NCBI RefSeq assembly: GCF_902829255.1
Contig: NZ_CADEPK010000300.1
Location: 1-45,458 of the forward strand
Direction of reading: 5' to 3'
Source of the DNA: Metabacillus niabensis
GTDB taxonomy: Bacteria; Bacillota; Bacilli; Bacillales; Bacillaceae
DNA length: 45,458 nt
Shown here: one piece after another, positions 1 through 45,458 of the stretch
Numbering within the stretch: position 1 is the stretch's first letter
How the letters are laid out: the number at the start of each line of letters is the position of its first letter
Program-made: the position numbers and the translations under genes
Notes under the pieces: generated by a model
What the model was told of the DNA's origin: nothing
The model's input: only the letters and a program-made list of their open reading frames with translations
Database searches by the model: none

Positions 1-235
1 CTATTTCATCGTTCATATTTGATACTTTATTTTCAATCGTAGCTGATGAAACAAAATAAACAACATTACCAATAATCAAACTAGGAATAAGTGTAAATAA
101 TAGCAAAAACAAAATTATTCTTGATTTTAATGTCATCCCAACAAATAGTTGAGGAAGCTTAAATTGATTCTTTCGATCTTTTTGTCGTTTCTTACTTATT
201 GCTGGTTTCTGTTTTGGTTGTTTTCTTGTACGCAA
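1..235 (-). CDS. N-terminal fragment of a membrane sensor protein (chemoreceptor or sensor kinase type)
   Basis: The gene runs off the left edge of the window, so only about 78 residues are visible. The likely start is a TTG preceded at about 8 bases by a GGGGG ribosome site; no ATG lies close. The product begins with about 30 very basic residues (Arg/Lys/Gln rich), then 'MTLKSRIILFLLLF' and a hydrophobic segment ending 'IPSLIIGNVVYFV', followed by a hydrophilic stretch. A basic N-terminus, one membrane helix and the start of an extracytoplasmic region is the layout of chemoreceptors, YesM-type histidine kinases and cyclic-di-GMP sensor proteins. The output domain is outside the window, so the class cannot be decided. 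It could also be an unrelated membrane protein. Confidence 0.55.
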   Translation of the reverse strand, partial: MRTRKQPKQKPAISKKRQKDRKNQFKLPQLFVGMTLKSRIILFLLLFTLIPSLIIGNVVYFVSSATIENKVSNMNDEI

Positions 236-935
236 ACCTATTTCCCCCTACCTGAATAAATTTCAATATCCCCATATTAAAATGAAACGATGTTTCTTAA
301 ACTTTGCTGCTTTATATATATTTCTTTGATTTACCTTTGCAAGTAAAACATAAGAGTCATACTCTCTTAATATTTTGAACTAGTTTTACGTCCTCCTTCA
401 TTGCAACTCTTCGAAGGAGTCTCTTAAATCCTCTACTAACAATCTATTCTTGAAAAAATCCAACACTAGTACAGGAGTTACATATGTATTCGCTTCCAAT
501 TATACTATAATTCTCCTATATTTTCTTTAAAATCCCGAAAAAAATAGTGATATTTTACTATTTTTTATAGTTAGTAATTGGAATGTATGTAGTCTATAAC
601 GAAGTAGGATATATAGATTATAAATTAATGTACTACATCTATCTTAATGGAGATGTTTTAATAAAGTAGTTTTTTTCTTAAACATTAATTTTAAGACATA
701 AGTAAATTGCGGGGAAGTATTTTTATATGTTTCGGCTAAAATATAACTTACTTCCTATATATCATAATCACGTTCTCGTTCTTCAATGTCTAATAAAAAC
801 AAATATCAATACTAAAAAGGTGCAAGCTCCAACAAAACTTTTGCTCCAATTCCAGTTATAAAGGAAACGATTGCAAAAACGATAATAAAAGATGGATACG
901 TAACGTAAGAACAAATTTACGGAAAGTAACTTTTT
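236..935. other. Long AT-rich intergenic stretch with a possible coding relic
   Basis: About 700 bases without a convincing intact gene. A small hairpin (CTCCTTC at 393-399 with GAAGGAG at 413-419) lies in the upstream region of the sensor gene. On the minus strand at about 813-920 there is an open stretch of about 34 codons with no start codon, ending in a stop, which reads like the C-terminal membrane helix of a protein (see the separate entry). The rest is low-complexity AT-rich DNA in which I see no RNA gene. Confidence 0.5.
813..920 (-). pseudogene. Possible C-terminal remnant of a membrane protein
   Basis: Read on the minus strand, this stretch encodes about 34 residues: 'SYVTYPSFIIVFAIVSF', then 'ITGIGAKVLLELAPF' and a stop. 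A stop codon lies directly upstream and there is no start codon inside. The hydrophobic run followed by a charged end looks like the last helix of a membrane protein. I do not recognise the family. It may be the decayed tail of a deleted gene or a chance open frame in AT-rich DNA. Confidence 0.25.
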
Positions 936-987
936 AATAGGAAAGGACCAGTATCCTTGATAATAGGCTACTGGTCCTTTTCCTATT
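936..987. terminator. Long hairpin downstream of the RND exporter gene
   Basis: An inverted repeat of about 18 bp with one bulge (936-953 pairs with 969-987, arms built on GGACCAGTA/TACTGGTCC) begins right after the exporter stop codon. There is no clean T-run on either strand, so it is a plausible but not textbook intrinsic terminator or 3'-end stabiliser. Confidence 0.5.
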
Positions 988-988
988 G

Positions 989-3900
989 TTAACTTGCTAT
1001 TGTTTCATTTACATTCTCTTTCGCTAATCTTTGCTTCTTCGCCTTTTTGAAATGTAACAGCTCATAAATGACCGGAATGACGACTAAGGTCAACACAGTT
1101 GCGACACTTAATCCTCCAATAACAACTACTGCTAAGCTTGAAGATACAAGGTTACCCGCTTCAGCTTCCTTGAAAAGTAACGGGAGCATTGCACTTATTG
1201 TCGCAACTGCTGTCATAATAATTGGACGCATTCTTACAGATGCTGCTTCTACAAGGGCATCACGGATAATCATTGTTTCTTCATTTTGTTTGACTCGATC
1301 AAGTAATACAATCGCATTTGTGACAACGATTCCGATTAACATTAATGCGCCTAATAATGTCGTAACGTCAACGGTAATGCCACTGATGATAATACCTAAA
1401 ATTGCACCGATTGCCGCGAGTGGTAATGAGAAAAGAATCGCAATTGGGGCACGCATCGTTTTGAATGTAATAAGCATAATTAAGAACACAATCCCAATTG
1501 AAGCTAGCATCGTCATAAATAAATCATTAAAATCGCTTGCTTGGTCAACACTTGCTCCTCCGATTAAAACCTCAGTATTATCCGGGATTTCTATGCCATC
1601 CTTTTCCCCATCACCAAATATCTTTTGATTGACTTCACTTGAGATGGCTGAAAGTTTTTCTGGCTCAATGGTTGCTGTGACTCGAATATATTGTTCACCA
1701 TCTTTATGGAATGAGCTTGTCGGCTCTTCATTCCTTTCAAGCTTCGCAACTTTCGAAATCGGTGTCATCCCTGTTTCGGTCATAATTGGTACATTTGACA
1801 AGTCCTTTTCAGTTTCAGGATTATATAATGGTTCAAGCATAACTGCTGTTTGGATGTTATTCATCTCAATCATTCCAAGTGGTGTTTGGTTCAGCATGAC
1901 AGCTGCTTGACTAGAAATTTGGTCAGCCTTCGCAACACTCGGATTGACTGCAAATGAGTAAACAACCTTCGTTTCTTCTTGATTTGTGCTTACTTTTTCA
2001 ATGCCATCAATATCCTTAATCTCAGCCCGAACCTTTTCAGAAACAGTAATTAGTTCGTCAAGATTATCACCGACAACATCGATTGTAATGGAGGTTGCTC
2101 CACCACCCATGAGAGAAGCCTCTGTAGCTTCTAGTGTTGCATTTTTATATTCATCCTTTTGGGAATTTATCTTTTTAACAACTTCTTTACTATCTACATC
2201 TTTTTCGAGGGTAGTCAAAATTTGTGCCTCTGTTGGATTACCTACACCACCATATTTAGCTGCATCTTGATCATTTCCTACTTGAAGGTAAACATTTTTT
2301 ACCCCATCTTGCGCTAATACAAATTCCTCTAGTTTTTCAGCACCTGTTTTTACCGTTTCAATAGGTGTCTCATTTGGATAAGTTAAGCCAACATAAACAT
2401 AATCTGGTTTCGTTTTATTTACAGATCCCTTAGGTAAGACTAAATAAGCACCGACTGAGCCAGCAAATACAATAAATGCAGTAAGCAATACAACCCATTT
2501 ATGATTTAATGACCATGTTAACATTTTTGCAAATTTAACTGATGGCTGATGCTCTTTAATTTTTGCATGTTTAAGTAATCCAGCACTCATGACAGGCACG
2601 ACTGTAATCGCAACAATTAACGAAGCTAATAATGAGTAGGTAATTGTTAACGCAAATGGTAATAGGAAATCTTGTAGACTACCATTTAACAGACCCATCG
2701 GTAAGAATACAGCAACTGTTGTTAAGGTAGAAGCAGTAATCGCTTTTCCAACCTCTTTTGTTGCATCAATTACCATTGCAACTGAAAATTTTTCTGTTTG
2801 GGAACGACGGAAAATATTTTCAATGACGACGATACTATCATCGACTAAACGGCCAACTGCGACGGCTACTCCACCGAGTGTTAAAATATTTAAGGTTACA
2901 CCTGATTGTGACAATAAAAACAGAGTAAACCCTAAAGATAACGGAATTGATACGATTGTAATTAATGTTGAGCGTAGGTTACGTAGGAATATCATAATAA
3001 CAATTGTTGCAAATAGAGCACCTAACAATACTTCCTTAATCATACTGTGGACAGAGGACTCAACAGAATCAGACGTTGCTAAAATCACATTTGCCTCAAG
3101 ATTGTCATATTTTTCATTTATTTCATCAGATACTTTTTCAATTTCCTTACTAATGGATACAGCGTTTGAATGGCTATCTTTTGTTGCAATTAAAACAAAT
3201 CCGTCCTTACCATTTAACTTTGTTAATGTCTTATCCTGCTTTTCGACAGACACGCCTGCTATATCCTTAAGTGGTACAGCTGGTATGACCTCAGTGTTTT
3301 GTAGCTTCTCTAATGTATTCACATCACCAATTACTTTTATATTTGCTGTTTTACCATCAATCTCTTTTTCTCCAACAGCTGTTGCAAGATTTTGTCCTTG
3401 AAGGAGAGTCATGACACTTTCCATTGTGACCTGCTTCTCAGCCATTTTCTTTTCATCTAACTTCACTGAAATGTACGATGGAATTTTTCCATTCATTTGA
3501 ATGTCTGCTACACCAGCGATATCCTTATAATATGGAACGATTTCTTCCTCTGCATATTCTATTGTTTTTGGCGTCACTCCTTCATCAAAGGTTAAAGCAA
3601 TATATGAGATCGGGATCATTGATGTATTAAGTTGAACAACATTTGGCTTTGAAACATTTGCTGGAAGGGTCACATTCGCAAGTGCTTCCTCAATTTCTCG
3701 CTTTGCTTCCTTCTTATCAATCGTTGATTCAAAATTAATATCAATTGAGGAATAGCCATCACCTGTTGTTGAAAAGACATTCGTTTTTCCATTTACACTA
3801 TTTACTGCCTTCTCAATTGGCGTTGTTACTTGCTCCTCCATCATCTTTGTATCTAAGCCTTCACCAACTGTAACAACTGAGATGAATGGTTGATCTGCTG

Positions 3901-4018
3901 ATGGCAAAAACTCCATCGGCAATCTGAAATAGCTTAATACCCCCATAACTAAAATAAGCATGGACAGTAAAGTTACAGCTGCTTTGTTCTTAAAAGACCA
4001 TTTTGTAAACCAAGACAT
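989..4018 (-). CDS. swrC: RND-family multidrug/surfactin exporter, SwrC-like
   Basis: A 1009-residue inner-membrane exporter of the RND (AcrB/HAE1) superfamily. The architecture fits: helix 1 at residues 13-31, a large extracytoplasmic loop, a helix bundle at about 330-480, a second loop, and a final bundle at about 850-985. The segment 'GRLVDDSIVVIENIF' after about residue 390 carries the acidic pair of the proton relay typical of RND pumps. In Bacillus subtilis the closest known type is SwrC (YerP), which confers surfactin self-resistance and drug export; here the substrate is an inference. The start has a good ribosome site (GGAAGGAG, 8 bases upstream). No adaptor protein is adjacent, as is usual for Gram-positive SwrC. 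It is monocistronic, divergent from the small-protein pair at 4261, and followed by a hairpin. Confidence 0.9.
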   Translation of the reverse strand: MSWFTKWSFKNKAAVTLLSMLILVMGVLSYFRLPMEFLPSADQPFISVVTVGEGLDTKMMEEQVTTPIEKAVNSVNGKTNVFSTTGDGYSSIDINFESTIDKKEAKREIEEALANVTLPANVSKPNVVQLNTSMIPISYIALTFDEGVTPKTIEYAEEEIVPYYKDIAGVADIQMNGKIPSYISVKLDEKKMAEKQVTMESVMTLLQGQNLATAVGEKEIDGKTANIKVIGDVNTLEKLQNTEVIPAVPLKDIAGVSVEKQDKTLTKLNGKDGFVLIATKDSHSNAVSISKEIEKVSDEINEKYDNLEANVILATSDSVESSVHSMIKEVLLGALFATIVIMIFLRNLRSTLITIVSIPLSLGFTLFLLSQSGVTLNILTLGGVAVAVGRLVDDSIVVIENIFRRSQTEKFSVAMVIDATKEVGKAITASTLTTVAVFLPMGLLNGSLQDFLLPFALTITYSLLASLIVAITVVPVMSAGLLKHAKIKEHQPSVKFAKMLTWSLNHKWVVLLTAFIVFAGSVGAYLVLPKGSVNKTKPDYVYVGLTYPNETPIETVKTGAEKLEEFVLAQDGVKNVYLQVGNDQDAAKYGGVGNPTEAQILTTLEKDVDSKEVVKKINSQKDEYKNATLEATEASLMGGGATSITIDVVGDNLDELITVSEKVRAEIKDIDGIEKVSTNQEETKVVYSFAVNPSVAKADQISSQAAVMLNQTPLGMIEMNNIQTAVMLEPLYNPETEKDLSNVPIMTETGMTPISKVAKLERNEEPTSSFHKDGEQYIRVTATIEPEKLSAISSEVNQKIFGDGEKDGIEIPDNTEVLIGGASVDQASDFNDLFMTMLASIGIVFLIMLITFKTMRAPIAILFSLPLAAIGAILGIIISGITVDVTTLLGALMLIGIVVTNAIVLLDRVKQNEETMIIRDALVEAASVRMRPIIMTAVATISAMLPLLFKEAEAGNLVSSSLAVVVIGGLSVATVLTLVVIPVIYELLHFKKAKKQRLAKENVNETIAS

Positions 4019-4260
4019 GTTCTTAAGCTCCTTCCAATTTTTCCATTTAATGTTTTCTTGCTAACCTGTCATTATTTTAATTGGAAAAACTGGAGGCTAT
4101 AATTGCCTTAAGCTGTAAAAGCATCTACGACTTCAGACGTATTTCACTTTAGTCCTTTAAATTACTCAATATTTTTTCGTTAACAGTACTTAACTTTTGA
4201 CTATTTATGTTTAAAATAGAACATAGCAGCATGAGATACTAGTGAGAGGAGAGAAGTCTG

Positions 4261-4557
4261 ATGTTTTTTATGATGTTAACAACTTTAATGAGCTTGCTTT
4301 TAACTGGTATTGTCTTAATCTTTCATTCTTCCTATTTAATTGGCGGTGGAATGTTATTAGCTGGAGGAAATTTTTATTATTTCTTTAGCAACTATTATAA
4401 AAAAAGAAAAGCGAAACAAAAAAAGAAATCTAACGAAGGATATACGGATTGGACCTGTGATTGCGTCAGTATGGACTGTTCAAATGTTAAGACTTTCAAA
4501 AAAATGGATTGTGATCGCGGCCCTGATTGTGATTGTACTCCAGACTGCTCAAATTAA
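4261..4557 (+). CDS. Small two-helix membrane protein with a Cys/Asp-rich tail
   Basis: I do not recognise this 98-residue protein. Two hydrophobic segments (about 4-22 and 26-45) are followed by a strongly basic stretch (KKRKAKQKKK) and then a tail with seven cysteines, several as Asp-Cys or Cys-Asp-Cys, ending 'PDCDCTPDCSN'. Such a tail on the cytoplasmic side would suit metal binding or redox chemistry, but that is inference. A GAGAGGAG ribosome site lies 8 bases upstream of the ATG. The next gene starts 17 bases after its stop and also carries a Cys motif, so the two are probably co-expressed. It is divergent from the RND exporter across a 240-base spacer. Confidence 0.7.
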   Translation: MFFMMLTTLMSLLLTGIVLIFHSSYLIGGGMLLAGGNFYYFFSNYYKKRKAKQKKKSNEGYTDWTCDCVSMDCSNVKTFKKMDCDRGPDCDCTPDCSN

Positions 4558-4574
4558 TATAGAGGTGGATAGTA

Positions 4575-4904
4575 GTGAGAGAGCTTATTGAGATGATTCC
4601 ATGTCATCGAATCCCTGAAAGATGTTTACATATAAACGGCAAACCGATGTCCTTGTGCACAAGGTGCTTCGCCATCTTACTCGGCTATATATTTACTCCA
4701 ATTGCAGTTTTTGCTGCTCTATCAATCCCCATTTGGGTTTCTATCCTGATGGCTGTCCCAATGTTAATCGACGGTTTCACTCAACGTTGGAATTGGCGAA
4801 AAAGCTCAAATTCAATCCGTTTTCTTACAGGCTTCACATTTGGCATTGGGCAGGCACTCTTTATTTCAACTGTAGTATGGAAAACAGTTGAATGGCTGAA
4901 TTGA
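4575..4904 (+). CDS. DUF2085 family membrane protein
   Basis: A 109-residue protein with the DUF2085 signature: an N-terminal cysteine cluster 'CHRIPERC' followed by 'LCTRC' (four cysteines in the first 40 residues), then three hydrophobic segments with the conserved 'MLIDGFTQ' motif between them. The family is widespread and has no established function; the paired cysteines suggest metal binding. The start is a GTG with an AGGTGG site 7 bases upstream. It directly follows the Cys-rich small membrane protein and likely shares its transcript. The length is normal for the short Bacillus members. Confidence 0.8.
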   Translation: MRELIEMIPCHRIPERCLHINGKPMSLCTRCFAILLGYIFTPIAVFAALSIPIWVSILMAVPMLIDGFTQRWNWRKSSNSIRFLTGFTFGIGQALFISTVVWKTVEWLN

Positions 4905-4999
4905 CGATGAGGTAATCCTTTTAAATTTCAGGGCTAATCTAGAAAACTAAGAATATAGAAGAGGCATCGCTACCGAGCTCACTGCACAATAGCCTTCAT

Positions 5000-5041
5000 A
5001 CAAAACGCTTGGAATTGAATCTAAATATTCACTCCAAGCGT
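5000..5041 (-). terminator. Intrinsic terminator of the DJ-1/PfpI gene
   Basis: A 9-bp perfect stem (ACGCTTGGA at 5005-5013, TCCAAGCGT at 5033-5041) is followed on the minus strand by TTTT. It begins 13 bases after the PfpI-type gene stop codon. Confidence 0.8.
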
Positions 5042-5054
5042 CCGCTTTAATTGT

Positions 5055-5582
5055 TTATTTTCTATCTTCTAATACACGGATGAATTCCCTCATATAATCT
5101 GGCAAATCTGGTGGACGTCTGCTTGAAACAAGATGACCATCAACTACAACTGCTTCATCATGCCAAATCGCCCCGGCATTTTCCATATCATCTTTAATAC
5201 CTGGTGTACTTGTGACGTTCCGACCTGATAACATTTTTGCCGAAATTAGTACCCATCCAGCATGGCAAATTTGACCAATCGGCTTTTTCTGTTCATCCAT
5301 CTGTTGCACAAATTCAAGCACCTCTTCGAAGCGACGAATCTTATCTGGTGCCCAACCCCCAGGCACAAGCAAAGCGTCATAATCATTTGCAGAAACATCT
5401 GAAAAGGCATAGTCTGATGTAGCTGGAACACCATATTTACCGATATACTTTACATTTGCATCTTCACCGGCTAAATGCACAATTGCACCTTCCTCACGTA
5501 AACGATGAATCGGATACCATAACTCTAAATCCTCAAACTCATCATGAACAAAGCTTAACACCTTTTTACCTGTTAATCTCAT
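5055..5582 (-). CDS. DJ-1/PfpI family cysteine hydrolase (YraA/YfkM-like)
   Basis: This 175-residue protein closely follows the PfpI/PH1704 pattern. 'EFEDLELWYPIHRLREEG' at residues 15-32 carries the conserved Glu17 of the active site, and 'GQICHAGW' at 103-110 carries the nucleophile Cys106 followed by His107. Members are described as intracellular proteases or as deglycases acting on glyoxal-modified proteins, and the Bacillus relatives YfkM and YraA are general-stress proteins; the exact activity here is not fixed by sequence. An AAGGAGG ribosome site precedes the ATG. It stands alone, with its own terminator. Confidence 0.88.
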   Translation of the reverse strand: MRLTGKKVLSFVHDEFEDLELWYPIHRLREEGAIVHLAGEDANVKYIGKYGVPATSDYAFSDVSANDYDALLVPGGWAPDKIRRFEEVLEFVQQMDEQKKPIGQICHAGWVLISAKMLSGRNVTSTPGIKDDMENAGAIWHDEAVVVDGHLVSSRRPPDLPDYMREFIRVLEDRK

Positions 5583-5707
5583 AATGTTTGTCCTCCTTTT
5601 TTTCCGAATAGTGGATCGGTTTTCTTAGTTCAATTAAAAGTTTCCTAACTTCTAGGCGCATTTAAAATGCACAAATACTAAGTATAACTGTTTATACTTT
5701 TATTAAC

Positions 5708-5751
5708 AAAAAAAGTCATATAGGTGTATATATACCCTTTATGACTTTTTT
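5708..5751. terminator. Terminator of the DeoR-like regulator gene (symmetrical)
   Basis: A long stem with A/T-runs on both sides (AAAAAAGTCATA at about 5709-5720, TATGACTTTTTT at about 5739-5751) lies just after the regulator's stop codon. It could also act on the plus strand. Confidence 0.8.
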
Positions 5752-6694
5752 AATAATCCATTTCAATTAGTAAGCTAGCTGTTTGTTCATCTGTTATTAA
5801 TACATTCGCATACTTTCCCTTTAACGCTCCGTAAATCGCCTTTACCTTTTTAGAACCGCCTGCGACAAGAATTGATTTTTCCTTTTTAGAAAGCTCATCA
5901 AGTTCAATTCCAATTGTGCGGTTATTTAAATTCTCTACACAAATTTCCCCATTTTTATCAAAAAACCTTGAACAAATTTCTCCAACCGCCTTTGATTGAA
6001 TTAAATGCTGCTCTTCCTTTGAAAAATATTCTGCCTGTAATAGAACCGAATCAACAACAGGTGTCCCTACGCTGAAAACCGCTATATTTGCCTGTTTACC
6101 CAATTTTAGTATTTTATGAATATGGCGGTCAGCCTCTATAGCCTGCTTGACAACAATATGATCAACAATTGCTGGTAACGGTAACAAAAACGTTTGGGTA
6201 TTAAATGCTTCTCCAAATAAATGAATGATTTCTGAAGCATATGTTTTTGTTTCAGAATGACTTACTCCACCATTTAATTGGACAACCTTAGTATTTTTAA
6301 CTGGCTTCGGCTTAAGTTTTGTAGCTAATTCATACACTGTTGTTCCCCATGAAGTAGCGATTAAATCGTCATCTTTTACAACTTTATTTAAATAGCTAGC
6401 AGCAACCTCACCTAGATGTCGTTTAATTAATGTATGGTCATATTCTGAAACTGAGGCAATAATGACTTCCTTAAGTCCGAACTTTTCTTTAAGCCGTTCA
6501 GTCAGAACCTCACCTGCTTCAACAGGATTATGAATTTTCACTTCAACGATGCCTGTATCTTTAGCTTGTTTTAATAACCTGGAAACAGTTGGTCTAGATA
6601 CATCTAGTTTTTTAGCTATCTCCTGCTGACTGTAATCTAATTGGTAATAGAGTCTAGCAACTTCAATGATTTTTGTAAGCTTTTCTTTTTCCAT
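5750..6694 (-). CDS. deoR: SorC/DeoR-type sugar-phosphate-responsive repressor (DeoR-like)
   Basis: A 314-residue regulator that matches Bacillus subtilis DeoR along its length as I recall it. The N-terminal helix-turn-helix (about 18-45, 'DYSQQEIAKKLDVSRPTVSR') is followed by the SorC/CggR effector domain with 'ATSWGTTVYELA', 'VVQLNGGVSHS', 'KQANIAVFSVGT' and the C-terminal 'ILVAGGSKKVKAIYGALKGK'. DeoR binds deoxyribose-5-phosphate and represses nucleoside catabolism genes (dra-nupC-pdp). None of those targets is in this window, so the effector assignment is by family only. The gene is alone, between a terminator and a decayed repeat. Confidence 0.82.
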   Translation of the reverse strand: MEKEKLTKIIEVARLYYQLDYSQQEIAKKLDVSRPTVSRLLKQAKDTGIVEVKIHNPVEAGEVLTERLKEKFGLKEVIIASVSEYDHTLIKRHLGEVAASYLNKVVKDDDLIATSWGTTVYELATKLKPKPVKNTKVVQLNGGVSHSETKTYASEIIHLFGEAFNTQTFLLPLPAIVDHIVVKQAIEADRHIHKILKLGKQANIAVFSVGTPVVDSVLLQAEYFSKEEQHLIQSKAVGEICSRFFDKNGEICVENLNNRTIGIELDELSKKEKSILVAGGSKKVKAIYGALKGKYANVLITDEQTASLLIEMDY

Positions 6695-6769
6695 TTATAC
6701 AGCACCTATTTTATTTGTTTTTGCTGTTTTCGCATCCCTTGTTGCTTGCAAGTTTATTTACAGTAACCT

Positions 6770-6898
6770 AGGTTGATTTCTCGTTGCAGGCATTCTCTTT
6801 CCACGGACGAACATGGGGAGCATCCTTGTCATTATAGCTCCTATTGGTTCCCCTTGTACCGCTTCTCCCACAGGAGACTCATGCCTTTCACTCTAACC
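6770..6898. repeat. Decayed copy of a Bacillus extragenic repeat element
   Basis: The spacer between the DeoR-like gene and tkt is locally more GC-rich than its surroundings. On the minus strand it contains blocks such as GAGTCTCCTGTGGGAG, ACAAGGGGA, GATGCTCCCC, CCGTGGAAAG and GAAATCAAC, in the same order as a highly repeated intergenic element of roughly 120 bp that I remember from many Bacillus genomes. Several positions differ from that remembered consensus, so this copy looks degenerate. It has no open frame. Confidence 0.55.
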
Positions 6899-6983
6899 AA
6901 CAATTATTTAAACTAAGCACTTGCTATAAACAATAATCTTTACGAAAAAAGCCTTGCTTCATGATGCATTATCATGTGAAAAG

Positions 6984-7019
6984 AAGAGGCTGACTACATT
7001 TAAATAAAGTCAGCCTCGA
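6984..7019 (-). terminator. Intrinsic terminator of the transketolase operon
   Basis: A perfect 10-bp stem (GAGGCTGACT at 6986-6995, AGTCAGCCTC at 7008-7017) is followed on the minus strand by TTCTTTTC, 10 bases after the tkt stop codon. Confidence 0.8.
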
Positions 7020-7027
7020 TATTTTGC

Positions 7028-9040
7028 TTATCCTTGAATAAGTTTTTTCACACGAGCAACAACGTTCTCAACTGTGAAGCCATATTCAGCTAAAATACGT
7101 TTTTCTGGAGCAGATGCACCAAATGTATTGATTGCTAAAATGTCTCCTTCATCACCAGTATAGCGATCCCATCCTAGTGGAGAAGCCATTTCAATTGCTA
7201 AACGTTTCTTCACTTCTTTTGGTAATACAGAACGTTTGTATTCTTCTGATTGTGCCTCGAAGCGATCCCATGCAGGCATACTTACTACTGCTGCATCGAT
7301 TCCTTCACCAGCTAAAACTTCTTGCGCTTCAATCGCTAAGCCAACTTCTGAACCAGAAGCAAGAAGGAGAACATCTGCTGTTTCCTTTTTAGCAGGTGAT
7401 ACAACGTAAGCACCCTTTTGAACGCCTTCATACGCAGTTTCTTTTGTACCTTTAATTGTTTTTAAGTTTTGACGAGTTAATACTAATGCAGTTGGAGTTG
7501 ATGTTGATTCAATTGCTGATTTCCAAGCTGCAGCAGTTTCATTACCATCTGCCGGACGAACAACAGAAAGATTTGGCATTGCACGTAATGAAGCAAGCTG
7601 TTCGATTGGCTCATGTGTAGGACCATCCTCACCAACCGCAATACTATCATGTGTAAATACATATGTTACTGGTAGATTCATTAATGCTGCCAGGCGAATA
7701 GCTGGACGTAAGTAATCAGAGAAAACAAAGAAGGTTCCACCGAATACATGTAAGCCACCGTGTAAAGCCATACCATTTAATGCTGCACCCATCGCAAATT
7801 CACGTACGCCGAACCAGATATTACGTCCGCCATAGTTGTCTCTTGCATAATCTCCAGCACCGTTAATTGTCGTTTTATTTGATCCTGCTAAGTCAGCTGA
7901 ACCACCAAAGAATGATGGAAGATTTTTTGCAATTCCGTTTAATACTTCACCTGAAGAAGCACGTGATGCAAGACTTGAACCTTCCTCATAAACTGGAATG
8001 TCCTTATCCCAGCCTTCTGGAAGCTCACCGCTAATTGCTGTTTGGAATTGTTTTCCTAGTTCAGGATATTCTTTGCTATATGCAGCAACTAATTCATTCC
8101 ATTCATTTTCTTTTGCTTGTCCTGCTTCTTTAACTGTTTTCTTGAAGTGCTCATATACTTCTTCTGGTACATAGAAATCCTCTTCAAAGGTCCAGTTGTA
8201 AGCTTCTTTAGTTAATTTAATTTCCTCTGCACCAAGTGGAGAACCGTGAGAAGCAGATTTACCAGCTTTGTTTGGAGAACCATAACCGATAGTTGTTCTT
8301 ACTTCAATTAAAGTTGGTTTGTCTAATTCTTGTTGAGCTTGTTCAATTGCTTTTGAAATTTCGTTCAAGTCGTTTCCATCTTCAACGCGAATTACTTGCC
8401 ATCCTTGTGCTGTGAAACGTTGTTCAACATTTTCAGAGAAGGATTTATGTAAATCTCCATCTAGAGAAATATCATTTGAATCGTAAAGAACAACGAGACG
8501 ACCAAGCTTTAAATGCCCTGCTAAAGATGCTGCTTCAGATGAAATACCTTCCATCAAATCACCATCTCCGCAAATTGCATATGTAAAGTGGTCAACAACA
8601 TTATAAGAAGGCTTGTTGTAAGTTTCAGCTAAATGACGTTCTGCCATTGCCATACCGACTGCCATTGCAATCCCTTGTCCAAGTGGACCAGTTGTTGCAT
8701 CAACACCAGCAGTGTGACCGAATTCTGGGTGTCCAGGAGTTTTACTTCCCCATTGTCTAAATGATTTTAAATCATCCATAGATACGTCATAACCAGTTAA
8801 ATGCAATAGGCTATATAGAAGCATAGAACCATGGCCTGCAGAAAGGACAAAGCGATCACGGTTAAACCAGCTTGGATTTGATGGATTAACGTTCATAAAT
8901 TTTGTCCATAAAGTATACGCCATTGGTGCTGCACCCATCGGCATACCTGGGTGACCAGAGTTTGCTTTTTCAATTGCATCAATTGACAATGTACGAATTG
9001 TTTCAATTGATAATTTTTCTGTTTGTGTTAATTCACTCAT
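7028..9040 (-). CDS. tkt: Transketolase
   Basis: Thiamine-diphosphate enzyme of the non-oxidative pentose phosphate pathway, moving two-carbon units between sugar phosphates in the cytoplasm. The 670-residue chain has the N-terminal '[18 protein letters not shown]', the '[13 protein letters not shown]' motif, the ThDP/metal motif 'GDGDLMEG', the pyrimidine-binding region around '[20 protein letters not shown]', and the C-terminal transketolase domain to '[10 protein letters not shown]'. The frame has two close ATGs; I chose the second because the GGAGGG site is about 9 bases before it but only 3 before the first (9046). It lies 43 bases downstream of a phosphofructokinase-like gene and probably shares its transcript; a terminator follows. 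Confidence 0.97.
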
Positions 9041-9083
9041 TTTCATTTCCCTCCGTTAATTACATTTTTTTGACTAGCAGTAA

Positions 9084-9959
9084 TTAGTTTACCTTAACTG
9101 CCTCATCAAATAAGACGCGACCTTCCTGAATTAGCAATTGTCCTGATGGCTGATTTGATAAAGTCCATTCTAAGACTGCCTTTTTTAATTGATTTGCTAA
9201 AAGACGATCAATAGCAGTTGGATATGGTCCACCACATTGTGACTCTTCAATTTCAACCACCTTCCAGTCTAGGTCAAAATCCTGAAAATGTACAGCCAAT
9301 GCATTCGGATCGACTGATTCATTCATTAGGAAAAACGTATATGTCTCATCATTTGCTTCTTTGTTGCGAATATGCTCTTTTAATTGTGCAATTTTTTCCT
9401 CACTAACGTTGTCAACAACCTCTGCCTCAACAGCTAGCGCTGAATTCGTTAATAATGCTGATATACCTTGACCTGGGATTTGGATATTAAATAATCGAAC
9501 CTTCCCGTATAATAAAGAGCTCGCTGTATCTCTAACACTTTCAATACATTCGACAATTGAATTTAACGCTGTATCATATCCAAGCGTAAATTGGTTGCCC
9601 TTAATATTATTAAAAATACTGACCGGAACATACAAGTGATTTGCTGTAAAGGAAATATTTTTCGCTTCATTTCCACCTAATACGATAATTTTATCTAAGG
9701 CAGATAGCTCCTCGGAAATTTCCTTCGTATGTTCATTCCAAGCCTCGATTGGGAAGCTAGTCAATACATTTCGATGCGAACTTAACTGACTAGTCGAATT
9801 CTTTACCGTCAAATCATTAAGTTCAATTCTTTTTGAAAATTTATTATATTCAAGCCCAAAAACCGTTTCCCCTTGTTTAGCCAATCCGTCAATAAGAGGA
9901 CGAACGATTAGACTTGTACCTGCTGAAGCCAAACCTAAATGAACTAAACCTATTTTCAT
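9084..9959 (-). CDS. Degenerate phosphofructokinase-family protein (probable pseudoenzyme)
   Basis: A 291-residue protein with no obvious enzyme name that aligns by eye along the whole length of bacterial 6-phosphofructokinase. 'IGLVHLGLASAGTSLIVRPL' fits the N-terminal GGDAPGMN region, 'YDTALNSIVECIESVRDTASS' fits the fructose-6-phosphate region, and 'QCGGPYPTAIDRLLANQL' fits the C-terminal RGGSPTAFDR region. The catalytic positions have changed: GGDG is GGNE (95-98), the TIDND motif with the catalytic Asp is SIFNN (114-118), and MGR is PGQ (162-164). It is therefore unlikely to be an active kinase. It is intact, has a proper ribosome site and precedes tkt in an operon, so a sugar-phosphate-sensing or regulatory role is possible (inference). 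Confidence 0.72.
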   Translation of the reverse strand: MKIGLVHLGLASAGTSLIVRPLIDGLAKQGETVFGLEYNKFSKRIELNDLTVKNSTSQLSSHRNVLTSFPIEAWNEHTKEISEELSALDKIIVLGGNEAKNISFTANHLYVPVSIFNNIKGNQFTLGYDTALNSIVECIESVRDTASSLLYGKVRLFNIQIPGQGISALLTNSALAVEAEVVDNVSEEKIAQLKEHIRNKEANDETYTFFLMNESVDPNALAVHFQDFDLDWKVVEIEESQCGGPYPTAIDRLLANQLKKAVLEWTLSNQPSGQLLIQEGRVLFDEAVKVN

Positions 9960-10096
9960 TCGACGTAACCTCCCTTACACAGAAATTCCGTTCAACACAA
10001 AGTGAACAATTGTTACCATAGTTAGTATACATGAAAGGAGGAAAAAGATAAATAATAAAAAACGGTAATTTTCAAAAAATATCGACTTTATCTGTT

Positions 10097-11221
10097 CTAG
10101 CTTTTTCTATCAGCTATTGGGAGGCGAATGATAAAGGATGTAAACTTATCATTTGATTCACATAAAATCGTTCCATTATGTTTTTCGATTATCGTCTTAC
10201 AAACGTAGAGCCCGATCCCTGTTCCAATCCTTTTCGTCGTGTAAAAAGGTTCAAAGATCGCCTCTCTCCTCTCATCTGGAATTTTTGGTCCATTGTTTGT
10301 AATCGAAAAGATGATTACATCATCCTTTTTGTCACTTTTTATCGATATAACCCCTTTTGCTGATCGTTCCTTTATTGCATCTATTGAATTTAGAATGATA
10401 TTTACTAGCACTTGTTTAATTTCGTCTTTAACAGCAAAAATCATACAGGCTGGATCAATTTCCGTATTTATCTCAACATCAGCATCTACAATGCTTGGGT
10501 ATAAAAAGGATAAAATTTCGTTAAGAAGCTCCTCTATTCGAATTTCTTCTGGATGGTTCACAACATTTTCTAACCTTGAAACATGAAGAAATTGTGTGAT
10601 CCGAAAATTTAATTGATCTAATTCATGTTCGATGGTTTCCATATATTTCAACGAGGGGTTTTCTAGCTTCAACAGCTTCATAAAGCCCATGACCGCAGTA
10701 AGTGGATTTCGAAACTCGTGTACAAAGCTTGAGGACATTTGACCAAGAAGTGTTAACCGATCCTGATGAGATTGATTGACAAAGACCATTTTCTTTTTTA
10801 GTTCACGATCTTTTATTTCGGCGTATCTCGTTACAGCATGGTAACAAAATTGATCAAAGTGAAGATTTACTTTTTCAATTACTCTATGTAACTCATTATG
10901 AGATAGTCCAGACTTCATAAAAGCTGATAATACTAGACGTCTCCCCACGTTTACATTATAGACAAGTTCTCCAATGTTCCTGCTGATTAACACGCGATCC
11001 TCCGCTACCCTATACGCAAGCTCCTTCATTGCTTCTTCGGAAACAGATTCAAGTAATACCTTTTTTAGCAAGCTATACATAGCCAGTCCATTTCGTTTGA
11101 CGATTTCATTCTTGTTTATATCTTCATCCTCTAATATAATCGTTTCCTGCCAAATTTTAATAAATTCGTGTTCATACTGCTCTAGATATCGAACTAACTT
11201 TTCCTCTGTTGTTAAATTCAT
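10097..11221 (-). CDS. Orphan sensor histidine kinase with HisK_N-like sensor domain (sporulation-kinase type)
   Basis: Cytoplasmic histidine kinase of 374 residues. Residues 1-145 form an all-helical domain starting 'MNLTTEEKLVRYLEQYEHEF', resembling the HisK_N globin-like sensor of Bacillus anthracis sporulation kinase BA2291 and its plasmid antagonists. The kinase core follows: phospho-acceptor His168 in 'FVHEFRNPLTAVMGF', the N-box 'NIILNSIDAI' near Asn278, and the G-boxes 'FYTTKRIGTGIGLYV' near 327-340. No membrane helix and no partner regulator gene is present, as expected for a kinase feeding Spo0F. The open frame extends 31 codons upstream, but a strong GGTGGGGGAG site sits just before the internal ATG chosen here. 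Confidence 0.82.
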   Translation of the reverse strand: MNLTTEEKLVRYLEQYEHEFIKIWQETIILEDEDINKNEIVKRNGLAMYSLLKKVLLESVSEEAMKELAYRVAEDRVLISRNIGELVYNVNVGRRLVLSAFMKSGLSHNELHRVIEKVNLHFDQFCYHAVTRYAEIKDRELKKKMVFVNQSHQDRLTLLGQMSSSFVHEFRNPLTAVMGFMKLLKLENPSLKYMETIEHELDQLNFRITQFLHVSRLENVVNHPEEIRIEELLNEILSFLYPSIVDADVEINTEIDPACMIFAVKDEIKQVLVNIILNSIDAIKERSAKGVISIKSDKKDDVIIFSITNNGPKIPDERREAIFEPFYTTKRIGTGIGLYVCKTIIEKHNGTILCESNDKFTSFIIRLPIADRKS

Positions 11222-11387
11222 GCTCCCCCACCGCTTTCGTTGTTTGAAATACCTATATAAAATTTTGACAAAATCCGATAAAAACCTTTTTTTGCTTAAG
11301 ATTTTTTTCTTCAATGCTTACTTTACGTTTCCGTTCCTATTAACATGGCTTAAAAAATAACACTGTTCATACACATCACCAAAATGA

Positions 11388-11424
11388 AAAAAGTGTTCGT
11401 CACACATAAAGTGACAAACACTTA
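11388..11424 (-). terminator. Terminator ending the cobalamin operon
   Basis: A 13-bp near-perfect stem (arms about 11391-11403 and 11411-11423, one mismatch) is followed on the minus strand by TTTTTTC. It overlaps the stop codon of the ECF S-component gene, so transcription ends almost with translation. Confidence 0.88.
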
Positions 11425-12105
11425 TTCAAGCAAACCGTATTTTTTTCTAAACCGCTGCAATATTTTTATCCAGCTATTTGCAAAAACAATGATAAAAAAC
11501 GCATTAGAGACAGCATGAGCTAAATCAAAATAAATGCTTGCCGCATAATACTTAATGACTTCCTCTAAACGAAAATTATCGCCGAGACTTACGACATACC
11601 ATAAATTCATAATCCAACCATATACTATTCCAGAGGTAAATCCATAAATAACTCTTCCATATGTCCTTTGCATAAACGATGTATTCCGTAAAAATCCCGC
11701 AACCAAACCGAGCATTCCCCATGAATACATTTGCCAAGGTGTCCAAGGACCTTGCCCTAAAAACAAATTAGATACTAATGCAGCAAGCGCCCCAACAACA
11801 AAGCCACTTTCTGCTCCAAAGACAAGTCCCGTCATGATGATGACAAATGATGTAGGCTGCACACTGGGGATCGCGGCAAATGGTACACGGCTTACTGCAG
11901 CAATTGCAGCTAATACCGCTAGCATGACAAGCTCTCTCCCAGTGACACGCCTTTTCTCAAAGCGAATAACAAAAGGGAGAAACGTTAATAAAGTGATGAT
12001 TCCACTTACTAGCAAAAAATGCCTGTTAACAAGAAGTGGTGTCAAAATAAGAAGGCAGCCAATAATGACAATGCTCGAAATAAGGATTACTCGTGTACGC
12101 GCCAA
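11422..12105 (-). CDS. ECF transporter S component, probably for cobalamin (CbrT-like)
   Basis: A 227-residue integral membrane protein with about six helices, the substrate-binding subunit of an energy-coupling-factor transporter. Typical features are the helix-1 segment 'ELVMLAVLAAIAAVSRVPFA', the small-residue-rich 'GAESGFVVGALAALVSNLFLG' and 'GPWTPWQMYSWGMLGLVAGF', found in S components placed beside cobalamin genes. An extra hydrophobic N-terminal part (residues 5-45) precedes the core. I chose a TTG start at 12105 because the GGAGG ribosome site lies inside the end of the ATPase gene, whose last 19 bases overlap this gene; upstream extension would only read the ATPase in another frame. 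Vitamin B12 as substrate is inferred from the riboswitch and the neighbours. Confidence 0.82.
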   Translation of the reverse strand: MARTRVILISSIVIIGCLLILTPLLVNRHFLLVSGIITLLTFLPFVIRFEKRRVTGRELVMLAVLAAIAAVSRVPFAAIPSVQPTSFVIIMTGLVFGAESGFVVGALAALVSNLFLGQGPWTPWQMYSWGMLGLVAGFLRNTSFMQRTYGRVIYGFTSGIVYGWIMNLWYVVSLGDNFRLEEVIKYYAASIYFDLAHAVSNAFFIIVFANSWIKILQRFRKKYGLLE

Positions 12106-13736
12106 TATTCCTTTGCCTCCTCTACCGTTAATACACTCGGTACATCGCTTCCTCTCGTCATCCGATTGAGTACAGTTGTATAAAATGCATTTCCCTGAAA
12201 AAAGTCCTTTGCTGCCGCTGCAGTTGTAATGGACCCTTGGAACATCATTGCACATCTTGTTGCATATTTTGCGGCGAATTCAATATCATGTGTTACCATG
12301 ACAATTGTTAAGCCCTCATTCTGTAATGACTTTAATAAATCGCCAAATCTTAACTTTGCCTCTGGATCAAGACCTTTTGTCGGCTCATCAACAAGGAGAA
12401 GCTTTGGTTTTGCTAAAAGCACCCCTGCAAGTGCGGCTTTCTGCATTTCTCCTCCACTTACATCGTATGGATGGTGATGCTTAATATGGTGAAGCTGAAA
12501 AACATCAGCTAACCGTTCAATTTCCGCTTTTCCCTTTTCAAGTTGCTGAAGCTTTATAATCTCTAGCCATTCGGACTCAATTGTATCCTGTACAAAAAAC
12601 AGCTTTGGGTTTTGTGGGAGATAGCCAATTTCAGTTGGTAACTGTCTTTTTCTCTTTTTCCCTTGATAATAGACTGAGCCACACTGCGCCTTTTCAAGAC
12701 CTGCCATAATTTTTAATAATGTTGATTTTCCAGTCCCATTTGCCCCAACAATTGAAAGCCATTCTCCTTGATAGACTGTTAACGATAACCGATCAAGAAT
12801 TTTCGCAGTATCCTTATCATATTGAAAATCAATATCCTTTAATTTCAACAGTTCCTCTGAAAACCTTTTTGCTATGTTAGGCACTGTTACTGCTTCAACC
12901 TTGTGCTTCTTAAGCCAGCTCTTACCTTCCTTTACCGACAATGGAATCAGTTCATTCTGGATCACCTTTGAATGCTCAATATATAATCTTGCTGGACTTG
13001 GTAAATAAGGATATAACGGATGATTTCTGTTTTGAGCAAGGCTGCTGATTACCTCTCTCGGGTGATCAAATGCAGCAATTTCACCCTCAACTAAGACTAT
13101 CGTTCGATCGGCAATCCCGAAAAGCTCCTCCAACCGATGCTCTGCAATTATGACAGTTATCCCAAACTCTTCATTCATCGTTTGCAGCATGCCGATAAAT
13201 TCTCTTGCTGCTACCGGATCTAATTGTGATGTCGGCTCATCAAGCAATAACAATTTAGGCTCTAGCAATAAGACAGAGGCTAAGTTAACCAATTGCTTCT
13301 GTCCACCTGATAACTCATGTGTTTTGCGATTTAGCAAGCCTTCTAGCCCGAAGAAATGAACAATTTCTGCAACACGCTTTCTCATTTCCTCCGTCGATGC
13401 TCCCATATTCTCCAGGCCAAAAATCAGCTCCTGTAACACATTATCCATGACAATTTGATTTTCCGGATCTTGAAAAACCATTCCAATATTTTGTGCCATC
13501 TGCTCTGCCGATGCCGTCGATAAAGCTTGTCCTTCAAGGAAAAACTCTCCTTCTATCGTACCGTGTGGAGCAATTTCTCGTTTGATTAGCCTTAGTAAGG
13601 TAGATTTTCCGCTTCCAGATGGCCCACATAATACAATAAACTCACCTTGTTGAATCGTAAACGAAAGATCATTTACAACACGCTTCTTTTCATCAGGATA
13701 TGTAAAGCTTACATGCTTCGCTTCCAAAAATGCCAT
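12087..13736 (-). CDS. Fused double ATPase of an ECF transporter (EcfA-EcfA')
   Basis: A 549-residue protein with two complete ABC ATPase domains. Domain 1 has Walker A 'GPSGSGKS' (38-45), signature 'LSGGQ' (142-146) and Walker B 'LLLLDEP' (162-168); domain 2 has 'GANGTGKS' (331-338), 'VSGGE' (426-430) and 'LLLVDEP'. Many ECF systems use two separate ATPases; here they are fused by a linker at about 240-300. The gene overlaps the T-component gene before it (28 bases) and the S-component gene after it, indicating translational coupling. The fusion makes this a dedicated module rather than the shared ecfA1A2T of the ribosomal cluster. It powers uptake by the neighbouring S component. Confidence 0.93.
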   Translation of the reverse strand: MAFLEAKHVSFTYPDEKKRVVNDLSFTIQQGEFIVLCGPSGSGKSTLLRLIKREIAPHGTIEGEFFLEGQALSTASAEQMAQNIGMVFQDPENQIVMDNVLQELIFGLENMGASTEEMRKRVAEIVHFFGLEGLLNRKTHELSGGQKQLVNLASVLLLEPKLLLLDEPTSQLDPVAAREFIGMLQTMNEEFGITVIIAEHRLEELFGIADRTIVLVEGEIAAFDHPREVISSLAQNRNHPLYPYLPSPARLYIEHSKVIQNELIPLSVKEGKSWLKKHKVEAVTVPNIAKRFSEELLKLKDIDFQYDKDTAKILDRLSLTVYQGEWLSIVGANGTGKSTLLKIMAGLEKAQCGSVYYQGKKRKRQLPTEIGYLPQNPKLFFVQDTIESEWLEIIKLQQLEKGKAEIERLADVFQLHHIKHHHPYDVSGGEMQKAALAGVLLAKPKLLLVDEPTKGLDPEAKLRFGDLLKSLQNEGLTIVMVTHDIEFAAKYATRCAMMFQGSITTAAAAKDFFQGNAFYTTVLNRMTRGSDVPSVLTVEEAKEYWRVHE

Positions 13737-14596
13737 CGTATCCCCTCCCTTCCTTCAATTAAAAGCGGTGAACTTAAATATATGAAATAAAGAAACAGAT
13801 AAAACCATTCTCTTCCTTGAATCGACATCGTTTCTAGTATTGGATAAATACTTAACACTCCATCACCTAGCCACCAACCAAATAACGCTATCGTAAACAG
13901 TGCAAGGATGTAAATGATCGCTAGCAAATCCTTCCCCTTCAGCTTATAAGGCGTATACTTACTTCGTTTTTTCACTCCATACCCTCTGGCCGCCATTGAA
14001 TCTGCTGTTTGAATCGCATCCTCCAATGACCATGTAAGCAATATTTGCACGAGCAAGATGCCGTTTTTCGCTCGTTCCTTTAGCTTTCCTTCAATTACTG
14101 AAAGGCCTTTCCCTTTTTGGACAACCTCAATTTCCTTCAATCGTCTTCGTAATAGAGGGACAAACCTCATCGAAAGCATTGTCAGCAATGCCCATTGTGG
14201 TAACCATTTTGCAAATAAAAATAAAAATTTATCTGCGGTTATCACATGATTATACGAGGCAAACAAAACGATAAGAGTAAAAATGGACAATGCCAAAATA
14301 AGACCCTGGATTACCGCCTCAAGCATAATCGGGTTATGATGGAAATAAAACAAAATATGTGTTCCGCGATGATTAATAAGTGGATTTATAAGTAAAAAAA
14401 AGCCGGTCAGGATGATTAGCATCTTAAACCAATTTTTTAACGCTTTCCCTTTATCTAATTGATAATTAAATAAAATAAAAATAATTGCGCCAACAAGCAA
14501 AAACACCGGATGCTTATAAAGCATAACCAGTGCTGCTGCCCCAACATAATATAAAAAAAGTACAAAAGGGTGGAAAGCATGAACCCCTCTAGACAT
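13709..14596 (-). CDS. ECF transporter T component (EcfT/CbiQ family)
   Basis: A 295-residue membrane protein of the CbiQ/EcfT family, the scaffold that couples the ATPases to the S component. About six hydrophobic segments are interrupted by a cytoplasmic coupling region; the typical Ala-Arg-Gly motif appears as 'MAARGYG' (201-207), preceded by 'RFVPLLRRRLKEIE' at 144-157. The ATG overlaps the stop of the upstream lipoprotein gene by one base (TAATG), and its 3' end overlaps the ATPase gene. The run of overlaps from 15486 to 11422 marks one translational unit. Confidence 0.92.
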   Translation of the reverse strand: MSRGVHAFHPFVLFLYYVGAAALVMLYKHPVFLLVGAIIFILFNYQLDKGKALKNWFKMLIILTGFFLLINPLINHRGTHILFYFHHNPIMLEAVIQGLILALSIFTLIVLFASYNHVITADKFLFLFAKWLPQWALLTMLSMRFVPLLRRRLKEIEVVQKGKGLSVIEGKLKERAKNGILLVQILLTWSLEDAIQTADSMAARGYGVKKRSKYTPYKLKGKDLLAIIYILALFTIALFGWWLGDGVLSIYPILETMSIQGREWFYLFLYFIYLSSPLLIEGREGIRWHFWKRSM

Positions 14597-15486
14597 TACT
14601 TTTCATCCTCTACATAATTCGTCGTATAAATCCATTGTACTGTATCCCCATTTTTCACTTGGACTGCACCTGAACTTCTCGTTAATTTCACACCATTCTT
14701 TTTAACCATCCAGCCACTTAAAGGTCCTTTATCAAATTCATATAGGTTATTTATCCCTTCCACATAAGCTGAAGAACCACTCCCAGTAACACTAACTTGA
14801 ATTCCTCTTTGCTTAAGAATGGCTAGCGTTACATCTATTACTGTTTGCCCTTCTTTTATTTCAACCTTTGTAGGTGACAAAATTGTCCCAGTATCACTAA
14901 CTACTGATACAGTTACCGTCTGTTTTGGTTCTGCCTTCTGAGTTGGTGTTGTTTGCTGCTTATTAGGTGTAGCTGCAGGCTTAGTCGGTTGTTTAGTCGG
15001 TTGTTTCTCTTCAGTTGGTTTAGTCGTTGGCGTCTTCTTTGTTGATTGATCCGCGCTATTTGTCGTTGTATTATTTGAAGCTGTGTTATTTGTTGTTGAT
15101 TTATTTGGTGTCGCTGTATTTTCCTTACCTGTTGTCTCGTTCGTGTTTGTTGAAGTTTTTGGTGCTGTATTTATCGTTTCGTTCTTTTTCGTATTTGATG
15201 ATGGTTCTGTATTTTCCACAGACTTTTGAGTGCCGGCTGAATCATCTTTTGCTTCCCCATCAGTCTCCTGCTTTTCTTCTATATTATTCGCCGCATCCGT
15301 TTGCTTTGATTCAGCTTTTTTATCGGCCTGCTCCTCTTTATCCTGAGTATCGGCTACATTTTCCTCTGAAGCCTTTTCTCCAGCTGCGGATTGGTCTGTC
15401 ATTGGAACAACTTCATCCTTTGCACAACCGGACATAAAAACAAAAAAAGATAGAAGAGCAATCAACATTATTTTCCCCATCTTCAT
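14596..15486 (-). CDS. Lipoprotein with a DUF4430 (transcobalamin beta-like) domain, probable cobalamin relay protein
   Basis: A 296-residue secreted lipoprotein: a signal sequence with lipobox 'FMSGC' (acylated Cys21), then a flexible low-complexity stretch (about 30-205, rich in Thr, Asn, Lys, Pro and Gln) that could span the wall, then one globular domain at about 205-290. That domain fits DUF4430, the fold of the C-terminal beta domain of transcobalamin and intrinsic factor: 'VEIKEGQTVIDVTLAILKQ', 'GPLSGWMVKKNG' and 'VQVKNGDTVQWIY'. It sits between the surface protein gene and the ECF genes of a cobalamin-riboswitch operon, and I infer that it passes cobalamin to the S component. An AGGAGG site lies 8 bases before the ATG. 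Confidence 0.82.
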   Translation of the reverse strand: MKMGKIMLIALLSFFVFMSGCAKDEVVPMTDQSAAGEKASEENVADTQDKEEQADKKAESKQTDAANNIEEKQETDGEAKDDSAGTQKSVENTEPSSNTKKNETINTAPKTSTNTNETTGKENTATPNKSTTNNTASNNTTTNSADQSTKKTPTTKPTEEKQPTKQPTKPAATPNKQQTTPTQKAEPKQTVTVSVVSDTGTILSPTKVEIKEGQTVIDVTLAILKQRGIQVSVTGSGSSAYVEGINNLYEFDKGPLSGWMVKKNGVKLTRSSGAVQVKNGDTVQWIYTTNYVEDEK

Positions 15487-15569
15487 TTCAAAAACCTCCT
15501 ATCTCCATTACAGTACAAATTGTCTTTTCTAAGAATTTCATAAACAAGCTGTGGCATAAAAAATAGGAA

Positions 15570-15600
15570 AACGCCCTCTAAGGATTAAGAGGGCATTTCT
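15570..15600 (-). terminator. Intercistronic hairpin after the surface-protein gene
   Basis: A perfect 7-bp GC-rich stem (GCCCTCT/AGAGGGC, about 15573-15595) followed on the minus strand by GTTTTCC and then TTTTTT. It lies immediately after the surface protein's stop and before the lipoprotein gene, so it probably lowers transcription into the transporter part of the operon. Confidence 0.7.
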
Positions 15601-15601
15601 A

Positions 15602-17641
15602 TTAAGCGTTTTGCGAGCGACGTCTAGTATAAATAAGTACAGCAGTTCCTATAACCGCAATAACAACACCGATGACAATTAAGTTATAAAGTGGTGTTGC
15701 TGTATTTGGAAGCTGATGTCCTTCCGCTTTTTGTGACAGTTCTACATTGCTATTTCCTTCATTCTGATTTACTTTCGAATTATCGGTGTTTGAAGCTTCA
15801 TTATCAGTTGCTGGAACAGGCTTGTTATTCTCAACTGGAGCCTCTGGTGCTGGTGTCTCAACTTTATTATCGCTATCCTCTTCAGGTACTACTACTTCTG
15901 TATCTGGTTGAGAAAATTGATAGATTGAGCTTTTTCCTTCATTTAGATAATCCTGATATGCTAATAACGCTAAAAGCGCTTGTGTGCTTGCCATATAATC
16001 GGATTCATTATCAGCAAGTAAATGAGCAAACCCTCCATCTTCTTGCTTAAATGTTAAAAGGTGCTGAATTAGGTTTATATGATTAGAAGCTGATTCTACA
16101 GTCGATTGCTTCGTAAACTGTTCCCCTGTTGGATCAACACCAACAGCTGTTAATCCAATAATGACTTGTGCAGTTGTTTCACTGGCGTCTCCACCGTTAT
16201 ATTCGTCACTAAATCCTCCATCATTATCCTGCTCATTAGCAATCCACTCAACTGCCTTATTAATTGCAGACTTAACATTTTCTTGGTCTTGATATGGAGC
16301 TAATGCTGTAAGGATCATAGCTGTAATATCGATACTTTCCTTACTGTTAGGTGCTAATGACCAGCCACCAGATTCAAGTTGTTCATTTAATAAATACTTA
16401 ACAAGAGCTTCTCTTGTCCATTTTGCATTACTTGGAATTTCATAATTCCCACTGTCAAGAGCAATTAATGCATAAGCAACTCCGTTATTTCCTTGAATAG
16501 TCATCCGCTCATTATTATAAATTTTTTCTACTAAATCATAGCCAACAAAACTTTTGGCATCTACATTAGCAGAAGTTAAGCTTAAAACAATTTTCTCATA
16601 ATCTGTAACATTTCTATAGACACCATCTCGATCAATTATTTCTTTTTTAAGCTCTTCTATATATGATTTTGGTAATTCATCGCCAACAATATTTAAAGCA
16701 ACTGCTGTCATATGGTCTTGAATACCATTTGTTGTAAAATATTTGTCAGCTAAATGATTGATAGTAGCATTTACTGTTTCTTTTGTGACAGGGTCAGCTT
16801 CAGGTTGTGGTTCTGGATTTGGTTCTGGGGTTGGGGTTGGATTTGGACTTTCCTCTTCAGGTAGCCCATTACCTGTATCTGGCTCCTCTTCCTCTCCTGA
16901 ACCTTCATCATCTACCTTTGGTAATCTTAATTCAATATGATCACCACTTTTAGGAATATATGAAGAAAGGCCTTCCATCATTGAAATACCATTTAAATTA
17001 ACACTCCAATAATCTGTCTCACCTAGCTCTGTGTTCCCTATATTATTTATAAAGGCAAACCAAGTTGAATCGATTGATGCATCTACTTCGACATTAGCTA
17101 ATTTCCCTGCTAGCTTTACTGCATCATAGCCACTTGAACCTTTAAAAACGGATACCGTTTCATCAAGTATTTTATTTCCCTTTTGATCGATTGCTGATAC
17201 TGTCACATCAACCTGTTCATATGGATAGCCTGACACTTTAAAGAGAAGGCTATCACCATTTTTTACAGAATAGCCATCAGCTCCTACTGTAGCAGGTTCA
17301 CCATTAATACTGAGCGTCCAATATTGCCCTGCAGGTAATGTAACATTCCCTATATTATTTATAAATGGTCCGTATGTCGGATCTATTGGTGCATCTAATG
17401 GAATATCTTTCGCTTCTGTTATTTCCTTAAGTACATCATATGCAGTTTGTCCTTCCTTTATATTTACAGCTGTTAAAGGTAAAACTGCCTCTCCATTGTG
17501 GTCAACAGCTGAAATTGTTGCTCCGTTTTCTAACGATGCTGCTTCAACGTTTTGTGGAGTAAACGAAACAACTTGAAAGATTGCAAGTAACATAATCATA
17601 AAAATAGCAATAAACCGTTGTGACAAGTATTGTTTGTTCAA
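15602..17641 (-). CDS. Cell-wall-anchored transcobalamin/intrinsic-factor-like protein
   Basis: A 679-residue secreted protein. Residues 1-35 are a signal peptide. Two DUF4430 domains follow (about 40-138 and 142-241), each with an 'INNIGN' turn (94-99 and 199-204), a YW...NG strand and a GD turn. After a Pro/Glu linker (245-285) comes an all-helical domain (about 286-570) with three toroid repeats of the 'GGW/GGF...A..AL' type (near 425, 475 and 535). A second linker leads to the sorting signal LPNTA (644-648), a membrane helix and a basic tail. DUF4430 and the helical toroid are the two domain types of animal intrinsic factor/transcobalamin, here in reversed order. LPNTA suggests a class D-type sortase, which is not in the window. 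The leader holds a cobalamin riboswitch, supporting a role in B12 capture. Confidence 0.85.
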   Translation of the reverse strand: MNKQYLSQRFIAIFMIMLLAIFQVVSFTPQNVEAASLENGATISAVDHNGEAVLPLTAVNIKEGQTAYDVLKEITEAKDIPLDAPIDPTYGPFINNIGNVTLPAGQYWTLSINGEPATVGADGYSVKNGDSLLFKVSGYPYEQVDVTVSAIDQKGNKILDETVSVFKGSSGYDAVKLAGKLANVEVDASIDSTWFAFINNIGNTELGETDYWSVNLNGISMMEGLSSYIPKSGDHIELRLPKVDDEGSGEEEEPDTGNGLPEEESPNPTPTPEPNPEPQPEADPVTKETVNATINHLADKYFTTNGIQDHMTAVALNIVGDELPKSYIEELKKEIIDRDGVYRNVTDYEKIVLSLTSANVDAKSFVGYDLVEKIYNNERMTIQGNNGVAYALIALDSGNYEIPSNAKWTREALVKYLLNEQLESGGWSLAPNSKESIDITAMILTALAPYQDQENVKSAINKAVEWIANEQDNDGGFSDEYNGGDASETTAQVIIGLTAVGVDPTGEQFTKQSTVESASNHINLIQHLLTFKQEDGGFAHLLADNESDYMASTQALLALLAYQDYLNEGKSSIYQFSQPDTEVVVPEEDSDNKVETPAPEAPVENNKPVPATDNEASNTDNSKVNQNEGNSNVELSQKAEGHQLPNTATPLYNLIVIGVVIAVIGTAVLIYTRRRSQNA

Positions 17642-17698
17642 AGAATAACTCCTCCTTTATATGTTTTCCCTTTCTTAACTTAAAGAAAGCAATGCAAC

Positions 17699-17727
17699 AA
17701 AAAAACACCCCTATGCAGAGATGTGTT
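17699..17727 (-). terminator. Riboswitch-controlled terminator (expression platform)
   Basis: Arms AACACATC (17720-17727) and GGGGTGTT (17704-17711), with one mismatch and one wobble, are followed on the minus strand by a T7 run at 17699-17705. It lies between the cobalamin aptamer and the surface-protein start codon, where a ligand-promoted terminator would be expected. Confidence 0.72.
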
Positions 17728-17808
17728 TGTTACAACGATATATAGATAAGAGCTATCTACTTCTTTGTTCTCAAACATCATCCCTATCCGCGTAGGTTAT
17801 TGATGACA

Positions 17809-17978
17809 AAAAATAGGCAGGTCTCCTGGCTTATGATCAACACTCACTTTACAACCTTCCCATTAAACAACAGTGGTATATCTGTAAAAGAGCTCCCATT
17901 TACAGTGGCGGGACCGCGCCGGATTCACACCGGTCTTCCCTTTTCATGATAGACAGCTAAATCTATCAACCTATTTTT
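17809..17978 (-). promoter_or_regulatory. Adenosylcobalamin (B12) riboswitch aptamer
   Basis: Read on the minus strand, this holds the conserved core of the cobalamin riboswitch: the block GACCGGTGTGAATCCGGCG, then GGTCCCGCCACTGT, then GGGAAGG, and the 3' B12 box AAGCCAGGAGACCTGCC (17816-17832). The closing helix P1 is formed by AAAAATAGG (17970-17978) and CCTATTTTT (17809-17817). The class binds adenosylcobalamin or related corrinoids and switches the downstream gene off when the vitamin is plentiful. It governs the surface protein and probably the whole transporter operon. Confidence 0.97.
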
Positions 17979-18015
17979 ATTCTATTAATTTTTAAAATCA
18001 TTATATGACTTTTTT

Positions 18016-18044
18016 ATCATAGTCTAGGATAAATCACCTGTCAA
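18016..18044 (-). promoter_or_regulatory. Sigma-A promoter of the cobalamin operon
   Basis: On the minus strand a perfect -35 TTGACA (18039-18044) is separated by exactly 17 bases from -10 TATGAT (18016-18021). The predicted start is near 18009, about 30 bases before the riboswitch aptamer. Confidence 0.88.
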
Positions 18045-18242
18045 CGTTTGTCATAGAGTTGTTTCATTTTGTTAAAGAATAAAAAATAAATTTTTTATTT
18101 AAAACTTGCAACCTTTTTATATGTTTATTCGTATTATAAGTAGGGAATAAAAATTACAACTATAAATGAGGCTGGCAAATAGTCATAAAATGGTCATCTT
18201 TGAGGATTTATTAAGATGGTAAACAGTTAGTCTGGAATCATA

Positions 18243-18272
18243 TAAAAAGGACTAGGTTTACACCTAGCCCTT
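18243..18272 (-). terminator. Intrinsic terminator of cwlO
   Basis: Stem AGGACTAGG (18248-18256) with CCTAGCCCT (18263-18271), followed on the minus strand by TTTTTAT. It starts 14 bases after the cwlO stop codon. Confidence 0.8.
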
Positions 18273-18285
18273 AATAGACTTCATA

Positions 18286-19629
18286 TTATAAATTCACACG
18301 CATAACGCGACCGTTGAATTTTTGTGCCCAGTATCCACTTTTCATATTTGCAATAGCTACACCAGTTGAGCTTTGTGATCCGATAAACTTACCGCCACCA
18401 ACATAGATACCAACATGTCCATCTTTTTTATACGTATCGAAGAAGACCATATCTCCTGGTTGCATTTGGCTTGCTGGAACGCGAGTACCTGTGTTTTTAA
18501 GAGAATCTGTGCTTGCACCAACATTAACACCTACAGTTGAGAATGCCCAAGCTACGAATCCTGAACAGTCAAAACGTCCATTTGCAATATCAGATGCAGA
18601 TCTTCCGCCACCGAATACATAAACAGAATTGCCGATATATTTATAGCCTGCAGAAATTAAGTCCTGAACAGTTCCATTTGGATTGACAGGTGTTGATGCT
18701 ACAGTCGTTTCTTTCTTACTAGACTTTGAATCTGATTCTGTAGAATTAGATTCTGTGCTAGATTTTGAAGAGCTAGCATCGGAATTATCACTAGAATTAC
18801 TGCTTGAATTTGAATTAGTAGCCTGTGAATCTTGTGAAGCCTGTGCAGCTTTTGCTGCTTCTTCTGCAGCTTTTAAAGTAGATTCTTGTAATGCTAATGA
18901 TTGATCCTTTTGCTCTAAGCTTTGTTTTGCAAGTACCTTAGCAGACTCTTCATCTTTAAGTTTAGCTTTTAATTCGTCATTTTGCTTCTTTTGGTCTTTA
19001 ACTGTTTCTTGAATACCTTCAATTTCAGCTTTCATGTCTGTTAGCTCTTCTAACTTTTTCACTTTAGCTGCTTGTTTTTCTTTTACAGATTTTTGGTCAG
19101 CTTCATGCTGTTGTAATAATTCGTTATCAGCTTCAACAATTTTGCCAACTGCAATTGCACGATTAACGAAATCACCGAAACTAGAAGAACCAACTAATAC
19201 TTCTAAGTAATCGACATTTCCTCCACTATGTTGGTAGGAGATAGCACGTTGCTTTAAGATCTCAGTGCGATTTTTAATTGTCTCTTCTAAATCTGCGATT
19301 TCTGTTTCAAGCTTACTAATTTCAGCATTTGCAGCTGTAATTTGTGCTTCAATTTCTTTCATCTTTTTATTGTTCTCGCTAATTGCTTGGTCAACAGATT
19401 TTGCTTGCTCATTTAGTCTAGCAAGTTCCTCTTGAACCTTTTTTAGTTCCTGTTCAGCGTTTTGTATATTTGCTTGAACTTGTGAACGCTCTTGCTGGAT
19501 TTCAGACGCCGTTTCAGCTTTTGCTGAAGGAATAGCAAATGAACTACCTAATCCAATCATGACAGCCAAATTCATGACAACTAGTTTCTTATTCGACATT
19601 CTCTTCCCTACTTTCCAATTCTTATCCAT
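18286..19629 (-). CDS. cwlO: Secreted D,L-endopeptidase with coiled coil and NlpC/P60 domain (CwlO-like)
   Basis: A 447-residue secreted peptidoglycan hydrolase. A signal peptide (about 11-39, ending AKA-ET) is followed by a long coiled coil (about 40-262, PcsB-like), a Ser/Asn-rich linker (265-310) and a C-terminal NlpC/P60 domain with Cys355 in 'RFDCSGFVAW' and His405 in 'DGHVGIYVG'. The order matches Bacillus subtilis CwlO, which cleaves the D-Glu to meso-diaminopimelate bond in stem peptides during side-wall growth and is activated through FtsEX on the coiled coil. Two starts are possible: the ATG given here (AGGAG, 6 bases upstream) or one at 19599 that also has a purine-rich site. A terminator follows; the promoter was not identified with confidence. 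Confidence 0.9.
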   Translation of the reverse strand: MDKNWKVGKRMSNKKLVVMNLAVMIGLGSSFAIPSAKAETASEIQQERSQVQANIQNAEQELKKVQEELARLNEQAKSVDQAISENNKKMKEIEAQITAANAEISKLETEIADLEETIKNRTEILKQRAISYQHSGGNVDYLEVLVGSSSFGDFVNRAIAVGKIVEADNELLQQHEADQKSVKEKQAAKVKKLEELTDMKAEIEGIQETVKDQKKQNDELKAKLKDEESAKVLAKQSLEQKDQSLALQESTLKAAEEAAKAAQASQDSQATNSNSSSNSSDNSDASSSKSSTESNSTESDSKSSKKETTVASTPVNPNGTVQDLISAGYKYIGNSVYVFGGGRSASDIANGRFDCSGFVAWAFSTVGVNVGASTDSLKNTGTRVPASQMQPGDMVFFDTYKKDGHVGIYVGGGKFIGSQSSTGVAIANMKSGYWAQKFNGRVMRVNL

Positions 19630-20117
19630 AATCTGCTCCTATGTATCTATAAAATGATTTTTTATTAAAATATCCAATACTATTTTCTTATTTATGTCAC
19701 AATTAGAAGTATATCATCAAAAAGTGACAAAAATATGTTTTTAATATTACAATTATATTTCAAATATAACAGAAGCCCCTAAAATTTTACTTATTTAGCC
19801 ACTATAAAACTCTAACATATATTTATAGTGATTACTAGTGTAAAAAAATAGCAGGTATTTGTTACTATAAACTTTTCATGATAACGGTATCATACTACAT
19901 AATGTCATCATTAGTATAGTTTTTTTGTTAAAATCTATCGAAATTCCCGATTGCTAATGAAATAGATTCTGTTTTTAGTATGACCAATTTAATGAAGGTT
20001 TAAACATTGACTAGTTATAAGGAAAATTATCTTTTTAGGTTTTTATTTTTCATCGTTACTATCAAATACAGCTATTTTTCTAAGTCACTCTCTTTTTTGT
20101 TTATATGTCGGTTACTA
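19630..20117. other. AT-rich upstream region of cwlO
   Basis: About 490 bases between the cwlO start and the hairpin element after the GH1 gene. I saw no intact gene or RNA. On the minus strand the last 150 bases before cwlO presumably hold its promoter and an untranslated leader, but I could not pick a convincing -35/-10 pair or a clear WalR box. Confidence 0.5.
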
Positions 20118-20118
20118 C

Positions 20119-20233
20119 AAAAAAAGAGGGTGTCCTGAAACCCAAAGGTTCAGACCCCTCGAACATAATATTTAGACTGATGATTAAGTTAGTTTACTAT
20201 ATACCTGAGGCTGCCCCTATTAAGTCACCCTCC
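20119..20233 (-). repeat. Hairpin element, copy A (3' end of the GH1 operon)
   Basis: A 115-base element with terminal inverted arms GAGGGTG (20126-20132) and CACCCTC (20226-20232), followed on the minus strand by a T7 run (20119-20125), so it should also act as a terminator. Its core 20173-20207 matches copy B (34191-34225) at about 30 of 35 positions. It begins 13 bases after the GH1 stop codon. Confidence 0.7.
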
Positions 20234-20245
20234 TCCTAAACTATA

Positions 20246-21595
20246 TTAATATTCGTTTTCGAAAAATCCATTCGCAATTGTGTGCTTAAACCAGTAAAAG
20301 CTGTCTTTTTTTGTCCGCTCTAAAGTTCTATAGTTGACGTGAACGATACCAAAGCGCTTGCTATAGCCCTCTGCCCATTCGAAATTGTCCATAAGTGACC
20401 ATGTTAAGTAGCCTTTAATATTAACGCCGGATTCGATGCTGCGGCTTAAAGCTGTTAAGTGTTGTTTTAAATATTTAATGCGACGCTCATCTTTTACGCG
20501 TCCGTTTTCAGGCTCGTCATTGTAGCATGAGCCATTTTCCGTGATGTAGATCGGCACTTGACCATAGCGTTCTGTAATATATGTTAACACCTTATAGAAG
20601 CCTTCAGGGAATACAGGCCAGCCGATATCTGTACGTTCGTAGCCCATGTCGATTCCTTCTGAATCAAATAAGCCGCTGTTTTCTTTGTAGCGTGCCACCT
20701 GGCCGTTGTAATAGTTGATACCTAGGAAATCGATCGGTTGGTGAATTGTTTCTAAGTCACCCTCTTCAATATGAAGTTCAGCACCTTTTGCCTTAAACCA
20801 GTCAACCATGAATTGCGGATATTCTCCTTTGAATACAGGGTCCATAAACCACTCCACAAAGTATGCAATTTCACGGCGACAAGCATCGATATCTTCCTGT
20901 TTATTGCTATATGGCTCCATCCAAGTTGTGTTTGGTGCAAAGCCGATTTCACCTTCAATATTTAACGCTCTAAATGCTTTAACTGTTTTACCATGCGCTA
21001 CAAGGAGGTTATGTGAAATATCAACCGCTAATTGAAGATCTCTGTTTCCAGGCGCATGCTCTCCTAAGTAGTTTGATAGAAATGAAATACACCATGGTTC
21101 ATTTAGCGTAATCCAATGTTTGATTTTTCCCGCGAATTCTTTGAACATTGTTTCAGAATATGCAACAAATGCGTCAATCGTTTCGCGATTAGCCCAACCA
21201 CCTTTGTCCTGTAATGCTTGTGGAAGATCCCAATGGTATAGAGTACACATTGGTTCAATTCCTGCTTCTAGTAATTTATCAACAAACTTATGATAGAATT
21301 CTAAGCCCTTTTGATTGATTTCACCTGTTCCATGTGGGAAAATACGTGGCCATGCAACGGAGAATCGGTAAACATCTACACCTAAGTCCTTTAAAATTTC
21401 AATATCTTCTTCATAACGGTGATAGCTATCACATGCAACATCACCGTTATCCCCATTTTTTACTTTTCCAGGTGTATGTGAAAACGTATCCCAAATAGAC
21501 AAGCCTCTTCCATCTTCAAAAGCTGCACCTTCAATTTGATAGGATGCAGTTGCTGCTCCCCATTTCATATCTTTAGAAAATTGTACAATTGCCAT
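20246..21595 (-). CDS. GH1 beta-glucosidase family enzyme
   Basis: A 449-residue cytoplasmic glycoside hydrolase of family GH1, of normal length. The N-terminal 'WGAATASYQIEGA' motif, the acid/base Glu166 in 'TLNEP' and the nucleophile Glu353 in 'YITENGS' are all present, and no signal peptide is seen. The family removes terminal beta-linked glucose (or mannose, or 6-phospho-sugars) from short oligosaccharides. As the last gene of a mannan oligosaccharide operon it probably trims beta-glucosyl or beta-mannosyl residues from gluco- or galactoglucomannan fragments; this is inference from context. It follows the esterase gene by 24 bases and ends at hairpin element A. Confidence 0.93.
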   Translation of the reverse strand: MAIVQFSKDMKWGAATASYQIEGAAFEDGRGLSIWDTFSHTPGKVKNGDNGDVACDSYHRYEEDIEILKDLGVDVYRFSVAWPRIFPHGTGEINQKGLEFYHKFVDKLLEAGIEPMCTLYHWDLPQALQDKGGWANRETIDAFVAYSETMFKEFAGKIKHWITLNEPWCISFLSNYLGEHAPGNRDLQLAVDISHNLLVAHGKTVKAFRALNIEGEIGFAPNTTWMEPYSNKQEDIDACRREIAYFVEWFMDPVFKGEYPQFMVDWFKAKGAELHIEEGDLETIHQPIDFLGINYYNGQVARYKENSGLFDSEGIDMGYERTDIGWPVFPEGFYKVLTYITERYGQVPIYITENGSCYNDEPENGRVKDERRIKYLKQHLTALSRSIESGVNIKGYLTWSLMDNFEWAEGYSKRFGIVHVNYRTLERTKKDSFYWFKHTIANGFFENEY

Positions 21596-21619
21596 TTTTC
21601 TAGCCTCCTATGTTGATGA

Positions 21620-22234
21620 TTATTTTAATCGTTCGCCTGCTGCTTGAATCCATGTTGTTGCCATTAGCATATTGCCAGTAGAATTCATATGAACTCCGTC
21701 TGTTGTTAATTTGTATCCATTGTTTGCTTTTAAATAATCAATAAAAGCTCTATGTGTAGGAACTAAAGTTGCGTCAAATTGTTGAGCAACCTTACGAATG
21801 ACCGCAACATAGTTAGGTAGTAATTGATTACCACGGGATTCTACATCCTCATCAATAACGGTCGGCTCCATAAGAATGATCTTCGCATTTGTTTTTTCTT
21901 TTACTTGTGTTAACAGGTCAACATATAGATGTTCAAATTGCTTCACACTTACTTGTTCCATTTCTGGGTGATCGATTTGTCGCCAAACATCGTTAATGCC
22001 AATTGAAATCGAAATAACATCTGGATTAGGAGCAATTGCATCCTGCTGCCATCTTTCCGCTAAATCTGTTATGCGATTTCCCCCAACACCTCGATTTAGA
22101 AATGTAAATTGCTTATTTGGATATAAAGTAACGAAGTAATCATGAATAAGACGAACATAGCCAGTACCGATATCCTCAGGGTCTCCATGTCTTCCCCATT
22201 CCGTAATACTATCACCGATAAATAACACTTTCAT
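21620..22234 (-). CDS. SGNH/GDSL-type esterase (probable acetyl-mannan oligosaccharide esterase)
   Basis: A 204-residue cytoplasmic SGNH hydrolase with all four blocks: Ser9 in 'GDSIT', the Gly-Gly-Asn of block II at 51-53, Asn81 in 'GIND', and Asp179/His182 in 'DGVH'. Such enzymes remove acetyl groups from sugars; in plant glucomannan the mannose units are acetylated, so deacetylation would let the neighbouring mannosidases work (inference from context). The frame is open 12 codons further upstream into the end of the GH113 gene, but an AGGGGTGAT site 7 bases before this ATG sets the start. Confidence 0.87.
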   Translation of the reverse strand: MKVLFIGDSITEWGRHGDPEDIGTGYVRLIHDYFVTLYPNKQFTFLNRGVGGNRITDLAERWQQDAIAPNPDVISISIGINDVWRQIDHPEMEQVSVKQFEHLYVDLLTQVKEKTNAKIILMEPTVIDEDVESRGNQLLPNYVAVIRKVAQQFDATLVPTHRAFIDYLKANNGYKLTTDGVHMNSTGNMLMATTWIQAAGERLK

Positions 22235-22253
22235 TTTATCTATCACCCCTTGA

Positions 22254-23219
22254 TTATCTTTGTTTTGCATACCACTCTTTGACTACCTTTTCTGCCTTTT
22301 TGCCATAAATGTCAAAGTAAGTATTTGTTTTTGCTTCCTCAATCGGGTAAAGCTTCGTGCTCCAATCCCACCAGAAAAAACCTGCAAACCAAGGCTCATC
22401 CCAGAATACCTTCATAACAGAGCTATAGAAATTGGCTTGTTCCTCCTCACTAAACGGAAGCTCAATATGTTCAAAGTCCCACGGCATTGTTGCACAGCCT
22501 TCTGCACTTCGACAGCCAATTTCCATAAACAGAATTGGCTTATTAAATTTCTCATGAAGCTTGAGTAAATTCCCTTTGACCTTTTCCCAATTTTTCATCA
22601 TCGTTTCTTCACTGTCCCCAGGCTTTTCAGCAACTGGATAATATGCGCTTGTACCAATAATGTCGACTTTATCGAACCACTCGACACCTTCTTCTTTTCC
22701 ATGATTTGCATTATAAATAATAGGACCATGATAAACTTCTCTTACCTTCTCAATCACCGTTTCCCATTGCTTTGTTCGTGATTCTGTTCCGATCATCTCA
22801 CACCCAATACAGAACATTTCACAGCCGAGCTCCTCAGCAAGCTCAGCATAGTGTACGAGAAAATTCGTATAGGAAGTAAACCATTTATTCCAATATTCTG
22901 TTGCATCCTCAGGAAAAGTAATTCTCGCTCTCCATAGCCCATCCTTCGAATTGACGACAGGCTTTAAACAAACCTTCATTCCGAGCTCCTTCGCCTTTTT
23001 CACAGCAAATTCAATGTCTCGATCCGTCATTGTATAGCCATAATCAAAGGTAATGTCTGTTGACGAAAAGGTATTTTGGTACGTGAAAAATGATAATGCG
23101 ATCCATTCAGTACCTGTTTCCTTTAATTTCTCTAATGATTCGACTGCTTCAGGAGTTCGATAGGCACCACGCGACGTATTCCAGCCATACGTCATTCCTT
23201 TCACAAATATTTCCTTCAT
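22254..23219 (-). CDS. GH113 beta-1,4-mannanase, copy 2
   Basis: A 321-residue cytoplasmic (no signal peptide) member of GH113, whose characterised members are endo- or exo-acting beta-1,4-mannanases. 'KGMTYGWNTSRG' opens the barrel, 'CLKPVVNSKDGLWRA' forms the substrate cleft, the acid/base is Glu141 in 'GCEM' and the nucleophile Glu233 in 'LFMEIGC'. A second GH113 gene lies at 28407. The start was set at the ATG preceded by AAGGAGG at 7 bases. The intracellular location suggests that it cuts imported manno-oligosaccharides to mannobiose rather than the polymer outside. Confidence 0.87.
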   Translation of the reverse strand: MKEIFVKGMTYGWNTSRGAYRTPEAVESLEKLKETGTEWIALSFFTYQNTFSSTDITFDYGYTMTDRDIEFAVKKAKELGMKVCLKPVVNSKDGLWRARITFPEDATEYWNKWFTSYTNFLVHYAELAEELGCEMFCIGCEMIGTESRTKQWETVIEKVREVYHGPIIYNANHGKEEGVEWFDKVDIIGTSAYYPVAEKPGDSEETMMKNWEKVKGNLLKLHEKFNKPILFMEIGCRSAEGCATMPWDFEHIELPFSEEEQANFYSSVMKVFWDEPWFAGFFWWDWSTKLYPIEEAKTNTYFDIYGKKAEKVVKEWYAKQR

Positions 23220-23464
23220 TTTGTTCCCTCCTTGATACCTCATGCTTTCTTATGCAACAGATGTATCTGTTTTCGATGCTAACGAGACATTTCCATATCT
23301 TTTAGAAAATCTTTGTAATGGTTTATCAGCAAGATGTAGCAAAAATTCTTGATTTAATGCTTAGTACTAATAAATAAACAAAATCAACGAGTTTGAAGCT
23401 TAAGCACATATATGTTTTAGATCCGTTAAAAGCATATCGATATTCATGCTTTATCTCCCAACCT

Positions 23465-24463
23465 TTAACCGAATGTTCCTAAAATATTATCAATCGCTTG
23501 AAGCTCTTCGAATGTAAACGAGAGGTTGTCCAATGCACCTACGTTTTCAATAACTTGTTCTGTTTTACTTGCTCCAATTAATGCTGAGGCAACAACTTGA
23601 TGTCTCAATGTCCAGGCAATTGCCATTTGAGCAACAGATTGATTTCTTTCTGCTGCAATCGCTTTTAATTTTTGGACCTTTTCGATCCGTTCTTTTGTCA
23701 CCTGCTCTGCTGATATCGAATCAACACCCTTTGCTACGCGTGAATCATTTGGAATACCTTGAACGTATTTTGTTGAAAGGAGTCCTTGATATAAAGGCTG
23801 GAATACGATTGCTCCAATGCCTCCTTCATCTAACACGTTGAATAGCTCATTCTCAGCATCTCTTAGAAACATCGAGTAATTTGGCTGATGTGAAACAAAC
23901 GGTGTTTTTAATTCCTTAAAAAGCTTAATTACCTTACGCGTAACGTCAGCAGGATAATTCGAAACACCTACATATAAAGCTTTCCCTTGTCTAACAGCGG
24001 TATCTAATGCCCCAACTGTTTCCTCCAATGGAGTTTGTGGGTCATAGCGATGTGAATAATAAATGTCTACATAATCAAGCTTTAATCGTTTAAGACTTTG
24101 GTCTAAGCTTGAAAGCATGTACTTCCTTGAGCCCCATTCCCCATATGGACCAGGCCACATATCATATCCCGCTTTAGTTGCGATTAATAATTCATCACGA
24201 TAGTTAGATAGCTCCTCATTTAGAATTCTCCCAAAATTTATTTCCGCACTTCCTGAAGGCTCACCATAATTATTTGCGAGGTCAAAATGAGTGATTCCGA
24301 GATCAAAAGCAGTCGTAATCATTTTCTTAGCAGCAGCAAAATCATCCGTATCTCCGAAATTTCGATAAAGACCTAAGGAAATAGCTGGAACTTTCAAACC
24401 ATTTTTTCCTAGGTAATTATATCGCATCTGTTCATAACGATTTTCTTTTGGTATGTATGACAA
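23465..24463 (-). CDS. Aldo/keto reductase, YghZ-like
   Basis: A 332-residue NAD(P)H-dependent aldo/keto reductase. The opening 'RYEQMRYNYLGKNGLKVPAISLGL' matches the YghZ/L-glyceraldehyde-3-phosphate reductase group; the catalytic tetrad is visible as Asp (in 'THFDLANNYG'), Tyr (same motif), Lys (in 'IATKAG') and His (in 'YYSHRYD'). I chose a TTG start because GGAGAG lies 7 bases before it and the resulting N-terminus matches the family; an ATG five codons upstream has no good site. It is embedded in the mannan operon between a LacI gene and GH113, an unusual position. Its substrate is unknown; detoxification or reduction of a sugar aldehyde is a guess. Confidence 0.85.
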   Translation of the reverse strand: MSYIPKENRYEQMRYNYLGKNGLKVPAISLGLYRNFGDTDDFAAAKKMITTAFDLGITHFDLANNYGEPSGSAEINFGRILNEELSNYRDELLIATKAGYDMWPGPYGEWGSRKYMLSSLDQSLKRLKLDYVDIYYSHRYDPQTPLEETVGALDTAVRQGKALYVGVSNYPADVTRKVIKLFKELKTPFVSHQPNYSMFLRDAENELFNVLDEGGIGAIVFQPLYQGLLSTKYVQGIPNDSRVAKGVDSISAEQVTKERIEKVQKLKAIAAERNQSVAQMAIAWTLRHQVVASALIGASKTEQVIENVGALDNLSFTFEELQAIDNILGTFG

Positions 24464-24493
24464 TGTTCTTCTCTCCATTCAGCATGAGATAAG

Positions 24494-25555
24494 TTATGAT
24501 TTTTCTATAGATGCAGTTGATTCACGTAATAAAATCGAACCGCTTAATAATACCTTTTCAAATGGTGTGTCTTTTTCCCTTACTCGTCGCATCAACATGT
24601 CAACCGCTCGCATGCCAAGCCCTTTTTTCGCAATATCAACCGTTGTTATCGTTGGTGAGATCGCATAAGAAAACTCCATATTATCGAAGCCTGTGACCGA
24701 TATGTCCTTTGGGACGTTCAAACCACATTCCTGTAAAACGGTAATCATTTGCATTGCCATATTATCATTGCTACAAACAATTGCTGTTGGCATGGATGTT
24801 TTACTTAGGTTGTTAATCCATTTTTTGATTTTTTCTTTCGATAAAATCTCATCTTCCTCATAATCAATCGTGTTATTTAATACAGGTAGCCCGTTTTTTT
24901 CAAGTGCACTCCGATACCCAAGCCATCGATCGTAAAAGCTACGTGAATAGTTGATATTTCCAATAAATTGAATCCGTCTATGTCCTAAGCCAATTAAATG
25001 AGTCGTTAATTGATAGCTGCTATCAAAGCTATTATTGAAAACGGTATCACTTGGAATTAACGGCTCCTCATAATCAACCATAATTAATGGAATCCCCAAA
25101 TGGTGTACTTCGAGTAATAAAGTAGTAGAAACAACACCGATGCTGATGACACCAAAAAGCCCCTTAGGATTTACGACATTTTCTAGGCTTTCAACATTGT
25201 TTTCTGTTAAAACAACCATTCCTGTACCGATACCTTCAAGGCTTTCACTAATTCCATCTAGTATTCGCCCCCAATATCTAGATTCCTTATTTTGAAAACG
25301 AATATTTGGCATTAGAACTAAAACAACCTTATTTTTCTGTTGAGCAGATTCTAATGACTGGTTGAGAGCAATTGCTTGAGGTTCATCCAGCTTTTGATTT
25401 TTTTGAGAAAAGTATCCAAGCTTTGCAGCAGCCTGGAATACTTTTTCTCTTGTAGCAGAATTTACCCCTTCCTTTCCAGATAAGGCTCTGGAAACAACAA
25501 ACTTTGATACACCTAAGTAATCTGCTATTTGTTGCATTGTTACTTTCTTAGCCAT
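24494..25555 (-). CDS. LacI-family transcriptional regulator (mannan operon, copy 1)
   Basis: A 353-residue LacI/GalR regulator. The N-terminal helix-turn-helix is 'TMQQIADYLGVSKFVVSRAL' (about 5-24), followed by the hinge and a periplasmic-binding-protein-like effector domain ('VLVLMPNIRF', 'AIVCSNDNMAMQMI', 'ISVTGFDNMEF'). It lies between the GH2 mannosidase and aldo/keto reductase genes and is likely autoregulated with them, responding to a manno-oligosaccharide or its breakdown product (inference). The DNA-binding domain is canonical. The second LacI of the locus (34256) has a different effector domain sequence. Confidence 0.92.
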   Translation of the reverse strand: MAKKVTMQQIADYLGVSKFVVSRALSGKEGVNSATREKVFQAAAKLGYFSQKNQKLDEPQAIALNQSLESAQQKNKVVLVLMPNIRFQNKESRYWGRILDGISESLEGIGTGMVVLTENNVESLENVVNPKGLFGVISIGVVSTTLLLEVHHLGIPLIMVDYEEPLIPSDTVFNNSFDSSYQLTTHLIGLGHRRIQFIGNINYSRSFYDRWLGYRSALEKNGLPVLNNTIDYEEDEILSKEKIKKWINNLSKTSMPTAIVCSNDNMAMQMITVLQECGLNVPKDISVTGFDNMEFSYAISPTITTVDIAKKGLGMRAVDMLMRRVREKDTPFEKVLLSGSILLRESTASIEKS

Positions 25556-25602
25556 GCTTTTAACTCACTCCACCTAGGGGCCATATTTGAATTAGCTTTC
25601 AC

Positions 25603-28068
25603 TTATGCGATATCATATACACTGCGAATTGAAAGCTCTTGTTTAAACTGTGCAAGATCAAGCGCTTTACTTAAGCTCTCTTTTTTAACCGTAATTGTTT
25701 TCGTAGTACCTTTGGAAAGATCGAAATAATTATCATTGAACTTGCAATCTGCTGATTTCAAATCCAACTCAATGTATTTTGCAAATGCATGTGCGTTTAT
25801 CGAAATCTCAAATGTCTCACTAGTTTCATTTACTGCAAATGTGAGTTCTGGGTTTAAAAAGTTAAAATGCTTTGGTTTCACAAATAATAACGTCGTGCTG
25901 GAAATTTCCTCATCATTAACGAATAATGTACATTCAACATATGTGTTTCTTCGATTTTCCTTCGTTAATAGCTTCTCAAAGGAAAGTGTTTCACATAGAT
26001 TTGCTTTTAATCCATTAATCTCCGCTATAACTGTACCTTCCTGTAAAACATCGGATGTGTTTTTCCGCAATTTCCACTCTATTCGCGCATTGACGGTTTC
26101 TTTTGTTTCATTTGTTACATGTATTTCTACATTCGAACCATCTTCTCTTAAAGAAAGAAGAATTGGTGAATAGAATTTTTTCGCAAAATAGTGTAATGCC
26201 TTCCAGCGTCCAAAGTAGTCCACACTTGACCAAGAAGCTACCGGCCAGCAGTCATTTAGCTGCCAATAGAGGGAACCCATGCAGCGTCCACGGTTTCTTC
26301 GCCAATGCTCTACACCATATTTAATTGCTTCTGCCTGCAATAATTGTGAAGCATAAAGGAGTGAATCGAAATCCTTTGGATAAAGGAAGTTTTCTGATAA
26401 ATAGAAGAGAATTTTCCCATTAGCTGCTCCATTTTTTTGATGCTTCTCCATCACATAAGAAAAAATATTGCGATCTTCAGGCTCTGTGAATGTTTCGATC
26501 GTTTTCATCGCTGGGAAGGATTGAAAGCCAAATTCTGAACAAAATCTAAAATGGAATTTTTCATATTCTGAAAAAGGCTTTAAGCCATGCCACACTTCCC
26601 AATAATGCATATCCCCTTCATTCGGATTACGCGGTTCATTAAAGCCGCCACCAGAAGAAGGTGATGAAGACCAATAGAATGTTTGTGGGTCATATTTTTT
26701 TGCAAGCTCAGGAATAATAAATTCAAAAAGCTTAATATAATCCGCTTTATGCTTATAATCATCATCAGGCATATCTCCCCAATGAACCCAAGCTTCTTCA
26801 ACCTCATTATTGCCACACCAAATTCCAAGACTTGCGTGGTGTCGAATTCGTTTCATATTATCGATTACTTCTTGTTCTACCGTTTCCCTAAACTCATCAT
26901 TTAAATCATACATACTGCATGCAAACATAAAATCTTGCCATACAATTAGTCCTTTTCGGTCACATATATCAAAGAAATAATCCTCTGGGTAAATTCCACC
27001 ACCCCATACACGGATCATATTAAAGTTTGCTTCAACACAGTCGTTAATTAATGTCTCAGTTCGTTCAGCAGAATTTCTCGGTAATAGATTATCCTCAGGA
27101 ATATAATTTGCTCCCATTGCAAAAATAGGAAGTCCGTTCACTACAAATTCAAATGATTTTCCCCATTGGTCTGGCTCATGCTTAACAGTAATGGTACGAA
27201 GTCCGATCGTAAATGTTTTTTCATCAATGATACCTTCTTCATCTAAGGTAGTAACCTCAACTAGATATAAAGGCTGATCTCCATAACCGTTTGGCCACCA
27301 TAACTGTGGATTCTTTACATCTATCGCTATGTTCTCCTCAGATCCATTCATTGCTTGTTCACGAATTTCGATAATTTCACCTGTCGGATCTGTTACCTTT
27401 ACTCTTGCTGTAAGCTTATCCTGTTCCTTCTTCTCAGCTTGAATTCGGACATTTAAACCTACTTCATTTTCCCGATGGTCTTGAGTAATGTATACGTCCT
27501 CAATTCTTCCTGTGTTCCATGCAAGAATTGAGACGTTTCTCCATATTCCTAAATCCGGAATTTGTGGACCCCAATCCCAGCCAAACATACTATGTCCCTT
27601 CCGAATATGCGGGAAACCTTCGATTGCATCCGTTACTCCCCATAACTTTATTTCCTTTTGTTTCTCAGTAATATATTGAATTGGTGAATGAAGGGTAACC
27701 TCTATTTGATTTTTTCCTACTATTATATATGGCTTCACGTCAAACTCATACGTACGGTGCATATTGTTTGTATTCGCTATCAAATGTCCGTTTACTTTAA
27801 TTGTGGAAATTGTATCAAGACCATCAAAACGGATTATTATATGTTCGTAGGTTAATAGCTTATTATCCGCTTCAAAGGTACGCGTGTATTGATAATCCTT
27901 TGATGCAATGTCATACGCATAACCCTCATTATCACGGTAAAACGGATCATCAATTTTTCCATGTGAAAGCAGATCATTCATAACAGACCCTGGAACAGTT
28001 ACTTCTAACCATTCTGTATCATTTACACTCTTCATTTTCCACGAGCCATTTAAATCTAATTTTTTCAT
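25603..28068 (-). CDS. GH2 beta-mannosidase
   Basis: An 821-residue cytoplasmic exo-beta-mannosidase of the GH2 mannosidase clade. The chain begins with the 'LDLNGSWKMKSV' jelly-roll domain and has the clade motif 'GHSMFGWDWGPQIPDLGIWR' (158-177) and the 'MIRVWGGGIYPEDYFFDICD' barrel strand (351-370). The acid/base is Glu422 in 'WCGNNEVEE' and the nucleophile Glu512 in 'CSEFGFQ'. It releases mannose from the non-reducing end of mannobiose and longer chains. Two ATGs are close; I chose the second because the AGGGGTG site is 8 bases from it and only 2 from the first (28074). It is the first gene of the operon running to the GH1 gene. Confidence 0.93.
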   Translation of the reverse strand: MKKLDLNGSWKMKSVNDTEWLEVTVPGSVMNDLLSHGKIDDPFYRDNEGYAYDIASKDYQYTRTFEADNKLLTYEHIIIRFDGLDTISTIKVNGHLIANTNNMHRTYEFDVKPYIIVGKNQIEVTLHSPIQYITEKQKEIKLWGVTDAIEGFPHIRKGHSMFGWDWGPQIPDLGIWRNVSILAWNTGRIEDVYITQDHRENEVGLNVRIQAEKKEQDKLTARVKVTDPTGEIIEIREQAMNGSEENIAIDVKNPQLWWPNGYGDQPLYLVEVTTLDEEGIIDEKTFTIGLRTITVKHEPDQWGKSFEFVVNGLPIFAMGANYIPEDNLLPRNSAERTETLINDCVEANFNMIRVWGGGIYPEDYFFDICDRKGLIVWQDFMFACSMYDLNDEFRETVEQEVIDNMKRIRHHASLGIWCGNNEVEEAWVHWGDMPDDDYKHKADYIKLFEFIIPELAKKYDPQTFYWSSSPSSGGGFNEPRNPNEGDMHYWEVWHGLKPFSEYEKFHFRFCSEFGFQSFPAMKTIETFTEPEDRNIFSYVMEKHQKNGAANGKILFYLSENFLYPKDFDSLLYASQLLQAEAIKYGVEHWRRNRGRCMGSLYWQLNDCWPVASWSSVDYFGRWKALHYFAKKFYSPILLSLREDGSNVEIHVTNETKETVNARIEWKLRKNTSDVLQEGTVIAEINGLKANLCETLSFEKLLTKENRRNTYVECTLFVNDEEISSTTLLFVKPKHFNFLNPELTFAVNETSETFEISINAHAFAKYIELDLKSADCKFNDNYFDLSKGTTKTITVKKESLSKALDLAQFKQELSIRSVYDIA

Positions 28069-28312
28069 ACCCATTTCACCCCTAAGTTATATTTGTTATT
28101 TTGTTAGATTATCTCTATTGCTAAATTCAAATCTAACATCGGCATTTTCTTTGGCTATTTCCGTAAATTTCGTTGCTTTTTGAGCTGTTTATGGTTGATA
28201 GATCTAATAATTACGATTTAACTCCTTTTGTTATTTCTGTTATTATTTTTGTTATCATAACTCAACTTTATTACAATAACAAAAATAAGTAAATAGCTAA
28301 CAAAAATAATTT
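28069..28312. promoter_or_regulatory. Promoter region of the GH2 operon with inverted repeats
   Basis: No gene is seen here. A perfect 13-bp inverted repeat (TTATTTTTGTTAT at 28243-28255, ATAACAAAAATAA at 28276-28288) and a 7-bp pair AATCTAA/TTAGATT nearer the start codon are candidate operators or hairpins. A weak minus-strand promoter (TTAGAT, 17 bases, GATAAT) overlaps the shorter repeat. Confidence 0.4.
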
Positions 28313-28314
28313 TA

Positions 28315-28352
28315 AAAAAGGGTAGTACCTTGTCACGGTCCATACCCTTTTT
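28315..28352 (-). terminator. Terminator of the GH113 copy 1 gene
   Basis: A 10-bp perfect stem (AAAAAGGGTA at 28315-28324, TACCCTTTTT at 28343-28352), symmetrical, so it may act in both directions. Confidence 0.75.
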
Positions 28353-28406
28353 ATCTTGCAAATCCCTTTTAATACTAACAATTAGTTAATTCTCGTAAAC
28401 TTCTAC

Positions 28407-29336
28407 TTATTTAGCGGCATAAAATTCTTTAATAACCTTTTCTGCCGGTTTTCCGTATACAGCATAATCATCATTTTGCTCCGCCTCTTCTTCCTTATGA
28501 AGCAGCGCTTTCCAATCCCATAAACCAAAGCCACGAACCCATTCTTTCTGACCCGCTTTTTCAAACATGACTTTATAGTACGCTTCTTGCGCTTTCATAT
28601 CCGTTTCTCCTTCTAGCCCCCAATCATTAGGTACATAAGGAGAATTCGAACGACTCGGACATCCCGCCTCAGCAAAGAAAAATGGTTTATTATATGGTTT
28701 AATAATGTTTTCAATTCGTTCTAATTGGTTTTCCCAATCATCAATAGGATAGTATCCACTTGATGAAATGACATCAACCGCATCCCACCACTTCACATTT
28801 CCTTCCTGATATTTATCCGTATTGTACGTGATCGGGCCAGCATAAACTGTTCGAACCTCTTCAATTAAAGCTCGCCATTCTTTTTCTCTACGTTCTGTTT
28901 GAACCATTTCACAACCTACAATAAACATTTCACATTTTGTATCTTGAGCGATCTTTGCATAATGCATTTGGTACTCAGTGTAGCTTTTAAACCAATCCTT
29001 CCATTTCGGCTCACAAGGAACATCCAAATCAAAAAAGTTAATATGTGCTCTCCACGTACCATCCTTACAATTGACAGTCGGCTTTAAAATCACCTTTAAT
29101 CCAAGCTCTCTTGCATAATTAATCATATCTATTAATTCTTCGTCAGCTACCATATGGTCACCCGTATAATCGACGACTGTCGTATGAGCACCATCTTGCA
29201 ATGCAGCTAATGAAATAATTACGTAATCTGTATTCGTTCTTTCTTTTAAGAGCCTTAAAGATTCCTTAGCTTCAGGCTTCTTAAAATCTCCTTTTCTACT
29301 CATCCAACCAAAAGTAAACCCTTTAATAAATTCCAT
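28407..29336 (-). CDS. GH113 beta-1,4-mannanase, copy 1
   Basis: A 309-residue GH113 protein without signal peptide, clearly paralogous to the one at 22254 ('KGFTFGWMSRKG', 'ILKPTVNCKDGTWRAHI'). The acid/base is Glu143 in 'GCEM' and the nucleophile Glu223 in 'FFAEAGC'. It has its own upstream region and terminator, between the ABC transporter operon and the GH2 operon. The start was set at the ATG after AAGGAG; the frame is open 11 codons further upstream. Differences around the cleft (for instance 'DVPCEPKWKDWF' against 'DATEYWNKWF') suggest different chain-length or side-group preference, which is inference. Confidence 0.87.
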   Translation of the reverse strand: MEFIKGFTFGWMSRKGDFKKPEAKESLRLLKERTNTDYVIISLAALQDGAHTTVVDYTGDHMVADEELIDMINYARELGLKVILKPTVNCKDGTWRAHINFFDLDVPCEPKWKDWFKSYTEYQMHYAKIAQDTKCEMFIVGCEMVQTERREKEWRALIEEVRTVYAGPITYNTDKYQEGNVKWWDAVDVISSSGYYPIDDWENQLERIENIIKPYNKPFFFAEAGCPSRSNSPYVPNDWGLEGETDMKAQEAYYKVMFEKAGQKEWVRGFGLWDWKALLHKEEEAEQNDDYAVYGKPAEKVIKEFYAAK

Positions 29337-29368
29337 TTTACACAGCTCCTTATTCCTAAAGATGCACA

Positions 29369-29391
29369 AGCGTTCTATCTGTCTTAACGCT
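29369..29391. promoter_or_regulatory. Palindrome in the GH113 copy 1 leader
   Basis: Perfect 6-bp arms AGCGTT (29369-29374) and AACGCT (29386-29391) flank 11 bases, just upstream of the ribosome site. A cre-like GGAAACGCTAAAA is found about 40 bases further upstream on the minus strand. Either could be a LacI-family operator. Confidence 0.35.
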
Positions 29392-29520
29392 GGAGCTAAT
29401 CATTTTTATTTTTAGCGTTTCCGCAATCTTTGTTATTTAAAATTTCATTCATACCAAAGTTCTGAGGTGATTTCCGGTACTATCAAGCAAGTGTAAATGG
29501 ACTTCCCGAAAAACCCTCTC

Positions 29521-29554
29521 AAAAAAAGGACTGACCTTGTAATCAAATCAGTCC
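29521..29554 (-). terminator. Terminator of the ABC transporter operon
   Basis: A perfect 7-bp stem (GGACTGA at 29528-29534, TCAGTCC at 29548-29554) with a T7 run on the minus strand at 29521-29527, 18 bases after the second permease gene. Confidence 0.88.
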
Positions 29555-29572
29555 CCCATCAAGCATCATTAT

Positions 29573-30403
29573 TTACTTAACTGATCCAGCCATACCATTG
29601 TAAATATGCTTCTGCAATGTTAGAAATGCAATTAATGTCGGAATGATTGCAATCATAATTCCCGCACAAATAACTTCCCATTGTGAACCATAGGGTCCTT
29701 TAAATTTAAATAGCGCAGTTGATATAACCTGCAGTTCTGTTTTCGGCATATACAGAAAGGCTGTATAAAAGTCGTTATAGACATTAACACCTTTAACGAT
29801 GATAACCGTCACAATTGCTGGTTTAAGTAACGGAAGAATAATTTTACGGAAAATCGTAAAGTAAGACGCCCCATCTAGCATGGCAGATTCATCAAGAGAA
29901 ACTGAAATCGAATCCATAAATTGCAGGAAAATATAAACAGCGATAATATCTGTGCTCATATACAAAATAATTGCTGCCCATCTAGTATTAAATAAGCCCA
30001 TATCATTAATAATTTGGAAGGTTGCAACCTGTGTTGTAACCGCAGGAATTAATGTCGCAAGCAAAAATGCTCCCATCAATAATTTGCTTCCTCTAAATTT
30101 GAAACGATGTAAAACAAAAGCAATCATCGAACCAGTTAATGTAGCACCTATAATAGAAAGAACTAATATAAACGCCGTGTTCGCAAATCCCATTAACATA
30201 TTCCCTTCAGTAAAAGCACGTGTGTAGTTTTCAAAGTTTAACCAATTTTCAGGCGGTGTAAGAGGACCTGTACTTGTGTATTCATCACTCGTTTTAAAGG
30301 AGGCGAAAAATACGACAACAATCGGAAGCAACGCTACAAAAGCCCCCAAAAGCAATGAAGCGTATTTCCCTATACTACCTAGTGTATATTTTAGTTTATA
30401 CAT
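29573..30403 (-). CDS. Sugar ABC transporter permease, MalG type
   Basis: A 276-residue inner-membrane permease of the CUT1 (MalG) class with six predicted helices. The coupling (EAA) motif appears as 'ESAMLDGASYFTIFRKIILPLLKPA' around residue 188. It pairs with the MalF-type permease and the binding lipoprotein upstream to import oligosaccharides, here probably beta-mannan fragments. I chose the ATG directly after the upstream stop codon (TAAAATG, AAGGAG 10 bases before); a GTG three codons earlier overlaps the upstream gene but is only one base from the same site. No ATPase gene is present; a shared MsmX-type ATPase elsewhere is expected. Confidence 0.93.
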   Translation of the reverse strand: MYKLKYTLGSIGKYASLLLGAFVALLPIVVVFFASFKTSDEYTSTGPLTPPENWLNFENYTRAFTEGNMLMGFANTAFILVLSIIGATLTGSMIAFVLHRFKFRGSKLLMGAFLLATLIPAVTTQVATFQIINDMGLFNTRWAAIILYMSTDIIAVYIFLQFMDSISVSLDESAMLDGASYFTIFRKIILPLLKPAIVTVIIVKGVNVYNDFYTAFLYMPKTELQVISTALFKFKGPYGSQWEVICAGIMIAIIPTLIAFLTLQKHIYNGMAGSVK

Positions 30404-30404
30404 T

Positions 30405-31283
30405 TTAGTCACTCTCCTTTGAAAACTTTTTCTGGATGACAGTTACAATAATAACAATAATCATTAGAACAACCGCCATTGCAGAACCTAAACCGATCTT
30501 TCCATATTTAAAAGCAATATCAACAGTTTGGATTACAAACGTTTTACTTCCGTTTGATCCACCAGTCATAATATACGGAATTTCGAAAGCCGATAAAGCA
30601 CCACTAATCGCTAGAATTAAGTTTAATTCTATGATTCTTCTAATACTTGGTAAGATAATATATCTAAACTGATGCCATCTATTTGCACCGTCAATTTCTG
30701 CAGCTTCATAGACTTCCTTAGGAATAGAGGAAATTGCTCCAAGGAAAATAATAAAGTTAAAGCCCATATATCTCCATACAGATGTTCCTGCAAGGGAAAT
30801 GTTAATGACGTCAGGATTACCTAACCATTGTGTTATTATCCCTCCGAGACCAATTGCATTTAACACTGTATCCAACGTACCCTCTGGTCTGAAGAAAAAT
30901 AAGAACATAAACCCAATTGCTACACCATTTAATAAATAAGGGAAAAAAATAACACCCTTGAAAAAGTTTTTGAATCGAACATTAAACGTTAAAATCGTCG
31001 CAAAGTATAACGCTAATCCCATTTGCACGAATGTAGCGGCAAAATAATATAAACTCACTTTAAACACGACAAAGTATTCAGGATCTGTAAAAATGTCAAT
31101 ATAGTTTTGGAAGCCGATGAATTCTTTTTCACTGAATCCATTCCACTCAGTGAAACTATAGTAGAACATATTTACAACTGGTACATACGCAAACGTAATA
31201 AGCAACGCTACCGGCACAAGCGAGAATAGAAAAATTAAGATCCGTCGTTGCGCATCATATGATAGGTTTGAAAATTTAAACAC
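30405..31283 (-). CDS. Sugar ABC transporter permease, MalF type
   Basis: A 292-residue permease of the CUT1 family with six helices. The EAA loop is 'YEAAEIDGANRWHQFRYIILPSIRR' around residue 190. The start is a GTG with a GGGAGGTG site 6 bases upstream. It lies between the binding lipoprotein gene (206-base gap with a hairpin) and the MalG-type permease gene (adjacent), and all three form one operon. Confidence 0.93.
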   Translation of the reverse strand: MFKFSNLSYDAQRRILIFLFSLVPVALLITFAYVPVVNMFYYSFTEWNGFSEKEFIGFQNYIDIFTDPEYFVVFKVSLYYFAATFVQMGLALYFATILTFNVRFKNFFKGVIFFPYLLNGVAIGFMFLFFFRPEGTLDTVLNAIGLGGIITQWLGNPDVINISLAGTSVWRYMGFNFIIFLGAISSIPKEVYEAAEIDGANRWHQFRYIILPSIRRIIELNLILAISGALSAFEIPYIMTGGSNGSKTFVIQTVDIAFKYGKIGLGSAMAVVLMIIVIIVTVIQKKFSKESD

Positions 31284-31442
31284 GGACTACACCTCCCGGT
31301 AGAAATAAAAAATAATCTTAATTAAGTAGTTTATTAAAAAAAGGTAGAAATTTTTGGCGGTGATCAACACCATAGTAGAGTTAACAAACGCAGCAATGAA
31401 CATTCATCCATAACGCTTTTTATTCTTTCTTGTTATGAAAGA

Positions 31443-31471
31443 CAAGAAAAGTGCTAAGCGCACTTTTCTTG
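31443..31471 (-). terminator. Intercistronic hairpin between binding-protein and permease genes
   Basis: A perfect 12-bp stem (CAAGAAAAGTGC at 31443-31454, GCACTTTTCTTG at 31460-31471) with a 5-base loop and only a weak T-rich stretch after it. It probably allows partial read-through and stabilises the upstream message, keeping the binding protein in excess over the permeases. Confidence 0.7.
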
Positions 31472-31489
31472 CAATCAATGACATATTGA

Positions 31490-32839
31490 TTATTCAGCAG
31501 TTACTTTATCGTATGCCTCATTCCAATCAGCATTAAGCTCTTTCATGATATCGTCAAATGACTCATCACGGTTACCGATTGCAGCTTCTACGATACGTTT
31601 TGGTGTATCCTCAAGCCATAAACCAACTTCTGCTTCTTTGTCAATCTTATCAAGCAATCCTTCTTGACCTTCTTTAGCAGGTGTAAGAAGTTCGAAAGTA
31701 ACACCTTGTTCTTCATATTGTTTTAATTCTTCTGGAAGTGGAACATCTTTCGCTGCACTGATACCACCAGCTTGTTCAACTGAGTATCCTGATTCATGAA
31801 TAAACCAATCAACCCATGCTAAAGCAGCTTCTTTGTTTTCACTGTTTTTGTTAACCCCAATTTGGAAGTCAGCACCAAGTGGGAAGATAACTTTGTCGGC
31901 ATTTGTCGGGAATGGCATATAACCGATATCATCTGGGTTTTCAGAAACACTTTTGATTTGGTCGATTGCCCATGAACCTAATACCATTGTTCCGATTTCA
32001 CCTTTACCTATCATAGCCTTAGAAGTTTCCCAGTCAGTCGTTAACGGATCTTCTTCAATTAAATCTTTGTTAGCAACATCATACATAAGCTTCCATAATT
32101 CATATTGCGGTTTTCCTTTAACGAACGGATCTTTTTCATTAACCATTGTTTGGTTGTAGTATGCAGCATCTCCAGCTACAGTTGTGAAAGCACCTTCCCA
32201 TTGAGTTAACGGCCAACCAGCAGCATAGTTTGTATATAAAGGAATAGCGTCTGTGTTATCTTTAATTTTTTGTAAAGCAGCTAAGAAATCATCCATTGTT
32301 TTTGGCGTTTCTGTAATGCCAGCTTCTTCAAATACTTTTTTGTTGTAAACAACACCAGTATAAGTTACTGCAATTGGAATACCATAAACTGTTCCATCAA
32401 CAGCTCTTTCCTCAACACCCATATAATCCTTTTCCATATCTTCTAATTTACCTAGTGGCTCGAAGAAGTTAGGAATATCTTTAATTGGAACTTGTGTTGG
32501 GATAAGTAATACATCACCGTAATCTTGCGTATTCATACGCGGAGTAATTTGACCGCCGTAATCAGTTAATGCTTCAAAGTTCACTTCAACATTTGGATAT
32601 TTCTTTTGGAATTCTTTTTCATACTCAGGAAAAACAGTATCAATAATATCTGTTCTTTGGTTAATAACTGTGATTTCCCCTTTAATATCTTTCGGATCTT
32701 TGTCCTTCCAGCTAGTATCTGCCTCTTGTGTTCCACCCTCACTATTAGAGCCTTCTTTATTATTGCCACACCCTGAAAGAGCTGCAAGAACAACTAACAT
32801 CATGACCATAAGTAAACTTAATAATTTACCTTTTTTCAT
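31490..32839 (-). CDS. Extracellular solute-binding lipoprotein of a sugar ABC transporter
   Basis: A 449-residue lipoprotein with signal sequence and lipobox 'LSGC' (acylated Cys at about 24), followed by a Ser/Gly-rich tether and a family-1 (MalE-like) binding domain with 'YGIPIAVTYTGVVYNKKVFEEAG' and 'GTMVLGSWAIDQI'. It is the first gene of the transporter operon and has its own consensus promoter with an overlapping cre-like site. The ligand is inferred to be beta-manno-oligosaccharides from the adjacent hydrolases. GAGGGG lies 8 bases before the ATG. Confidence 0.93.
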   Translation of the reverse strand: MKKGKLLSLLMVMMLVVLAALSGCGNNKEGSNSEGGTQEADTSWKDKDPKDIKGEITVINQRTDIIDTVFPEYEKEFQKKYPNVEVNFEALTDYGGQITPRMNTQDYGDVLLIPTQVPIKDIPNFFEPLGKLEDMEKDYMGVEERAVDGTVYGIPIAVTYTGVVYNKKVFEEAGITETPKTMDDFLAALQKIKDNTDAIPLYTNYAAGWPLTQWEGAFTTVAGDAAYYNQTMVNEKDPFVKGKPQYELWKLMYDVANKDLIEEDPLTTDWETSKAMIGKGEIGTMVLGSWAIDQIKSVSENPDDIGYMPFPTNADKVIFPLGADFQIGVNKNSENKEAALAWVDWFIHESGYSVEQAGGISAAKDVPLPEELKQYEEQGVTFELLTPAKEGQEGLLDKIDKEAEVGLWLEDTPKRIVEAAIGNRDESFDDIMKELNADWNEAYDKVTAE

Positions 32840-32874
32840 GCTTTTGACCCCTCTCTTTATTTCGTTAATTTTAA

Positions 32875-32926
32875 GTTACCGTATAGGTTACAAATTAATT
32901 GTATGATGGTAACGCTTTCTTGTCAA
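32875..32926 (-). promoter_or_regulatory. Promoter of the transporter operon with cre-like site and operator candidate
   Basis: On the minus strand TTGACA (32921-32926), 17 bases, then TACAAT (32898-32903). The spacer is occupied by AGAAAGCGTTACCA (32907-32920), which matches the CcpA cre consensus at 13 of 14 positions. Just downstream of the -10 is the near-palindrome GTTACC-GTATA-GGTTAC (32875-32891), well placed for a LacI-type repressor. Confidence 0.72.
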
Positions 32927-33341
32927 CAACTTTTCGACGAATTTTTTAAAAAAGTTACAGGTATGAAAATTAAGGTAATTAAATACATTATATATGCTAT
33001 ATAAACCTTTAATTTCACTGAAATTCCAAAACATCTCCCATAATTATTAAAAGAAAAAATAACTCAAGAAAGAGGGGAAAGAAAAATGACTTTCTCAGTA
33101 AAAAAACACAATATTAACAATCATACTTTCGACTTTTTTAAGTTAACGTTAAGTTTCATTATTACTAAACTCTACAAAGCATTCATCCTATTTACCTAAA
33201 CATTAGCTCCAGCACCAACATCAGTAAAAGACTGAATAATAAATGAAAAATTTGATTATCATATCTTCTTAATCGGTAGTTTAGATACATCCTTTATTTT
33301 TTCTAAAGCAAATTGGAATATTCAGCTTATAAAAAATCCAA
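32927..33341. other. Spacer between DUF624 and transporter genes
   Basis: About 415 bases. Apart from a possible 37-codon plus-strand frame (33086-33199, listed separately) and the terminator at its right end, I see no gene. The sequence is very AT-rich. Confidence 0.4.
33086..33199 (+). CDS. Possible small protein, 37 residues
   Basis: A short plus-strand frame with a good ribosome site (AGAGGGGAAAG, 5-6 bases before ATG). The product starts 'MTFSVKKHNINNHTFDFF' and continues as a mixed hydrophobic stretch ending 'KAFILFT'. It lies alone in a spacer where all neighbours run the other way. I recognise no family. The ribosome site is the only support; it could be chance. Confidence 0.25.
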   Translation: MTFSVKKHNINNHTFDFFKLTLSFIITKLYKAFILFT

Positions 33342-33385
33342 AAGGGTAACTCATACGGAAATACAACATCCCATGAGTTACCCTT
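33342..33385 (-). terminator. Terminator of the DUF624 gene
   Basis: A perfect 13-bp stem (33342-33354 with 33373-33385, arms AAGGGTAACTCAT/ATGAGTTACCCTT), followed on the minus strand by TTGGATTTTTT. Confidence 0.8.
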
Positions 33386-33394
33386 AAATAAAAT

Positions 33395-33988
33395 TTATTC
33401 CTCGATTAATTTATATAGCGAAAAAATAACCCCTAATCCGTAAATAAACGGTCCAAAAATAATAAACGCTAGGAAATTATAATCAGCTATAAAGTACACA
33501 ACGCCAACGACAACTAAAATAGCTACTGTCCCTACAATATTTTTAATAATCGTTACAAACGCAAACATATTGGCGTCTTTTATTTTCATATTCTTAAACG
33601 ATAGAAAGACTGATGAATAAGTTAACATCAGTAAAGCCATCGCTAAAAAATAGATAAACAAAATCGTCAGCATAAGCGAAAATTGACTTTGTTGTTTATT
33701 GAAAAAGAAAAGCCCCGTATAAAGAATAATCAGGATAAATGTATAAATAAAGGATGTAAGCTTACTTTCTTTATATTTGTCGAAAGTCTGCTTATAAAGC
33801 TGTTTTACCGTCTTGCCTGTTTCATCGTCAACTCCCATATTAATATCGCGCAATACGCTAAATAACGAGGAAATCGCAGGTACTAAGCTATAGACAACAA
33901 GCCCTTTCAATAAATAAATCCAAAAATAAAAACTTACGAGGAAATATTTATATAGATATTGAAAAAATATAACGATTTTACTATTCAT
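33395..33988 (-). CDS. DUF624 (YesL-like) membrane protein
   Basis: A 197-residue protein with about five hydrophobic segments, of the DUF624 family to which Bacillus YesL belongs. Members sit next to oligosaccharide ABC transporters (rhamnogalacturonan, xylan, mannan) and are thought to assist transport or membrane assembly, but no biochemical role is established. 'YSLVPAISSLFSVLRDI' near the N-terminus is the family's typical motif region. I placed the start at the second ATG, which is preceded by AGGTAGAG; the first (34009) lacks a ribosome site. It lies between the C2E/GH130 operon and the transporter operon. Confidence 0.75.
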   Translation of the reverse strand: MNSKIVIFFQYLYKYFLVSFYFWIYLLKGLVVYSLVPAISSLFSVLRDINMGVDDETGKTVKQLYKQTFDKYKESKLTSFIYTFILIILYTGLFFFNKQQSQFSLMLTILFIYFLAMALLMLTYSSVFLSFKNMKIKDANMFAFVTIIKNIVGTVAILVVVGVVYFIADYNFLAFIIFGPFIYGLGVIFSLYKLIEE

Positions 33989-34136
33989 TCTTTTCTCTAC
34001 CTTTTTCATTAATGTCTTATACTAAGTTTCACTTCATTATATCAAGGAAGGAACGAATGATAAAACGAAGGCAAGTATATTTTTATACGAGACTGTTTTC
34101 CAAATAAGCAGCGGCTCCGTTCAAAATTAGTACTTA

Positions 34137-34262
34137 CAAAAAAGAAGGTGGCTCAAAACAAAAGACTAATGGCCCCGCAAACGATATATATAGACTAATG
34201 ATGAGGTTAGCTTTCTATATACCTGTGTCTATCGGATGGCCAGCCCCTTCCTGAGTCACCCT
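34137..34262 (-). repeat. Hairpin element, copy B (3' end of the epimerase/GH130/lacI operon)
   Basis: A 125-base element related to copy A at 20119. Terminal arms AAGGTGGCTCA (34145-34155) and TGAGTCACCCT (34252-34262) pair, and the minus strand continues into a T6 run (34138-34143), making it a terminator. Its right arm overlaps the end of the second LacI gene and supplies that gene's last codons and TGA stop. Confidence 0.7.
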
Positions 34263-35266
34263 ATTTTTTTTACTGAATTTCGATATACTATTTTTCCTTT
34301 TACTAATACTCTTCCAAATGATTTTGTTTCATCTTTAATTTTAGCAAGAATGAAATTCACTGCATGTGAGGCCATTTCTTCAATATCTACTTCGACAGTT
34401 GTTAATCCTGGAGAAGTAATCGTTGCATACACATCATTATCAAAGCTGACAACTGAGCAGTCATCTGGAACATTAATTCCTAATTTCGTTAACTTTTGAA
34501 TGAGATTATGTGCAACTTGGTCACAGTTACACACGAAGGCTGTAGGCATTTGATCCGGGATTTTGATATCAATATATGAACCATGCTCATCACGATCATC
34601 TAAAATATACGTTTCATTCAGCTTCAAATTATGCTCTAGTAATGATTTATAATAGCCCAAAAAGCGGTCCTGTATACTGCTCGTTGAATATAAATTCCCT
34701 ACATAGCCTATCTCACGGTGTCCGTTTTGAATGAGGTAATTCGTCATTTCATAGGCACCATTAAAATTGTCTGTTACAACAGAATCAATGTCTGCATGTT
34801 CATCGTAGAAATCTAAAAATACCTTTGGCAATTCGATGCTTTCAATCTTTTCTATATACTCTTTACTTATCTGTCCGAGGATAATAAAGCCATCTACCTT
34901 TTTTTCATGGTAAATTCGCGGCAATTGCAGCTGTTTTTCATCCTTACTATTTAAAATATGAAGAATTCCATAATATTCATGTGATTCTAATACCCTCGTA
35001 ATGCTTTGGTATACATTTAAATAAAAAGATTGATGGTCCATACCTGCAAAGCGTTCTGGAATGATAACACCAATGTTATACGATAGTCCTTCTTTCATCG
35101 ACTTTGCTAAAGCATTATAACGGTAGCCCATTTCTTCAGCAAGGACCTTTATTTTCTGTTTTAGTTCATCACTAACACCGTCTTTATCATTAAGCGCCTT
35201 TGAGACTGTTACACTACTGACACCTAATTTGTCGGCAATATCTCTCATTGTTATATTATTTTTCAT
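34256..35266 (-). CDS. LacI-family transcriptional regulator (mannan locus, copy 2)
   Basis: A 336-residue LacI/GalR regulator: helix-turn-helix 'TMRDIADKLGVSSVTVSKAL' (about 6-25), then an effector domain with 'IGVIIPERFAG', 'AFVCNCDQVAHNLI' and 'CSVVSFDNDVYA'. It is the third gene of the epimerase-GH130 operon and probably represses it. The start was set at the ATG preceded by GGGGG at 8 bases; the frame is open 14 codons further. The stop codon lies inside hairpin element B, so the original C-terminus may have been altered by insertion. Confidence 0.92.
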   Translation of the reverse strand: MKNNITMRDIADKLGVSSVTVSKALNDKDGVSDELKQKIKVLAEEMGYRYNALAKSMKEGLSYNIGVIIPERFAGMDHQSFYLNVYQSITRVLESHEYYGILHILNSKDEKQLQLPRIYHEKKVDGFIILGQISKEYIEKIESIELPKVFLDFYDEHADIDSVVTDNFNGAYEMTNYLIQNGHREIGYVGNLYSTSSIQDRFLGYYKSLLEHNLKLNETYILDDRDEHGSYIDIKIPDQMPTAFVCNCDQVAHNLIQKLTKLGINVPDDCSVVSFDNDVYATITSPGLTTVEVDIEEMASHAVNFILAKIKDETKSFGRVLVKGKIVYRNSVKKIG

Positions 35267-35299
35267 TGTCTTTTCCCCCGAGTTAACCGACGTAATAAG

Positions 35300-35319
35300 A
35301 AGAGGCAAATCTGCCTCTT
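35300..35319 (-). terminator. Hairpin between the GH130 and LacI genes
   Basis: A perfect 8-bp stem with a 4-base loop (AAGAGGCA 35300-35307, TGCCTCTT 35312-35319) lies in the 68-base gap, with no T-run after it. It is a likely mRNA processing or attenuation signal that would lower repressor output relative to the enzymes. Confidence 0.45.
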
Positions 35320-35334
35320 TTAGCCAATCATCTC

Positions 35335-36519
35335 TTATTGATTCACTTTGTTAAGCAATTGTAAGTTTTGTTCGATTAAACCTTTACGCTGCTTCGCACA
35401 ATCTAATGAGCGGAATGGATCTTCCGGAGTATTGAAGGTATAATCGACTAGCTTTTCAATCGTTGTTGTTGCAACATGAATGCGGGTATCACTTGATGCA
35501 TAATAAATAAACACTTCATTGTTTTCATTGACAACTGCACCATTACAGAAAATAACGTTTGACACATCTCCTACGCGTTCTTCATCATACGGAGCAATAA
35601 AATGCCCACCTGGAGTTGCAATCACTTTTGTAGGATCCTCTAAGCTTGTAGCAATTGTATAAAGAACATACCGAAGACCAGCAGCTGTATTTCTTACACC
35701 ATGGGCAATATGAATCCAGCCTTTATCAGTTTTAATCGGCGCAGGTCCTTGGCCATTTTTTACTTCATAAATGGTATGGTAGCGCTTTTCATGCATTACT
35801 TTTTCATCATGGATGACAGGGTTTAAAATATCATCACATAAAGCAAATGCAATTCCACCACCTGATCCTGTTGAAATAAATCCATCCTGCGGACGAGTAT
35901 AGAACGCATATTTCCCTTCAACAAATTCAGGATGTAACACTACATTACGCTGTTGCGGTGATGGTGTTTGTATATTAGGCAGACGTTCCCACTTCTTCAA
36001 ATCCTTTGTTCGAACTAAGCCTGCTTGAGCAACAGCACTTGACGTATCAAATTCAGGCGCATCCTGATCCTTGCTTTCTGAACAGTAGATACCATAAATC
36101 CAACCATCCTCATGTTGAACTAAGCGCATATCGTAAATATTTGTTTCCTTTTCATCAATGTCGTCCCAAACAAGCGGTGTGTCGATGAAACGAAAATTAT
36201 CGATTCCATTATCACTTTCAGCAAGAGCGAAAATTGATTTACGATCTAAGCCTTCTGTTCGCACGACTAAATAGTATTTATTATTTAAATAAATTGCCCC
36301 TGGATTAAATGCCGCATTAACTCCAAGCCTTTCCATAAAATGAGGGTTTGTTTCCTTATTTAAATCAAACCGCCAATGTAGTGGTACATGGTGACGTGTA
36401 ATAACTGGATTTTCATAGCGGTCATATACACCGTTATAAAAATCTTCCTTTTTCTTATTCTTTTTACTTAATAATTCATTTTGTTTTTCTAGTAATTCAA
36501 AGTATTTTTCATGTATCAT
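35335..36519 (-). CDS. GH130 4-O-beta-D-mannosyl-D-glucose phosphorylase
   Basis: A 394-residue GH130 enzyme with the five-bladed propeller motifs of subfamily 1: '[22 protein letters not shown]' (69-90), the general acid Asp in 'NIYDMRLV', and '[13 protein letters not shown]'. Relatives split 4-O-beta-mannosyl-glucose with phosphate to mannose-1-phosphate and glucose in the cytoplasm. It is encoded directly after an N-acylglucosamine 2-epimerase family enzyme, whose job in this pathway is to turn mannobiose into mannosyl-glucose. The two genes touch (epimerase stop at 36521, ATG at 36519), with an AAAGGATG ribosome site inside the epimerase end. Confidence 0.9.
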
Positions 36520-36520
36520 C

Positions 36521-37693
36521 TTAGTTCATCCTTTCGATCATTTCTAAACAGAATCTAGAATTATGGTACGGAGTTTTCCACGGTTCCCCTACAGCTCGTT
36601 CCGTCGGCTTGCCATCAGGTTCAACAGACCAATACCATTCCCCACCTTCACGATGGTCAACGATATTCTCTTTTATATAAGCCCATAGATGTTCAACTAA
36701 TTGTAAAAACTTCTCATCCTTCGTTCTTTCATAAGCATTTTGAAACCCGACAATTGCTTCAGCCTGTACCCACCACACTCGGGTATAATCTACTTTATCG
36801 CCAAGCTGTTCGTTTGCTAACGAACCATCCTTAAGAATGGCGTGTGAGTTTCCAATGTTATACGCAATATCAATCACCATTTGTACATACCGATCATCCT
36901 CAAGCCCTATCGCTTTAATGGCGTCATCAATTAGCCAGCTCGCTTCAATATCATGTCCAAATGATTTTAAATCGAGCAAGGAATTCCATTGCTTATCAAA
37001 AAATACTTTGAGGAATTTCGTTTCTTTATTAAAGATTTTTTCATAGAAAACCTCAACTAAATTTGTTATCCGTTCTTTGACTATTTTTGTTGGATTAGCT
37101 TTATATAAATTTGTATAAGCTTCCAGCACATGGAGATGTGTATTTGTTGTAATATCAGCAATAACACCGTTCTCGCTTAATTTATCGTTAGGAAGCTCAT
37201 TCCAGCTACGGTCAAATTCCTCTTTGTAAGCATTATTTTCTTTATCAAAGCCTAAAGTTTCCACTAAATCGAAAATGGTATTAGCATATTTTAAAGCTTC
37301 TTCATTCTTCGTTACACGATAATACTCACTTAAAGCATAAATACCAAATGATTGTGTATAAATATGTTTTTGTGTTTCTTTAGGATTCCCTTGATAATCA
37401 AGTAGCCAAAAAAGTCCTTGATGCTCGTGGTCGAACATTTTCTCTACTAAAAATTGATATGCGTGATGAGCTATTTCTAAATACTCAGGTTTTTTCGTAA
37501 TCCGATAGGCTGCAGAAAACGACCATAAAAATCGGGAAATTTGTATTCCACCTTTATCTCCTTGCTTATCAACTGTTAAATCGTAATTAACGGTTCCATA
37601 AAATCCACCATTTTGTTCATCCTTTAACTTCATCCAAAAAGGTAAAATATGAGTTAATAAATGGTTTTCAAGTTCATTTTTTAGTTTACTCAA
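36521..37693 (-). CDS. Cellobiose 2-epimerase family enzyme (probable mannobiose 2-epimerase)
   Basis: A 390-residue (alpha/alpha)6-barrel protein of the AGE/cellobiose 2-epimerase family. The conserved motifs are '[11 protein letters not shown]' (184-194), '[10 protein letters not shown]' (246-255), 'WWVQAEAI' (307-314) and 'GGEWYWSV' (350-357), with the catalytic histidines in the first two and near residue 377. Such enzymes epimerise the reducing-end sugar of cellobiose, lactose or mannobiose at C2. Pairing with GH130 points to Man-beta-1,4-Man converted to Man-beta-1,4-Glc. The start is TTG with a GGGGG site about 10 bases upstream. It is the first gene of its operon. Confidence 0.9.
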
Positions 37694-37716
37694 AATGTTG
37701 TAACCCCCAAATCATT

Positions 37717-37788
37717 AGTTTACCGATAACTTAATTATTATGTTACTTTCCTATTTGTTATTTGTCAATTATAAATAAAACGTTTTCA
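37717..37788 (-). promoter_or_regulatory. Promoter, cre-like site and operator of the epimerase-GH130-lacI operon
   Basis: On the minus strand TTGACA (37763-37768), a 17-base spacer and TAACAT (37740-37745). Upstream is TGAAAACGTTTTAT (37775-37788), matching the cre consensus at 13 of 14 positions. Downstream of the -10 is AGTTTACCGATAACT (37717-37731), an imperfect palindrome sharing the TTACCG block with the operator candidate of the transporter operon. Confidence 0.65.
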
Positions 37789-37885
37789 GTTTATTTATCT
37801 ACTAGGTTGATAGCATCATCGTATATCGAAGAGGAATTAAAGCAATAGTTTAGTTAATAGTCCAGCAATGTTTTCTTAAAAATAC

Positions 37886-37934
37886 AAAAAAGGGGACTAA
37901 CTGTTTATAAGTAACAACAGTTAATCCCCTTTTA
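37886..37934 (-). terminator. Terminator of the alpha/beta hydrolase gene
   Basis: An 18-bp stem with one mismatch (AAAAGGGGACTAACTGTT, 37888-37905, with 37915-37932), T-rich on both sides, about 105 bases after the hydrolase stop codon. Confidence 0.85.
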
Positions 37935-38037
37935 AATAATTGTTAACACTTTGCAACTTTCCATCAATTGACAAACCACAAAAGCAATCGTACTTGTTCA
38001 AGAATCGAAGGTTAAGGAAAGCCACACGTTCAGATGA

Positions 38038-38991
38038 TTATTTGCTAAAGGATGGTCTTAATTGATTTAATTGATTGTCTAACCAGTTGATGATATCTGC
38101 TTTAACTTCCTCATGATTTAATTCATTTAGCACTTCATGGCGTCCTTGATGATAAAACTTGTAATCTAATTGATTGATTCCGTTTCTTTTTAATTGATTT
38201 ATAACGCTAATCACACCTTTTGTTGCTTGACCAACAGGATCCTCTGTACCACTTATAAAGAAGTATGGGATGTCCTTCTCCATTTTGGCCACCTCTTTAT
38301 TTTGATGGATGACATCAATTCCTCTTAGTAAATCGTAATAAAAGCCTGCTGTAGCGATAAAGCCGCAATACGGGTCGTTTATATACTTATCGACTTCCTT
38401 TTTATTACGGGTTAACCAATCAAAATCAGTCTCAGGATTCGAAACCTTTTTATTATAGCCTCCAAAAATCAGTTTATTCATCAGAGGACTTTTAGCTTGC
38501 TTTCCAAGTTTTTTCATTTGTGATTTAGCTATTCTTTTTCCGACTTTCCCCATAAGCCCAGGATTCCCACCAGTTCCTGAAATAATCGCACCAACTACTG
38601 CTCCTTTATATCGCTGTAGGAAGCGGCGAACGATGAATGAACCCATGCTATGCCCCATAATAAAAACAGGAAGATCGGGATGTATAGTATGAATATAATC
38701 ATTAATTTCTTTAACATCTTCCACAACACGCTCAAAACCATCTTCATTTGCAAAAAATCCTAGACTTGCACTTTTTTCTCCTGTTTTTCCATGTCCACGG
38801 TGATCATGACCATAAATAAGATAGCCGCTTGAGGACAGGAATTCTGCTAAAGGCTGATACCGATGAATATGCTCTGCCATTCCATGTGCAAGCTGAATGA
38901 CCGCTTTCTTTGTTTCTATTGCTTGATCTTCCCCCCAGCTTTTCACATACACATGGTGCCCATCTGACATCGTTAACCATCTCTCTATCAT
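38038..38991 (-). CDS. Alpha/beta hydrolase, monoacylglycerol lipase/lysophospholipase type
   Basis: A 317-residue serine hydrolase of the 'hydrolase_4' (YtpA/PldB, MGL) group. The nucleophile is the Ser in 'MGHSMGSF' at about 117-121, 'YGHDHRGHGKTGEKS' follows the oxyanion strand, Asp is in 'SGTEDPVG' and His in 'QGRHEVLNE'. No signal peptide is seen. The substrate is probably a monoacylglycerol or lysophospholipid. It lies 43 bases after glpP, a glycerol-3-phosphate-responsive regulator, consistent with glycerolipid breakdown. The second ATG was chosen (AGGGG, 6 bases away); the first directly abuts the ribosome site. Confidence 0.85.
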   Translation of the reverse strand: MIERWLTMSDGHHVYVKSWGEDQAIETKKAVIQLAHGMAEHIHRYQPLAEFLSSSGYLIYGHDHRGHGKTGEKSASLGFFANEDGFERVVEDVKEINDYIHTIHPDLPVFIMGHSMGSFIVRRFLQRYKGAVVGAIISGTGGNPGLMGKVGKRIAKSQMKKLGKQAKSPLMNKLIFGGYNKKVSNPETDFDWLTRNKKEVDKYINDPYCGFIATAGFYYDLLRGIDVIHQNKEVAKMEKDIPYFFISGTEDPVGQATKGVISVINQLKRNGINQLDYKFYHQGRHEVLNELNHEEVKADIINWLDNQLNQLRPSFSK

Positions 38992-39034
38992 AACCATCCC
39001 CTTATATTTTTCAGCACGTACATTTCCTTATTTA

Positions 39035-39571
39035 TTATAGCTCCCAAAGCTCCTGCTTAGATGTTGTAATTGCATCAGCACCTGCATGTAGCGCTTCTTC
39101 AACTTCATTCTTCGTCCGAATAAGTCCACCTGCAAAGATTTTTATATTTGTTTTCTCTTTTACTTCCTTAATCATCCACGGCATTGCGCCTGGTAATACT
39201 TCTATATAATCTGGCTTTGTCTTTTCGATAAGTCGATAGCTTCTATCTAATGCATGTGAATCAATTAAAAACATTCGTTGAATCGCGATAACACCCTTTT
39301 GCTTCGCCTTTAAAATAACGCTTGATTTTGTTGAAATTAAGCCATATGGATCGAATTGCTGACAAATATATTCTGTTGCATAATCATCATTTTTTAAGCC
39401 GTGAATGAGATCAACGTGGTAAATCATCTTCTTCTTATGCTTTGAAGCAAGCTTATGAATATTTGCAAGTTGAGAAATATGAATTTCTAAATAGACACCT
39501 ATTTCGTATTTACTTTGTAAGAATACTTCAAATTGTTTAAGAGATGAAATAGCTGGGAGAATTTTTTGCAT
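39035..39571 (-). CDS. glpP: Glycerol-3-phosphate-responsive antiterminator
   Basis: A 178-residue TIM-barrel-like RNA-binding antiterminator. The sequence opens 'LPAISSLKQFEVFLQSKYE' and holds the family motifs 'YHVDLIHGLKNDDYATEY', 'ISTKSSVILKAKQKG', 'AIQRMFLIDSHAL', 'DYIEVLPGAMPW' and 'FAGGLIRTKNEVEEAL'. In Bacillus subtilis GlpP with glycerol-3-phosphate allows transcription through leader terminators of glpFK and glpD. Here glpFK is not adjacent; instead a lipase-like gene follows. The ribosome site is AAGGTG, about 10 bases upstream. Confidence 0.93.
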   Translation of the reverse strand: MQKILPAISSLKQFEVFLQSKYEIGVYLEIHISQLANIHKLASKHKKKMIYHVDLIHGLKNDDYATEYICQQFDPYGLISTKSSVILKAKQKGVIAIQRMFLIDSHALDRSYRLIEKTKPDYIEVLPGAMPWMIKEVKEKTNIKIFAGGLIRTKNEVEEALHAGADAITTSKQELWEL

Positions 39572-39680
39572 AGATGCTCGACACCTTACCCTATAAAGTT
39601 ATTTACGTTGTATTTATCTTTAACTGTATGATAACTAACGGGAACTAGATATTCAAAGAAAAAAGCAGATTGAATATTGG

Positions 39681-39717
39681 GGACAGTCCCCACCTGTTCT
39701 CATGGGGACTGTTTTTG
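39681..39717 (+). terminator. Perfect hairpin with T-run, Bacillus-type intergenic palindrome
   Basis: Perfect 9-bp arms ACAGTCCCC (39683-39691) and GGGGACTGT (39704-39712), followed on the plus strand by a T-run (39712-39716). Neighbouring genes run on the minus strand, so the T-run is on the 'wrong' side for them; it may be a dispersed palindrome that also serves as the 3' end of the HesB-like gene. Confidence 0.6.
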
Positions 39718-39732
39718 GAGGATGCTATGAAA

Positions 39733-40032
39733 TTAGTGTGTAGGGCTCCCCTTTGATGGATTTGTGATAACGAATTCTTCTCTTGGGACATAGAAGTATT
39801 GAACCCAAACACCATCAAGAAATTCCTCACGTTTGTCTAGCAATACATCGATCCCTTTATCAGTGCTTACAATTTCGTCGTGCTCTGTTGGAGTATCAAG
39901 AGAAATGTCATAGTGAGCATGGTCTCCGTGTTGATGTGTGACATATACACGAATCATTTCGCCTTCCTTCGCTTCATTATCTAACATCTTTTGTAAAACC
40001 TTTGCTGCATTTCGATTAATTTTACATTTCAT
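39733..40032 (-). CDS. HesB/IscA-like domain protein lacking the cluster cysteines
   Basis: A 99-residue protein with the HesB-like fold: 'INRNAAKVLQKMLDNE' at the N-terminus, 'IRVYVTHQHGDHAHYDISLD' in the middle and 'GVWVQYFYVPREEFVITNP' at the end. The A-type carrier cysteines (one central, CxC near the C-terminus) are absent, the only Cys being residue 3, so it is not a classical Fe-S carrier. Bacillus has several such cysteine-free HesB-like proteins of unknown role. The real start is internal to the open frame: GAGGT lies 8 bases before this ATG. Confidence 0.75.
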   Translation of the reverse strand: MKCKINRNAAKVLQKMLDNEAKEGEMIRVYVTHQHGDHAHYDISLDTPTEHDEIVSTDKGIDVLLDKREEFLDGVWVQYFYVPREEFVITNPSKGSPTH

Positions 40033-40057
40033 TCTGCTTACCTCTTCTCTCGTTTTA

Positions 40058-41053
40058 TTAACATAATAGTTCCTTGGCAATAAGCTCATACGATCGCCAT
40101 TTGTCTTTCGGTTCATGAGTTATCGTAAGTAGCATTAATTCTGTAGCTCGGTACATCGTTTTTATCTCAATGAGTTTCTGCCTTACTTCCTGTGGATTGC
40201 CGATAATCATGTTTTTCTTCATATTCATTATCAACTCTTTGTCCTTAGTTGTAAAAGGATATGACTCCGCCTCTTCAACTGAAGGAATCCCTTCTCTAGC
40301 CTCTCCTTTTGCCATTAAAACATTCCAAAGCAGGCTACTCAATGCTAGCTTTTCTGCTTTTTCTGTTGTTTCTGCACAAATAACGGATACTGCAACAATC
40401 GTTTCTGGCTTTGCATTATGCTCTGAAGTAAAGTTATCATAATATAGCTTTACGATTTCAGTACCATTCGTCTCACTCATAAAGTCAGCATACGCATAGG
40501 GTAATCCGTTCTCCGCTGCAAGTAACGCACTTTTCTTACTCATTCCGAGAAGCCAAAGCTCTGGTGCTGTTTGTGGAAGTGGTGCAGCTGTTATTTTTGC
40601 ATACATATGATCCGAAGCAAAGTCATTAGCTAGAAATCCTTTAAGCTCTTTAACTGCTTGAGGAAATTCCCTCACAGCCTCTAAAAAGTTTTTCGATAGG
40701 GCCATTGACACTTCTGCAGAACCACCAGGGGAACGCCCAATTCCTAAATCAATCCGATTCGGGAAAAGAGTTGCTAATAAATGATGAGTTTCAGCTACTT
40801 TATAAGGCCGGTAATTCGGTAGTAAAATCGCACCTGAACCAATCCGTATCTGATTTGTTCTTGCACCGATATAACCTAGCATTACCTCTGGTGCAGAGCA
40901 TGCTAAGCCTGGTAAATCATGATGCTCTGCAATCCAATATCTTGTATATTTATATTCTTCACCAATTTGTGCTAGTTTAACAGATGCTTCTAGTGCAGCC
41001 TTTGCTGTTTGACCAGATGAAATCGGTGATTGGTCTAAAATACTTAATTTCAT
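40058..41053 (-). CDS. Luciferase-like flavin-dependent oxidoreductase (MsnO8/YwcH type), copy 2
   Basis: A 331-residue LLM-class flavin oxidoreductase: 'KLSILDQSPISSGQTA' at the start, 'YWIAEHHDLPGLACSAPEVMLG', 'IRIGSGAILLPNYRPYKVAE' and 'RIDLGIGRSPGGS'. Such proteins use FMNH2 from a partner reductase; substrates are usually unknown. It is a close tandem paralog of the next gene upstream (41075) with a 21-base gap, so the two are surely co-transcribed. The start was placed at the ATG preceded by GAAGGTGG; the ORF could be extended by six codons. Confidence 0.88.
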   Translation of the reverse strand: MKLSILDQSPISSGQTAKAALEASVKLAQIGEEYKYTRYWIAEHHDLPGLACSAPEVMLGYIGARTNQIRIGSGAILLPNYRPYKVAETHHLLATLFPNRIDLGIGRSPGGSAEVSMALSKNFLEAVREFPQAVKELKGFLANDFASDHMYAKITAAPLPQTAPELWLLGMSKKSALLAAENGLPYAYADFMSETNGTEIVKLYYDNFTSEHNAKPETIVAVSVICAETTEKAEKLALSSLLWNVLMAKGEAREGIPSVEEAESYPFTTKDKELIMNMKKNMIIGNPQEVRQKLIEIKTMYRATELMLLTITHEPKDKWRSYELIAKELLC

Positions 41054-41074
41054 TTTTCCACCTTCTCGCAATGT

Positions 41075-42067
41075 TTAAAGAAACATTTCTGCTAGAGCAC
41101 GATATGTATAAAGTTTATCTTCAAAATCATATACATTATTTATGATCATAAATTCATCTACTCCATATGTTTCACTTAATAAAAGGAGTTGCTCCCTTAC
41201 ATATTCAGGATCTCCAACAATCATTCGTTTTCGATTTTGCTTCATTTTCACCAACTCAGCCTTTGAAGCCTGGTAATTTCTTGCTTCGTCATTTGAAACA
41301 ATTCTCGTATCTCCACCTCTTTCAACTGCTAATAGCCAAAGGTCTTGAGCTAATGCGATTTCCTCTGCCTTTTCCTTTGTCGGTGCACAAACGACAAAAA
41401 TACAAACATTCACTTTAGGTGTTTTTAGAAATGCTGATGGTTGAAAATGGTCTTTATACTGGTTGATTGCCTGTCTTCCATTTACAGGTGTTATAAAATG
41501 ACCGTATGTAAAGGATGTCCCATACTCAGCGGCAAGCATTGCTCCAGTCTGTCTTACACCTAGCATCCACATCTCTGGCATTGTATAACTTTGTGGATAA
41601 GCCTTCACTTGGTGAAATGGATGGTCGTTCGATATTTCATTTGTTAAAAAGCTTTGTAAATCACGAACTTGCCGAGGAAATTCATTAAGACTTTTTCTTA
41701 TTCCATCTGTTAATGCCAATCTAGTTACCGGTGAACCTCCTGGGGATCGTCCGACACCTAAATCAATCCGACCTGGATAAAGGGCTTCTAATACTTTAAA
41801 ATTTTCTGCAACTTTAAACGGACTATATTGTGGGAGCAGTACACCACCAGATCCAACGCGTATTCGCTTCGTATGTGCAGCAAGATGCGCTAAGAGAACC
41901 TCTGGTGAAGTACCGGCTAGCCCATTCGTATTATGATGCTCAGCAACCCAAAATCTCGTATAGCCTAATTCATCTGTTAGCATAGCTAATTTTGTTGTTT
42001 TTTCGAATGCTTGATTCGCAGTCTCCCCCATTCGAATAACAGATTGGTCGAGCACACTTAATTTCAT
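41075..42067 (-). CDS. Luciferase-like flavin-dependent oxidoreductase (MsnO8/YwcH type), copy 1
   Basis: A 330-residue LLM-class flavin oxidoreductase with the same signature blocks as its neighbour ('KLSVLDQSVIRMGETA', 'FWVAEHHNTNGLAGTSPEVLLA', 'IRVGSGGVLLPQYSPFKVAE', 'RIDLGVGRSPGGSPVTR'). The two share similar length and motif order but are clearly diverged, so the duplication is not recent. A GGGGAAGG site lies 1-4 bases before the ATG. The aldehyde dehydrogenase gene ends 22 bases upstream, suggesting one operon of ALDH, LLM, LLM. Confidence 0.88.
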   Translation of the reverse strand: MKLSVLDQSVIRMGETANQAFEKTTKLAMLTDELGYTRFWVAEHHNTNGLAGTSPEVLLAHLAAHTKRIRVGSGGVLLPQYSPFKVAENFKVLEALYPGRIDLGVGRSPGGSPVTRLALTDGIRKSLNEFPRQVRDLQSFLTNEISNDHPFHQVKAYPQSYTMPEMWMLGVRQTGAMLAAEYGTSFTYGHFITPVNGRQAINQYKDHFQPSAFLKTPKVNVCIFVVCAPTKEKAEEIALAQDLWLLAVERGGDTRIVSNDEARNYQASKAELVKMKQNRKRMIVGDPEYVREQLLLLSETYGVDEFMIINNVYDFEDKLYTYRALAEMFL

Positions 42068-42089
42068 GCCTTCCCCAGCTTTCTTTTAT

Positions 42090-43493
42090 TTATTTCATTA
42101 ATTTTTTCATGAGTTTTAAGCTATTTTTTGCGTTTGGATAACGAATGCTTAAATCAAAACGATTCGTTTGCTTTAGGATGCTTTTATAATGTGAAAATGC
42201 AACAAAACTCGACTCACCATGATAGGTGCCGATACCACTTTCACCAACACCACCAAATGGAAGATATGGTGTCGCAATATGCATCAATGTATCGTTAACA
42301 CACCCGCCACCAAACGATATTTTTTCAAGAATTTGTTTTTCAGTTTGGGTATTCGTTGTAAATAAATAGAGCGCCAATGGCTTTGGGCGATTTGTGACAA
42401 ACTCAATCACCTCTTCCACCTTTTCATATTCAAGAATCGGAAGAATTGGTCCAAAGATTTCTTCTGTCATGACAGGTACTGACCTATCCTTCGGTCTCAT
42501 CAAGGTTGGGGTAATTTTAAGTTGTTCTTCATCCACTTGACCACCGTACAGAAGCTCTCCATCAGACAAATAGCCTTTTACCCGTTGGAAATGCTTGCTA
42601 TTAATGATTTTCGGATAATTTTCATTTTTAGAAGCATCCAATCCGTAAAAATCTTTTACAACTTTTTTAATTTCTTCAATCAATCTGTCCCGTACAGAGT
42701 GATGTACATAAAGATAATCCGGAGCAATGCAAGTTTGTCCTGCATTTGTCCATTTACCGAAAGCGATTCGTTTAGCAGCTAGCGGAATATTCGCCGTTTC
42801 ATCAACAATGCAAGGGCTTTTCCCACCAAGCTCAAGAGTGACCGGAATTAATTGTTTCGCAGCAGCCTTCATTACAATCTTTCCGACAGGAACACTTCCG
42901 GTAAAGAAGATATAATCAAAGGGCTGCTTAAGTAAATGGTTTGTCGTTTCAATTCCACCTTCAAGAACAGCAATATAGTTTGCGTCAAAGCTTGCTTTCA
43001 TCAGTTTTGCAATAAGCCTTGATGTATGAGGTGCTAGCTCTGATGGCTTTAAAATTGCCGTGTTACCTGCAGCAATTGCCCCAATTAATGGCGCCAATTG
43101 TAACTGAAATGGATAGTTCCACGGTGCTATAATTAATGTCACACCATATGGTTCTGCTACTTTATATCCCTTTGAGCCAATATGAGTCTTTGCTGTTTTT
43201 ACCTTCACAGGCTTCATCCACGAATTCAATCTTTTAATCGTAAACCTGATTTCCTCAAGTAAAAAACCAACCTCAGTCATATATGCTTCTGTTTCAGACT
43301 TGTTTAAATCCTGCTTTAATGCAGTACAAATATCACGCTCATTTGCCCTAATGATATCTGCTAGCGTTTGGAGCATCTTCATCCTAAATTCCTTAGAAAA
43401 TGTTTGCCCGCTTTTAAAAAACTCTTTTTGCTGTTGGACCGTTTCTTCAACTGTTGCAAAAGAGTGTTCTGCGATTATCGGCATATCTGTCAT
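42090..43493 (-). CDS. Aldehyde dehydrogenase, class 3 type (YwdH-like)
   Basis: A 467-residue NAD(P)-dependent aldehyde dehydrogenase of the ALDH3 group. 'LIIAPWNYPFQLQLAPLIGAIAAGN' and 'FTGSVPVGKIV' form the cofactor domain, 'LELGGKSPCIVD' carries the general-base Glu, and the catalytic Cys is in 'NAGQTCIAPDY'. The ALDH3 group oxidises medium and long-chain aldehydes to acids. Together with the two following luciferase-like genes it suggests aldehyde or fatty-chain metabolism. A GAGGTG site lies 8 bases before the ATG. Confidence 0.93.
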   Translation of the reverse strand: MTDMPIIAEHSFATVEETVQQQKEFFKSGQTFSKEFRMKMLQTLADIIRANERDICTALKQDLNKSETEAYMTEVGFLLEEIRFTIKRLNSWMKPVKVKTAKTHIGSKGYKVAEPYGVTLIIAPWNYPFQLQLAPLIGAIAAGNTAILKPSELAPHTSRLIAKLMKASFDANYIAVLEGGIETTNHLLKQPFDYIFFTGSVPVGKIVMKAAAKQLIPVTLELGGKSPCIVDETANIPLAAKRIAFGKWTNAGQTCIAPDYLYVHHSVRDRLIEEIKKVVKDFYGLDASKNENYPKIINSKHFQRVKGYLSDGELLYGGQVDEEQLKITPTLMRPKDRSVPVMTEEIFGPILPILEYEKVEEVIEFVTNRPKPLALYLFTTNTQTEKQILEKISFGGGCVNDTLMHIATPYLPFGGVGESGIGTYHGESSFVAFSHYKSILKQTNRFDLSIRYPNAKNSLKLMKKLMK

Positions 43494-43589
43494 AAAATTT
43501 GCACCTCAATCTGATTGCTCTTTTTTAGCAATAAACAGTTATCACTCTATATGTATTAATCAAATTATTAAGAGAGAGGAACTAGCTAG

Positions 43590-44069
43590 TTACTCTTGAT
43601 AGTCCGCTAATGCTTGCTTATATTTTTCATACCAACCTTCCCAAAGCTGTTTGCGATTATGGACCGTTCTGCCATCTAAAAGCTCTCCGATTACATCTAA
43701 ACAAACATGCCATCCTGCAAGATCCTTTGGTGTATGTGGTGTAACATTTGTTAGCTTTTCTACAAATGTTAGTCTGCATTTATCTTTTTCTTCCTTTAAA
43801 TAAAAATAAACACGATCTTCCCCCCACATAAACGCTAGTTCTTCATACGGAGTGACAGCGATAATTTCCATCTCTTCAAATGTTCCGTCCCCCATATCAA
43901 ATTTCATCACTCCGCCTTTTTTCAGTTCAGCAACACTTAATTCAGAGAACCACTTTGCTAATTTTTCATTATTTGTTAGCCAAGACCATACGGAAGCAAC
44001 TGAATGATGATACTCTCTTTCAAAAATTGCAGCATATTCATTTTCGCGTTTTTCAATTTTCGCTATCAT
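43590..44069 (-). CDS. SRPBCC/AHSA1 domain protein
   Basis: A 159-residue protein with the START/AHSA1 fold, typically a small ligand-binding cup: 'FEREYHHSVASVWSWLTNNEKLAKWF' at the N-terminus, 'VTPYEELAFMWGEDRVYFYL' in the middle and 'GWHVCLDVIGELLDG' at the C-terminal helix. The family has no single function in bacteria. GGAGG lies 6 bases before the ATG. It precedes the aldehyde dehydrogenase gene by 97 bases on the same strand. Confidence 0.85.
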   Translation of the reverse strand: MIAKIEKRENEYAAIFEREYHHSVASVWSWLTNNEKLAKWFSELSVAELKKGGVMKFDMGDGTFEEMEIIAVTPYEELAFMWGEDRVYFYLKEEKDKCRLTFVEKLTNVTPHTPKDLAGWHVCLDVIGELLDGRTVHNRKQLWEGWYEKYKQALADYQE

Positions 44070-44149
44070 ATTATTCCTCCAATTATTCCTTTCTTATTAT
44101 CTTATCCTAATCATCATTTAAATGAAAACGCTAGGCTTTTAAGGCATAA

Positions 44150-44179
44150 TAAAAAGGAGTTCACATAAACTCCTTTTAT
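44150..44179 (-). terminator. Terminator of the permuted papain-like gene
   Basis: A perfect 10-bp stem (AAAAGGAGTT at 44152-44161, AACTCCTTTT at 44168-44177), followed on the minus strand by T's, 11 bases after the stop codon. Confidence 0.85.
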
Positions 44180-44189
44180 AAATAAAAAT

Positions 44190-44804
44190 TTAGTTAGCAA
44201 TTGTCCTCGCTAATTTTGTATAAATGCTATTTAAATAATATAATCGCCTATTTCTTTTTTCTGCTTGTTTTTCAATTTCCTTACCATGTTTGAGGAGATA
44301 GCCTCTTAAATCCCCCTGATAAACTAGCTCAAAACGACCACATTCAGTGATATCATTTGGTTTCACTAAACAAGCAGGTTTATCCTTAATTGATATCCCA
44401 CCATTCGATAAAATGGTGGCAACAAATTGTGAACAAAAGTAGGCTTTCTCTCGATTCATTTTTTTATTTAGCAATACTGCAAATAACCCAATAAAATTGT
44501 ATTTATAAAGCTCTTGTTGCTCCTCAATTTGTTTAATTCTTTGGATCATTTCTCTATACTCACTTTCAGACACTGTGCACTTATAAATAGCACATGACGC
44601 TTGCCTAAATAACTGTCCTTCCATATCTTCCTTTACGAAGCCACCAATGAAAGGATTGTTAGGCTTTTTTCGGCCAAAGCTATATGCAACATCTAATTGC
44701 TGATCAAAGGATATAGACGCATGATTAAATGGATATCTAGTAAACACCTTAATGATTCTTGTAAATAATGTTCCAGTGTTTGTTAGAATAATATAAACCT
44801 GCAA
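44190..44804 (-). CDS. Permuted papain-like (YiiX/NlpC-P60-type) cysteine hydrolase
   Basis: A 204-residue protein with the permuted papain fold: the catalytic His28 in 'YPFNHASIS' comes before Cys124 in 'YFCSQFVATIL', the reverse of the classical NlpC/P60 order. Such enzymes are often amide or thioester hydrolases; no signal peptide is visible, so it is probably cytoplasmic. The chosen start is TTG, preceded by AGGAGG at 7 bases; an ATG seven codons upstream has no site. Its substrate is unknown. Confidence 0.72.
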   Translation of the reverse strand: MQVYIILTNTGTLFTRIIKVFTRYPFNHASISFDQQLDVAYSFGRKKPNNPFIGGFVKEDMEGQLFRQASCAIYKCTVSESEYREMIQRIKQIEEQQELYKYNFIGLFAVLLNKKMNREKAYFCSQFVATILSNGGISIKDKPACLVKPNDITECGRFELVYQGDLRGYLLKHGKEIEKQAEKRNRRLYYLNSIYTKLARTIAN

Positions 44805-45458
44805 TTTAATACCTCCTATCCACAATCAAATTTATCCTTGTTTTTTAGTGATTTTCATCAATAGAACGTTTTTCAGCGTTTATAGCTGCGTTAACGATTA
44901 ACCCTTAACTCCCATTTTTGTTAAGCTGAAGTCGAGTACTCTGTTCGTCTTAAACGGATACGTACATGTTTAATAGAACTGTCTTACAATTCGTTTCTTA
45001 TTTTCTTATACTTTCATCTATTGTTTAACGCTCTTAAGCTTTAAATCGTTCTAGGTCTTAAGCAGTAATTTTCACATTTCCCCTTAATTGCCTTTTCGAT
45101 ACATTACTAGGAAAATATTACTTTATTGTTATTGTTCTCAGTATAACAATGATTTGAATAAAAAGTCGTAAAAAATATATAAAAAATGTATAAAATTTTT
45201 CTAGAATAAAAAAAGGATAACACATCGTCACCCTTATATAAGCTTGTTATTAAAATAACTAGTTCAGTTTAAATCTTTCCTTACTAGTTTTCAACAGGTA
45301 GAAATTTCTTTATGCTTTCCTCATTTCCCTTAAATCCCTAAACAAGTAGTTAATCTCATGAGAAATATAATCTTAAAGGGAGCGATTAATTCTAAAAGCT
45401 CTTCGGATTATAAATAAATATCATTGCATAAAGATTCATAAAGTTGTATATTTATAAT
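44805..45458. other. Right-end spacer, no gene seen
   Basis: About 650 AT-rich bases. The first 100 should hold the promoter of the papain-like gene, but I could not assign it. A 7-bp inverted repeat TTGTTAT/ATAACAA lies near 45126-45150. No convincing frame or RNA gene was found; the next gene is outside the window. Confidence 0.45.

What the first reader, a model, noticed from the sequence alone, without database searches (positions are those of the whole stretch)
11388..18044. Riboswitch-controlled B12 capture-and-import operon with an intrinsic-factor-like surface protein
Seen: a consensus promoter, an adenosylcobalamin riboswitch with terminator, an LPNTA-anchored protein with two DUF4430 domains and a helical toroid, a lipoprotein with a third DUF4430 domain, then EcfT, a fused EcfAA' and an S component, largely overlapping. 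Known: DUF4430 and the alpha/alpha-toroid are the domain types of animal transcobalamin/intrinsic factor, and the ECF protein CbrT carries B12 in lactobacilli. Inference: a Gram-positive wall-to-membrane relay, functionally parallel to intrinsic factor plus receptor. I know of no worked-out description of such a complete wall-lipoprotein-ECF chain.
Basis: partly seen in the sequence, partly recalled or inferred. Interest (0 to 1): 0.93.

Follow-up and report, generated by a model that had tools for sequence, protein, structure and literature searches.

The report
Wall-to-membrane vitamin B12 import operon
A Bacillus relative carries a B12-controlled set of five genes that most likely catches vitamin B12 at the cell wall with a relative of our own B12 carrier proteins and passes it inward to a membrane pump; this kind of system was predicted in print in 2007, and I found no report of it being tested.

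Summary
On the minus strand lie a cobalamin riboswitch (121 bits), a wall-anchored protein with two DUF4430 domains and a toroid, a DUF4430 lipoprotein, EcfT, a fused double ATPase and an S component. The S component belongs to the CbrT family (profile hit to the solved B12 transporter subunit CbrT, E 4e-39). DUF4430 matches transcobalamin and intrinsic factor by profile; the toroid matches only cyclase- and complement-type toroids. The genome has B12-dependent enzymes and no CobS.

The five-gene order recurs in 62 of 80 related loci. Comparison adds: receptors are wall-bound by LPxTA-type tails or by SLH domains; some operons carry their own class D sortase; the membrane-bound DUF4430 protein has a 72-182-residue tether in five-gene loci against 14-37 in compact loci; and the S component gains two N-terminal helices.

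Novelty is limited. Burroughs et al. 2007 already described such operons and predicted B12 scavenging. Cobalamin binding and hand-off remain untested, and structure prediction could not be run. It is best filed as a well-supported member of a predicted but unproven kind, probably working like the Isd heme relay.

The parts
18016..18044 (-). promoter-like site TTGACA-17-TATGAT
   Evidence: 11 of 12 consensus matches, directly upstream of the riboswitch
17799..17989 (-). cobalamin riboswitch aptamer (RF00174)
   Evidence: 121.2 bits, E 4.9e-30
17705..17724 (-). intrinsic-terminator-like hairpin between aptamer and first gene
   Evidence: 8-pair stem followed by T run; the stretch 17640-17800 folds 3.5 sd below shuffles
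15602..17641 (-). surface receptor, 679 aa, TTG start behind AAAGGAGG
   Evidence: ORF; DUF4430 x2, toroid, anchor
17231..17452 (-). DUF4430 domain 1 of the surface receptor
   Evidence: 57.1 bits; profile A7 hits transcobalamin-1 at 6.4e-7
16922..17137 (-). DUF4430 domain 2 of the surface receptor
   Evidence: 31.1 bits
15893..16768 (-). alpha/alpha-toroid domain (residues about 292-583)
   Evidence: PF13243/PF00432; profile A6 hits squalene-hopene cyclases; DxDD cyclase motif in 0 of 35
15698..15712 (-). LPNTA sorting motif, followed by a membrane helix and a positive tail
   Evidence: NF058670 LPxTATN sorting signal, 41.5 bits against cut-off 32
15568..15599 (-). terminator-like hairpin after the receptor gene
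   Evidence: such hairpins in 18 of 59 loci, window included, against 0 of 59 single shuffles
14596..15486 (-). lipoprotein, 296 aa: lipobox Cys21, 169-residue low-complexity tether, C-terminal DUF4430
14623..14850 (-). DUF4430 domain of the lipoprotein
   Evidence: 55.1 bits; profile A4 hits transcobalamin-1 at 3.5e-6 in this domain
13709..14596 (-). EcfT transmembrane component
   Evidence: PF02361, 39.6 bits
12087..13736 (-). fused double ATPase EcfA-EcfA', 549 aa
   Evidence: two ABC_tran stretches; TIGR04520 above cut-off
11422..12105 (-). CbrT-type S component, 227 aa, with two extra N-terminal helices
   Evidence: PF12822; profile A2 hits CbrT 6fnp at 4e-39; helices by hydropathy
11391..11423 (-). 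intrinsic-terminator-like hairpin at the operon end
   Evidence: 13-pair stem with T run

Best explanation
It is a B12-repressed scavenging operon. With enough adenosylcobalamin inside, the riboswitch most likely stops transcription. When B12 is short, the cell makes a receptor fixed to the wall by a class D sortase, which catches cobalamin at the surface with its DUF4430 and toroid domains. A lipoprotein, whose DUF4430 domain hangs on a roughly 170-residue flexible arm fixed in the membrane, takes the vitamin from the receptor and brings it to the S component. The dedicated ECF module (EcfT plus fused ATPases) then powers import. Shown by sequence: the riboswitch, gene order, domains, anchors, CbrT membership of the S component, tether lengths, the genome's B12-dependent enzymes and the lack of CobS. 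Inferred: the direction of the switch, cobalamin binding by the DUF4430 proteins, hand-off from receptor to lipoprotein to S component, and the tether acting as a swinging arm.
For: Riboswitch in the window, and in 38 of 40 DUF4430 loci that I picked from 115 matching genomes (misses L077, L079; L083 weak at 38.6 bits). S-component profile hits CbrT 6fnp at 4e-39, next hit 0.15; CbrT imports cobalamin and cobinamide (PMC5997447, passages read). DUF4430 profile hits transcobalamin-1 (6.4e-7), transcobalamin-2 (4.2e-5) and intrinsic factor (4.7e-3). Five-gene order in 62 of 80 loci; the exact B12 box GCCACTG within 900 nt upstream in 60 of those 62. Own genome: MetH, methylmalonyl-CoA mutase plus MeaB, NrdJ, and MetE and class I RNR behind the other two riboswitches; no CobS. 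Among 299 genomes of the order, DUF4430 occurs in 90 of 154 without CobS and in 25 of 145 with it (odds ratio 0.15; shared ancestry not corrected). Wall binding by two means: LPxT[A/S/G] tails in 59 of 115 receptor-like ORFs, and SLH domains in 19 of 19 long receptors that I picked among those without such a tail. Class D sortase between receptor and lipoprotein in 13 loci plus L064 (about 11 genomes), 6 of 6 tested above the NF058671 cut-off. Tether 72-182 residues in 77 five-gene loci against 14-37 in 12 compact loci.
Against: No binding or transport data. No structural model: the predictor was busy 18 times and then switched off. The toroid profile does not find transcobalamin, and the window's domain order is reversed. 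CobS is present in 8 of 39 genomes with two or more DUF4430 hits. MetH (PF02965) is rarer in DUF4430 genomes: 62 of 115 against 139 of 184 without, so demand must come from other enzymes in many. 18 of the 80 loci lack the five-gene order, partly because stretches end, partly from other layouts. L079 has neither a recognised S component nor a riboswitch. The plasmid copies of the operon or its parts (L171-L173) show no cobalamin riboswitch. Not every second DUF4430 protein is a lipoprotein: 10 of 87 five-gene loci failed my filter, and in 5 of these (L065, L067, L081, L134, L144) the N-terminus has no cysteine, only a hydrophobic stretch.
Confidence: 0.8

Rival explanations
1. Capture without relay: receptor and lipoprotein each bind cobalamin independently, the receptor serving as a wall-bound store or concentrator, and the lipoprotein alone feeds the transporter.
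For: Compact loci lack any receptor gene, with only a DUF4430 lipoprotein and an S component (12 loci), so a receptor is not essential to the kind. A terminator-like hairpin follows the receptor gene, so amounts may differ.
Against: The long tether goes with the wall receptor (77 five-gene against 12 compact loci, no overlap), which suggests reach toward the wall.
Confidence: 0.25
2. The imported substrate is a precursor or other corrinoid (cobinamide), not complete cobalamin.
For: CbrT also carries cobinamide (PMC5997447, passages read).
Against: The genome has no CobS match (completeness listed as 100), an enzyme needed to finish cobinamide (recalled), so a complete corrinoid is the useful substrate.
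Confidence: 0.1
3. The receptor is a surface enzyme or adhesin; its toroid is a terpene-cyclase relative with another task.
For: The toroid's closest solved relatives by sequence are squalene-hopene cyclases.
Against: The class II cyclase motif DxDD (recalled) is found in 0 of 35 toroids; the gene sits directly behind the riboswitch with the B12 transporter; DUF4430 is of the transcobalamin type.
Confidence: 0.07
4. A cobalt or nickel transporter, as the CbiQ name of EcfT suggests.
For: EcfT falls in PF02361, named cobalt transport protein.
Against: The S component is CbrT-type; no metal S component is among the ten window proteins scanned.
Confidence: 0.02

Closest known systems
Bacterial transcobalamin-like SLBB/toroid operons (Burroughs et al. 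2007, PMC1796856; abstract, section 7 part 1 of 2, reviewer report 1 and passages read)
   Same: Wall-anchored SLBB plus toroid protein, a second extracellular SLBB protein, CbiO-like ATPase, CbiQ-like membrane protein, predicted B12 scavenging; a Bacillus example with the toroid after the SLBB domain.
   Different: The main text does not mention riboswitch, sortase, S-layer or lipoprotein; in what I read there is no CbrT-type S component, no tether comparison and no experiment.
ECF-CbrT of Lactobacillus delbrueckii (PMC5997447, passages read)
   Same: Homologous S component (E 4e-39), EcfT and two ATPase domains; B12 import.
   Different: CbrT there is 182 residues (PDB chain), shares a general ECF module and lies in nrdJ-cbrS-cbrT-pduO; here a dedicated module, fused ATPases, two extra N-terminal helices and a wall receptor.
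Animal transcobalamin and intrinsic factor
   Same: DUF4430 domain detectable by profile; toroid plus DUF4430 in one secreted protein.
   Different: Wall-bound, two DUF4430 before the toroid, no toroid sequence match, delivery to an ECF transporter rather than an endocytic receptor (the latter recalled).
Isd heme relay of Staphylococcus (recalled; abstracts in search listing only)
   Same: Wall-anchored receptors with one domain type, a lipoprotein, an ABC importer, a dedicated sortase, repression when the nutrient is plentiful.
   Different: Unrelated NEAT domains, heme, and a classical ABC importer instead of ECF.
BtuG/BtuB of Bacteroides (PMC10404256, start of abstract in search listing)
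   Same: Surface protein that captures B12 for a transporter.
   Different: Outer membrane of Gram-negatives, TonB-dependent, unrelated fold (recalled).

Membership tests
ECF cobalamin transporter (CbrT type) | S component homologous to CbrT | tested here: met
   profile A2 against PDB: 6fnp E 4e-39, next 0.15
ECF cobalamin transporter (CbrT type) | EcfT and two ATPase domains | tested here: met
   PF02361 and two ABC_tran stretches
ECF cobalamin transporter (CbrT type) | control by a B12 riboswitch | tested here: met
   Cobalamin riboswitch 121.2 bits; its response was not measured
ECF cobalamin transporter (CbrT type) | ATP-driven cobalamin uptake | not testable with these tools
   needs a transport assay
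Transcobalamin/intrinsic factor | C-terminal beta domain (DUF4430) homology | tested here: met
   transcobalamin-1 6.4e-7, intrinsic factor 4.7e-3
Transcobalamin/intrinsic factor | toroid homologous by sequence | tested here: not met
   no transcobalamin hit up to E 10; best hit a squalene-hopene cyclase at 1.2e-17
Transcobalamin/intrinsic factor | toroid first, beta domain last | tested here: not met
   window order is DUF4430-DUF4430-toroid
Transcobalamin/intrinsic factor | cobalamin held between the two domains | not testable with these tools
   structure prediction unavailable; binding not measured
Bacterial transcobalamin-like SLBB operon (Burroughs 2007) | anchored SLBB-toroid protein, second SLBB protein, CbiO-like and CbiQ-like genes in one operon | tested here: met
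Bacterial transcobalamin-like SLBB operon (Burroughs 2007) | host lacks key B12 synthesis genes | tested here: met
   CobS absent; only this one synthesis gene was tested
Wall-anchored protein by class D sortase | LPxTA-type sorting signal and matching sortase | tested here: met
   NF058670; of five sortases found three were scanned, two of them above the NF058671 cut-off
Class II terpene cyclase | DxDD motif (recalled) | tested here: not met
   0 of 35 toroids
Isd-like relay | direct ligand hand-off from wall protein to lipoprotein | not testable with these tools
   needs purified proteins

The most novel reading that the evidence does not exclude
Gram-positive bacteria have a complete Isd-like relay for vitamin B12: a wall-fixed relative of intrinsic factor (held by sortase or by SLH domains), a membrane-tethered swinging-arm DUF4430 shuttle whose reach matches the wall, and a CbrT variant with two added helices that dock the shuttle. 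The system grew from a two-gene lipoprotein plus S-component core and is the living bacterial counterpart of the ancestor of the animal B12 carriers.
Probability: 0.5. Interest if true: 0.8.

Novelty: new member of a known kind. Interest (0 to 1): 0.55.

Why it matters
It would explain how walled bacteria catch a scarce, bulky vitamin and bring it through the wall, and it makes the 2007 proposal that animal B12 carriers came from Gram-positive bacteria directly testable with purified proteins. The tether, anchor and S-component correlations give concrete predictions that can be tested in harmless strains.

Tried and rejected
Cobalt or nickel import was rejected on the CbrT-type S component. 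A terpene cyclase was rejected on the missing DxDD motif. A chance assembly was rejected on 62 of 80 conserved loci. Toroid similarity to transcobalamin was looked for by profile and not found. Structure prediction of residues 36-585 with 35 homologues could not be run. Rodionov 2009 and Vitreschak 2003 are not held; I know them by recall only. The listings gave no experiment on these proteins; others (30 of 861 shown; 20 of 487 shown) were capped. MetH as a marker of B12 need did not track DUF4430. BtuFCD was not searched for.

Selection and dropped rows: the 40 loci L047-L086 were picked by me from 115 matching genomes, 22 of them (L047-L068) because they had paired hits. L087-L166 are the best 80 of 226 found by one toroid motif. 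By equal contig lengths five genomes occur in both sets (L048=L110, L054=L142, L058=L096, L063=L114, L068=L105). Of 87 five-gene loci (24, 62, the window) the tether count kept 77 (about 73 genomes) and dropped 10 by a lipobox, size and distance filter; five of the ten have no cysteine in the first 60 residues. One search kept 59 loci with a positive gap below 700 nt and used one mononucleotide shuffle each. The tree calls an S component long at 200 aa or more and leaves out those above 300. The A4 profile also drew chance hits from its low-complexity arm (calnexin 4.6e-4). Fisher and Mann-Whitney values ignore shared ancestry.
Full report
What is there. The window (contig C300 of a 4.99-Mb genome in 462 contigs) carries on its minus strand a promoter-like site, a cobalamin riboswitch, a terminator-like hairpin and five genes ending in a further hairpin. 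The first gene encodes a 679-aa secreted protein with two DUF4430 domains, a toroid and an LPNTA sorting signal. The second encodes a lipoprotein: signal peptide, lipobox cysteine 21, a low-complexity arm of 169 residues, then DUF4430. EcfT, a fused pair of ATPases and an S component follow with overlapping ends. Among the 80 loci kept, the nearest is a Bacillus sp. metagenome bin (92 percent best segment), then Metabacillus species.

The transporter. A profile of 26 S components hits CbrT, the solved B12 S component of L. delbrueckii, at E 4e-39 and 137 bits; the next PDB entry is at 0.15. CbrT imports cobalamin and cobinamide (PMC5997447, passages read). This settles the family of the S component; the substrate of this very protein is inferred.

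The binding proteins. A profile of the first DUF4430 domain hits transcobalamin-1 (6.4e-7), a putative metal-binding protein, 3u7z (2.3e-5), transcobalamin-2 (4.2e-5) and intrinsic factor (4.7e-3). The lipoprotein profile hits transcobalamin-1 at 3.5e-6 within DUF4430; chance hits from its low-complexity arm follow (calnexin 4.6e-4). A profile of 35 toroids hits squalene-hopene cyclases (1.2e-17) and, weakly, complement toroids (C5, 0.0098), but no transcobalamin up to E 10. The DxDD cyclase motif (recalled) is found in 0 of 35, so that catalytic role is unlikely. In the long, SLH-type relatives the alignment consensus shows a toroid before and another after DUF4430, so the order toroid then DUF4430 also exists.

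Physiology. The genome has three cobalamin riboswitches: this operon, MetE, and a class I ribonucleotide reductase. The B12-dependent counterparts are present: MetH (PF02965; the fragment scanned was cut by the locus end and scored 958 bits against a cut-off of 1011), NrdJ (467 bits, above cut-off), and methylmalonyl-CoA mutase with MeaB. CobS is absent. DUF4430 was found nowhere else in the genome. So the cell can use B12 and seems to switch off substitutes when it has it; this operon is the only importer found behind such a switch. Other B12 importers (BtuFCD) were not searched for.

Conservation. In 299 genomes of the order, 115 have DUF4430. I fetched 40 loci from 40 of these. 24 show the five-gene order, two (L078, L082) show receptor, lipoprotein and S component only, and 12 of the other 14 a compact pair of small DUF4430 lipoprotein plus S component. 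A cobalamin-type riboswitch is found in 38 of 40; the misses are L077 and L079, and L083 is weak. Of 80 further loci found by a toroid motif, 62 have the five genes in order on one strand; 60 of these have the exact B12 box within 900 nt upstream, and the two misses (L120, L146) begin at the stretch end. The other 18 include cut-off stretches, Clostridium layouts, and Paenibacillus-type loci with receptors but no complete transporter nearby. The same five genes lie on a 592-kb Latilactobacillus curvatus plasmid, annotated only in general terms; there neither a B12 box nor an Rfam riboswitch was found, and the second DUF4430 protein shows no cysteine in its first 70 residues.

What comparison adds. 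(a) Wall fixing is common while its means vary: LPxT[A/S/G] tails in 59 of 115 receptor-like ORFs, fragments included, and SLH domains in 19 of 19 long receptors that I picked from five-gene loci among those without such a tail. The remaining tail-less ORFs were not all examined. (b) A class D sortase gene sits between receptor and lipoprotein in 13 loci, and in L064 by a slightly looser overlap (about 11 genomes); 6 of 6 tested pass the LPxTATN-specific model. The window's genome has five sortases; of three scanned, two pass that model. (c) The distance from lipid anchor to DUF4430 is 72-182 residues (median 140) in 77 five-gene loci and 14-37 in 12 compact loci, without overlap. Ten further five-gene loci did not pass my filter; in five the N-terminus has a hydrophobic stretch but no cysteine, so the arm may also be held by a membrane helix. 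(d) In the S-component alignment, 14 of 14 five-gene members have an N-terminal extension with two or more hydrophobic helices; 0 of 12 others do. In a tree of 106 S components the 89 long ones (200 aa or more) fall in one clade with support 1.0, together with one short member that is cut off by its contig end. (e) A terminator-like hairpin follows the receptor gene in 18 of 59 loci, window included, and in 0 of 59 shuffled controls, which could give more receptor than transporter.

Need and synthesis. DUF4430 is found in 90 of 154 genomes without CobS and 25 of 145 with it. Against a simple picture, 8 of 39 genomes with two or more DUF4430 hits have CobS, and MetH is less common in DUF4430 genomes (62 of 115) than in others (139 of 184). 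Shared ancestry was not corrected.

Prior art. Burroughs et al. 2007 (PMC1796856; abstract, section 7 part 1 of 2, reviewer report 1 and passages read) defined the superfamily, reported anchored SLBB-toroid proteins including a Bacillus example with the toroid after the SLBB domain, noted a second paralogous SLBB protein and CbiO-like and CbiQ-like genes in the operons, noted missing B12 synthesis genes, and proposed B12 scavenging and transfer to animals. Riboswitch, sortase, S-layer and lipoprotein do not occur in that text. The label 'Additional lipoprotein component of putative cobalamin ECF transporter' appears in a table of PMC9963975 (passage read), and CbrT, CbrU and CbrV in PMC6722938 (passages read). 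The idea is therefore in print; I saw no test of it in the searches listed.

Verdict. The relay and the swinging arm are inferences with good comparative support and clear tests.

Noticed in passing
L167:3094-3429 (own genome, contig C9): The B12-dependent ribonucleotide reductase gene nrdJ is interrupted by a group I intron (RF00028, 70 bits).
   Followed up: partly
L003/L007 and L002/L008 (own genome, contigs C18 and C366): The two other cobalamin riboswitches precede MetE and a class I ribonucleotide reductase, the B12-independent substitutes.
   Followed up: yes
L171 (CP117684.1, 114052-119694): The same five-gene order lies on a 592-kb Latilactobacillus curvatus plasmid typed as mobilizable, but without a riboswitch match.
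   Followed up: partly
L059:9894-16085; L056; L047: Receptors with many DUF4430 domains: 10 counted by my profile in a 2063-aa protein; Pfam gives 11 hits in that genome.
   Followed up: partly
L124, L128, L131, L145: Paenibacillus-type loci with two receptor-like genes in a row behind a B12 box but no complete ECF operon in the fetched stretch.
   Followed up: no
L078, L082: Receptor, lipoprotein and S component without an ECF module, behind an AdoCbl-type riboswitch (RF01482), an in-between layout.
   Followed up: partly
L065, L067, L081, L134, L144: The second DUF4430 protein has a hydrophobic N-terminus without cysteine, so it may be held by a membrane helix instead of a lipid.
   Followed up: partly
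window 20246-36519, minus strand: Probable mannan-use cluster: GH1, GH113, GH2-type mannosidase, sugar-binding protein and GH130 phosphorylase.
   Followed up: no
window 989-4018, minus strand: RND-type efflux protein (ACR_tran, 569 bits) in a Gram-positive.
   Followed up: no
PMC12176410 (passage read): Two evolved lines of one bacterium in that study had separate frameshifts in the same DUF4430 gene, which hints that its loss can be tolerated or favoured.
   Followed up: no
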